Source of the DNA: a virus
IMG/VR virus record: IMGVR_UViG_3300031278_000004
Location: 1-38,877 of that record
DNA: 38,877 nucleotides
Strand: one strand, 5' to 3'
Made by a program: the position numbers and the translations under genes. Below, one piece after another: positions 1 to 38,877 of the stretch (position 1 is its first letter; the number at the start of each line of letters is the position of its first letter). The notes under the pieces were generated by a model. It saw only the letters and a program-made list of their open reading frames with translations. It was not told the origin of the DNA and made no database searches.

Positions 1-11
1 ATCCATTAACC
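1..11. repeat. Terminal direct repeat, left copy
   Basis: ATCCATTAACC is repeated exactly at the right end (38867-38877). Chance identity of both ends over 11 bases is very unlikely. It may be a filled-in cos overhang (it lies about 60 bp upstream of the terminase small subunit gene once the ends are joined), a circular-assembly overlap, or an att core. Confidence 0.8.
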
Positions 12-50
12 TCCCCCGGGCGTTCCCCCGTGGGAAGGACCCAGCCAGAT

Positions 51-70
51 GATACGATTATGATACGATT
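51..70. repeat. Candidate integrase arm-type site, copy 1
   Basis: GATACGATTATGATACGATT. It contains two GATACGATT units 11 bp apart and matches the copy at 336-353. The two copies flank the tRNA-like core. Binding by the integrase N-terminal domain is inferred. Confidence 0.4.
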
Positions 71-218
71 CGAGCGACCGCCAGAGGAATTCAACGGAGG
101 CGAACTGAAAGCAACCCCGGTTGATTGCACAGACATAATCCTTAAGGGGAGAAGTAGATGTGAGGGTAAGTGACGCTATGGCCGCAGGTTGTATTGTAGG
201 GTGAGCACGGAGGCTTTT

Positions 219-261
219 TCGGATTTTAAGTCCGATGCGTCTGCCGTTCCACCACTCGCCC
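219..261 (-). other. 5' half of a tRNA-Leu(UAA) gene, candidate att core
   Basis: Read on the minus strand, it has a 7-nt acceptor strand (GGGCGAG), T8-G9, a D-arm with the GGAAC...GGCAGACGC consensus, and a 5-bp anticodon stem TCGGA/TCCGA closing the loop CTTAAAA with anticodon TAA. No variable arm, T-arm or 3' acceptor strand follows, so it is not a functional tRNA. Phages that integrate into tRNA genes carry part of the gene. This one carries the 5' half, so the intact tRNA after integration would keep the host 3' half and gain phage sequence upstream. Confidence 0.65.
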
Positions 262-291
262 TTGTTCCTGAAGAGTTTATAGAATAAGCCC

Positions 292-1392
292 TTAGCTCGC
301 CGCCGACTTTGTCCCACTGCTCTCAGACTCCGCGTGATACGATTGTGATACAATGGCGACATAGGGCAATTGCCGCGCCGCCTGGCGCAAGGTGTCCGGC
401 AGGATGTGCGTGTAGTAGCGGTCCGTCGTGGCGATGGACGCATGGCCGACGAGCCTCCTGACCGTTTGCGCTCCGATGCCGGCCATCGCCAGGTGACTGA
501 CGAACGACCGACGCAGGTCGTGCAATGTGCATTCACCGATCCCCGCCGCTCTGGTCATCTGCTTGAATCGCCGCAGCATCGCCGGCCCGACTTGCTCGCC
601 ATCACGCGACGCAAACAGGCGCGCGCCCTCGTGATCTTTTTGCCACTCGCGCAACATTTCGACTGCCTCTGACACAAGCGGCTGCACTCGCTCCCGGCGA
701 TTCTTCGTCAGGTGTGTCGGCTTGTTTCGCACGGTGATCGTCGCGCCCTCGAGATCCACATCATCCCACTCCAGCGCCACGATCTCCTCACGTCGCATCC
801 CCGTCGTCAGCGCGACGAACACGAACACCCGGAGCTCGGCATCCGCACACGCCACGAACAGCCGCTCGACCTCCTGGACAGACAGCACGCGCTTCTCCGT
901 CTCCGCCTCGCGCAGCAGGCCAGCGTGCCGACACGGACTGTCGCGCAGATAGCCCCGCCTCACCGCGTGGCTGAACACCGCCTTCAGCACTCGAAGCTCC
1001 TTATTCACCGTTGCCGCGCTACGTTCCTCGAGCCGCTGCGCCAGGTAATCCTCCACATGCCTCGCCTCGATGTCCACCAGCCGCTTATCGCCCACCGCCT
1101 CCTGAAAAAGCTCGAGCACCTTCCGCCGTCCGACCCGCGTGGATTCCGCCAACCGATTCGCCATCAGCCGAAGATGCTCATCCGCAAACCCACTCAATCG
1201 AATCTGACGCGGCGCATTGAACAGCCCCTCATTCAACTCGAACTCGCGTTTGCGTCGGAGACCCTCGGCCAATTTGCTATCCGTTCCCACGCTCTCGCTC
1301 CGAACCCAGCCCTGCTCATCATACCACCGCAGATAGAACGACGTGCGCGTCTTCAGCTTCCGTTTCCAAACCCAGACCCGTCGCCAAGCCAT
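292..1392 (-). CDS. int: Tyrosine recombinase, phage integrase
   Basis: A 366-aa site-specific recombinase that would integrate and excise the phage at the tRNA-Leu site. Residues 1-60 form an arm-binding-type N-terminal domain (MAWRRVWVW start, WYDE). Residues ~65-160 look like a SAM-like core-binding domain, and the C-terminal half is the catalytic domain. The expected catalytic set is visible: Arg ~200 (GMRREE), HxxR at ~291-294 (HDLRR), His ~317 (GHAS) and Tyr ~327 (RYYTH). The ATG at 1392 is preceded by AAGGAGG at good spacing; an ATG two codons upstream is also possible. The 3' end carries an arm-like repeat (336-353). A truncated relative of the N-terminal domain is encoded at 10858-11229. 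The family call is firm; the target site is inferred. Confidence 0.95.
   Translation of the reverse strand: MAWRRVWVWKRKLKTRTSFYLRWYDEQGWVRSESVGTDSKLAEGLRRKREFELNEGLFNAPRQIRLSGFADEHLRLMANRLAESTRVGRRKVLELFQEAVGDKRLVDIEARHVEDYLAQRLEERSAATVNKELRVLKAVFSHAVRRGYLRDSPCRHAGLLREAETEKRVLSVQEVERLFVACADAELRVFVFVALTTGMRREEIVALEWDDVDLEGATITVRNKPTHLTKNRRERVQPLVSEAVEMLREWQKDHEGARLFASRDGEQVGPAMLRRFKQMTRAAGIGECTLHDLRRSFVSHLAMAGIGAQTVRRLVGHASIATTDRYYTHILPDTLRQAARQLPYVAIVSQSYHAESESSGTKSAAS
336..353. repeat. Candidate integrase arm-type site, copy 2
   Basis: GATACGATTGTGATACAA, inside the 3' end of int, in the same orientation as the copy at 51-70 and on the other side of the tRNA-Leu half. Confidence 0.4.
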
Positions 1393-1453
1393 CACCATCA
1401 CCTCCTTCCCAACCTGCGGCCACGGGTCATTGTCATCATCATACCCCTTCGCC

Positions 1454-1513
1454 ATTCACGATTCAAGATTCAGGTCTCCTCACTTGAATCCTGAATCCTC
1501 AATCCTGAACCCT
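1454..1513. repeat. GATTCAAGATTCAGG-type repeat cluster
   Basis: Tandem and inverted copies of a degenerate GATTCAAGATTCAGGA unit fill the space between the excisionase-like gene and int. Related clusters occur at 26540-26621 and 35760-35776. Confidence 0.7.
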
Positions 1514-1747
1514 TTATTCCCCCCTCGCCTTAACCCGTCCTGTCTCGATGCACGCCTCGAGATCCTCCCGCGTGAACCGAATATGCCGCCCGATCTTCAC
1601 GTACCCGAGCCTCCGCGTTCGCCGAAGATTCGCCAGAGCCCCCTTCGACCTCACACGCAAAATCCGCATCGCATCCTCCTCCGTGTAGAGAGACGGTAAC
1701 TCCAATGCCGGATTGGCCCGACCCCTTTGCGTTTCATGCCCGCTCAC
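1514..1747 (-). CDS. Excisionase-like small winged-helix DNA-binding protein
   Basis: A 77-aa basic protein with the helix-turn-helix/excisionase pattern: LYTEEDAMRIL, then GALANLRRTRRLGYVKIGR, then IRFTREDLEACI, the typical 'read-in, recognition helix, wing' order of MerR/Xis-type domains (residues ~20-70). It probably directs excision with the integrase, which lies just downstream on the same strand. Translation appears to start at GTG (1747), preceded by AAGGAGGAG at 6-nt spacing. It overlaps the end of the methyltransferase gene by 14 bp, so the two are probably co-translated. It could instead be a transcriptional regulator. Confidence 0.75.
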   Translation of the reverse strand: MSGHETQRGRANPALELPSLYTEEDAMRILRVRSKGALANLRRTRRLGYVKIGRHIRFTREDLEACIETGRVKARGE

Positions 1748-2567
1748 GTATCACTCCTCCTTTTGCCACCGTCCGGATCGTTTCCATGATTCTTTCACCA
1801 ATCCATTTAGCAATTGGCACCGTCACCGCGTTGCCGAGTAACATGCAACGGCGTCTTCGAGATAAGCCAGCAGTCCAGCCTCGGGGGAATCCTTGCAGGG
1901 CTTCTCGCTCTTCGCAAGAGAGAAGCCGAAGCCCCCGCCCCGGCTCGAAACAATAACTACACTCCGACGCCAACCGGTTCGGGTGCGCAGCAAGACACGC
2001 TGTAATCGGCGCCGATTCTTCACCGCGCGCTTGGCCAGATCCAAAATCATCCGCCGCGTCAAGAACAGCTCGCTTGAACTTGGGCAAGAGGTCAGGAGGA
2101 CATCCGATACAGAAATGTCTTTTGCGACTCTGACCCGTAAAATCGCGACTGTCGAATTCGATAGCAGTGAGTCCGTATCCGAGCATTTCCAATGCGGCGA
2201 GGAATTCGACAACATCTGGTGCAGGAACATTTTCGCGGACCACCCATGCAGGGCGAAGTCGTCCGACCAGGGCAAGGAAGTATCCCGATAGGTCGGGATG
2301 TCGCGACTTACGGCCAAACCTGGCCCGCGAACGAACAGGGCAGGGATCGCCGCCGGAGATAATCTCGCAATACTCCGGAGTCGTTTCAAAAAGGCTGCCG
2401 CTGAGGACCTTGGTAATATCCGAAAATCGGACAACCTCGGGCCAGTGCTTTTTGAGAATCCCTTTCGCATAATGGTCCTTCTCGATTTGCCAGATCGTCT
2501 TGATGCCCGCTTGCTCGAATCCAAGACCAAAACCTCCAATCCCCGCGAAAAGGCTGCCATGTCTCAT
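1734..2567 (-). CDS. C5-cytosine DNA methyltransferase (orphan)
   Basis: A 277-aa enzyme expected to transfer a methyl group from SAM to C5 of cytosine in a short DNA target. Motif I is FAGIGG (residues 7-12), motif IV contains the catalytic Pro-Cys (GGDPCPVRS, Cys ~76), motif VI is ENV (~112-114), motif VIII is QSRKR (~146-150) and motif X is GNAVTVP (~245-251). The usual Gln after PC is Pro here. About 75 residues between motifs VIII and IX form a short target-recognition region. The ATG at 2567 follows CGGAG and places motif I at the N-terminus; 15 more codons are open upstream. No restriction gene lies nearby, so the likely roles are protection from host restriction or regulation. Confidence 0.9.
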   Translation of the reverse strand: MRHGSLFAGIGGFGLGFEQAGIKTIWQIEKDHYAKGILKKHWPEVVRFSDITKVLSGSLFETTPEYCEIISGGDPCPVRSRARFGRKSRHPDLSGYFLALVGRLRPAWVVRENVPAPDVVEFLAALEMLGYGLTAIEFDSRDFTGQSRKRHFCIGCPPDLLPKFKRAVLDAADDFGSGQARGEESAPITACLAAHPNRLASECSYCFEPGRGLRLLSCEEREALQGFPRGWTAGLSRRRRCMLLGNAVTVPIAKWIGERIMETIRTVAKGGVIRERA

Positions 2568-2615
2568 CGTCTCCGTTCCCCGGCCACGTGCTGCGGAGTA
2601 GGCACGAAGCACGTG

Positions 2616-3431
2616 TCACCTTTTCAGAATCTGCACCGCCGCGTCATACGCCTTGTCACTCGGCGGCCGTTTCAGTTTCAGCCGCCCGAAAATCATCTCG
2701 CACGCCTGTTGCACCTCAGCCGGATTCTCACGCGCCACATCCAGCAAATGCCCCAGCGCCCGCCGCGGAGCATATGACCTCAATGCCTTCGCCCGCTTCC
2801 GAATCTCCAGACGCCAAGCATCCGGCGCGCAGAGCACCACCGTCGCAAACGTCTCATCATCCCACTGGCCATTCCCATCTTGCCGCTTCCTCTCACGGCG
2901 AATTTTTCGCCTCCCAGCCCCCTCCTGCAAAGGGGGGGCCTTGGGGGGGTTTAACTCCTTTAAAGAGGAAGAAGAAGAAGAAGGGAGGCCCTTTTTGCAT
3001 GTTACATCACCGTTACAGCCCGTTACATCGCCGTTACTGGCGCGTTTTCGGTGCTCGGCAACGCGCTTTTGCGTTGCTATCCTTTGCTCTCGTCGCCGTG
3101 CCAGGCGGCGCGAAATCAGCGTTACATTGCCGTTACGGATGCGTACAGCGCAGACCTTGTACTGCCTCAATTCCTCCGTCACGCGCCCCGCCTCCCCCTC
3201 CGAGCAGCCCCACATCCGTCCTAACCCAGCGTAATCCCCCGTCACCCGGTCCATCTTATCCCGCCACATGTGAAGCAGCGACAGAAACCACGCCCCCTTC
3301 GTGGCCAACGTGCACTTCAGAATCGCGCCATCCCCCACAATGTCCAGGGGATAGACCGCCTCCGCCACGTTCTTCTCAATCCCCGCGTCACGTTGAGACC
3401 GCGCCTTCGCTTTTTCGCCTTCCGGCTTCAT
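2616..3431 (-). CDS. Replication initiator, lambda O-like organisation
   Basis: A protein of about 271 aa. The N-terminal ~110 residues look like a winged-helix region of phage replication proteins (AVYPLDIVGDGAILKC, then AWFLSLLHMW, then LGRMWGCSEGEA, then a basic stretch QKRVAEHRKR). The middle is low complexity: NGDVT repeats encoded by DNA iterons, a run of six Ser, and an in-frame repeat (NPPKAPPLQEGAGR). A C-terminal ~90-residue domain follows (RQDGNGQWDDETFATVV onward). A start at 3431 is preceded by GGGAGAGG; upstream codons come from an intergenic repeat. The replication role rests on the fold-like pattern, the position in the early operon and the iterons inside the gene. No helicase or loader gene follows, so host proteins would be recruited. 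Confidence 0.6.
   Translation of the reverse strand: MKPEGEKAKARSQRDAGIEKNVAEAVYPLDIVGDGAILKCTLATKGAWFLSLLHMWRDKMDRVTGDYAGLGRMWGCSEGEAGRVTEELRQYKVCAVRIRNGNVTLISRRLARRREQRIATQKRVAEHRKRASNGDVTGCNGDVTCKKGLPSSSSSSLKELNPPKAPPLQEGAGRRKIRRERKRQDGNGQWDDETFATVVLCAPDAWRLEIRKRAKALRSYAPRRALGHLLDVARENPAEVQQACEMIFGRLKLKRPPSDKAYDAAVQILKR
2919..2952. repeat. C/G-rich repeat inserted in frame in the initiator gene
   Basis: CCCCCTCCTGC followed by AAAGGGGGGGCC and TTGGGGGGG. This resembles a dispersed element I know from many environmental bacterial genomes. It is read in frame as NPPKAPPLQEGAGR. Confidence 0.6.
2953..2987. other. AT-rich and purine-biased tract beside the iterons
   Basis: An AT-rich stretch (TTAACTCCTTTAAAG) runs into an (AAG)n purine tract, next to the iterons at 3001-3136. 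In lambda ori a similar strand-biased AT-rich tract beside the iterons is where the DNA opens. By analogy this is a candidate unwinding element. Confidence 0.4.
3001..3136. other. Candidate replication origin: three 16-bp iterons
   Basis: GTTACATCACCGTTAC (3001-3016), GTTACATCGCCGTTAC (3022-3037) and GTTACATTGCCGTTAC (3121-3136). Each has two GTTAC boxes 11 bp apart, one helical turn. The first two copies start 21 bp apart, two helical turns. They lie inside the initiator gene, as the iterons of lambda O do, beside an AT-rich purine tract. Confidence 0.55.
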
Positions 3432-3654
3432 CTTGCCCTCTCCCATCTGCGTCATCTGCGTAATCTGTGGATACCCTTCTCAGCGCATTGCGGCTTGTCA
3501 GCGTCCTCTCCCCGTTATCCACGAACTCAATCGCCACGCTGTTCTTCGCCCCACGCGCCAGGACGCGGCACACCCGCCCCTTCATCCTCGCCCGCGCCGG
3601 ATTGTTCCCCCAGCAATAGACGTAGAGTTGCTCACTCGTTTTTGGCTTTCTCAT
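3388..3654 (-). CDS. Hypothetical small basic protein
   Basis: 88 aa, function not recognised. The first ~60 residues look genuine (EQLYVYCWGNNPARARMKG, then VCRVLARGAKNSVAIEFVDNGERTLTSRNALRR) and resemble a compact beta-rich fold. The last ~25 residues come from an ATCTGCGTCATCTGCG-type repeat (DYADDADG) plus the start region of the next gene, so the C-terminus is probably repeat-derived. It overlaps the upstream DUF5131-like fragment by 23 bp and the downstream initiator start, consistent with the early operon. Confidence 0.6.
   Translation of the reverse strand: MRKPKTSEQLYVYCWGNNPARARMKGRVCRVLARGAKNSVAIEFVDNGERTLTSRNALRRVSTDYADDADGRGQDEAGRRKSEGAVST
3443..3475. repeat. CATCTGCGTCATCTGCG-type repeat
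   Basis: Tandem 9-mer-like CATCTGCGT units ending in TCTGTGGAT. The same family occurs at 5689-5712, 7620-7637 and 27135-27153. Here it encodes the tail of the 3388-3654 protein. Confidence 0.65.
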
Positions 3655-3874
3655 GTGGCCATTCTCTCACCCTGAGTTCCAGGGGGATCTCGTCAATGCG
3701 TGCCCGCTTGCTCGGATGCCCGCCCATCTGTTTCATGAAGAACGGCACGCCCGCGGCCTGGCACTGATCTCGTAATGCCGTGAACCATTCGCGCCTCGTC
3801 GCCCGTCCGCCAGGTCCCGATTCCCCGCCGACAATAACCCAGAGCCCCCGTCTCAATCGTTCAGCATTCATCAT
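3632..3874 (-). pseudogene. C-terminal fragment of a DUF5131 (phage Gp37/Gp68) protein
   Basis: 80 aa matching the C-terminal part of the family as I know it: WVIVGGESGPGGR, then WFTALRDQCQAAGVPFFMKQ. Full members are about 220-300 aa and begin with a Cys-containing motif (WNPxTGC..GCxNCYA type) that is absent here. The upstream DNA is instead a pair of inverted repeats (3889-3963). An SD (GGAAGG) precedes the ATG at 3874, so the fragment may still be translated. It is most likely a decayed or internally deleted gene. Confidence 0.65.
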
Positions 3875-3888
3875 CTGGGACCTTCCCA

Positions 3889-3963
3889 CCACGGATAAAC
3901 ACGGATTTACAGGGATGGTCTGTTGTTGTTTCTATCAGTGTTCATCCGTGTCCATCTGTGGTT
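3889..3963. repeat. Inverted pair of CCACGGAT/ATCCGTGG-type repeats
   Basis: CCACGGATAAACACGGAT at the left and TGTTCATCCGTGTCCATC at the right face each other across ~30 bp, so the RNA could fold into a long imperfect hairpin. The pair fills the whole gap between the ParB-like gene and the DUF5131 fragment, exactly where that fragment's missing N-terminus would be. Confidence 0.7.
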
Positions 3964-5544
3964 TCACTTCTTCCTGCGCTTCGTGGTGGCCGCCTTCTTC
4001 GGCGTGCCATCGGCGTTGAGATGTTTCCACGCCTTGGGCTCCGGATACGTCTGCGCCGCCTCGGCCTTGATCGCCTTCATATCGAACCCGCACAACTTGG
4101 TGACGCGAATCGCTTCCTGACGATATTGGGGCGGCGTCTCCGTGATCGGCGCGTTGCTCGCCAGGCGCGAATGAAGCAGAGCCCGGATGTGCCGCCAGGC
4201 CTCGTTCAGGCACTCGCCGGGCTTTGTTTTGTCGAAGTACGTCCACTCGTCCCCGCCGAAGGCGTGATGAGATACAGCGTGCGTTCCGAACGCTGCCAAG
4301 AGACGCAGCAGCAATCCCGGTTCTGCTTCTTTCAGATCGGGCCACTCGACCCTTTGAAGCTTCGCCTGCACATCCTTCAGAACCGCTGCGAGGCGCTTCG
4401 CGTTCAGCTTTTCGCGTCGCTCATTGAGCGGCGTCGGCGTTCCCGGCGAGCCTCCTGCTCGTTCTCTGTCCGCTTGATAGCCGCCAGAGGGCTTGATCCA
4501 CTTCAGCTTCCCCGCGCCCGGGCCGTGGACGACGAGCGCCGGCTGCGCGCCATCGGCCGAGTTCTTGGCGGCGCTGAATTCAAATGGCATCTGCACATGC
4601 CCCCAGGCTTTTCTCAGCTCCACGATCTCTTCGATCTCTTCGTTGCTGGGATAGTTCGTGATGACAAAGGCCAGATTCGGATGTTCGGCCTTAAGTTCCT
4701 TTGCCCGCTGCGCGATGTACGCGGCGAGCTTCCGCTGCCAGCAGGCGACGTCGAGGCATCGGTCCTGTTTCTTGACCGTCTCCTCCTCCAGATCGTCGAG
4801 GAATAAGACGCCCTGGCGGGAGGTGCGCTTGGGGCACTCAGAGCACGGCGGCGCCTTCGGATAGAGCGTGGCGTCCTCGAGATCCCAAGGCGCGCCCGAG
4901 AGGCGGCGGAGGAACCTGTCGTTCAGTTGCCGCTCGACTGCCGATACAGTAGGCTCTGGCCAACCGCCCAATTCATCCAGTGCCTCATCCTGCGTCGCGG
5001 CCGGCAGCCGGGCGATCAACTCCAGATGTCCCGGTGTCCAGTGCGATGCCTCTTCCTGCGGATCGGCGATCGCCTCGCGCCACTTCGGCGTCAGCTTCTG
5101 CAGACGGGCGCGGAGGCGCACCCATTTTTCCGTATGCCCCAATTTCGCCGCGACGGCGCGCACGTCGCCCCTGAACCGCTCAAGCAGCGTGCTCACTGCG
5201 CGGCTTTGTTCGAGCGGCGTGAGATCGTTTCGAGAATAGTTCTCGATAAACGTCTCCTCGAACGCCTCGGCGTCCGTCATCTCCCGGACGATCGTCGGCA
5301 CCGTCTTGCGTCCGGCCAATTTCGCCGCCAGCACCCGCCGCGCACCATAACGGAGATCGTATTTGCCATCCCCATCCGGATGCGGCCGCGCGAGGACCGG
5401 GATGCGCACCCCCGTCTCCTTCACGCTCGCCATGAGCTCCTTGAAATCCTCCGATGATTCATTGATCACGCGCGGATTGTCCGGCGTGCAAATGAGATCG
5501 TCCACCGCCACCTCTATGAGTTTCGCCCTCTTCTGTCGCGCCAT
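3964..5544 (-). CDS. ParB/Spo0J-family protein
   Basis: 526 aa. Residues ~8-110 form a ParB N-terminal nuclease-like domain: DNPRVINESSEDFKEL, then GVRIPVLARPHPDG, RYGARRVLAAKLAG (the GxRR box) and ENYSRNDLTPLEQ. A HTH follows (DVRAVAAKLGHTEKWVRLRARL). A likely zinc-binding segment CSECPKR...CLDVACW lies near residues 235-270, common in large phage and plasmid ParB-like proteins. The C-terminus is lysine-rich. The start at 5544 is supported by AAAGGAGG. The family can act in segregation, as a CTP-dependent clamp, or as a nuclease/regulator. No parA partner is seen, so segregation is unlikely to be its only role. Confidence 0.85.
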   Translation of the reverse strand: MARQKRAKLIEVAVDDLICTPDNPRVINESSEDFKELMASVKETGVRIPVLARPHPDGDGKYDLRYGARRVLAAKLAGRKTVPTIVREMTDAEAFEETFIENYSRNDLTPLEQSRAVSTLLERFRGDVRAVAAKLGHTEKWVRLRARLQKLTPKWREAIADPQEEASHWTPGHLELIARLPAATQDEALDELGGWPEPTVSAVERQLNDRFLRRLSGAPWDLEDATLYPKAPPCSECPKRTSRQGVLFLDDLEEETVKKQDRCLDVACWQRKLAAYIAQRAKELKAEHPNLAFVITNYPSNEEIEEIVELRKAWGHVQMPFEFSAAKNSADGAQPALVVHGPGAGKLKWIKPSGGYQADRERAGGSPGTPTPLNERREKLNAKRLAAVLKDVQAKLQRVEWPDLKEAEPGLLLRLLAAFGTHAVSHHAFGGDEWTYFDKTKPGECLNEAWRHIRALLHSRLASNAPITETPPQYRQEAIRVTKLCGFDMKAIKAEAAQTYPEPKAWKHLNADGTPKKAATTKRRKK

Positions 5545-5688
5545 CGTCCCGCCTCCTTTCCATGCCTATTGAGAAGTTTGACAGCCCGCTCAGTCATGCG
5601 CGGCTGGCCGAAGTCCGGTCTCCGGATTGCGCTAGCCGAAACACGAGCCTCGACTGATTCACCGCAGCCGCGTATGCTCTCGTTTCTG

Positions 5689-5800
5689 CGTCATCTGCGC
5701 CATCTGCGGATGCCCTCTTGTCGTTCTATCAGTGTTTATCGGTGTCCACTCGTGCTTCGTAGCGAAGCCTACTTCGCAGAGTAGCATCCGTGGTTTCAGT
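5689..5800. repeat. Composite repeat cluster with a palindromic element
   Basis: Contains TCATCTGCGCCATCTGCGG, a TCAGTGTTTATCGGTGTCC unit and a palindromic element at 5750-5790 (CTCGTGCTTCGTAGCGAAG ... CTTCGCAGAGTAGCATCC). The palindromic element also occurs at 13681-13718, 27157-27200 and 31121-31172. No gene lies in most of 5545-5728. Confidence 0.7.
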
Positions 5801-6217
5801 TCTCCGTGGTGCACGGTTCGTTACCGGAAACCACATCGTCGCCTTCCGTCCCGTCACGCCGCACATCCTCGCCTCGCCTCGTGTGATCCTGCCCGCCAGT
5901 TCAATCTCCGACACACGCCGCATGATCACGTAGTAATTCAGCCCGCTGAACCGGGCCAGCTCGTGCCCCGTGCAGCCGGGATATGAGCGGATCGCCTGCA
6001 GCACCGCCTGCTGTTGCTTCTGACGTCGGCCCGAATTGGTGATTGCTTCTGCCGCCTCGTGAGAAGTCACCGGGTCCGTCAGTCGCGCCGCGGGCGTGCG
6101 AACGTCAACGGCCTTTGCCACAAAGGTCACAGAGCGCACAGAGTTAGTCGGACGCTTTGCAATCTCGGTGTCCTCGGTGTTCTTTCTGGCAAACGTGAAC
6201 TCAATTGGCCGCTGCAT
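5729..6217 (-). CDS. Winged-helix protein with repeat-derived ends
   Basis: 162 aa. The centre (residues ~45-125) reads as a winged helix-turn-helix: DPVTSHEAAEAI, QQQAVLQAIRSYPGCTGHELARFSGLNYYVIMRRVSELE-like helices, then a wing AGRITRGEARMCGVTGRKATMWFP. Many phages carry such small MarR/Lrp-like 'DPxTSxxAA' proteins in the early operon. Residues ~12-40 (NTEDTE, NSVRSVTFVAK) are encoded by an ACAGAG-type repeat at 6117-6190, and the C-terminus (VDTDKH) by another repeat. The start at 6217 follows GGAAG and overlaps the ASCH gene by 17 bp. Regulation of early genes is possible but not shown. Confidence 0.65.
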   Translation of the reverse strand: MQRPIEFTFARKNTEDTEIAKRPTNSVRSVTFVAKAVDVRTPAARLTDPVTSHEAAEAITNSGRRQKQQQAVLQAIRSYPGCTGHELARFSGLNYYVIMRRVSEIELAGRITRGEARMCGVTGRKATMWFPVTNRAPRRTETTDATLRSRLRYEARVDTDKH

Positions 6218-6638
6218 TATTCTTCCATTCCCAGATGCCCTGACGTCCGCTCGCCGCGATCGGCGGCTCCAGCTTGCGGATGTCTCTAAGGACCAAACCG
6301 AACAGGCCCGCCGCTTGGCATAGAACCGCCCTTGTGTCGAGGTCTGTCAGCCACCGAGTCGCTGCGACCATGGCTGTGCACACCACTTTGCCGAAAGGCC
6401 AACCGAGTTTCACACCCAAATCCAGCCCCGATGGGAGCCATATCACTCTGCCGACCGCGCCACTGATTATTTTCCCGGCCTCGTCATCGAATCGCTTGCC
6501 TGCATGGATCGCTATTCGCTGATTTCTCAGCAAACCAAACCGATCATGCACGCGGGTCTCAATCGTCTTATGCCCCAGGGCGATGAGGCTTGCCCACGGC
6601 TGCCAGAGCGTAATCGCCTTCATAAATGTCTCAGGCAT
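6201..6638 (-). CDS. ASCH-domain protein
   Basis: 145 aa with the diagnostic ASCH start (MKAITLWQPWASLIALGHKTIETR), then RIAIHAGKRFD and a downstream strand segment GKVVCTAMV; the C-terminus contains GLVLRDI...GIWEW. ASCH domains have a PUA-like beta-barrel and are thought to bind RNA or modified nucleosides. Small ASCH proteins are common in phage early regions. The start at 6638 follows GAGGAG at 7 nt; Met6 is an alternative. It lies 12 bp after the MmcB-like gene. Confidence 0.8.
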   Translation of the reverse strand: MPETFMKAITLWQPWASLIALGHKTIETRVHDRFGLLRNQRIAIHAGKRFDDEAGKIISGAVGRVIWLPSGLDLGVKLGWPFGKVVCTAMVAATRWLTDLDTRAVLCQAAGLFGLVLRDIRKLEPPIAASGRQGIWEWKNNAAAN

Positions 6639-6650
6639 GTGTCGCTCCTC

Positions 6651-7385
6651 TCAAACATCGCTCTGTTCGCTCGTCCCCCTCAGACGTTTCCGCGCGCGTG
6701 TGAGACTGCGAAGCGCGTGATCCAGTGCTTGGATTACTAGAGCTTTCGGCTCCTCGCTGAGCCGCGCCGCGAGCTGCCAGGGCGATATGATTCCGAACTG
6801 CTTGAGCGTTTCCTCATATTCCTTGTGATTGAGACGAAGGGATTCCAGCTCACTGGAAAGCTCGGCGATATGTTTCCCCATGCGCCCCCCGACCTGGCGG
6901 CCCAACTCTGCGTCGTCCCGCTTGCCCCCCAGCCAGTCTTTCAGCGTCGTGCGATTGTCAACCAATCCCTTGTATGGATTGTCCAGCCGCGTCATAATCA
7001 GATACATCAGCAGGCCGTCCGGCGGCTCGATCTGGCGATATCGGGCGGCGGTGCGCGTGTGCGCGATGCCCTTCTCATTCACCCAGATCAAGCCGCAGCG
7101 CTTGTCTATTTCATCAGGCTTGATCAGCCCCTTCGGACACGCCCAATAGAAGCGATTGCATACATCCAGATAGTCTGGCCACTTTTCATCTCGCAGAAAA
7201 TCGGGCCGTGTGATCTTGACCTCGAACCCGTTGATACACGGCCGCGCCCAACTCTTCCGTAACGATACGGCGTCCATGATCCGTAGCCCGCGTCCGCCCC
7301 ACGTCGGCCCGAGTTTGGCACGGTCAAAAAACGCATCCCCCGCGCACTTCACGCGCAGCGCCTCAATGATGTCGTGTTCAGTCAT
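6651..7385 (-). CDS. MmcB-like PD-(D/E)XK nuclease
   Basis: 244 aa. Residues ~25-130 fit the MmcB/DUF2044-type nuclease fold: RIMDAVSLRKSW, then FEVKITRPDFLRDEKWPDYLDVCNRFYWACPKG, where E-x-K and the preceding Asp give the PD-(D/E)XK core. The conserved 'DFxxDxKWxxYLxxCDRFYxA' pattern is clear. The C-terminal half (EELSSELESLRLNHKEYEETLKQFGI) is predicted coiled coil. MmcB-family proteins are linked to DNA repair. Here it could process phage DNA during replication or recombination. Its ATG overlaps the stop of the upstream gene (ATGA), so it is translationally coupled to the RDF-like gene. Confidence 0.75.
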   Translation of the reverse strand: MTEHDIIEALRVKCAGDAFFDRAKLGPTWGGRGLRIMDAVSLRKSWARPCINGFEVKITRPDFLRDEKWPDYLDVCNRFYWACPKGLIKPDEIDKRCGLIWVNEKGIAHTRTAARYRQIEPPDGLLMYLIMTRLDNPYKGLVDNRTTLKDWLGGKRDDAELGRQVGGRMGKHIAELSSELESLRLNHKEYEETLKQFGIISPWQLAARLSEEPKALVIQALDHALRSLTRARKRLRGTSEQSDV

Positions 7386-8737
7386 TCGGCATTCCGCAAT
7401 GATGAGTCCTTCGCCGCTTTGAGGTCGCGGACATCTGAGAGTAGCTTTTCACTCACCGTATCACCTGCCATTTGCCAATTGTCACGCTTCAAGCCGAGCC
7501 GCGCACAAGCCTCATCGAAGTTCGTCAGATCCTTCGCCGTGTTCACGTAATGCTGAATTTCCTTGATGCCTTCGCTTCGATTGAAAGGCGAGGCGGCCGG
7601 GCCGCTTTCCTTTTCTTGATCATTTGCGCCATCTGCGGACTGTCTTGCCTTCAGTTCCCGGATCAATTCGTCGGCCTGATCCTCATCGAGCTCGTTCCCG
7701 CTATTGGCATCATATCGCCTGAGTAGCGCGTCCCACTCGATTGCCGAAAGTCGCAGCTCTCGGCGGAGCTTTTTGATTCTCTCCTTTTGCCCCTCATCAA
7801 TCGGCAACTTTCCCGTTTCGGATTGCGGATTTCGGATTGCGGAACGTCCGCCCTCGGCGCCCTCTGTCTTCTCCGTAGCTCTCGTATTCCGTCGTTGGCC
7901 ACGCGATTTCTTTCCGCCCTCTGTGTTCTCTGTGGCCTCTGTGGCTGGCAACTCGTCCCCATCGTCATGCGGGGGCTCAATCACATATTCCGTCGGCCGC
8001 CGCCCGCTTTGAATCCGCGCAATCGTCTCCAGGTCCGCGTCGAACACGAGCTGCAACGTATAAACCGTGACCGCGCGGCCGCCGGGGTGCATCAGCCGCG
8101 GCACGCGCCGGAGCTTGAGCGGGACCATTGCCGCCCGCCCGCATAATCTCCGGACGTAGGCGATGCCGCTGTTGAGATCCACGATGTTCGTCCGGCTGCC
8201 GGTGTCTATCTGAAACACCCCCGCGCACGTGATCCGCGGGAGCATGACCATCAGACTCCCGACCGGCCGGCACTCGCCCTTCGCCAGAAGATCGCAGGGA
8301 CATTTGACCTCGACGCGGACGCGCTCGACGTCCTTGTGTTTGCACGTCAACTGGTGGCACTTCGCGCAGAGGAAGCGGACCGCCCGCTCGCCGTTGCCCT
8401 TGCACTTGAGGCCGTGGGAGAAGCCATAGAGCTTGTAGCTCTGGGGAAACACGACCTCCTGCTGATCGGCGGGGAGCAGCACATCGAGCTCCTTCGGCTC
8501 CAGGCCGTAGATCTCCTGAATCTCCGGGTACGCCTGGCGCGTCTCGTCATCAAACTTGAAATGGTCCAGGGCCACCGGATACTCCTCGCCCGTCCGTGCG
8601 CTGATCCGCCGCTCGCCCAAGCGGATTTTGCCAATGCGCGGCAGCCGCCGCTCATCGGACAGCCCCTTGATCCGATTCAACTCGACGTCTGCGACGCTGA
8701 CCGCTGAACTGATCGCTACATTCTCATCCGCATTCAT
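7382..8737 (-). CDS. RDF (Gp3-like)/metal-binding phage protein
   Basis: 451 aa. The N-terminal ~250 residues match the pattern of the phage 'recombination directionality factor / hydrolase or metal-binding' family: RLPRIGKIRLGERR, then EYPVALDHFKF, EIYGLEP, and a Cys/His cluster (CKGNGERAVRFLCAKCHQLTCKH, then CPCDLLAKGECRP). Residues ~264-310 are low complexity, encoded by two dispersed repeat families (ATENTEGG, SAIRNPQSE). The C-terminal ~120 residues (IDEGQKERIKKLRRELRLS...) resemble the small helical domain found at the ends of phage RecT/ERF/Rad52-type proteins. The start at 8737 has AAGGAG at 7 nt. The phage has a tyrosine integrase, so a serine-integrase RDF role is uncertain; recombination or ssDNA binding is an alternative. 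Confidence 0.6.
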   Translation of the reverse strand: MNADENVAISSAVSVADVELNRIKGLSDERRLPRIGKIRLGERRISARTGEEYPVALDHFKFDDETRQAYPEIQEIYGLEPKELDVLLPADQQEVVFPQSYKLYGFSHGLKCKGNGERAVRFLCAKCHQLTCKHKDVERVRVEVKCPCDLLAKGECRPVGSLMVMLPRITCAGVFQIDTGSRTNIVDLNSGIAYVRRLCGRAAMVPLKLRRVPRLMHPGGRAVTVYTLQLVFDADLETIARIQSGRRPTEYVIEPPHDDGDELPATEATENTEGGKKSRGQRRNTRATEKTEGAEGGRSAIRNPQSETGKLPIDEGQKERIKKLRRELRLSAIEWDALLRRYDANSGNELDEDQADELIRELKARQSADGANDQEKESGPAASPFNRSEGIKEIQHYVNTAKDLTNFDEACARLGLKRDNWQMAGDTVSEKLLSDVRDLKAAKDSSLRNAE

Positions 8738-8753
8738 CCGTTTCTCCTTAGAC

Positions 8754-8960
8754 TCAATTAGGGCATGGCCGGAATGGCCGTACATTGGTCTGCTCCGCCG
8801 CCCGTCGCATCAGGTCCTCCGCCTCTTTCACGCGCCGGAGCGCCGCGTCGCGCTCTATCTGCAACTGCTCATTCTCCTTGTGCAGCCGTGTGATTTCGGC
8901 GGCAGCCCTCTGCACGATTTTTGCTGCGTCGGTCAAAAGTCCGATGATCACTTTACTCAT
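8754..8960 (-). CDS. Small coiled-coil protein
   Basis: 68 aa, almost entirely one predicted coiled coil (AAKIVQRAAAEITRLHKENEQLQIERDAALRRVKEAEDL). Function not recognised. Its ATG overlaps the stop codon of the upstream gene (ATGA), showing translational coupling within the early operon. Confidence 0.7.
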   Translation of the reverse strand: MSKVIIGLLTDAAKIVQRAAAEITRLHKENEQLQIERDAALRRVKEAEDLMRRAAEQTNVRPFRPCPN

Positions 8961-9229
8961 CGTTTCGTTCTCCTTTTCCCCCTTTGCGTCAGCCGACGTG
9001 CGCCCCGCCGCTTCTCAGCCTTCTCCGCCCGCACTCGATCCGCCTCGCGCGTGCAGGCCAGACGATAAATGTCCATCATGCTGACGAATAGTTCCTTCTT
9101 GTGCCGTTTGCGGCGCAGGCCGATCGTCGCCCTGGGATACAATTTCACAAGATACGCGCCTCGGTCCGCCGGCGGCAGGCCCCGCAACTCAATCTCTCGG
9201 CAAACCGCCTTGTTGAGTTTCGTCGCCAT
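8957..9229 (-). CDS. Hypothetical small basic protein
   Basis: 90 aa, strongly basic (C-terminal KAEKRRGARRLTQRGKRRTKR). The N-terminal part (LNKAVCREIELRGLPPADRGAYLVKLYP) looks globular. Function not recognised; nucleic-acid binding is plausible from charge alone. Start and stop overlap both neighbours by TGATG and ATGA, so it belongs to a tightly coupled cassette. Confidence 0.7.
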   Translation of the reverse strand: MATKLNKAVCREIELRGLPPADRGAYLVKLYPRATIGLRRKRHKKELFVSMMDIYRLACTREADRVRAEKAEKRRGARRLTQRGKRRTKR

Positions 9230-9396
9230 CAGCGCCGCTCCTCAACGTCGTCCCGGTTGACTACACGCGCATCGGGACCAGGGGAATTGATGTAATAGTG
9301 GTTCCCGATCTGCCGTTCCGTCCGCACTGTGATCCATCGGCGCAGCCGACGGTCATAGAGGTCGCCCATCTCTTCGTCACGTGAATACCGTTGCAT
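9229..9396 (-). CDS. Very small early protein (55 aa)
   Basis: The frame encodes MQRYSRDEEMGDLYDRRLRR... and ends ...VVNRDDVEERR. Its TGA overlaps the ATG of the next gene (TGATG), and its last codons include the GAGGAG that serves as SD for that gene. This coupling supports it over the longer alternative frame on the same strand. Function not recognised. Confidence 0.6.
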   Translation of the reverse strand: MQRYSRDEEMGDLYDRRLRRWITVRTERQIGNHYYINSPGPDARVVNRDDVEERR

Positions 9397-9462
9397 AGGT
9401 CATTTCCCCATCTCACGCCACAGCGGGCCGCGTGCCTCGCATGAACCTGTGTGTATCTGTGT

Positions 9463-9927
9463 TCACCTGAAGTTCCTCTGTCCCACGTTCGGGAATCCAT
9501 TTGAGCCGATCAGCCGCCGCTCGATAAGCCATTGATGCAATTTTTCCAACACCGGAACACCACCGGTCCGCAGCCCCGCGTCATCGGCATACGCGGATCG
9601 AATCCAGAGAGCGAGCAGAAGCTCCTCCGTTGGCGTCCGCTTCTTCTCGCACAGCCGCTCCAGCGGCTCGATCTCCCGGATTTCGCCCTCGGCCAGCTCC
9701 AGGTCCTCCGGCCAGATCGTGTCAAGCAGCCATTTCGTGCCGCCGCGATCAGAGGCAAACGGCCCGCCACTCCGATGCCAGGACCTTGAGGCGGCGGAAT
9801 AATCGGGCCGCTCGCCCCGCCAGATCGCGCGTCCCCAACTGGCGCAATACGTCGCAAACCAACATTCAGGATTTGCCACAGAGGGCACAGAGATAAGGCT
9901 CCGTTTTCTCTTGTCTCCGTCCGGCAT
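9463..9927 (-). CDS. Hypothetical protein
   Basis: 154 aa, function not recognised. Residues ~12-20 (ISVPSVANP) come from a GCCACAGAGGGCACAGAG-type repeat, so the original N-terminus may lie further in, near ECWFATYCASWGRAIWRGE. The C-terminal part (RTPTEELLLALWIRSAYADDAG...PVLEKLHQWLIERRLIGSNG) has the look of a compact helical domain. It lies in the early operon, 3 bp after the previous gene. Confidence 0.5.
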   Translation of the reverse strand: MPDGDKRKRSLISVPSVANPECWFATYCASWGRAIWRGERPDYSAASRSWHRSGGPFASDRGGTKWLLDTIWPEDLELAEGEIREIEPLERLCEKKRTPTEELLLALWIRSAYADDAGLRTGGVPVLEKLHQWLIERRLIGSNGFPNVGQRNFR

Positions 9928-9930
9928 CTG

Positions 9931-10125
9931 TCATCCCTCCTCTATACTCTCGGTGTGCTGGGTGGCAGATGTCCTCTTTATTCCCCCGAAGCGCCATCCT
10001 GCGAACTTGCCCGCGAGCCGCAGCAGCCAATAGGCGATCCGCATCCGCCAGGTCCATCGGGCATTGAGCTCGACGTGCACGATAATGTGCCTCATGTCGG
10101 GCATCAGTTTCGCCTTCATCTTCAT
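9931..10125 (-). CDS. Small early protein with an amphipathic/membrane-like helix
   Basis: 64 aa. IIVHVELNARWTWRMRIAYWLLRLAGKFAGWRFGG contains a hydrophobic, Arg/Trp-rich helix. Small phage proteins with this 'VEL-ARWT-R-R...LLRLA' pattern are common in early operons, but no function is known to me. It may associate with the membrane. The C-terminal HTESIEEG touches a repeat. Confidence 0.55.
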   Translation of the reverse strand: MKMKAKLMPDMRHIIVHVELNARWTWRMRIAYWLLRLAGKFAGWRFGGIKRTSATQHTESIEEG

Positions 10126-10163
10126 CAGCTAGGCCTCAGCGTTCAGCACTCAGCGTTCAGCCC

Positions 10164-10430
10164 TCAGCTCAACGCCACGATCAGCCACGCGATGCCCCAC
10201 GCGCCAGCAGCTATCACCGCGCCAATCAGCAGCCATGCCGCGAGCACGCCGTCCTCGTACACCTCGCCGTCAGACCGGCCCTGGCCGCCTTTGACACCCG
10301 CGGCGCGAGCCTGAACATCTGCCACAGAGGACACCCTTCGACTGCGCTCAGAGCAAGCAGAGGTCTCAGAGCTACGATTTCGTTCTCTGTGCTCTCGGTG
10401 ATCTCTGTGGCTAAGGTGATTCGTATTCAT
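10164..10430 (-). CDS. Small membrane protein with repeat-derived N-terminus
   Basis: 88 aa. The first ~40 residues (NHLSHRDHREHRERN, SERSRRVSSVADVQ) are encoded by two dispersed repeats (ACAGAG-type and CCCTTCGACTGCGCTCAG-type). The second half holds a clear transmembrane helix (VLAAWLLIGAVIAAGAWGIA). The ATG overlaps the upstream stop (ATGA). A shorter product starting at a GTG near GVKGGQGRSDGEVYEDG is possible. Function not recognised. Confidence 0.5.
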   Translation of the reverse strand: MNTNHLSHRDHREHRERNRSSETSACSERSRRVSSVADVQARAAGVKGGQGRSDGEVYEDGVLAAWLLIGAVIAAGAWGIAWLIVALS

Positions 10431-10432
10431 CC
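10320..10432. repeat. Composite repeat cluster with duplicated gene leader
   Basis: Holds an ACACCCTTCGACTGCGCTCA element (related to 13576-13606), ACAGAG-type units, and CTGTGGCTAAGGTGATTCG at its right end, which recurs at 10652-10670 upstream of the next gene's start. Confidence 0.65.
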
Positions 10433-10675
10433 GTGCTTCTCCTCCAATTCACAGCGGATTCCCTTAATCACGTTCATCAGCAATGTGCGAACAGCGGCAA
10501 TTGGCGTGGCACCCCAGGCCTCGAAGTCTTTCCAGCTTGCCATGAAGCAATACTGATCTTGTGCACCATAGGCTGATCTCGGTTGCCGAATGATTCTCAC
10601 ACCACGGCGGGCGAGTTGCACCCAATCCGTCAGTGTTACCCTGCCACTTCTGTGGCTAAGGTGATTCGTATTCAT
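10427..10675 (-). CDS. Hypothetical small protein
   Basis: 82 aa, function not recognised. The first nine residues (MNTNHLSHR) are identical to those of the downstream neighbour because both genes begin in copies of the same repeat. The rest (TDWVQLARRGVRIIRQPRSA, then CFMASWKDFEAWGATPIAAVRTLL) appears to be a small alpha/beta protein. The stop overlaps the next start as ATGA. Confidence 0.55.
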   Translation of the reverse strand: MNTNHLSHRSGRVTLTDWVQLARRGVRIIRQPRSAYGAQDQYCFMASWKDFEAWGATPIAAVRTLLMNVIKGIRCELEEKHG

Positions 10676-10681
10676 CCCGGG

Positions 10682-10858
10682 TTATCCTCTATCGTTCTCC
10701 TCGAATGCAAGCTCCAACCAGTGAGGCCGGTAAGTGACATCGCAGTCGGTCAGAAGATCGCCGTCAATCACCACCTCGGCGATGATCCGACCATAAATCT
10801 CGTAGAACTTCACCGCCGCCGGGACGACGCGCAGCAGCCTGGCTTCTTTCTCCGCCAT
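10682..10858 (-). CDS. Very small early protein (58 aa)
   Basis: The frame encodes MAEKEARLLRVVPAAVKFYE..., then IAEVVIDGDLLTDC, and ends in ...ELAFEENDRG. An AAGGAG lies 7 nt upstream of its ATG, and its start overlaps the stop of the integrase-like fragment gene by one base (TGATG). These features support it as real despite its size. Function not recognised. Confidence 0.6.
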   Translation of the reverse strand: MAEKEARLLRVVPAAVKFYEIYGRIIAEVVIDGDLLTDCDVTYRPHWLELAFEENDRG

Positions 10859-11229
10859 CACAAGCTCCTTCGTTCGCTAAGCCCGCATGACATCCCGGCC
10901 CGGGGAGCGGGCCGGCCGGCCGCCGACAGGGGGCCGAGAAGCGCAGCCGACGCGGACCCGCTCCCGGGTCTGGGTATCTCCGATGCGGGAAACCTGCCAT
11001 TCAGCGAGAGGAAGAAGTTCGTCAGCTCGCGCAGCGTGACCGTCCGCGCGCGCTCGGTCTCCGCCCCGTTCAACTCTATCTCCTTGCGACAGCGCCGCTC
11101 CTCCGCCACAGCCCGCTCCATGCCCACCGCCTCCGTTCGCACATGTCCACCCTCGTCATACCAGCGTATTGCATACGTCGTCCGACTTTTGAGTTTCCGC
11201 CGCCACACCCAGACCCTTCGCCAAGCCAT
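10858..11229 (-). CDS. Stand-alone integrase N-terminal (arm-binding) domain protein
   Basis: 123 aa. Residues 1-55 closely match the first 55 residues of the phage's own integrase: MAWRRVWVW then RKLK, R-T, RWYDE-G-VR-E-VG and a basic helix ending IELN. The match stops before the core-binding and catalytic domains, and a Pro/Gly/Ala-rich unrelated tail follows (PRPGSGSASAALLGPLSAAG). There is a good SD (GGGAGGT) before the ATG at 11229, and its stop overlaps the next start (TGATG), so it is probably expressed. It may compete with integrase at arm sites, act as a regulator, or be a decaying duplicate. Confidence 0.65.
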   Translation of the reverse strand: MAWRRVWVWRRKLKSRTTYAIRWYDEGGHVRTEAVGMERAVAEERRCRKEIELNGAETERARTVTLRELTNFFLSLNGRFPASEIPRPGSGSASAALLGPLSAAGRPAPRAGMSCGLSERRSL

Positions 11230-11246
11230 TTGGACCTCCCTTCGAA

Positions 11247-11330
11247 CGGCAATGCAGAAGGCAGAATGATGAATGTAGAATAACGACTCGACCATTCATC
11301 GCTCATCATTCATACTTCTGCCCTTCCCCA
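11247..11330. repeat. AATGCAGAAGGCAGAATGATG-type repeat cluster
   Basis: Degenerate units such as GCAGAAGGCAGAATGATGAA face inverted units CATTCATCGCTCATCATTC. The same family occurs at 24697-24770 and 20392-20432. Confidence 0.6.
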
Positions 11331-11346
11331 CAGGCGCCTTTTCGCC

Positions 11347-11375
11347 TTGTCGCCTACCAGGAACGCTGTTAGAAT
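11347..11375 (+). promoter_or_regulatory. Candidate promoter for the 11450-11716 gene
   Basis: TTGTCG and TAGAAT separated by 17 bp, about 75 bp upstream of the only plus-strand gene in this part of the operon. Confidence 0.45.
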
Positions 11376-11386
11376 TATGACAAGTA

Positions 11387-11417
11387 GGGAACCCTGCGTA
11401 TTGGGCGCAGGGCTCCC
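11387..11417 (+). promoter_or_regulatory. Leader hairpin
   Basis: GGGA-a-CCCTGCG, loop TATTGGG, CGCAGGG-c-TCCC: an 11-bp stem with one internal mismatch in the 5' leader. No U-tract follows, so a regulatory or stabilising structure fits better than a terminator. Confidence 0.5.
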
Positions 11418-11449
11418 AGCCCATAAGCCTGCTGTAAGGGAGCAAGGCC

Positions 11450-11716
11450 ATGAGCATAAAGATCCATGGGGCAGTCATCCGTGAACAGGGTGTCTCCTTT
11501 GCGATTGTCATCGTGAAACCCGCTGTGATTCAGACGCAGAATGGCGCAGCAAAGACGCGGGCAGCCGTCCGAGCATACTTTCCAGGCCTTCCAATCGTCT
11601 TAGCAGCGCAGGACTCACGTGGATTGTTTGAGTATCAGGGTCGTACCGACCTGGTGGATTTACTGGCGTCAACTGATGCGTCCCGCATTCCGTGGAAGGA
11701 ATACACTTTCGCCTAA
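11450..11716 (+). CDS. Small conserved-type protein on the opposite strand (moron candidate)
   Basis: 88 aa. MSIKIHGAVIREQGVSFAIV...FPGLPIVLAAQDSRGLFEYQGR...IPWKEYTFA. It resembles a small uncharacterised protein I have seen across environmental bacteria, with a 'VIREQGVxFAxVxVKP' opening and an 'xPVVLxAQDxxG' middle. No function is known to me. It reads against all its neighbours, has its own SD (GGGAG), a candidate promoter and a structured leader, so it could be expressed from the prophage. Confidence 0.65.
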   Translation: MSIKIHGAVIREQGVSFAIVIVKPAVIQTQNGAAKTRAAVRAYFPGLPIVLAAQDSRGLFEYQGRTDLVDLLASTDASRIPWKEYTFA

Positions 11717-11742
11717 TCATTCTCATCTCTCGCTCCTTTGCG

Positions 11743-12123
11743 TCATCTTTGATCTTCCCACCAACGAGGAATGTTGAAGCGCACCGCCGTCGTCTCTTTC
11801 TGGTAAGCAACGGTCTCAAATTGGCGTTCGTGGACCGGCTCGAATTCCTGCCCTGTCTTGTGTTCGGCCCACTTCTGAACGGCCAGACTTGCCGCATGGT
11901 AGGCTGACATGTTCCACTCCCTCCCCGTCCAGGTCTTGCCGAGAACCGGCACGGACAGTCGAATGGCCCCATCCTCGTAGATGCGATAATCCACAAGGAT
12001 CATGACGAGGACCGTCTTGCGATCGCTGCTCAGATACCCCCACCATTGCACCGGGCAATCTCCGATCTCTCGTACAGGGCGTTTCGCCATACAGGCGTTC
12101 TCGTGCGATCTGACGCGATTCAT
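11743..12123 (-). CDS. Hypothetical early protein
   Basis: 126 aa, function not recognised. It contains VQWWGYLSSDRKTVLVMILVDYRIYEDG and a Trp-rich ending (NIPRWWEDQR), with a predominantly beta pattern. The ATG at 12123 overlaps the stop of the upstream HTH gene (ATGA), and GGAGG lies 6 nt upstream, so this start is well supported and the two genes are coupled. It is probably the second gene of the leftward early transcript. Confidence 0.7.
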   Translation of the reverse strand: MNRVRSHENACMAKRPVREIGDCPVQWWGYLSSDRKTVLVMILVDYRIYEDGAIRLSVPVLGKTWTGREWNMSAYHAASLAVQKWAEHKTGQEFEPVHERQFETVAYQKETTAVRFNIPRWWEDQR

Positions 12124-12443
12124 CGCCGCCTCCCCTTCTGGGATGCCCCGGCCCCCTTCTTCGCCGACTGGCTGGGGCCGCTGGCGCTCGTGCGGGCCTC
12201 TGGGGTGCACGCAACGTGTTGCGTTGGGTTTGGGTCGAAAAAATAAGACGTCGAGACATTGAATATACCTGCGACGACGGCCAAGTCCGCCTGATTCGGG
12301 TATGAAATCCGCCCATTGAGCCAATTATAAATCGTCTGGCGGCTGATGTCGCACCCTTGGCGGACCATCTGCCGGTGCAGTTCGCCGGCCGAAATGCCCC
12401 GCCGCCCCATAATCCCTGCCAACTTCGCGCCTTCAAATCTCAT
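12120..12443 (-). CDS. HTH (XRE-type) regulator, Cro-like position
   Basis: 107 aa. The N-terminal ~65 residues read as a lambda-repressor-type HTH: LAGIMGRRGISAGELHRQM, then CDISRQTIYNWLNGRISYP, then LAVVAGIFNVSTSYFF. The C-terminal ~35 residues are Ser/Ala/Lys-rich and disordered. The start at 12443 has GGAGGAG at good spacing and follows a consensus promoter. As the first gene of the leftward transcript facing the other HTH gene, it sits where Cro would. Which of the two regulators maintains lysogeny is inferred from position only. Confidence 0.8.
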   Translation of the reverse strand: MRFEGAKLAGIMGRRGISAGELHRQMVRQGCDISRQTIYNWLNGRISYPNQADLAVVAGIFNVSTSYFFDPNPTQHVACTPEARTSASGPSQSAKKGAGASQKGRRR

Positions 12444-12466
12444 ATCACTCCTCCTCCACACTCTCT

Positions 12467-12494
12467 ATTATACAACATCAGTTGCGTTTGTCAA
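12467..12494 (-). promoter_or_regulatory. Leftward early promoter
   Basis: On the minus strand, a perfect -35 TTGACA (12494-12489) and a perfect -10 TATAAT (12472-12467) with a 16-bp spacer. It drives the HTH gene at 12443 and probably the early operon. The -35 box is one arm of the inverted repeat at 12489-12521. Confidence 0.8.
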
Positions 12495-12521
12495 GCGGCT
12501 TTTGCAAAAAAACGCTTGACA
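12489..12521. promoter_or_regulatory. Operator candidate: inverted repeat over both -35 boxes
   Basis: TGTCAAGCG (12489-12497) and CGCTTGACA (12513-12521), 9-bp perfect arms with a 15-bp A/T-rich centre. Each arm contains the -35 hexamer of one of two divergent promoters, so a bound dimer or tetramer could block both. Confidence 0.65.
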
Positions 12522-12544
12522 GACCAAACTTTTTCGGTTACGCT
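12516..12544 (+). promoter_or_regulatory. Rightward (lysogeny) promoter candidate
   Basis: TTGACA (12516-12521), then 17 bp, then TACGCT (12539-12544). The -35 is perfect and the -10 poor (3/6), as expected for a promoter that needs activation. It is 30 bp upstream of the 12574 gene. Confidence 0.55.
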
Positions 12545-12573
12545 TCCTAAGCCGCCGCGCGTCCGAGGGATTT

Positions 12574-12978
12574 ATGCACATCCGATGTCAAAAGCTCATC
12601 AAGAGCTTACGCGAGCGTGAGGGACTTACGGCCACTCAACTGGCCGAATCTTTGGGAGTCTCCTTGACGATGATAGCGAGATATGAAAACACCGATCCGG
12701 ACAAGCTGACGAAGTGGCCCACGCCTCAGCGTGTCGAACAATTGGTCAAGGCCCTCAAGGCCACGCCCCAAGAGTCTGCCGAGTTACGCCGCCTTGCGAT
12801 AGTCGCCCGATCGCCGGAAGCTGCTCACTATATAGAGACGAAGCTTTCAGAGGCGCCAGCAGTTTATTATACGGATCAACTTGACAAGGAACGCACCGCC
12901 CGGATAGTTTGGGAAAAAGAGGTCATGCGCCTTCGCAAAAAACTTGAAGACGCTGGGATTGATCCCGACCAGGATTAA
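12574..12978 (+). CDS. HTH (XRE-type) regulator, candidate repressor
   Basis: 134 aa. Residues ~5-60 form a classic HTH (LIKSLREREGLTATQLAESLGVSLTMIARYE). The remainder is helical (VEQLVKALKATPQESAELRRLA) and ends with a likely coiled coil (EKEVMRLRKKLEDAGI) that could dimerise it. There is no LexA-type autocleavage domain, so induction would not use RecA-driven self-cleavage in cis. It starts 8 nt after GAGGG. It is transcribed with the exported protein gene 12 bp downstream. Confidence 0.8.
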   Translation: MHIRCQKLIKSLREREGLTATQLAESLGVSLTMIARYENTDPDKLTKWPTPQRVEQLVKALKATPQESAELRRLAIVARSPEAAHYIETKLSEAPAVYYTDQLDKERTARIVWEKEVMRLRKKLEDAGIDPDQD

Positions 12979-12990
12979 AGGGAGAAAGTC

Positions 12991-13560
12991 ATGTCACGGA
13001 AACAGTACGTCTTGCTGCTGGCAGTCGTTGCGATCATGGGCCTTCTCGGCGGCGGCCTCGTGCAGATCAGCCTCCCTCGTGCCACGGCCCAGGCCGCGGC
13101 GGAGAAAGGCAACGAGGAAGCGCCCTTTCCGCGCGGCTATACCAGAGTGGTCACGACGCAGTTCCTTCAGATCGTGGACGAAAACATGAAGCGGCAAGCC
13201 TTCCTCGGTTACGAGGCCGACAGGATTCGTCTTACCCTGTTCGATGCGGAAGGTAGAGGCGCAATCGAAATGAGTGTGAAAAAACAAGGGGAGCGATTCA
13301 TCCGGTTTTATGATCCTTCCGGGCTGCCTCGATTGTCGTTGGTCCTTGACAAGGCCGTTCCTTCTCTTGCCGTGGCAAATACACAAGGAGTGTGTGCGGC
13401 AGCTTTGCGGGCTGACAAAGACAAAACTGCCATTCGTTTTTACGGTCCTCAGGACAAGGCTGGCTCTGTGCAGCCTCTGCTTGGCCTCGGAAACATCGGA
13501 GGAAAGGGCGCGCTTGTGTTCTTCGACAACGCAGGCAAGCCCGTGTGGATGGCCCCATGA
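12991..13560 (+). CDS. Exported or membrane-anchored protein, lysogenic conversion candidate
   Basis: 189 aa. Residues 1-34 form a signal sequence or anchor (MSRKQYVLLLAVVAIMGLLGG... ending ATAQA). The rest is a run of beta-strand units (FLQIVDENMKRQAFLGYEADRIRLTLFDAEGRGAIEM, then IRFYDPSGLPRLSLVL) resembling repeat proteins of the 'xLxLFDxxGxxR' type seen in many environmental bacteria; function unknown. The SD is GGGAG. Being co-transcribed with the repressor candidate, it should be made in lysogens, so host surface change or superinfection exclusion is a reasonable guess. Confidence 0.7.
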   Translation: MSRKQYVLLLAVVAIMGLLGGGLVQISLPRATAQAAAEKGNEEAPFPRGYTRVVTTQFLQIVDENMKRQAFLGYEADRIRLTLFDAEGRGAIEMSVKKQGERFIRFYDPSGLPRLSLVLDKAVPSLAVANTQGVCAAALRADKDKTAIRFYGPQDKAGSVQPLLGLGNIGGKGALVFFDNAGKPVWMAP

Positions 13561-13808
13561 AATCCGTGTCCATCCGCCTGTCCTGAGCGTAGTCGAAGGG
13601 TGTTCATCCGTGGTTCCCTTGCCGTTCTTTACATCCTTTGCGATGAATCGTTTCGGCTCATCGGCGTCTATCGGCGTTCACTCGTGCTTCGTAGCGAGAC
13701 TTCGCAGAGTAGCATCTCCGGTTCCCCTCATGTCATCGCTCTCCTCGTCCTTTCGTAACCAGGAACCTTCCGTCCTTTCCGTTCTTTGCGCCTTTGCGGT
13801 GAAGAATC
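13561..13808. repeat. Repeat array between lysogeny and tail modules
   Basis: No confident gene. Contains ATCCGTG-type units, CCTGAGCGTAGTCGAAGGGT (13580-13602), the palindromic element (13681-13718) and CCTTTGCGG-type units. The rest of the gap to 14010 holds a doubtful 45-codon frame and a CTCAGTGATCTCTGTGGCAG unit. Confidence 0.7.
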
Positions 13809-13946
13809 TTGGAAATCCTTGAAGCGATCAACACGGCGATCCTGACGGTCCTCATCTTCCGCCTCGCCTGGCGGTATCTGTGCGGGCAGGCGGAGTTCGA
13901 GCGGGATAAAAACAGCCTGCCAGAGAGGCCAAAGAGTTCTCAGTGA
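13809..13946 (+). CDS. Possible 45-aa membrane peptide
   Basis: A TTG-initiated frame (LEILEAINTAILTVLIFRLAWRY...) with one hydrophobic helix and a polar tail ending in PERPKSSQ. A weak SD (GGTGAAG) is close to the start and is part of a repeat unit. Nothing else supports it. Confidence 0.25.
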   Translation: MEILEAINTAILTVLIFRLAWRYLCGQAEFERDKNSLPERPKSSQ

Positions 13947-14010
13947 TCTCTGTGGCAGTCCTTTAGCCTTTAGCAGGCGAGACGCGGATTCGGCGATCGG
14001 CCGTCAAGCG

Positions 14011-14643
14011 TCAGTCATCGTTTTTGATCAAATCCTTGTTCCGGTCTATCATGGCCCGGGCCGTCTTGCGAGCGATGCCGGCCTCCTGATATTTTTGACT
14101 GAGCAGCTTGCGGAGATCCTCCTCCGTAATCGTGATCTTGCCATTTGCCGGGTCCTTGTACTTGTCCTCAAGCGCTTGAATTGTCGCCGTCTGGCCGACG
14201 GACACGCCACGCTCCTTCAACACCCGCCGCTGACGCAGAAGCCATGTCAGCCCGGCGCCGGCCACGGCCGTCCCCAGACTGACCCAACCAGTGTTCAGAA
14301 TACCCTTCTCCGCCGCGGTCACAACGAACTCGGCGACGGAGGTCTCGACTTTGGGAATGGCTGATGGCTGACGGCCGACGGCTGACGGCTGACGGCTGAC
14401 GGCTGACGGCTCACCGCTGACCGCCACTTGGCCCTGAGCTCGTGGCCGAAGGGCTGATGGCCGTTCCTCTGGGCCGGTCAGGATTCTCTCGGCGATCTCC
14501 GCACACCCGACAAGAATCGTCCCTGTCAGAACCGCTGCAGCGATCACCACGAAGATACCTTTCACTGCGCGGGCCTTGTCGTTGCCCATAAGCCCTTTTT
14601 CCGTTCTCTGCGTTCTCTGCGGTGAATTCGTTTCCGTTTTCAT
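14011..14643 (-). CDS. Predicted lipoprotein/membrane protein, possible lysis or entry function
   Basis: 210 aa. A hydrophobic segment (IFVVIAAAVLTGTILVGC, ~residues 30-47) ends in a lipobox-like LVGC. Residues ~70-95 are a repeat-encoded linker (SAVSRQPSAVGRQPSAI). A second hydrophobic segment (GWVSLGTAVAGAGLTWLL, ~125-145) is followed by a charged helical tail. Residues ~8-16 (PQRTQRTEK) also come from a repeat. The start overlaps the upstream stop (ATGA); Met19 is an alternative that brings the signal nearer the N-terminus. The position after the tail genes would suit lysis, but no family match is evident. Confidence 0.6.
   Translation of the reverse strand: MKTETNSPQRTQRTEKGLMGNDKARAVKGIFVVIAAAVLTGTILVGCAEIAERILTGPEERPSALRPRAQGQVAVSGEPSAVSRQPSAVGRQPSAIPKVETSVAEFVVTAAEKGILNTGWVSLGTAVAGAGLTWLLRQRRVLKERGVSVGQTATIQALEDKYKDPANGKITITEEDLRKLLSQKYQEAGIARKTARAMIDRNKDLIKNDD
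14358..14412. repeat. GGCTGACGGCTGACGG-type tandem repeat
   Basis: About seven units of GGCTGACGG/GGCTGATGG, in frame inside the lipoprotein gene. Related units are at 10136-10168, 27083-27115 and 32598-32630. Confidence 0.75.
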
Positions 14644-15020
14644 AGCAACCTCCTCACGACATAAAGAATGATGCCGATCAGAATCGGCATCGAGATACCC
14701 ACGGCGAACACTCGCCAGAAACGCTTCTCCATCAGGTCGAGATGCCGGCAGCCCGGCTTCTGACCGGACATGACGCCGTTGTAGTTTTGTTCGAGCTTGC
14801 CGAGCCGGTCATTCGACGCCTTCTGATGCGTGATAATGCTGTCGAGCATGTGCCCGATCTCGATCAGCGCGAAACTCTGCTGCATGTCCTGGCTGAACTT
14901 TGCAATCTGCTCGCGGGCGATGCGTTCGTGCGCCGTCCCCTCGTCGTCGAGCGCGTCGAGCAGGTTCCGGGCCTGGGTCAGGCCCAGGATCTTCGTGATC
15001 TTGTCCGCGCAACTGCTCAT
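14640..15020 (-). CDS. Tail-anchored membrane protein with helical ectodomain
   Basis: 126 aa. A helical region (residues ~10-85, including SFALIEIGHMLDSIITHQKASNDRLGKLEQN) is followed by a C-terminal transmembrane helix (VFAVGISMPILIGIILYVV) and a short basic end (RRLL). Its stop overlaps the next gene's start. Small C-terminally anchored proteins after tail genes can be holin-like or haemolysin-XhlA-like, and the coiled region plus C-terminal TM is reminiscent of XhlA. That is a weak suggestion only. Confidence 0.55.
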   Translation of the reverse strand: MSSCADKITKILGLTQARNLLDALDDEGTAHERIAREQIAKFSQDMQQSFALIEIGHMLDSIITHQKASNDRLGKLEQNYNGVMSGQKPGCRHLDLMEKRFWRVFAVGISMPILIGIILYVVRRLL

Positions 15021-15044
15021 TGTTCAGCCCTCAGTGTTCAGTCA

Positions 15045-15548
15045 TCAGTGTTCATCTGTGTTTATCTGTGGTTCGGCTTTCCGTGCAATTCCCCAACAGT
15101 CGGACCCATTGACAAACGTCGTGATCTTCTGCAATTCCGCGAGCCGAATGAGCACGTCCATGCCGTCCGGCAGGATCCGCCAGCAGTCGAGCGGATAGCG
15201 GTGGATCTCCCACTGCCAGGGGGCGGTGACAAACAACAGCCCGCCGGCCATCATCAGGCGCGCCATCTCCTTCATCAGCCGCCACGGTTCCTCGACGTGC
15301 TCTAAGACCTGGCCGCAGAGGATCACATCATACGCATCGCCCTGCTCCTGGATCAGATAGGGGCCAAGTTGGACCAGGTCCACGTTCGGCCCGGCCTCGG
15401 TATCGCAGCCGACGTATGTCCAGGCGGACGACAGCACTTCCCGATACGTGTGTGGAAAGCTGCGGTTCACGCAGCAGCTCCCCACGTCCAGGACGCGGAA
15501 CGGCTGACCCCAGGCATCGCCCAGATACGAATGGATCAGCGTTTCCAT
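15045..15548 (-). CDS. SAM-dependent methyltransferase
   Basis: 167 aa, class I Rossmann fold. Motif I is RVLDVGS, motif II region YVGCDTEAGPNVD, motif IV YDVILCGQVLEHVEEPWRLM and motif V region GGLLFVTAPW. It resembles small-molecule or glycan methyltransferases rather than DNA methylases. It follows two glycosyltransferases on the same strand, so it may methylate a sugar they add. The ATG at 15548 lies one base after the upstream stop; a GTG at 15572 would add 8 residues. The C-terminus (INTDEH) is repeat-derived. Confidence 0.8.
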   Translation of the reverse strand: METLIHSYLGDAWGQPFRVLDVGSCCVNRSFPHTYREVLSSAWTYVGCDTEAGPNVDLVQLGPYLIQEQGDAYDVILCGQVLEHVEEPWRLMKEMARLMMAGGLLFVTAPWQWEIHRYPLDCWRILPDGMDVLIRLAELQKITTFVNGSDCWGIARKAEPQINTDEH

Positions 15549-15549
15549 T

Positions 15550-16236
15550 TCACGCAACGAACTGGCGTGCACGATCGGCCCTCCACCGTTTCAGCGCCTC
15601 GCAACTCACGCGTCGAACGTGATAGACCCTGGCGTCGCAAGCGAGCAGCAGCGTCCAGCCAGCAGCGCGCAACTGCCGGCAGAGCGGCGTATCGGCCTTG
15701 ATCAAGGCCGGAAGCTGATGCCATCGGACATCGTCGAGCGCGGCGCGGCGCCACACCGTGCAGTTGAAGCTCACGCCCGTGCAATCGCGCACATGGGGAT
15801 CTCCATGCCACAGCGCGGCGCGCAACGCCCGGCCGTGGGTGGGCTCCGTGAGCCGCCCACGATGGTTCAGCGCATTGCACTCGACGGCAGCCACGAGGGG
15901 GTCAGAGGTGATCACGCGCTCCGCGATCTCGCGCGCGCCAGGTTGAATGAAGGCGTCCATCTCGATCGTCCAGACGAAGTCGCGGCTCGATTCCTCAACG
16001 GCTTTCTGGAGAAGCGGAATCATGCGCGGCGGCTCGCCCGGGCCGAGGTCGAGAATCCGCCAACCGCCGTCGCGCAGGGAGCCGCGCAGCCAGTCGGTGG
16101 CCCGGTCCACGGCCGCGATCCGCTCGACGTCCGGGAAGTGCTCGCGGGTGTTCGCCATGGATCTCATGGCGACGTCCGCCGCCTCCTCGTCGGGCGCGAA
16201 GACCGTCGTGATCACCGTTAGGTTTTGATCGCCCAT
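15550..16236 (-). CDS. GT-A type glycosyltransferase
   Basis: 228 aa. It opens with LTVITTVFAPDEEAA, has a DxD-like IEMDAFI near residues 92-98, then a conserved CTVWRRAALDDVRWHQLP. It is homologous to the GT-A part of the neighbouring 873-aa protein: both share GEPPRM/GHPPRM, the acidic IEMD/VEQD box, C-T-WRR-AL and an LKxAG/LRAAG segment. The two are therefore duplicates. The probable role is sugar transfer to a virion protein or a host surface glycan. It overlaps the giant gene by 19 bp. Confidence 0.7.
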   Translation of the reverse strand: MGDQNLTVITTVFAPDEEAADVAMRSMANTREHFPDVERIAAVDRATDWLRGSLRDGGWRILDLGPGEPPRMIPLLQKAVEESSRDFVWTIEMDAFIQPGAREIAERVITSDPLVAAVECNALNHRGRLTEPTHGRALRAALWHGDPHVRDCTGVSFNCTVWRRAALDDVRWHQLPALIKADTPLCRQLRAAGWTLLLACDARVYHVRRVSCEALKRWRADRARQFVA

Positions 16237-18839
16237 GCCCGGGTCCTTTCGGGCGCGACCCGCTCGACGCGGAACCCCTTTTCGAGTTCCTGGGCGAGCG
16301 GGCCGATGTCCATGCAGAATTCCAGACGCCCATTGTTGCGGAGCACGCGCCAGGCCTCATAGGTGAAGATTTCGCGTTGGTTTTGATTCAGCTTTTCCAT
16401 CCCGCCGCAAACGTAGATCTCGCGGAAGCTGTCGGCATCGAATGGCAGGGCGCCGAGCACCGGCCCCCACACATCGAGATCCTTGGCGCCGTTCCAGCCG
16501 AACCGAATGCCGCGCCGGTCCCAGATGTTTCCGCGGCAGCCGATTGCCAGCGTCCGCGCGCTTCCATGCAGACAGCGGCGAGCCGAATGAGGCAGATGGA
16601 CCGCCTGAATCGCATCTGTCATCACGCATACGTAGCCAGCGTGCTTCAGTTGATTCCCGATCTCGCCGTCCACGAATTCGAGTTCCGGGACGCGATTCCA
16701 GTTGATGTGTGCAAGGGCCGAGCGGCGCCACAGCGTGCAGCTCAACGTAGGCCAGCGCGGGATGCGCAAGTCTCCATGCCCAGCCCACGGCTTTGCCTCC
16801 GGCCAATCGCTCGTAAAAGGATACTCGGGCCGGCCATTCGCCGTAACTGATTTCAGATAGAGCGCGGCGACGCGATTTGGCAGCCTTCGCATGAGTGCAA
16901 TCGCTTTTTTGGCCTGCTCTGCCTTCAGCAGCACATCCTGCTCGACACTGAAAATATACTCGCCCTCCGAAATAGTCACCGCCGCGCGCAGCAGTTGGCC
17001 CATACGCGGCGGATGGCCCTCGCGGATCGTGAACGCGGTCAGCTTATCGGATGCAATGGCCAGCGTCAGAAGCGCCCCGGCATGATCAATCGGCACAATC
17101 TTTTTCCAGTCAGGCAAGGCCTTGAGACTATGGCTCAAGCTGGCCGCGGCCATCTGCTCAGTTTGTTTGTCGGGCGCATAGATGCAGGTAATGACAGTGC
17201 CCGGATGCTTCAGGGCCTGCCGCGTATCTTTCTGCGCAGCATGCACGATGCGCGTCAAAGCAGGCCCAGCATCGCAACTTCTGAACTGCCGCGACAGCCA
17301 CCAGTTGCTGTACCTGTTCCGCGCCTCACGATTGATCGCCGGCGCGCTCGCCGGAAGATCTGCCCACGATTGCGGCTCACAGAACACGTCGTGTCCCTGA
17401 AACCAGCTCCGGCCGAGCGCGACCACCGGCAGGTCGTTGAGCAGGAACTCGTTCGTCATGCTCGAGGAAATCACGAGGCAGTACTCGGCGTGCACGGCCA
17501 GTCGTTGATTCGTATCGTTCGGAACCTGCTCATGGCGAAAGACGTGCACGCCGTCCGGCCACTTCGTCAACGCATCGGTCTCTGGAGTACTGGGCGCCGT
17601 CTTCACGGCCAGTTTCAGCCCGCGCTTTTTCAACTCCTCGGCTATGCGACGGACCAGATCATTATGGTGTCCACGTGGCTGCAGGCGACAAAGGGTGCTG
17701 TATTGCTGGAGCCAGAGCGCGACGTACTTTCCCTGGATGAGCGGCGGCTTTTGCCGGGCTTCACGATAGCCGCGTGATACGCGCCGATGATAATCCCTCA
17801 GATCAAACGACAGCTTCTGCCAGTCAATGGCAGCTTCCGCCACGCTGTCCCATTCGGCGTGAATGGAGCTGAACCCGTTGCGCTCGTAACGGTCCAGCAT
17901 GAAATGCTGATAGTGGCCGAAGTATCCGAAGTCAACGCTGAGTGGCACGATGTTCCGGTCATAGCACCATTCGAGAAACTCCCGCCAGGGCCGCACGGCG
18001 CGAGCGACGCCATGCTCTTCCCACTGAATCACGGCATCGGGAATCCCGACCTGTCTGATCTTTTCCGGCAGGCCCATCAGCGGCTTTTCGAGGTCCATCA
18101 TTACATGCTCGATACGCCAGCCCTCGCGGGCGAACGGCTCGAGGAAAAACGTCGTATGCCGCTCCCGATATCCTGGCCGGAGGGCGAACAGCAGCGTCGG
18201 CGCGTCCTCCGCGGGCTGAGGAATATCCAGGCCGGGCACGTGGCATTCGGAGCATATCAGCGGGGTTAGAGGCTGCGCGTGGAACGGACAGGAGATCCTC
18301 TCATGTCCGCAACAGCCGTCCTGAGTGCGATAGCGGCAGGCCCGGAATTCTGCTTGGTGCGCGCGGTGCTGCTCCTCCAATCCAGCCCTGTCGAACGCCA
18401 GGGGGATGCCATGCTCATCGGCCAGCGCGCGAATCGTGGTTGCAATTCCCTCGAACGGAAGGCCCCCATGTTTTGTCTGGAAATCGAGCATCTGTTTCAG
18501 GAGTTGTTCTTGCTCAGGTTTATCTGATAACGACGCGAACTTTGCGAACGCCGCATTCAGGTCAAAGGGATTTGTCTCCTGGACCTGGGGCAGACAGCCG
18601 GCGCGAAGGCGCGCCGCGAGTCGCGCCTTGGCTAAGCGATTGAGAATTGTCCATTGACTCTCTGGCAGTTCGTGGTTTCGCTCGCGCTGACAGGCGATGC
18701 AGTCCTCGGCCATCACATTGCACCGGAACCCCAGGACACGGCTGAGCAGCCCGCACTCATTTGAATGCTCATGCCTCCGGCTGATGTGCCGGCACTCAAT
18801 CGTCTTCGGGTCAACTGTCTGACAGTCCTTGCAGCTCAT
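16218..18839 (-). CDS. Giant multi-domain glycosyltransferase
   Basis: 873 aa. (1) Residues 1-55 and ~165-200 are Cys-rich (CKDC, CIAC, CSEC) and may bind metal. (2) Residues ~205-550 resemble a GT-B/capsule-type transferase, including a LLFALRPGYRERH opening and AEYCLVISSSMTNEFLLNDLPVVALGRS, the 'stigma' of KpsC/KpsS-like and Kdo-transferase folds. (3) Residues ~565-775 are a GT-A domain like the next gene (VITCIYAPD, HPPRMGQLL, VEQDVLL, CTLWRRSAL). (4) The last ~100 residues resemble the second half of a methyltransferase (LPFDADSFREIYVCGG, EAWRVLRNNGRLEF) without a clear SAM motif I. It lies just downstream of the serine-rich repeat gene. Domain limits are estimates. Confidence 0.65.
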   Translation of the reverse strand: MSCKDCQTVDPKTIECRHISRRHEHSNECGLLSRVLGFRCNVMAEDCIACQRERNHELPESQWTILNRLAKARLAARLRAGCLPQVQETNPFDLNAAFAKFASLSDKPEQEQLLKQMLDFQTKHGGLPFEGIATTIRALADEHGIPLAFDRAGLEEQHRAHQAEFRACRYRTQDGCCGHERISCPFHAQPLTPLICSECHVPGLDIPQPAEDAPTLLFALRPGYRERHTTFFLEPFAREGWRIEHVMMDLEKPLMGLPEKIRQVGIPDAVIQWEEHGVARAVRPWREFLEWCYDRNIVPLSVDFGYFGHYQHFMLDRYERNGFSSIHAEWDSVAEAAIDWQKLSFDLRDYHRRVSRGYREARQKPPLIQGKYVALWLQQYSTLCRLQPRGHHNDLVRRIAEELKKRGLKLAVKTAPSTPETDALTKWPDGVHVFRHEQVPNDTNQRLAVHAEYCLVISSSMTNEFLLNDLPVVALGRSWFQGHDVFCEPQSWADLPASAPAINREARNRYSNWWLSRQFRSCDAGPALTRIVHAAQKDTRQALKHPGTVITCIYAPDKQTEQMAAASLSHSLKALPDWKKIVPIDHAGALLTLAIASDKLTAFTIREGHPPRMGQLLRAAVTISEGEYIFSVEQDVLLKAEQAKKAIALMRRLPNRVAALYLKSVTANGRPEYPFTSDWPEAKPWAGHGDLRIPRWPTLSCTLWRRSALAHINWNRVPELEFVDGEIGNQLKHAGYVCVMTDAIQAVHLPHSARRCLHGSARTLAIGCRGNIWDRRGIRFGWNGAKDLDVWGPVLGALPFDADSFREIYVCGGMEKLNQNQREIFTYEAWRVLRNNGRLEFCMDIGPLAQELEKGFRVERVAPERTRAWAIKT

Positions 18840-18860
18840 GCCTCAGCCTTCGGCATTTAG

Positions 18861-19814
18861 TTACGGCGAGCAGGCCGCCTCACACTCGGCCTTGCTGTCA
18901 TACGGTCCGCCAACGACCGAACAATAATTTGAACCTTCCTCAACTCGTGGCAGGCAGCCCGTCTCAAAAGGATATTGGAGACAGGGGTGATTTGTCCGAA
19001 CAACCGCCCCGGAACAATCTCTGCTGATATACTCCTCGTCCTTCCGGCAGTACCATTTGTTCTCGATCAGGCTGATCATGGCCGAAGATGCACGGCTGGA
19101 GGCCTTAGAGGATGCACGGCTCGACGCCAGCGATGATGCACGCGATGATGCGCGGCTGGATGCCCGACTTGAAGCTCGGCTGGATGCCCCGGACGAAAAA
19201 CCGCTGGATGCCCCGGTGGAGGCTTCGGACGATGCGCGACTCGATGCCCTGCTTGAAGCTCGGCTCGATGCCTTCGACGAATCCTTTTTTGACCATTCTG
19301 ACGAGCCGGCATTCGATGAGGCATTGCTCGAAGCGAAAGTTGACGCCCTCGACGATGCCCGCGAGGATGCTTTACTGGACGCATCTGACGACGCTTTGGA
19401 CGAATCCTTTTTTGACCATTCCGATGAGCCGGCATTGGATGATGCATTGCTTGAACCGTATGACGAGGCTTTCGATGATGCACGTGATGATGCTCGGCTC
19501 GATGCGCGTGACGACGCGTCTGAGGATGCGCGGTTTGATTGCCTGGACGATGCATCGCTCGACGCCTCTGAGGATGCCAGGTTTGAGCCCCTCGATGATG
19601 CGTCGCTGGATGCCTTTGACGAGGCGTCGCTCGATGCGTCCGATGACGCGCGGCTTGAGGCCCCACTCGATGCATCACTGCTGGCGCGACTCGAATAGGC
19701 CGCGATCTGCACGACGCCATCGCCCTTGTTAAATGCCATCAGGCCGGCGCCCAGCTCGACGACGCCATAGGTTCCCAGATTGCCGTTTTCGTCAATGAGG
19801 ATAATTGTTGCCAT
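18861..19814 (-). CDS. Serine-rich repeat (ASSx)n tail protein
   Basis: 317 aa. Residues 1-40 are a small beta-type N-terminal domain ([22 protein letters not shown]). Residues ~41-247 consist almost wholly of Ala-Ser-Ser-x tetrapeptides, x mostly Arg, Asp, Lys or Asn, with two copies of a WSKKDSS-containing block 41 residues apart. Residues ~250-317 form a Cys-rich domain with 7 Cys (256, 267, 278, 287, 298, 311, 315), unusual for a cytoplasmically assembled virion protein. The start at 19814 avoids an upstream TTG. It follows tail genes and precedes glycosyltransferases, so a glycosylated fibre or adhesin is the best guess. No homologue is known to me. Confidence 0.7.
19073..19692. repeat. 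12-bp tandem repeat tract in the serine-rich gene
   Basis: The ASSx coding region is a degenerate 12-bp tandem array (about 50 units). A block starting ATCCTTTTTTGACCATTC is duplicated at 19281 and 19404, an offset of 123 bp. Such arrays change length by slippage. Confidence 0.8.
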
Positions 19815-19816
19815 TC

Positions 19817-20371
19817 TCAACTGCCCTCAATATAGATCTCCGCGTGTCCCGGGGAAATTTCACGAAACCGCAAAAGCCCTTTGAGATACCAGGTTTGCGC
19901 GGCGACCTGCATATCGCCGGATCGGCTGCGCGTGAAGACGTGATCCGTGCGCCGGCCCGTAATTGTTACGAGCGCCGTGGCGCTCAGGCCGTCATCGGCT
20001 ACTTCAATAACCTGATCCACCCGCATCGGACCGGCCATGTCCTTGCAGGCATACCAACTTCCGCCCTTCGCGCCGACGCGATCGCCAGCGGCAAGCGACT
20101 GGCCGGCCTCGAGCTCGACGGTGACGTAGGCCTGGGCGCCAATGCCGCTGATGATGCGTCCGGGCTTCCCGGAAGGAATTTCGCGGCGAATGATCCCGAG
20201 CATCGTGATGCCGCCATACGCGGGCTGGCGGCCATTCAGGAAATTGTCGTCCGCGTCGGCGCCCGTGAGCTGCATGATGCCCTGGCAAGGAGCCGGTAAT
20301 GCGGATAGATTTTTCGCGCGAGGCCACTGGCCCGGGCGCGGGGCATAGGGGGCCGTGCGCTGATAGGCCAT
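19817..20371 (-). CDS. Tail-region structural protein, beta-rich
   Basis: 184 aa, function not recognised. It has strand-rich segments: [21 protein letters not shown], then [21 protein letters not shown], then [17 protein letters not shown]. The 'AGQxLxxGDxV...G' segment recalls capsid cement or head-fibre folds, but its place after the tail tip argues for a fibre-associated protein. The SD AAGGA precedes the ATG at good spacing. The serine-rich gene starts 2 nt after its stop. Confidence 0.6.
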
Positions 20372-20434
20372 CAGCTATCCTTTCTCGTTGAAGTCTGCAT
20401 TCTGCACTTTGCACTCATCGTTCATCCTTCACGC

Positions 20435-22618
20435 TCACTCGCCCTCCGTCTGCCGGTAGGCGTCAGACGCCTGGGCCGCCCGGTTCATCTCGCGGACGAA
20501 TTCCGATTGTCCGACGTAGCCCGGGATGTTCATCGGAGCGACCCGCCGCCAATCCACATCCCACCAGGAGAGGTCTATAGTGGTCGTGCCACTCTCAAAA
20601 TCCCATGCCTGCTTCGTCACGACGCTATTAATCGGCACACTGAATGCGCCGCTGTTACAGGTCGCATTTGTGATGTATTTGCCGGGTTTGGCGAAGTCCT
20701 TGAGCTTGCTGATCTGCAACGAACCGGAGGCATGGGGGATGCCATACCACTCGCGGGCTAGAAGGGCGATGGCCCGCAGGCGGGGCGAATCGTCGCGGAG
20801 CAAGTACGCTACGATGCTGCCCTCATCGTTTTTCACCAGATTTGATGCATCGGTGTGAATGGAAATCGCCACAGGGGAACCGTCTTTATACAAGCCCACG
20901 TCGCTCGTGGCGATGATATACCAGAGTTCAGCATCTGGCACGCCGATTACCACCATGCGGTCGAAGTCGGCTGACGGGGCTGAGCCGCATTGCACCTCGA
21001 CCGTAAGGCGCTCATCGAGTTCGATGGCGACCAATGCCTTCAATCTCCAGGCCTCCCAAAGTGGAGCATCCTTGCTCGGCTCGTGACCCGCCCAGTCATC
21101 GGGGCTCGCGAACAGATGATTCGGCGAAAACTGAATCCGGAGGGCGGATCCTCGATCCTCCATGCTCACCCGCCCATTCGGGAAGTCGGGATCTCGCAGA
21201 TCATCAACGTACAGCCACCGGCCGGCTATCCAGGAGACGCTGTTTCTGTCGGTCTCCGGATGAGGGACAAGAACAAATGGCGCGCGGAATGGGAGCCCAT
21301 CTTTTCCCGTGTGCGTCCAGGTCGCGGGCCATCTGTAATCTATGCCTTCTTTCAGCGGCAGCCATCGCAACAACGGTCGCCCACAGGGATAACGGTTTGA
21401 AGCGAGGTAGCACAGCTTGCCGTTCAGAATGAAATCGTCATCGCTTCCAATCGAGAGGTTAGCCGGAGTGTTCCCGCCCCAGCCCCAGTCGTCGCGGATC
21501 CTGAACTTCGAGTACACATCCTTAAACCGCGCCGCAGCGCGCACGCGGTCGTTCTCCTCTCTTTTGAGCCAAGCCGGCCAATCGCTGTATCCAGCCACGT
21601 TTTTTGCGCCATCCTTGTAGGCCTGCTCATCCTCAGCCGTCCAGTCAGCGATGAGAGCCTCGTCCGCCTCGGGCTCCGCGCGGGCCCGCACGTTGAAGCA
21701 CGCCTTGATCCGCCCCCCCTGCACGCGGACTCGATCATAGACGCGAGAGTAACTCGATGACGTGAGGATGCGGCGTGGATCATGCTTCTCGCCCATGTCC
21801 ACAGCACCCTGCTCAGCGTTTTTTGAGAACGCCAAATCCCCGACAATTACATGCTCTGCGAAGAGACTGAAGATGTGGATCGTCGCAGTGCCGGCGCCGA
21901 TGGACCGAATGCACCAACCGTATCCGCGCCTCCGGTCAATGAGCTTGTTCAGCGCCTGGCGCACCGTCAGACCGTCGAGACTCACGATCTCCGTGATCTG
22001 ATCGAGGTCGTCTATCAGGCCGCCGAGCTCCCAGTCTGGCCCCTGAGCGACGCAGTAGTGGGCAAGCAGATATTCGAGGATGTTTTTGATCGTCCATAGT
22101 TGCGCGTTGTCCTCAAAGTACCAGGAATAGCCCGTCTGCGCGGTCCGATTTCCGAGAAGCGTCCCCCCCCGCTCGTGTGAGACGTTGAACGTCAGGGAGC
22201 GATGAATGTGATAGACGTCGCCCGTTGACTTCTTGCACCAGGAGCCCTCTATCGGCGTCATATCGAGGATATGATCGAGGCCGTAGGCGACGAATGTGCG
22301 AGTCCCGGTGGGATTCGCCACGTCGCGGCCGAGCTCCTCCGTGGTTTGGTCAATGACGATCCCTGTCCACTGAAAGTCCGGGCTGGCGCAGTCTATCTGA
22401 ACGTATTGATCGAGCAGGTCGAGCTTATCTTCGGCGGCGAACGTGTCGCGCTGCGCGAGATTGTGCTCGCCGAAATACTGCACGATGACGGCCTTGGACA
22501 TTTCGGGCGCGGCAACGTCCACGACGGAAACCGGTTTCAGCGTCGAGCGCTCGGTCCACGCCGCCGCCCAGGAGGCTTTTGTGTAGATTTTGATTGTCGG
22601 ATAGTCAGCGATGCTCAT
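20435..22618 (-). CDS. Large tail-tip/hub protein
   Basis: 727 aa. It begins with PTIKIYTKASWAAAWTERS and has a segment LDLLDQYVQIDCASPDFQWTGIVIDQTTEE typical of tail-tip proteins where beta-barrels surround the hub (gp27/hub-like 'YVQI...F.G.V'). A middle region (LDGLTVRQALNKLIDRRRGYGWCI) resembles the helical hub insert, and a long beta-rich C-terminus follows. It lies after the tape measure and a small tail protein, where hub or tail-needle proteins are encoded. No catalytic motif is visible. No SD precedes the ATG, which sits directly after a GATTCA-type repeat. Confidence 0.65.
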   Translation of the reverse strand: MSIADYPTIKIYTKASWAAAWTERSTLKPVSVVDVAAPEMSKAVIVQYFGEHNLAQRDTFAAEDKLDLLDQYVQIDCASPDFQWTGIVIDQTTEELGRDVANPTGTRTFVAYGLDHILDMTPIEGSWCKKSTGDVYHIHRSLTFNVSHERGGTLLGNRTAQTGYSWYFEDNAQLWTIKNILEYLLAHYCVAQGPDWELGGLIDDLDQITEIVSLDGLTVRQALNKLIDRRRGYGWCIRSIGAGTATIHIFSLFAEHVIVGDLAFSKNAEQGAVDMGEKHDPRRILTSSSYSRVYDRVRVQGGRIKACFNVRARAEPEADEALIADWTAEDEQAYKDGAKNVAGYSDWPAWLKREENDRVRAAARFKDVYSKFRIRDDWGWGGNTPANLSIGSDDDFILNGKLCYLASNRYPCGRPLLRWLPLKEGIDYRWPATWTHTGKDGLPFRAPFVLVPHPETDRNSVSWIAGRWLYVDDLRDPDFPNGRVSMEDRGSALRIQFSPNHLFASPDDWAGHEPSKDAPLWEAWRLKALVAIELDERLTVEVQCGSAPSADFDRMVVIGVPDAELWYIIATSDVGLYKDGSPVAISIHTDASNLVKNDEGSIVAYLLRDDSPRLRAIALLAREWYGIPHASGSLQISKLKDFAKPGKYITNATCNSGAFSVPINSVVTKQAWDFESGTTTIDLSWWDVDWRRVAPMNIPGYVGQSEFVREMNRAAQASDAYRQTEGE

Positions 22619-22628
22619 GATTCACGAT

Positions 22629-23018
22629 TCAAGTTACTTTGTGAACCGTCCAACGGTGCGTGACGACGTAGCGGTCGGCCGCGGACCCGAGCCCGCCAAC
22701 CGCGCTCTTCACATGATTCACGCTCACCTCCACGACTTCAACGATCGCCACGTTTGTGTCGTTTTGTCCGTCCGCATAGGTGACGGTCTGCAGCGACCCC
22801 TTGATATCCACGCAGTCGGAATGATGGCTTTCGGCGGCCCCCGCGCTGTCGAGATCGCAGAGCGTGATGAGCTGCGAGAGCGGCGCGCGTTTGCCGATAT
22901 TGAAGTAACCGTGTCCGTCCATCCCCGGCCACGTAATGTCCGTCGGCTGCTTCCCGGGCTTCGTCACGCGGCCGATCAGCGATGTGAATTGAATTGACCC
23001 GATGCTGGGCGTTGCCAT
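22629..23018 (-). CDS. Small tail protein
   Basis: 129 aa. The N-terminus is PSIGSIQFTSLIGRVTKPGKQP, followed by FNIGKRAPLSQLITLCDLDSAG and a strand-rich end (VAIVEVVEVSVNH). The size and position between tape measure and hub suggest a distal tail or baseplate-hub accessory protein. The ATG is preceded by GGGAGA within the last codons of the tape measure gene. Confidence 0.6.
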   Translation of the reverse strand: MATPSIGSIQFTSLIGRVTKPGKQPTDITWPGMDGHGYFNIGKRAPLSQLITLCDLDSAGAAESHHSDCVDIKGSLQTVTYADGQNDTNVAIVEVVEVSVNHVKSAVGGLGSAADRYVVTHRWTVHKVT

Positions 23019-24689
23019 CTATTCTCCCGGCGGCGGCGTCACAGTTTCGGTTTTTGTGAGGTCGCTGCTTTTGAGGTTGACGTCAAGACCCTTCTTCAGG
23101 CGGTCGTCTATCTGTGCCAATTTTGAGTGAAGCGCTCGAAGATCTTCCAGACTCTCGGGTCGAAACTCGGGATGGGGCTCGATGCGGTAGCCTCGCGAGC
23201 GCATCTCCTCGATGCGACCTTCTGAAACTGCGAAAGGCCGGCCTTCTTCCTCGGCCGCTCCGACACCAAATGCCCCAGCTCGAAACTTGGTTGGATACAC
23301 TTTGTAAGGAGCAAAAGGAGCTTTGCTCTTGAGGCGAGAGAGAATGCCGAATGTAACATTTATGACATCCTGTTGGGTTCCAAAGACCGCCTCTTTCTCG
23401 AATTTCCATTTTTCCATTCGCTGTTCAATGTCGCTTACACCAGCCGCGCGCAGTCCCGCGACGAGCCTTGGCCGGATCGCACCGGCGAGCGCCTCGGGAG
23501 AAGTTCGGCGCATCTCCTCAGTGAACTTGTCCAAAGCCAGGCTTACATCCTTGACCGGCTGTACTCGTCCCTGTCTGATGTCGGCCATGTATTGCTCAAA
23601 GGCTCGCTCGAGTCCTTGTGCTGTCGGCGGAGTAATCGCTGTTTCCGCGGCCCTGAGCACACCCATGGCTCCGGGCTTTCTCAGAAGCAAGCCTTGGATA
23701 GCCTCCAGGACTTTTGCCTCTCCACCTATTTTCCCAAATATTTCTCTGCGCAAGCTGGGCGACGCCTTACGCAGACGTTCCTGAAGAGCCGCAAGCCGTT
23801 CCGGCCCGGTCGCGCCTGGTACTGGACCCCACGTGACGCGGCCGCGAGGTCCTTCAGTAGGATAAATGTCCTTTTCAAGACGTGTCATAAGATTGATTAA
23901 TCCTGTTGTCGAGAGTTCGCCAGTAGGATCAGCTCCCATCTGCGTGAAATAGGCTAGGAGTTCGCCTACACGTTCTGGGGTAAACCCTCGGGGTACTCCT
24001 GCCGCCAGAGCCTGTGCAAGTGCGCGCGTTTGAAGTCGAGGATCTACGATTCTTGCCGCTCGTCCGAACTGCCCGGCATATCCGTAGGCGCGTTGTCCCT
24101 GTTGAATACCAGTGAATCGCATGATGTCCATCAGACCACCGGCAAAAGGGCCTGCCTGAAATTCCGGGCCGATGACACCGCGAAGCGTCATGCCCACACC
24201 CAAGGCAGATTCAAACGCTGGCATGGGCAATGGACCTTTGGCACTCCAAGCGGGACCATATGCGCGCCATACTTCCGCTTGCGACACTTGGGCGCGCGTC
24301 GCTATCCGGCCGACAATGGCACCGGCCTCAGCACGCATCTCGCTAGGAACTTGATAAAGCGCGCCGGCACGAGCTTGGGCCAGAGATAACTGTGTTTGGG
24401 CGGCCTCGCGTTGGCGCTGGACGAGGTTCTCGTACTCACGTTTCAGTTGATTGACGATCATCATGACGCCGCCGACGGCGCTCCCGACGCCTGTCATGGC
24501 GGCCGCGAATCGCATGGCCTCGCCGCCCGCTCTGCCCAGGGCGCCCGCGGTGTCGTCTCCCGCCTTCTTGCCCGTGGTCTTGGCCTTGCTGAGCTGCCGC
24601 TGGAGTTTCTGCACCTGGCCGGTGAGCTTATCCACCTGCTGAATGGCTTTCGCCGCGTCGCCTTCAAACACCACCTTTGCTTTAGCCAT
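23019..24689 (-). CDS. Tape-measure protein
   Basis: 556 aa. The N-terminal ~100 residues are a long helix (KAIQQVDKLTGQVQKLQRQLSKAKTTGKK, then EYENLVQRQREAAQTQLSLAQARAG) with a hydrophobic Gly/Ala segment (GVGSAVGGVMMIVNQL). The rest is helical and Ala/Gly/Arg-rich and ends with a short polar tail. It follows the tail chaperone gene. At about 0.15 nm per residue it would set a tail of roughly 80 nm, an inference from the usual ruler relation. The start region has no SD and follows an AATGCAGAA-type repeat. Confidence 0.85.
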   Translation of the reverse strand: MAKAKVVFEGDAAKAIQQVDKLTGQVQKLQRQLSKAKTTGKKAGDDTAGALGRAGGEAMRFAAAMTGVGSAVGGVMMIVNQLKREYENLVQRQREAAQTQLSLAQARAGALYQVPSEMRAEAGAIVGRIATRAQVSQAEVWRAYGPAWSAKGPLPMPAFESALGVGMTLRGVIGPEFQAGPFAGGLMDIMRFTGIQQGQRAYGYAGQFGRAARIVDPRLQTRALAQALAAGVPRGFTPERVGELLAYFTQMGADPTGELSTTGLINLMTRLEKDIYPTEGPRGRVTWGPVPGATGPERLAALQERLRKASPSLRREIFGKIGGEAKVLEAIQGLLLRKPGAMGVLRAAETAITPPTAQGLERAFEQYMADIRQGRVQPVKDVSLALDKFTEEMRRTSPEALAGAIRPRLVAGLRAAGVSDIEQRMEKWKFEKEAVFGTQQDVINVTFGILSRLKSKAPFAPYKVYPTKFRAGAFGVGAAEEEGRPFAVSEGRIEEMRSRGYRIEPHPEFRPESLEDLRALHSKLAQIDDRLKKGLDVNLKSSDLTKTETVTPPPGE

Positions 24690-24696
24690 TTTGTAA

Positions 24697-24770
24697 ACGC
24701 AGAAGGCGGAATGCAGAATGATGAATCAGCGAGTCTGATTCATCACTCATTCTTCATCCTTCTTCCTTTC
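24697..24770. repeat. AATGCAGAATGATGAA-type repeat cluster
   Basis: GCAGAAGGCGGAATGCAGAA and inverted CATCACTCATTCTTCATCC units fill the gap between the tail chaperone and tape measure. The zero-frame chaperone end reads into this repeat. Confidence 0.65.
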
Positions 24771-25551
24771 TTTTAGTATCCTCTGAACCAGAGCTCGATG
24801 TCGGCGAATGTGGGCGCGTAGCTGGGGGCGAGTCCGTTTCGCCAGAGCCGGTACTGGATTCCCCGGACACTGGAACTTTTTTTTTATTCATCTCCTTGAG
24901 CAGCTTTGTGAACGTCGGCCAGTCTATAAGCGCGAGCAGAATGTCGCCGATGCGCTTTTTCGTCAGCAGCCCAAGCACGCTGACTTCTTCCGCCGCGAGA
25001 TAATAGTTCATGGCAAGCGCTTGGATGGCATGATCCCATTCGACCTCGATTGCCGGTTCCTCCTGATCGGCCTGGCCGCGCACAAGCTGCCAGATTTGCT
25101 CGGCCAGCCGGGTGATCGCGGCGTATCGCTGCAATGGCTGTTCTATGAGTCCCCCATCGGCGCGCAGCCGTAGCCTCTGGTCCAGAGCGCTTCCGCCCAT
25201 CGCTAGTCGCACGAGCGGAATGGTCCACAAATTTCCATCCTCCAGTTTGATCTCATGCCCGGCCACAACTTCGTCACGCTGCAAATCAACGGGGATCGGG
25301 CGGCTCTCACGTTCCCATCCCACCCACCAAGCCGCGCCCGGCGCCTGCTGCCACTCCTGCCGTTCCGCAAAGTAGCCGGGGCGGGGTTTGTGCTCCCGTT
25401 CGATGACGAGGATAGTCCCGGACTTGCCATCGGGTCCGGCTTCGACGCCACGCGTGGCGAGGCTCAAAACTTCACCAAAACGGGTCAGATGCGAGCGCCG
25501 GAATTCGCCGATTGTCAGCGACTCCGGGACATAGTAGAGAAAACCAGCCAT
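24754..25551 (-). CDS. Tail assembly chaperone-type protein with possible frameshift
   Basis: 265 aa in the zero frame. Residues ~1-190 look like a genuine globular protein (MAGFLYYVPESLTIGEFRRSHLTRFGE, then HAIQALAMNYYLAAEEVSVLGLL). Residues ~225-265 are Ser/Thr/Pro-rich and low complexity. A run of nine A (codons AAA AAA AAA after AAT) lies at the junction. In the -1 frame the end becomes RLWRNGLAPSYAPTFADIELW..., stopping at 24773 just before the repeat. Genes immediately upstream of the tape measure usually make tail chaperones by programmed frameshift. The gene call is firm; the role is inferred from position. Confidence 0.65.
   Translation of the reverse strand: MAGFLYYVPESLTIGEFRRSHLTRFGEVLSLATRGVEAGPDGKSGTILVIEREHKPRPGYFAERQEWQQAPGAAWWVGWERESRPIPVDLQRDEVVAGHEIKLEDGNLWTIPLVRLAMGGSALDQRLRLRADGGLIEQPLQRYAAITRLAEQIWQLVRGQADQEEPAIEVEWDHAIQALAMNYYLAAEEVSVLGLLTKKRIGDILLALIDWPTFTKLLKEMNKKKVPVSGESSTGSGETDSPPATRPHSPTSSSGSEDTKRKEEG
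24878..24886 (-). other. A9 slippery site, candidate programmed frameshift
   Basis: Nine consecutive A on the minus strand inside AAT AAA AAA AAA GTT. A -1 slip gives a ~34-residue aromatic-rich end stopping at 24773. A sequencing or replication indel would give the same picture. Confidence 0.45.
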
Positions 25552-25571
25552 CTGAATGATGTCTCCCTTTC

Positions 25572-26525
25572 TTACGTGATTGCCGTTGCGGGATTGATGA
25601 TGAGGATGTCATTCGCTCCGTCCCACGTCGGGCGGATCTCGACTTGCGTGGCGACTGTGCCGCCCTGGGCAGCCGTGATGTTGCGCACGCGGATTTGGCC
25701 CTCGTCTATGCTGAACGAAATGTGCTCCGCCGTCGCATCGGCGACTCGCGTCCCGCCTTTGACCATCTTCCGCAGATAGATCAGGGAATCACTCGCGTCC
25801 TGGGCAGCGCCAGCCAGGCCGAATGTGGAGAGGCTGATCGCTTCGAGCGTGGTGATCGTGATCAAAGGTTCACGCTGGATGATGCCGATGAAGCTTGGCC
25901 AGGGCTGGCCGTCGCCGCTCTGGACGATCTCCGCGATGCCGGGGTCAATTGTCACGGCAATGACGCCGCTGAGGGTTGTGCCATTAATTTTGACCGGTCC
26001 GAGCGTGAAAAGCTCGCCGACGGCTGGCGCGCCGATGAGCGCCTGATTGTTGGCAATAACGATGGGGTCGTTCGTCCCGTCATAGCCGATGATGGCTTCG
26101 AGAGCGAGCGAGGCAACGCCCTCCTGCGCAGCGCTCAGAGCCCGTGGCAGAAGCAGGCCCTCGTTCACGGTCATCTTGATATGCACGCTGCCGCTGGCGC
26201 GCGCGCCGCCCTCCGCGATCTTCTGGAAGAAGCATTCGAGGCCATCATGCGTCGCATCGGAGTCAATCTTGATTCCGCTGAGGAGGAATTTGTTGGACAT
26301 CTCGGCGAGGATTGTGGCAAGGGCGGTGGATGTGAAGGTGATGCGCGGACTCTGGCCCATGGTCGCGACGTATGTCGGGTCCACCTCGCCGCCGGACCTC
26401 TGAAGGATTTCGGCGATGCCCGGGTCAAGGCCGTAGTTCGTGAGCTGATCAATGAACACAGCGTTTGCTTCGGTGATCGGGTCCACGTCCACGGCGTAGA
26501 GCGTGTGAAGATTTGCGACACTCAT
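25572..26525 (-). CDS. Major tail tube protein with duplicated domain
   Basis: 317 aa made of two tandem homologous halves: DPGIAEI at 34-40 and 194-200, HIKMTVNEG at 115-123 and HISFSIDEG at 268-276, YDGTNDPIVI at 148-157 and WDGANDILII at 301-310. A beta-rich protein of this size a gene or two upstream of the chaperone and tape measure is normally the tail tube subunit. Here one chain would supply two tube folds. The SD is AAGGAG with a good start. Confidence 0.7.
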   Translation of the reverse strand: MSVANLHTLYAVDVDPITEANAVFIDQLTNYGLDPGIAEILQRSGGEVDPTYVATMGQSPRITFTSTALATILAEMSNKFLLSGIKIDSDATHDGLECFFQKIAEGGARASGSVHIKMTVNEGLLLPRALSAAQEGVASLALEAIIGYDGTNDPIVIANNQALIGAPAVGELFTLGPVKINGTTLSGVIAVTIDPGIAEIVQSGDGQPWPSFIGIIQREPLITITTLEAISLSTFGLAGAAQDASDSLIYLRKMVKGGTRVADATAEHISFSIDEGQIRVRNITAAQGGTVATQVEIRPTWDGANDILIINPATAIT

Positions 26526-26539
26526 CGTTTCACTCCTTT

Positions 26540-26621
26540 CGGAATTCAGGATTCAGGATTCAAGATTCAAGATTCAGGCGTTGCCGGCCATAATCTTGAA
26601 TCTTCAATCTTGAATCTCATT
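26540..26621. repeat. GATTCAGGATTCAAGATTCA-type repeat cluster
   Basis: Tandem GATTCAAGATTCAGG units and inverted CTTGAATCTTCAATCTTGAA copies flank a short spacer. The RNA could fold into a long hairpin. It lies upstream of the tail tube start and contains no gene. Confidence 0.75.
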
Positions 26622-27080
26622 TCAGAATTTGATCGTTTCGCGCTCCTGGAGATTATTGATGGCCCCGGCTACGTTGTCGGCCGCCAGCCTGGCAATAACC
26701 TTCTCCTCTTTCTTGAGGATCTTCGTCAGTTCGTAGGCGTGCTTGCCGCCATGGAACTGCGTAATGTATTTGGGCACGGGCAGCTCGCCAGTGGCGCGTC
26801 GGGCGCTCGTCCGCAGGTACATTTTCTTCGCCTGCTCGCGGGTTTTGCCGCTGAACACAAGCGGGTCCGCGTGGCCCTTCTCGCGTATTTTCCGCCGTAG
26901 GTATTTTTCAGAGCGCTTATGATAGTGATAGCGGCTGAACCCCTCGCGGGTGAAGTGGATCGGCCGGAAGCTTTCGTGCCAGTGCATCGCACACGCTTCC
27001 ATCGCCTCGCGGACCAGGCGATTCATTTGTTTCTTGATCACCTTCGGCCCGCCAGTGATCTCAATATGTCCAATGAACAT
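26622..27080 (-). CDS. Tail completion/head-tail joining protein (HK97 gp10-like)
   Basis: 152 aa, basic. MFIGHIEITGG, then HWHESFRPIHFTREGFSRYHYHKRSEKY, PLVFSGKTREQAKKM, and a C-terminal YELTKILKKEEKVIARLAA. The size, basicity, early beta segment and 'PLVxSGxxR' are typical of gp10/tail-completion proteins encoded just upstream of the tube gene. The assignment is by pattern and position only. Confidence 0.55.
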   Translation of the reverse strand: MFIGHIEITGGPKVIKKQMNRLVREAMEACAMHWHESFRPIHFTREGFSRYHYHKRSEKYLRRKIREKGHADPLVFSGKTREQAKKMYLRTSARRATGELPVPKYITQFHGGKHAYELTKILKKEEKVIARLAADNVAGAINNLQERETIKF

Positions 27081-27082
27081 TG

Positions 27083-27200
27083 TTCAGCTCTCAGCTTTCA
27101 GCCATCAGCCTTCAACTGCTTTCTTGTCTTTTCGCCATCTGCGTCATCTGCGTCACTCGTGCTTCGTAGCGAAGTGCCACTTCGCAGAGTAGCATCTGCG
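27083..27200. repeat. Composite repeat cluster with palindromic element
   Basis: CTCAGCTTTCAGCCATCAGC units, GCCATCTGCGTCATCTGCG, and the palindromic element CTCGTGCTTCGTAGCGAAG ... CTTCGCAGAGTAGCATCTG at 27157-27200. No gene in 27081-27206. Confidence 0.75.
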
Positions 27201-27206
27201 GATTTC

Positions 27207-28067
27207 CTATCCGATGGTGCTGGTCAGGCCGTATTCGATGCGATAGCCGATTTGGTAGAACTCCCCCTGGCCTTTGGCTGAACGCACGGGGCCGTATGAA
27301 ACGGCGAAACTCCGAACGTGGAGATAGGCGCCTGAGCCCGCGAGGTCCATCATGTCGCTGATGATGCTGTCGGTCTTGTTGAGGAACAGGATTTCGGCCT
27401 CGTCAAACTTGGTTTCATCCTGCTGGGCGGAGGCGACATCGGCCTCAAAAAACAGTTCGAGAGTGCCGCGGTCTATGTAATGGCCTTTGGCGCCGCCAGC
27501 GATGGCCTCACTTTCCCATTCTCCGGGAATGGCAAAGCGAACGACGGCAAACGGACGTGTAGGGGTTTCTTTTGCCACGCGGTAGATGCGGAGTTTGGCT
27601 GCGGCGATCCGTTCATCCTCCGTGCCTTCAGCGCCGATCCAGTCCTGGAAGTTGCTGGAAGCGGCGAGCAGCTCGCGAAGGTTTTCCAGGGCCAGGCCCA
27701 TCATGCCCGTGCCATCGGTTCCACCGCCGGCGGTCACATAGACGCTGGCCGGCTTGCTGGGCACGCTGTAATATCCGCCATCGTCAGAGACGACGACGAA
27801 GTCATACCAAGTCTCGGCGTCGAGGCCGGCCTGGGCAATGTCGCCATCGCCTGCGCGCGTATTGCCAACGGTCCAACTGGCGTCGGCAGTCTTGCGATAA
27901 AACAGGCGATTCGTCACGCCTGCATCGCCATCCACGGCGGCCGTGATCGCGTCGCCATCGCCATCATTGCTCACGGACAACGTGGGCTCGGCCGGCGGAG
28001 AGCCTCCGCTGGTGATCCACCAGCCTGCGGTTGCAACGCTCTGCATGTCGGCGATTGTCACACTCAT
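27207..28067 (-). CDS. Tail terminator-type protein with N-terminal Ig/FN3-like domain
   Basis: 286 aa. Residues ~25-110 resemble a fibronectin-III/Ig-like domain (PTLSVSNDGDGDAITAAV, RLFYRKTADASWTVG, AETWYDFVVVSDDGGYYS). From ~120 a second domain (MGLALENLRELLAASSNFQDWIG, then RPFAVVRFAIPG, GTLELFFEADV and a strand-rich end YQIGYRIEYGL) looks like a tail terminator or minor tail protein that caps the tube. Fusions of Ig-like domains to virion proteins are common and help bind cell surfaces. Start overlaps the upstream stop (TAATG). Confidence 0.6.
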   Translation of the reverse strand: MSVTIADMQSVATAGWWITSGGSPPAEPTLSVSNDGDGDAITAAVDGDAGVTNRLFYRKTADASWTVGNTRAGDGDIAQAGLDAETWYDFVVVSDDGGYYSVPSKPASVYVTAGGGTDGTGMMGLALENLRELLAASSNFQDWIGAEGTEDERIAAAKLRIYRVAKETPTRPFAVVRFAIPGEWESEAIAGGAKGHYIDRGTLELFFEADVASAQQDETKFDEAEILFLNKTDSIISDMMDLAGSGAYLHVRSFAVSYGPVRSAKGQGEFYQIGYRIEYGLTSTIG

Positions 28068-28813
28068 TAAGCTGTGGTCCTCGAAGCCGCCGCAATCGTC
28101 AGCGTGAACAGGGCGGTCGTGTCATCATCGTCATAGAACGTGTAGGCGTCGCCGCTCTTAGAGACCTTTCCCCGCGCCAGGGCGTAGAACGCCTTCACGA
28201 GGTCCTCGAATGACGCAGTTCCACCCGCCGTGATCCCGGTCTTAGCGAATAACGCGGTCACGACAGCGGCCGCGTCATGTGTGCTGAAGCCGGTGGCCTT
28301 GTAAGTGGCCGCCGCATCGCTGTGGGCGAGCGTGCCGCTGACATTGAGCTTGTTGAGGTATCCGGCGCGAGCGGCGGTGAGGCGAGCGGCCAAAGTTGCC
28401 AGGTCATTTAGCGCACCGCTGTTCGGCAGGTTGTCGGTGATGGCCTTGATGGCGTCCACGACGGTATCCACAGTAAGCACGTCATCCATGAGTTCGGCGA
28501 TCGTCTTGTCCCGGACCTCGACGACGAAGTTGTAGTCGTGGCAGCCGGAGCACTCGATCTTGACGATGTATTTGCCTTCGGATGTGAACTCGCTGGCGCC
28601 GATTCTGAGCCAGTAATTGCCATCGCCCTGCTCCTTCCAATCATTCGTCGTCACGCTATATGTGGACTCGGAGGTCGCGGCCTCGAAGCCATATTTGCAT
28701 GTGATGTCGCCGAATGCCTTGCTCGGTTCAGGCGAGTAGAGGTCAGTAGAATCCACAAGGCGGATGGGGAACCAGTTGTCGGTACTTTTCTTCGCTTCAA
28801 ATGAGCCGTCCAT
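28067..28813 (-). CDS. Virion protein, unknown
   Basis: 248 aa. The N-terminal ~100 residues are beta-rich and may be an Ig-like domain (NWFPIRLVDSTDLYSPEPSK, then WLRIGASEFTSEGKYIVKIE). The middle (LTAARAGYLNKLNVSG) matches a motif I recognise from phage structural proteins without a known role. The C-terminus (KVSKSGDAYTFYDDDDTTALFTLTIA) resembles strand segments near head fibres. Its ATG directly follows the upstream stop. A head or tail fibre role is possible. Confidence 0.55.
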   Translation of the reverse strand: MDGSFEAKKSTDNWFPIRLVDSTDLYSPEPSKAFGDITCKYGFEAATSESTYSVTTNDWKEQGDGNYWLRIGASEFTSEGKYIVKIECSGCHDYNFVVEVRDKTIAELMDDVLTVDTVVDAIKAITDNLPNSGALNDLATLAARLTAARAGYLNKLNVSGTLAHSDAAATYKATGFSTHDAAAVVTALFAKTGITAGGTASFEDLVKAFYALARGKVSKSGDAYTFYDDDDTTALFTLTIAAASRTTA

Positions 28814-29821
28814 TTATCGCGCTCCCCAGGGAAAGGCGAATTTCCAGGCTTGTTGCTCCGCGGCTTTGGCGGCCGGCGGGCCGCCCCCCTCATTCAGGTC
28901 AAGGTTCTGAACATAGAACGTAAGGTTGCTCGCGGACGCGGCCGCTTGGTCATAGCTATTCGCAACAAAAACGTACTGATAAGTTCGGTCCGCTATAACC
29001 CCGGTAACTATCGAGTCCTCAAGAGTTTCGCGCCCTGAATCACTGTAGAAGTCAAGCGTAACGGCCGTGCCAGAGCGTGATGCGGTGCAGTAATGCAGGG
29101 TGGATTGGGGGACATTGGCGGCTGTCGCATAGTCACCACCACCGTCCTCGAAGTCCCAGACATACCACTTGTCAGTCCCGCCGTACAGCAGTAGGGCAAT
29201 AGCCTCGGCATGTTGTGTGCCCCATAAATAATACGAGGTAGTACTGTTACTCAGTGCCCATGCAACTGCTCTGCCTGTGGTAACTGCACTGTCCCAGTAA
29301 ATCTCGAAGTCATGGTCTATGCCATCGCCGAAGTGAGCAGCTCCCTTGTCGTCATAGACATAGCATGACGCATCGTTGCGAAGGGTGTCCACATCCGCCT
29401 TTGGCGCAGTCAGCGTCAGGTCGCCATTCTCGTCATGGTTTGTAAAAGTGCTAAGGTCTTCCGTTGGGTCGGGGCCAAGTGGCAGCGCGCCATCCAGTTT
29501 GTCGAGGTCAACGCCAGTCAGAGCTTTCAGGTCAACGTCCTTGTGCGCCGCCTTTCCTTGAACCTTGTGCAGGCGAAGCCGGGGGTCATCTGGTGCCCCA
29601 TCCTTCGGTCGCTTGTAGCCTGGCGTTCCCACTCTGTGGCGAAGTGTAAGAATGTCTTCGAATAGGCGAAAGCGGACTTTCTTGCACTCGGCCCGGAATC
29701 TATTGGCCTTCGCTGAGGAGTCGCCCGCCCGCGTATTGTGCTTGAGACGCATGGCCTCCATCGCCGCGTAGAGATAGCGGTAGCGGTCAACATCTGAAAC
29801 GATGTTTGGAGGATAATTCAA
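28814..29821 (-). CDS. Lectin-like virion surface protein
   Basis: 335 aa. The first ~110 residues are helical and charged (RYRYLYAAMEAMRLKHNTRAGDSS, CKKVRFRLFEDIL). Residues ~150-310 look like a jelly-roll/ConA-like carbohydrate-binding fold (ASCYVYDDKGAAHFGDGIDHDFEIYWDS, GRAVAWALSNSTTSYYLWG, HYCTASRSGTAVTLDFYSD). A TTG (29821) seems to be the start, preceded by GGAG, with the upstream stop 3 nt before. It probably decorates the head or neck and binds sugars; the fold call is from pattern only. Confidence 0.55.
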   Translation of the reverse strand: MNYPPNIVSDVDRYRYLYAAMEAMRLKHNTRAGDSSAKANRFRAECKKVRFRLFEDILTLRHRVGTPGYKRPKDGAPDDPRLRLHKVQGKAAHKDVDLKALTGVDLDKLDGALPLGPDPTEDLSTFTNHDENGDLTLTAPKADVDTLRNDASCYVYDDKGAAHFGDGIDHDFEIYWDSAVTTGRAVAWALSNSTTSYYLWGTQHAEAIALLLYGGTDKWYVWDFEDGGGDYATAANVPQSTLHYCTASRSGTAVTLDFYSDSGRETLEDSIVTGVIADRTYQYVFVANSYDQAAASASNLTFYVQNLDLNEGGGPPAAKAAEQQAWKFAFPWGAR

Positions 29822-29823
29822 TC

Positions 29824-30195
29824 CTATTTCTCCATACTAGTTCTGTGTCCTTCGCCAGCGACGTATTTTCGGACCGGGAGAATGAGTTCGAGGTCGGCGG
29901 CGTCGCCGGGTTCGGGATTCACATCGCCCACAGTCCACGTTTCGGAATTGATGAGGACGGTGTCGCCGCGGGCCGGGCTTTCGATTCCATTGCTGGCCGC
30001 GGTACTAATAAAGAGCGTTGCTGTGCGCACGAGCCAGGGGCCGTCATCGAGCTCGCGCGTGTCCTGGGGTTCCTCGGTGAATACCGCGGTGATGGTTTTG
30101 GCCTCGGCGCCGTCTGGCGTATAGGTAACGGAATCTCCATACACGGTGAAGATGTGCGCATGGGCGGTTTTTATGTGGTCATCAAATTCAGACAT
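29824..30195 (-). CDS. Head-tail connector, lambda FII-like
   Basis: 123 aa, beta-rich. MSEFDDHIKTAHAHIFTVYGDSVTYTPDG, then AVFTEEPQ, and a later GDTVLINSETWTVGDVNPEPGDAADLELIL. This is the usual FII/gp6-type pattern: an initial strand that forms part of the tube interface, then a 'GD..I....Y.V......' hairpin. It lies between capsid genes and tail genes as expected. Confidence 0.6.
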   Translation of the reverse strand: MSEFDDHIKTAHAHIFTVYGDSVTYTPDGAEAKTITAVFTEEPQDTRELDDGPWLVRTATLFISTAASNGIESPARGDTVLINSETWTVGDVNPEPGDAADLELILPVRKYVAGEGHRTSMEK

Positions 30196-30199
30196 GGCT

Positions 30200-30362
30200 T
30201 ACGCCTTGCCACAGAGATCACCGAGAACACAGAGAACGGCAACGGCGCCCGGGCGGGTGAAGGAGGCGAAGTCCCGCCCGGGCTGATGACGCCGAACAAG
30301 TCATGCGGTCCGCGGATTGGATTCCGCAATCCGCATTCCGCAATCCGCATTCCGCAATCGCT
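30200..30362. repeat. Two repeat types upstream of the connector gene
   Basis: CACAGAGATCACCGAGAACA units (30200-30240) and (ATTCCGCAATCCGC)n units (30317-30360) lie in the gap between the cement and connector genes. No gene. Confidence 0.7.
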
Positions 30363-31091
30363 TTACGCCTCTTCGGCCCAGGTGCCGCGCTTCTCGACGA
30401 TGAACCAGCCGTCGGCGCCATCGCCGACGAGGTGCAGGAAGTCGCCGCGTTTGGCGGTGAGCTTCGTGTTGAGCTGGCCCTTGGTGTCGGTTCCCGCGAC
30501 GTCGGGTCCCATGATCTTGTCCGCGGCAGCGACAGCCAGCGTCAGGAGCACACCGGCATCGTCGCCGTCATTGACGAAGATCACGTCAAGACCGGCGATT
30601 GTCGAGGGCAGCGTGATCGTCTTGGCGTCGGTGTCCACGTGGATCACCTTGCCGCTGTCCAAGGCGTCAACGGTGTAGTTGGCCGATTTCGTCTCGTGGG
30701 GCTTATTCGCCCACGCGGGCCACTGCGGGCTCTCGGCGTTGAGCAGCACGTAACAGTACGCGCTGGTCGCCGTCGTGTCGGCTGCCAGGCAGCCCATGAA
30801 AAAGTCGCCTGCTGAGGCGACGGTGGTTGCCGCGCCAGTGCCCGCAGTCCCCCCGTAGGGATCGCCATCCTCGTCCCACCAGACCGGCTGCCCGACTTTG
30901 CCCACGCTCGCGGTATGCGCCGCCTTCACGATTCCCGCGATCGCCAGGGCGTCATCGGCCGATGCCGCGATGTCGTTCGGCGGCACGGCGGCGAGTCCGC
31001 CGAGGTTCTGCACATCGCCCCCCGTGATCGCCGCGGCCGCCGTGTGGTCAAGCGACTTGCCCTCTTTGTACATCTGTGCTTCAAGAGTCAT
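30363..31091 (-). CDS. Capsid cement (decoration) protein, DUF2190-like
   Basis: 242 aa. The N-terminal ~120 residues follow the DUF2190 pattern: MTLEAQMYKEGKSLDHTAAAAITGGDVQ, ADDALAIAGIVKAAHTASVGKVGQPVWWDEDG. Such proteins sit on the capsid surface and stabilise it. A C-terminal ~120-residue beta domain (ANYTVDALDSGKVIHVDTDAKTITLPST, then AKRGDFLHLVGDGADGWFIVE) is extra and may be a surface-exposed domain. It lies directly after the capsid gene. Confidence 0.65.
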   Translation of the reverse strand: MTLEAQMYKEGKSLDHTAAAAITGGDVQNLGGLAAVPPNDIAASADDALAIAGIVKAAHTASVGKVGQPVWWDEDGDPYGGTAGTGAATTVASAGDFFMGCLAADTTATSAYCYVLLNAESPQWPAWANKPHETKSANYTVDALDSGKVIHVDTDAKTITLPSTIAGLDVIFVNDGDDAGVLLTLAVAAADKIMGPDVAGTDTKGQLNTKLTAKRGDFLHLVGDGADGWFIVEKRGTWAEEA

Positions 31092-31120
31092 GATTGATCT
31101 CCTAACTGGATCCGCAGATT

Positions 31121-31175
31121 ACGTACTACTCTGCGAAGCAACGACGCTTCGCTGCGAAGCACGAGCAGATCACGC
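31121..31175. repeat. Palindromic element, inverted copy
   Basis: CTACTCTGCGAAG ... CTTCGCTGCGAAGCACGAG, the reverse of the element at 5750-5790, 13681-13718 and 27157-27200, flanked by GATTACG and GATCACGCAG units. It lies between the cement and capsid genes. No gene in 31092-31253. Confidence 0.7.
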
Positions 31176-31253
31176 AGAAAACGGGTTCCGGGGTTGGGGG
31201 CTGGGGTATTCTCATATCCCAAACCCCCAAATCCTAACCCCTGATTGCCAAAC

Positions 31254-33875
31254 TTACGCCGTGCACTTCTGCATGCCGCGGAAGTCCAGCGACTTGCAGC
31301 CCACGTCGAGATACACGCGATAGCCGATGCCCAACACGTTGATGTCGGCCGTGATGCCGAACCGCTCGATGGTCGGCTCCTGCTTTCCGTTCAAGAACGC
31401 GACTTCGATGGTGTCCACGTCAGAGGGGTTGCCCATCAGGAACCAGGTGCTCGTGGAATAGCCGGTGTACGTGCTGTTCTCCAGCCGGCTCTCGGCCTCG
31501 AGGGTGAAGCGGCCCTTGTAGATGTTTTTCGACGGCACCTTGCTGTCGGTGCTGCCGGTCGCGATCAGGAACTCGCTGATCATGAGCTCGGCCGCCGTTT
31601 CCTCGAGGGTGGTCGGAACGAGCAGCACGGCGGGTTCGATGTCAATCGGGTCGCCGTTCTTGTCGGTCATGTTGCGGAATGCCTGGAGCGCGACGCCGAG
31701 CTTGCCTGCAGTGCCCAGCGCGCACGTGGTATTCAAGTTGTCATGATCGGCGTGGAAGAGCGCAGTCCCATCCTGCATGGCTGCGTTGGCCAGCAGGTGC
31801 GTATAGACGAGCTTGGCGATGAGCAGGCTGGCCGCGCGGCCCATGCGCTGAGGAGTTCGGGTGAAGACGCCGAGGTCGTCGTTGATCACGTTCTGGCGCG
31901 TGATATTGAACTGCTTGGCGTAGGTGGCGATGTTGAATTGCTCGTATTCCTCCTCGGCCCCACCATGCGCAACCTCGCCCGCGTTGTTGACCTCCTCCAG
32001 CTCGCCGGTATCGGTCAGCCTCGCCCGCGTCTGCGTCTTGAAGTCGGCGACCGAGCCGATGCTGCACCAACTCCGCCAGGTCTCGCGGCCCGTCTTGTAG
32101 CCCTTCAGCAGGGCCTTGTTGGCGACGGCCCCGAGGATCTGCGGGAGCGATGCCGTGCTGAACGCGGCGCGGATCATCTCCTCGCGTCCCAATGGCGCGT
32201 CGCGGCCGTCGAGCTGCAGACTGAGGCGGCAGACGTCAACGAGCGCCAGGTCGCGGAAGCGCCGAGCGCGCTCGGCGCGTTCCTCGCCATAGTCCTCGAT
32301 GACGATCTTGTCGTACTCGGCCGCGCGCAGGAGCAATGCGGCCTCCAGGTCCTCGCGCGCAGCGTTGCCATCGGGCGTGTGGATGGCGGGCGCACCAACC
32401 CCGCTCGCTCGCGCTTCGCGGATGCTCTTCAGGAACTCGGCCCGCGCGGTCTCGATGCTCGCGCCGGAGCTGATGAGCTTCTCGACGGTCTCCTTTGCGA
32501 TGTCCTCGCCGGCGTCCGCGCGGATGGCGGCGACGCGCTCGCCCTCGGCCTTTCGGGCCTCCGCCAACGCCTTCTGCGCCTCGGCCTTAAGTTGATCGCT
32601 GATGGCTGACGACTGACGGCTGACGACTGCCGTCTGATCGTCGGTTGCGTCGGCCTCACCCGACGCATCAGCCGCCGCGCGCTCCTGCTCGGCCTTGTAG
32701 TCGGCCTCCAACGCCGCGCGCTGGGCGTCGCCGAGGTCGTCGAGCTTGAAGCCACGTTCTTCGAGCCATTTCTCAAAATCCATGTCTCTGTCCTCCTGAG
32801 AAGAAACTTGATGCCGCTCCTGAGCGGCATCGCTTGCGGAACGAACTTTTGCCATGACGTCCGCCCCGACGGGGCAGACGGAATTCTCTTTCGGTTCCCA
32901 GTCGGTTGTCACGCGCACCGCGCGTTCTGCTGACGCGGTGAATTTGCGGCCGTTGATCTCAGCGGACTTGCCGGGATTGATCATGAGCGATTTGTGGACG
33001 CGATAGCCGATGGAATGGTCCGTCACATGGCCCTCGCGAATTTTGGTAAAGGCCTCCTGGGCATCGGCGACGGAACTGAAGTAGTCGCGGCCGATCAGTT
33101 TATCGCCCTCAATCCTGATGTCACGCGTCGAGCCGAGCTGCTTCTTGATCGTCGTGCGATCGTGGCTATCGAGCAACGGAATCTGCTTGGGCATGCGCGC
33201 ACCGCTCATCAGCAGGATTTCATTGACGAGGCTGAACGTGCGCAGATCCAGGGCGAGCGTCGGCTGCTCGCTGGCCATGACCGTCTCAACGCTGTGGTCC
33301 TCTTCGTTCAGGCTGCGCGGTTCGAGCGTATAGGCGCGAACTGTGAGTCCGGATTCTCCGCCTTCATCATTTTTTTGTCCCGGCTGCCCGGGTCCCGGGC
33401 GTTCCTTGCGTCGCATCTGGCCGCCGCACTTGGGGCATTTGAGGGTCGCGCAGTGCTGATCCGATTTCATGGTGTAGTGGCACTTGATGCACTCGCAGTC
33501 GTATTTGCCCTCGTCAGCTCTCTTGTCTGCGTCACGTGCCTGCTCGAACGTGCCTTTGTGATCTTTGCAATGGCTGCGAGCCTCGGACGGCGCCCAGTTT
33601 TTCTTCGGATAACGATAGGCCTGGTCAACCCATTTGCCGGTCGCCTTGAGCACGCTGCGGATAACGGAATAGACTTTGCCGCCCTTGCTTGCCGATTTTC
33701 GCTCGACCCGGACGTACTTGTTTTTGTCGCACTTTGCGGGGTCAACGAGTCGGCAGGCGTGCTCGTTGGGATAGGGACGGGATTCGATTGCGGATTGCGG
33801 AGCCAGCGACCGAATGGCGAACTTGCCGAGGTTGCTGTGATTGCGCGCCCTGCGCAAGGCCTTTTTCTTACTCAT
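31254..33875 (-). CDS. Prohead protease-scaffold-major capsid fusion
   Basis: 873 aa in one frame. (1) Residues ~30-115 are a phage domain seen in front of proteases (ACRLVDPAKCDK, KGGKVYSVIRSVLKATGKWVDQAYRYPKKNW). (2) A zinc ribbon (CECIKCHY...CPKCGGQMRR) lies at ~125-155. (3) Residues ~210-310 are a serine protease like HK97 prohead protease (LLDSHDRTTIKK with the His; HVTDHSIGYRV with the Ser). (4) Residues ~350-480 are a helical, Lys/Glu/Ala-rich scaffold, with an in-frame repeat linker (AVVSRQSSAISD). (5) Residues ~500-873 are the capsid protein (GYKTGRETWRSWCSIGS, then FNITRQNVINDDLG, FHADHDNLNT). The ATG at 33875 overlaps the portal stop. Confidence 0.8.
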   Translation of the reverse strand: MSKKKALRRARNHSNLGKFAIRSLAPQSAIESRPYPNEHACRLVDPAKCDKNKYVRVERKSASKGGKVYSVIRSVLKATGKWVDQAYRYPKKNWAPSEARSHCKDHKGTFEQARDADKRADEGKYDCECIKCHYTMKSDQHCATLKCPKCGGQMRRKERPGPGQPGQKNDEGGESGLTVRAYTLEPRSLNEEDHSVETVMASEQPTLALDLRTFSLVNEILLMSGARMPKQIPLLDSHDRTTIKKQLGSTRDIRIEGDKLIGRDYFSSVADAQEAFTKIREGHVTDHSIGYRVHKSLMINPGKSAEINGRKFTASAERAVRVTTDWEPKENSVCPVGADVMAKVRSASDAAQERHQVSSQEDRDMDFEKWLEERGFKLDDLGDAQRAALEADYKAEQERAAADASGEADATDDQTAVVSRQSSAISDQLKAEAQKALAEARKAEGERVAAIRADAGEDIAKETVEKLISSGASIETARAEFLKSIREARASGVGAPAIHTPDGNAAREDLEAALLLRAAEYDKIVIEDYGEERAERARRFRDLALVDVCRLSLQLDGRDAPLGREEMIRAAFSTASLPQILGAVANKALLKGYKTGRETWRSWCSIGSVADFKTQTRARLTDTGELEEVNNAGEVAHGGAEEEYEQFNIATYAKQFNITRQNVINDDLGVFTRTPQRMGRAASLLIAKLVYTHLLANAAMQDGTALFHADHDNLNTTCALGTAGKLGVALQAFRNMTDKNGDPIDIEPAVLLVPTTLEETAAELMISEFLIATGSTDSKVPSKNIYKGRFTLEAESRLENSTYTGYSTSTWFLMGNPSDVDTIEVAFLNGKQEPTIERFGITADINVLGIGYRVYLDVGCKSLDFRGMQKCTA
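32598..32630. repeat. GGCTGACGACTGACGG-type repeat inside the capsid fusion
   Basis: CTGATGGCTGACGACTGACG units, in frame, in the scaffold linker (AVVSRQSSAISD). Confidence 0.6.
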
Positions 33876-35367
33876 CGCTATCGTCCTCATAACTGCGTTT
33901 GGCGCCGGAGGCGACGTCTTCGATTGACAGGTTCAGTTCCGCCAGCTTCTTCCGTTCGCGGGCGATCTGCTCGACCTGCCGCTCCCAATCCTTCCCCTGC
34001 TGCGCGTATTCCTCGGCAAGGGTTGTGGTCAGACTTTTCAGGCGGATGTGCTGGGCGTTGGCCTCTTTGATCGGGTCAACGTGCGGTTTTTTGGTCCAGA
34101 ACCATTCGGTGGTGACGTTGCGCCGGTCGAGCCGCTGGCGACTCGGCAAATATCCGGGGATGAGCGACGCCTCACGCAGCCAGGCAAAGAATGCGCTGTC
34201 CCCAAAATGCAGGCCCAGCCAAGATTGAATCACGACTATTGCGCGAAAATACACCTGCCAGTCGAGGCGGCCGGAGGCATAATTGTAACCGCTGGAATTG
34301 GCGGCGGCGACGTTGAAGGGCATGTTGAAAGGGCGGGCGATCTCGTTGAGGATTTCGGCCTTGAACATCTTGTAAGTGGTCGGCGGCTGCTCAGCGGAGA
34401 AGCCGTGCGCTTTCCAGCCGCCGGGCAGCGTGAGCATGGCGTTCCGGGCGAGTTCGATCTCGTCCATTGACTCGACGTCCGCCGCGCCGGCGTCCGGCGA
34501 GTCGGTCTCCATGACCGCGGAGATCCCCGCGGCGGTCTCGGCGGCGTCTATGACAGCGAGCGTGTAGCGGCGGAGCTGCGCGAAGAGGGGGATCGAGGGC
34601 GTGATCCAGGGCACGCCGCGGATTTGGCCGGGGCGATCCACGCGAAACAGGTGCGTGACCTGGTCGGCGGCGATGGCTTCCTGATCGTCGGGTTTCATGT
34701 TGTACGTGCTGCCGGGGTGCTTTGTCAGGATGTAGTAGTTGATCGGCTTGCCATAGTCGTCCATCTCGATGCCATCGCGCACCTTTTCGGCACTTGCCAT
34801 CCAGGGCGATGAGAGGCGGTCGGGTTCAATCATAAGCAGCCGGAGATGCACGGGAATGCTTGAGGCGTCATCGGACTGAAAGAGGCGGAGGCATTCGCCG
34901 GATTCCATGAGCTGCATGATCGCCAAGCGAGCCATGGCCGCAAAGCTCAGGCGGCCGGCGCGGTCGCAGAGCTCGCTCCATTCGCGGAAGTCATTTTCGA
35001 TTTTCGTGTTCAGCTTGTCGTCGCCGGTTTTGACCTGGAGCGAGGGGCCGGTGCCGACGACGTCGTTGGCAAAGGTCTGGACGATGCCCTGGGCGTAGGC
35101 GTTGTTTCGGATCTCGTATCGTGCGCGGTTGCGCAGAGTCGGGAGGTCGGCGGAGATGAGGCTCTGGGCGTCCTTGCTGTCGGCCTCGACGAAGTGGGTG
35201 TCGAAGTGGCGTCCGGTGGCGGCGGCGTCATAAGAGCGGGCGCGTCCGCCGGGGAAGACTATCCGATTGCGGATTGCGGATTTCGGATTGCGGACTGCGG
35301 GCGGGGTCTTCGTTTTGCCCAGGATCGCGCGATTGATTGCCTTGTTGAGCCGATGGAATAAGCTCAT
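33868..35367 (-). CDS. Portal protein, lambda family
   Basis: 499 aa. The dodecameric ring at the packaging vertex. Typical segments are LISADLPTLRNRARYEIRNNAYAQGIVQTFANDVVGTG, then LAIMQLMESGECLRLFQ, MIEPDRLSSPW, and a late FNMPFNVAAANSSGYNYASGRLDWQVYF, a hallmark of lambda gpB-type portals. Residues ~20-35 (PPAVRNPKSAIRNR) are encoded by an in-frame CGGATTGCGGA-type repeat. The C-terminal tail is acidic. Its stop overlaps the capsid fusion start (ATGAGTAA). Confidence 0.9.
   Translation of the reverse strand: MSLFHRLNKAINRAILGKTKTPPAVRNPKSAIRNRIVFPGGRARSYDAAATGRHFDTHFVEADSKDAQSLISADLPTLRNRARYEIRNNAYAQGIVQTFANDVVGTGPSLQVKTGDDKLNTKIENDFREWSELCDRAGRLSFAAMARLAIMQLMESGECLRLFQSDDASSIPVHLRLLMIEPDRLSSPWMASAEKVRDGIEMDDYGKPINYYILTKHPGSTYNMKPDDQEAIAADQVTHLFRVDRPGQIRGVPWITPSIPLFAQLRRYTLAVIDAAETAAGISAVMETDSPDAGAADVESMDEIELARNAMLTLPGGWKAHGFSAEQPPTTYKMFKAEILNEIARPFNMPFNVAAANSSGYNYASGRLDWQVYFRAIVVIQSWLGLHFGDSAFFAWLREASLIPGYLPSRQRLDRRNVTTEWFWTKKPHVDPIKEANAQHIRLKSLTTTLAEEYAQQGKDWERQVEQIARERKKLAELNLSIEDVASGAKRSYEDDSDE
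35263..35300. repeat. CGGATTGCGGATTTCGGATTGCGGA repeat in the portal gene
   Basis: Units such as GATTGCGGATTTCGGATTG, in frame within the first 40 codons of the portal. Related units occur at 7816-7842, 30317-30360 and 33784-33801. Confidence 0.7.
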
Positions 35368-35382
35368 TCGGGAGTCTGCCTA

Positions 35383-35601
35383 TTATCGGGGTCCGCCTGC
35401 TTTGAGTTTCTGGAAGAAGAAGGGGCGCGTCGTGCTTGTTGCCTTCTGGAGTTTGGCGTAGTAGTCGCGGGCGTCGCGGAGTTGCTGGAGCGTGCGATAT
35501 TGGATGTTGCGACCGGCGACGGCAATGGTCAGGGGTTCATCGGCCCATTTCAAGATCGCGGCATCAATCGCGGCAATGATCTCGGAGGGTGTTGTTGCCA
35601 T
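35383..35601 (-). CDS. gpW-like/DUF6148-type head-tail joining protein
   Basis: 72 aa. MATTPSEIIAAIDAAILKWADEPLTIAVAGRNIQYRTLQQLRDARDYYAKLQ: helix, strand hairpin (VAGRNIQYRT) and helix, matching the small gpW-like fold. Position between the terminase genes and portal is the lambda gpW position. GAGGACAA precedes the ATG. Confidence 0.7.
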   Translation of the reverse strand: MATTPSEIIAAIDAAILKWADEPLTIAVAGRNIQYRTLQQLRDARDYYAKLQKATSTTRPFFFQKLKAGGPR

Positions 35602-35683
35602 TTGTCCTCACCGCAAAGACGCAAAGAACGCAGAGAACGGCCACGGATAGCGAACAGCAACGGATGATGTCAGGTGACAGAAA

Positions 35684-35720
35684 AAGGCTGTGCAAGAGGT
35701 GCAGGCTCCTGCACAGCCTT
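35684..35720 (-). terminator. Rho-independent terminator
   Basis: On the minus strand, AAGGCTGTGCA and TGCACAGCCTT form an 11-bp stem around a 15-nt loop, followed directly by TTT and then CTG. It lies about 64 nt after the start point predicted from the promoter at 35791-35820. Confidence 0.8.
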
Positions 35721-35784
35721 TATGTTCTGTCGGTTTCCGGCTGATCAGGCCGGGGAATACGATTCAAGATTCAAACGTCTCTAC
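35684..35784 (-). ncRNA. Candidate short leader or small RNA (~100 nt)
   Basis: Bounded by a consensus promoter and a strong terminator, with no coding frame of note. It contains a small hairpin (CCGGC, loop TGATCAG, GCCGG; 35737-35753) before the terminator hairpin. It could be a small RNA or a leader at which late transcription is antiterminated, as at lambda pR'. Confidence 0.5.
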
Positions 35785-35790
35785 TTCTGA

Positions 35791-35820
35791 AATATAGAAC
35801 ACGGGGACGGCAAATGTCAA
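35791..35820 (-). promoter_or_regulatory. Strong promoter upstream of the head genes
   Basis: On the minus strand, -35 TTGACA (35820-35815) and -10 TATATT (35796-35791), spacer 18 bp. A perfect palindrome lies 15 bp upstream (35836-35851). Confidence 0.7.
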
Positions 35821-35835
35821 GAAAAATCCTGAAAT

Positions 35836-35851
35836 GGTCTATATATAGACC
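35836..35851. promoter_or_regulatory. 16-bp perfect palindrome, candidate operator
   Basis: GGTCTATATATAGACC, framed by CAAGAAAA (35818-35825) and TTTTCTTG (35853-35860), giving a larger imperfect symmetry. Just upstream of the promoter at 35791-35820; binding by a dimeric regulator is inferred. Confidence 0.5.
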
Positions 35852-35873
35852 TTTTTCTTGCAATATTGAGGTT

Positions 35874-36062
35874 TCAGGTCTGTTTTGCGATGCGATTGAT
35901 TTGCTCATGAGTGCGGATGCGGTGGCCGCAATGGCGGCAGATTTTGTAGCGGCGGATGCCTCCGGGGATGTTCATGGTCTTCGCAGTCCGCCACGGGCGC
36001 CCTTGCCCATCGCGAAAGTCCGCGCAGCCACATTTAGGACAGACGATCCCCTTGTCTTTCAT
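35874..36062 (-). CDS. Small zinc-ribbon protein
   Basis: 62 aa. CPKCGCADFRD ... RRYKICRHCGHRIRT: two CxxC pairs and the 'RRYxxCxxCGxRxxT' ending recall the zinc ribbon of NrdR and similar small phage regulators (Ogr/Com type). It lies between the terminase gene and the promoter unit, so it may act as a late-gene or translation regulator. Confidence 0.65.
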   Translation of the reverse strand: MKDKGIVCPKCGCADFRDGQGRPWRTAKTMNIPGGIRRYKICRHCGHRIRTHEQINRIAKQT

Positions 36063-36069
36063 TCAGTCT

Positions 36070-36112
36070 CACCGCCCATATCCGTGTCTATCCGTGTTCA
36101 TCCGTGGTTCCT
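36070..36112. repeat. ATCCGTGTTCATCCGTGG-type repeat
   Basis: TATCCGTGTCTATCCGTG then TTCATCCGTGG between the zinc-ribbon and terminase large-subunit genes. Confidence 0.7.
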
Positions 36113-36125
36113 CCTCGTGCCGTGT

Positions 36126-38183
36126 TCATCTGCCGTTTCGCTCTCCTCTCTTCCGTCGCTGGAGTTCCGAGAGTTTGAGCGGCCTTTCTGTTTTCTGCTG
36201 TGTCAGCCGGCGCAGCCCCGCGATGTCCGCCGCGGCCCAAGAATAAATCTCCGCATCCCAAAAATGATTTCCTACGCTCGTATCCACGACGTGCCATTCC
36301 TCGACCTCGAAGCCGCGTTTGTTCCGGGTCTTGACGAGGGCCTCGCCGCAGAGCTGCCGCAGATAGTTTTCAGTAACCGCGCTGTTCAGATTGAACGCGC
36401 CCGGCTCGCCGGCGGGTGGGCCGTTTTTCAGCAGGTGCTGAACCTCCGGCTTGTAGTGGTTGACGTGGACATGATAGATTCTCTGGCCGCCCGGATACGG
36501 TTTGCGCGTGCGCGGATTGATGTCAATGTTCCCGATTGTCCACGGGGCGCGCCAGTTCGCCTGACCTCTCACGGCAATGGCGCGGGGGCCGACGTTGCGG
36601 CAGAAGTCGTAGGTCTGGTCGGGGCGATAGCCGGAGTCAATCGCGCACTTTGTCACGGCCACCTTTTCCTCCCCGTTCAGCCGCGGGTACTCCGCATCGA
36701 GAACAAGGTCCTTGATCTCCTCCAGTTCGGCGCATTCGCCGAAATCTATGAGCCATGACGTGCGGTGGGCTGCCCAAGCGCGCACGATGTAGTTGACCCG
36801 GTACTCGTGCACGTCCACGCCCGCGGTGAGTATCAGGGCGTCATCGGGCACGAGCCGGGGCGGGATGTCGGTCCGGAGTCGCTCTCCAACCTTCTCCCAT
36901 TCCGGCGCATCGTGCGTCTCGCGCCAGGGCTCCGCCAGCCAGTTGTTGATGAAGTCCTGGAGGCCTCGGTGGCCTTGCTCTTTTTTCTCCAGGAACAGTT
37001 GCGCCATGTCGCCCCAGGTGCTGATCACCGAATAGAGACTGCTCAAGTGGAAGCCCGCGCGGGGCGAGGTGAGGCCCGCGCCCTCGACCACCCCATTCTT
37101 TTTGATCGTCTGGCCTTTCTTCAGCCAGCGGCCGTCGCGGAGCATGGCGAATTTGTGTTCGTCGCGGATTTTGCCCTTGCAATGGGCGCACTGATACCAG
37201 GCGGTGGCTAAGGCGGTGAGGGGGTCGGAATGGCCGTCTGCGCCTTTCTCCCATTTGACTCCGGGGCTGTCGGGGTCGCGTGTGCCCCACTTGAGGACCT
37301 GGTATTTGCCGCAGTGGGGGCAGGGCACGTAGTACTCGCGCTGGTCTGAGTGCTGGTAGTTGCGCCAGATGCGGGAAACGTCCTCGCGTGTCGGTGTGGA
37401 CTCCTTGATGATTTTGTGGTTCGCGAATGCTTTGACCCGGTTCATCGCCAGGTCTTCGGGGTCGGCATCCACAGTCGCGTCGCGATTCCATTTGTCGAGT
37501 TCGGTGCAGACGAGGAAGAAAATGGCGTCACTGCCAAGCGAGCTGACCGAGCCCGACCACCCGAAACGGAGAAACGTGTGCAGGAGGTTGACGAGAAACG
37601 TGTCCTGCTCGCGGCGAGCAGGGAGGAGCTGTGCGGCGGGCCAGCAGGCGCGCAGGATCGGGTACATGCGGAGGCGAGAGGTGTGCTTGGCGCTGTCGCG
37701 GTCGGCGCACGCGACCATGATTGGCGCGGGATTGACACAGGCATAATATGGGATTAGCCACTGCCAGATCGCCGACTTGCCGAGCTGCGTACCCCAGCAG
37801 AGGATAATCTCACGAACGCCGGGATCGTGCACCGCATCGAGCACGCCGCCCTGGTAGGCGAAAAGACGGACGCGGCCGCGCAAGGGGCTCACGCCCTCCG
37901 GCAACGTGACATGCTCCTGAATCCAGTCGGCGGGGTGGATGCGCTGAGGCGGTTCGAGGAGGCTGGCGGCTTCGCGCCAGAGGTCGGTGTTGTCATTCAG
38001 CCGAGAGGTCAGAAATTCGTCCGTGGCAAATGTTCCCGATTCTGCCTTTGTCGTCATTTTCCTTTTCCCTCTCGCGTCGCCTTTTTGCCCGTAAAGTTTT
38101 CCCATCGCTTCACTGCGACGTCCAGGTTTGAGGTCCTTGATCGTGCGCGGGTGCATCAGTCGCTTTCTACGTGCCTGCGGCAT
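36126..38183 (-). CDS. Terminase large subunit, GpA family
   Basis: 685 aa. The packaging motor and nuclease. Walker A-like CWGTQLGKSAIWQWL, a Walker B-like IFFLVCTELDKW and the GpA-family segments SKHTSRLRMYP and WRNYQHSDQREYYVPCPHCGKYQ (zinc-binding Cys pair) are visible; the nuclease domain has an AGVDVHEYRVNYIVRAW strand and a later DSGYRPDQ. GpA-type enzymes usually make cohesive ends. The ATG at 38183 has GGAGG 10 nt upstream and overlaps the small subunit gene by 17 bp; Met43 is an alternative. The C-terminus is basic. Confidence 0.92.
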   Translation of the reverse strand: MPQARRKRLMHPRTIKDLKPGRRSEAMGKLYGQKGDARGKRKMTTKAESGTFATDEFLTSRLNDNTDLWREAASLLEPPQRIHPADWIQEHVTLPEGVSPLRGRVRLFAYQGGVLDAVHDPGVREIILCWGTQLGKSAIWQWLIPYYACVNPAPIMVACADRDSAKHTSRLRMYPILRACWPAAQLLPARREQDTFLVNLLHTFLRFGWSGSVSSLGSDAIFFLVCTELDKWNRDATVDADPEDLAMNRVKAFANHKIIKESTPTREDVSRIWRNYQHSDQREYYVPCPHCGKYQVLKWGTRDPDSPGVKWEKGADGHSDPLTALATAWYQCAHCKGKIRDEHKFAMLRDGRWLKKGQTIKKNGVVEGAGLTSPRAGFHLSSLYSVISTWGDMAQLFLEKKEQGHRGLQDFINNWLAEPWRETHDAPEWEKVGERLRTDIPPRLVPDDALILTAGVDVHEYRVNYIVRAWAAHRTSWLIDFGECAELEEIKDLVLDAEYPRLNGEEKVAVTKCAIDSGYRPDQTYDFCRNVGPRAIAVRGQANWRAPWTIGNIDINPRTRKPYPGGQRIYHVHVNHYKPEVQHLLKNGPPAGEPGAFNLNSAVTENYLRQLCGEALVKTRNKRGFEVEEWHVVDTSVGNHFWDAEIYSWAAADIAGLRRLTQQKTERPLKLSELQRRKRGERNGR

Positions 38184-38811
38184 GTTGGAAGGCCTCCTTG
38201 ATTTCCTTGAGAGCGGCAGTGGCCATATCGTCGAGCTCCTTGCGCGCGTCCTGGCGTTGGGAGACGGGGATCATTTGCAGCAGCCGGTCCGGGATGCCGA
38301 GAATCGAGGAGCGGAGCGCGGAGAGAACGGGACCGATCATGCGCAACACGGCGTTGCGGCTGATGAGTTCACTGGCGAGCGTGGCAGCCTTCAGTTCGAG
38401 GAGGCGGGCGCGTGCGATGTGGCTGCGTTCGTCCGGCGCCAGGTCCGCGTCGCCGGGTGTGGAGAGCAGGACGCGAATCACCTCGCGGATGTCCCATTTT
38501 CGGTTCTTGGATTCCGGGAGCCGGCCCTTCTTGGCCCAGCGGGTGATTGTGCGCACATGGACGCGGAAGATTTCGGCGACTTGGTCGCGGTTGAACAGGT
38601 AGGGGTCGCTATCGCGCAGGGCCGCGCGAAGTGTGTCTTTGATTTGCTGTTGGAGCGCCTGAAAGCGTTTGAGTGAGGTCAGTTCGGCAACGGTGAGATT
38701 TTGCAGGTTCGTCGCAGCTTTGGCCGCGACTTCGCCGATTGTAGGAGATCGCCTGGAATGGGCGCCTTTGGGCCTCTTGGCATATTGTGCACGTGCAGCA
38801 AGCAACCACAC
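38167..38811 (-). CDS. Terminase small subunit with HTH
   Basis: 214 aa. A DNA-binding HTH in residues ~75-120 (YLFNRDQVAEIFRVHVRTITRWAKKGRLPESKNRKWDIREVIRVLL) is the Nu1-type winged helix that reads the packaging site. The helical C-terminal part (HIARARLLELKAATLASELISRNAV, then KELDDMATAALKEIKEAF) would oligomerise and bind the large subunit. It lies next to the sequence end, so the packaging site is probably there. Confidence 0.75.
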   Translation of the reverse strand: MWLLAARAQYAKRPKGAHSRRSPTIGEVAAKAATNLQNLTVAELTSLKRFQALQQQIKDTLRAALRDSDPYLFNRDQVAEIFRVHVRTITRWAKKGRLPESKNRKWDIREVIRVLLSTPGDADLAPDERSHIARARLLELKAATLASELISRNAVLRMIGPVLSALRSSILGIPDRLLQMIPVSQRQDARKELDDMATAALKEIKEAFQHAAGT

Positions 38812-38866
38812 TTCCCCTGGGACAGAGACACCCCAAAAAAATCCTCATAGATGCGAAAAAAGCAAA

Positions 38867-38877
38867 ATCCATTAACC
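38867..38877. repeat. Terminal direct repeat, right copy
   Basis: ATCCATTAACC, identical to positions 1-11. It lies 55 bp upstream of the start of the terminase small subunit gene (38811, minus strand), where lambda-type cos sites are located. Confidence 0.8.

Follow-up and report, generated by a model that had tools for sequence, protein, structure and literature searches.

A phage serine-rich repeat protein encoded beside soluble glycosyltransferases: a candidate glycosylated tail appendage

What do glycosyltransferases (GTs) act on when a phage encodes them directly after a protein made largely of serine repeats? The specificity of phage tails is usually ascribed to protein sequence. The locus that raises the question lies in a virus record of 38,877 bases (IMG/VR IMGVR_UViG_3300031278_000004), which is taken here over its whole length and is called the window below.

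Results

The module lies between tail genes and lysis-type genes

The window is the genome of a temperate tailed phage. Terminase, portal, a protease-head fusion and a decoration protein are encoded on its right side, an integrase, a C5 DNA methylase, ParB-like and recombination-directionality proteins on its left, and the minus strand carries nearly all of the genes (Table 1). Between the tail genes and the lysis-type genes sits a module of four minus-strand genes (15045-19814) for a Ser-rich repeat (SRR) protein, an 873-aa protein, a GT-A glycosyltransferase and a methyltransferase, separated in that order by 21, -19 and -23 nt. The position, single strand and short gaps or overlaps given in a preliminary description of this DNA were thus correct. 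Counted from the 184-aa gene upstream, the gaps are 2, 21, -19, -23 and 24 nt, the flanking genes being packed equally tightly. The 727-aa protein had no family match in the Pfam/PHROG profile comparison. A lone plus-strand gene amid the phage genes looks like cargo or a host gene.

Table 1 Positions of features in the window and of related genes at other loci
Locus	Positions	Strand	Feature	Remarks
Window	1734-2612		C5 DNA methylase	
Window	12991-13560	+	Lone plus-strand gene	hydrophobic N-terminal segment
Window	14011..15020	-	Two small proteins, probable lysis genes	one strong hydrophobic segment each, hydropathy 2.5
Window	15045..15572	-	SAM-dependent methyltransferase	175 aa; PF13489, E 1.1e-7; phrog_32762, E 8.4e-7
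Window	15550..16236	-	GT-A glycosyltransferase, GT2 type	228 aa; PF13641, E 1.2e-7; no membrane segment
Window	16218..18839	-	873-aa protein	Cys-rich N-terminal half; possible GT-B part; GT-A domain ~548-749; possible methyltransferase remnant
Window	18861..19814	-	SRR protein	317 aa; N-terminal part of ~43 residues; ASSx repeat 44-246; 7-Cys C-terminal domain WYC...
Window	19817..20371	-	184-aa protein	directly upstream of the SRR gene, 2-nt gap
Window	20435..22618	-	727-aa protein, probable distal tail component	position after tape measure gene
Window	23019..24689	-	Probable tape measure protein	556 aa; helical N-terminus and gene order
Window	31254..33890	-	Head maturation protease fused to major head protein	878 aa; phrog_4523, E 3.9e-130
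L015	about 9052-9455		Small conserved protein	
L003	5764-6219		Small conserved protein	
L013	1329-1772		Small conserved protein	
L040	9466-10038		Small conserved protein	
L032	5281-6279		GDP-mannose 4,6-dehydratase	
L062	8409-11057		GT25-sulfotransferase homologue	with 12274-18345
L064	7097-9073		GT25-sulfotransferase homologue	with 1-7561
L102	3028-3756		Radical SAM protein	between GT4 and GT2 genes
L114	10554-11315		Radical SAM protein	between GT4 and GT2 genes
L108	9937-11082		Hint-like Ser/Gly-rich protein	
L134	9782-10849		Hint-like Ser/Gly-rich protein	
L141	9949-11316		Hint-like Ser/Gly-rich protein	
L142	10025-11503		Hint-like Ser/Gly-rich protein	
L112	2106-3218		GT9-like gene	
L116	12196-13308		GT9-like gene	
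L138	2295-3407		GT9-like gene	

The serine repeat is maintained at the protein level

The SRR protein contains 103 Ser, 52 Ala and 7 Cys. Its repeat region, described at first as some 200 residues of Ala-Ser-Ser-x ahead of a 7-Cys end, measures 203 residues with 94 Ser and comprises about fifty repeats, whose fourth position holds varied, mostly charged residues. Among 40 ASS/AST units the second Ser is encoded by TCN 20 times and by AGY 18 times. Because these two codon families cannot interconvert by one silent step and yet both are used, the serines are held by selection. The same units diverge by 35% in DNA versus 3% in amino acids at the A-S-S positions, the latter figure being biased downward by picking units by motif; unconstrained mutation at that DNA divergence would be expected to change about 57% of these residues. 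ASSx is a repeat of the protein, and an artefact of repeated DNA is excluded. Within the gene, a 123-nt DNA unit also occurs three times, at 62-72% identity to the reference, and shows older duplication.

No signal peptide or hydrophobic N-terminal segment was found in the SRR protein (maximum hydropathy 0.86), and a motif check gave no LPXTG. A Kunitz fold was considered for the Cys domain, whose C-x12-C-x3-C end spacing is that of Kunitz domains, and was dropped when no solved structure matched.

The enzymes are soluble and lack close relatives

The 228-aa GT-A enzyme and the 175-aa methyltransferase both score above the Pfam cut-offs for their families. As the preliminary description had it, the GT-A enzyme has a paralogue within the 873-aa protein (residues 535-749, 27% identity, E 8.6e-23), and the methyltransferase is a gene of its own. 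A two-sequence profile of both GT-A domains matched the TarS-type glycosyltransferase 5tze weakly (E 0.0055). Each domain has a putative ExD motif, EMD in the GT-A enzyme and EQD in the 873-aa protein. Of the three parts proposed for the 873-aa protein, only the GT-A part held up: the GT-B-like part had no relevant Pfam match, the C-terminus resembled methyltransferases weakly (E 0.15-0.2), and the parts outside GT-A gave no significant relevant match. AlphaFold models of the GT-A enzyme and the 873-aa protein were unusable (pLDDT 34 and 36), because homologues are lacking.

By hydropathy, none of the three enzymes has a membrane segment. That they glycosylate bases of the phage DNA is very improbable: the GT genes stand among structural genes and adjoin the Ser-repeat protein, and no nucleotide-modification gene was recognised beside them, even though the window encodes a C5 DNA methylase and some viruses use GTs to hypermodify DNA (Pyle et al. 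2024, as summarised in PMC12619734).

Viral contigs contained no close relatives of the 873-aa protein, the GT-A enzyme, the alignment of its paralogues, the 727-aa protein or the terminase. Searches of phages, plasmids and 392 Planctomycetota genomes returned nothing for the 873-aa protein, and phages likewise gave no match to the GT-A enzyme. Since the module is without close relatives, the linkage of repeat protein and enzymes was tested in other phages.

The Cys domain recurs downstream of tail genes

Degenerate DNA searches for GPY...EC...C revealed a WYC...GPYx[ST]xxECxxxC domain common to proteins of several distinct, unrelated phage types, encoded downstream of tail genes wherever gene order was visible. 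The window domain conforms to this pattern, in which W Y C, G P, E C and C are invariant (alignment A2). In the window's own lineage (L007 and L010; portal 39-43%, head protein about 30% identity), the protein has the Cys domain and lacks the Ser repeat, and its neighbour is a GDSL esterase, with no GT. Around Cys-domain proteins without Ser repeats, none of 68 ORFs was a Pfam glycosyltransferase. Phage L032 has a GDP-mannose 4,6-dehydratase gene and arrays of small GPY-Cys proteins, without Ser repeats. In Planctomycetota genomes the Cys-domain profile gave a single match (L025), judged to be chance, and the matches of a pattern scan of genome contigs were judged chance or unrelated.

The pairing reappears in L015, a complete 34-kb phage unrelated to the window, with its own head and integrase genes and a contig that appears circular because the tape-measure gene spans its ends. 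Poly-Ser stretches connect the five Cys domains of its protein. Downstream come genes for a poly-Ser/Cys protein, a small conserved protein, a GT25-sulfotransferase and an enzyme resembling GT8, called from motifs alone (LQLDADMLIRDD, NGGFF, HFTGRKL) and confirmed as GT8 by no database match. Several phages and one Planctomycetota prophage encode this small protein (MITCHxxHLxxRCxxRGYTLxEVMPCVV...GTELKxLLxxxGI...CxCNxRA) after their tail Cys proteins.

Planctomycetota prophages carry Ser-rich tail genes with varied enzyme cassettes

Of 392 Planctomycetota genomes, 10 encode homologues of the L015 GT25-sulfotransferase. Genome G226 has three prophages (L060, L061 and L063) in which such a homologue directly follows a Ser-rich tail protein, with a GT32 gene preceding the SRR gene in the first two. 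Other cassettes consist of GT4, radical SAM and GT2 genes (L102 and L114, with GT4 proteins 68% identical across two genomes), of a pyruvyltransferase-like gene and GT2 (L119), or of GT2 and two GT-like genes (L117). The radical SAM protein could act on the glycan or on the Ser-rich protein. At L108, L134, L141 and L142 the Ser-rich arms form a separate protein, split by a Hint-like (intein-type) domain, so that it may process itself. Directly upstream of its gene lie those for a methyltransferase and an MptE/CST-I-like protein (E 0.0013, short of the cut-off). L142 has two GT32-like genes as well; the other three loci have no GT above the Pfam cut-off, only the methyltransferase and this weak match.

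Outside recognisable prophages, two GT25-sulfotransferase homologues (L062 and L064) adjoin very large Pro/Ser-repeat proteins (PSPSVN or SSPP), and such pairing may extend to host surface proteins. The GT25-only proteins L066-L068 lack a Ser-rich neighbour.

The window's head protein is 37-40% identical over 218-334 residues to the heads of several prophages, L141 among them, and matches in 23 loci altogether. Because of this likeness to Planctomycetota prophage heads, the host is probably an uncultured planctomycete.

Recurrence of the pairing bears on whether the enzymes instead alter host surface polysaccharide after lysogeny, for example to block superinfection. The phage has an integrase and is temperate, and conversion of host surfaces by phage GTs is well known (PMC12619734). 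Against this, the genes lie within the late structural run and not beside the integrase, all module enzymes are soluble, no membrane GT or flippase-like gene adjoins them, and other phages repeat their association with a Ser-rich tail gene; we regard lysogenic conversion as improbable.

GT genes are enriched beside Ser-rich members of a tail-tip family

The three G226 prophage SRR proteins and the L007 protein share an N-terminal domain (NDTGxDLxRFxxVGI, alignment A8), members of which were found in 36 of 392 Planctomycetota genomes. A profile search with hmmsearch did not detect the domain in any ORF of the window (best E 2.1), and the idea that the 184-aa protein is its split-off counterpart was rejected, the profile giving no match.

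We examined 63 loci of this tail-tip family. Peak Ser content per 50 residues was bimodal, at 0.40-0.78 in 8 loci and at most 0.20 in the others, except for L103 (0.34); a 0.30 entry for L134 comes from a different frame. Collapsing near-identical tail genes and requiring flanks left 6 loci with fused SRR proteins and 26 others. A Pfam GT neighboured all six of the former versus 6/26 of the latter (Fisher one-sided p 0.001, with the Ser threshold fixed post hoc on data already seen and GTs in the SRR group assigned per gene from Pfam tallies and sequence reading). The p value was 0.0004 with the GT9 clade collapsed and 0.003 with one SRR locus per genome. When Ser-rich proteins encoded by a gene of their own were included under a strict 3-gene rule, it was 0.026, or 0.006 with the L142 GT32 genes. 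The preliminary description had tied the enzymes to the repeat protein. The pairing does recur (L015, L060, L061, L063, L102, L114, L117, L119 and L142), through indirect relatives with non-homologous transferases; it is not exclusive, as the 6/26 controls show.

These six are a GT9 clade (L112, L116 and L138) and L111, L143 and L151; a Ser-rich frame in L151 was discarded, as it overlaps the tail gene out of frame. The tail fibres that precede the GT9-like genes of the clade are poor in Ser and carry repeated GDLTGTTANAQI-type motifs, and tail-linked GTs are therefore not confined to Ser-rich proteins. The window enzymes might likewise glycosylate the tail tube, the capsid or another fibre and leave the Ser-rich protein as an unmodified flexible spacer, as the glycosylated capsid and tail tube of mycobacteriophages would suggest. 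We think this unlikely, if less so than the readings above, given the enrichment of GT neighbours at Ser-rich members and the GT start often lying a few bases from the SRR stop (in L060, the SRR gene ends at 8537 and the GT gene starts at 8534).

Discussion

The reading we favour, with reasonable but incomplete confidence, is that the ASSx repeat is glycosylated by the adjacent enzymes to give a mucin-like tail appendage. The SRR protein, which has no export signal, would be synthesised in the cytosol and attach to the tail tip by its N-terminal part. The repeat of about 200 residues would form an extended stalk presenting about 94 serines, capped at its distal end by the 7-Cys domain. Either before assembly or in its course, the adjacent soluble GT-A enzymes would place O-linked sugars on the stalk and lengthen them, perhaps with the help of other domains of the 873-aa protein, and the methyltransferase would probably cap the glycan. 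Such a coat would probably tune adsorption or shield the tail. From the genes we infer the location of the protein in the virion, serine as the acceptor, the identity of the sugar and the biological role.

The linkage evidence comes from analogous, not homologous, enzyme sets. Because other phages retain a Ser-rich stalk with different enzymes, the sugar coat seems to vary more than the scaffold, and this combination of a constant scaffold and changing enzymes is consistent with the SRR protein bearing the glycan. A broader proposal, for which we see the chances as evenly balanced, is that Planctomycetota phages share a recurring glycosylated-tail system: a mucin-like tip protein paired with soluble enzymes that form an exchangeable cassette (GT2, GT4, GT25-sulfotransferase, GT32, methyltransferase, radical SAM), in which enzyme swaps rather than fibre changes diversify adsorption or shielding. 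If stalk chemistry is set by neighbouring enzymes, tails would gain a second fast-changing layer of sugar, perhaps with sulfate and methyl groups. The module would also offer a compact, testable kit for cytosolic O-glycosylation on a simple repeat. We found no description of the pairing in Planctomycetota phages in the literature searched, which took in few subscription papers; it appears to be a recurrent, undescribed feature of these phages.

How does the module compare with known systems? The genes for SRR adhesins of Gram-positive bacteria are accompanied by those for two to ten GTs and a dedicated Sec system (PMC6973325), and glycosylation of one such adhesin, Fap1, has been reconstituted stepwise in E. 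coli (PMC5207161). As in Fap1, GspB and the L. reuteri SRRP, the window's Ser-repeat gene, with its long Ser-rich region, adjoins several soluble GTs; adhesin glycosylation is cytosolic, and the Fap1 set includes a bifunctional GT (dGT1). The window protein lacks the long signal peptide, accessory Sec domain, LPXTG and binding region between repeats, and no Pfam match to SecA2, SecY2 or Asp was found among the flanking genes scanned. The likeness to bacterial adhesins drawn in the preliminary description therefore stands for the repeat and the GT cluster, as an analogy and not as membership; unlike the adhesin sets, this one is phage-borne among tail genes and has different GTs and a methyltransferase.

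The mycobacteriophages Che8, Corndog and Myrna encode GTs that glycosylate their capsid and tail tube, the glycans sitting at the C-termini of the subunits (Freeman et al. 2023, as described in PMC12363180 and PMC12619734). The window phage, too, encodes a glycosyltransferase of its own (PF13641) and a paralogue within the 873-aa protein; in contrast to the mycobacteriophages, it has a dedicated, putatively glycosylated Ser-repeat protein encoded next to the enzymes. Further counterparts are the modules of L015 and the Planctomycetota prophages, where a Ser-rich tail-region protein with adjacent GTs takes an equivalent genomic position. These differ from the window in their GT25-sulfotransferase, GT32, GT4 and GT2 families, some with sulfotransferase or radical SAM, and the prophages in a tail-tip N-terminal domain undetectable in the window. 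L015, with its GT25-sulfotransferase and GT8-like enzyme in place of the window's GT2-type enzyme, 873-aa protein and methyltransferase, additionally shares the WYC/GPY Cys domain.
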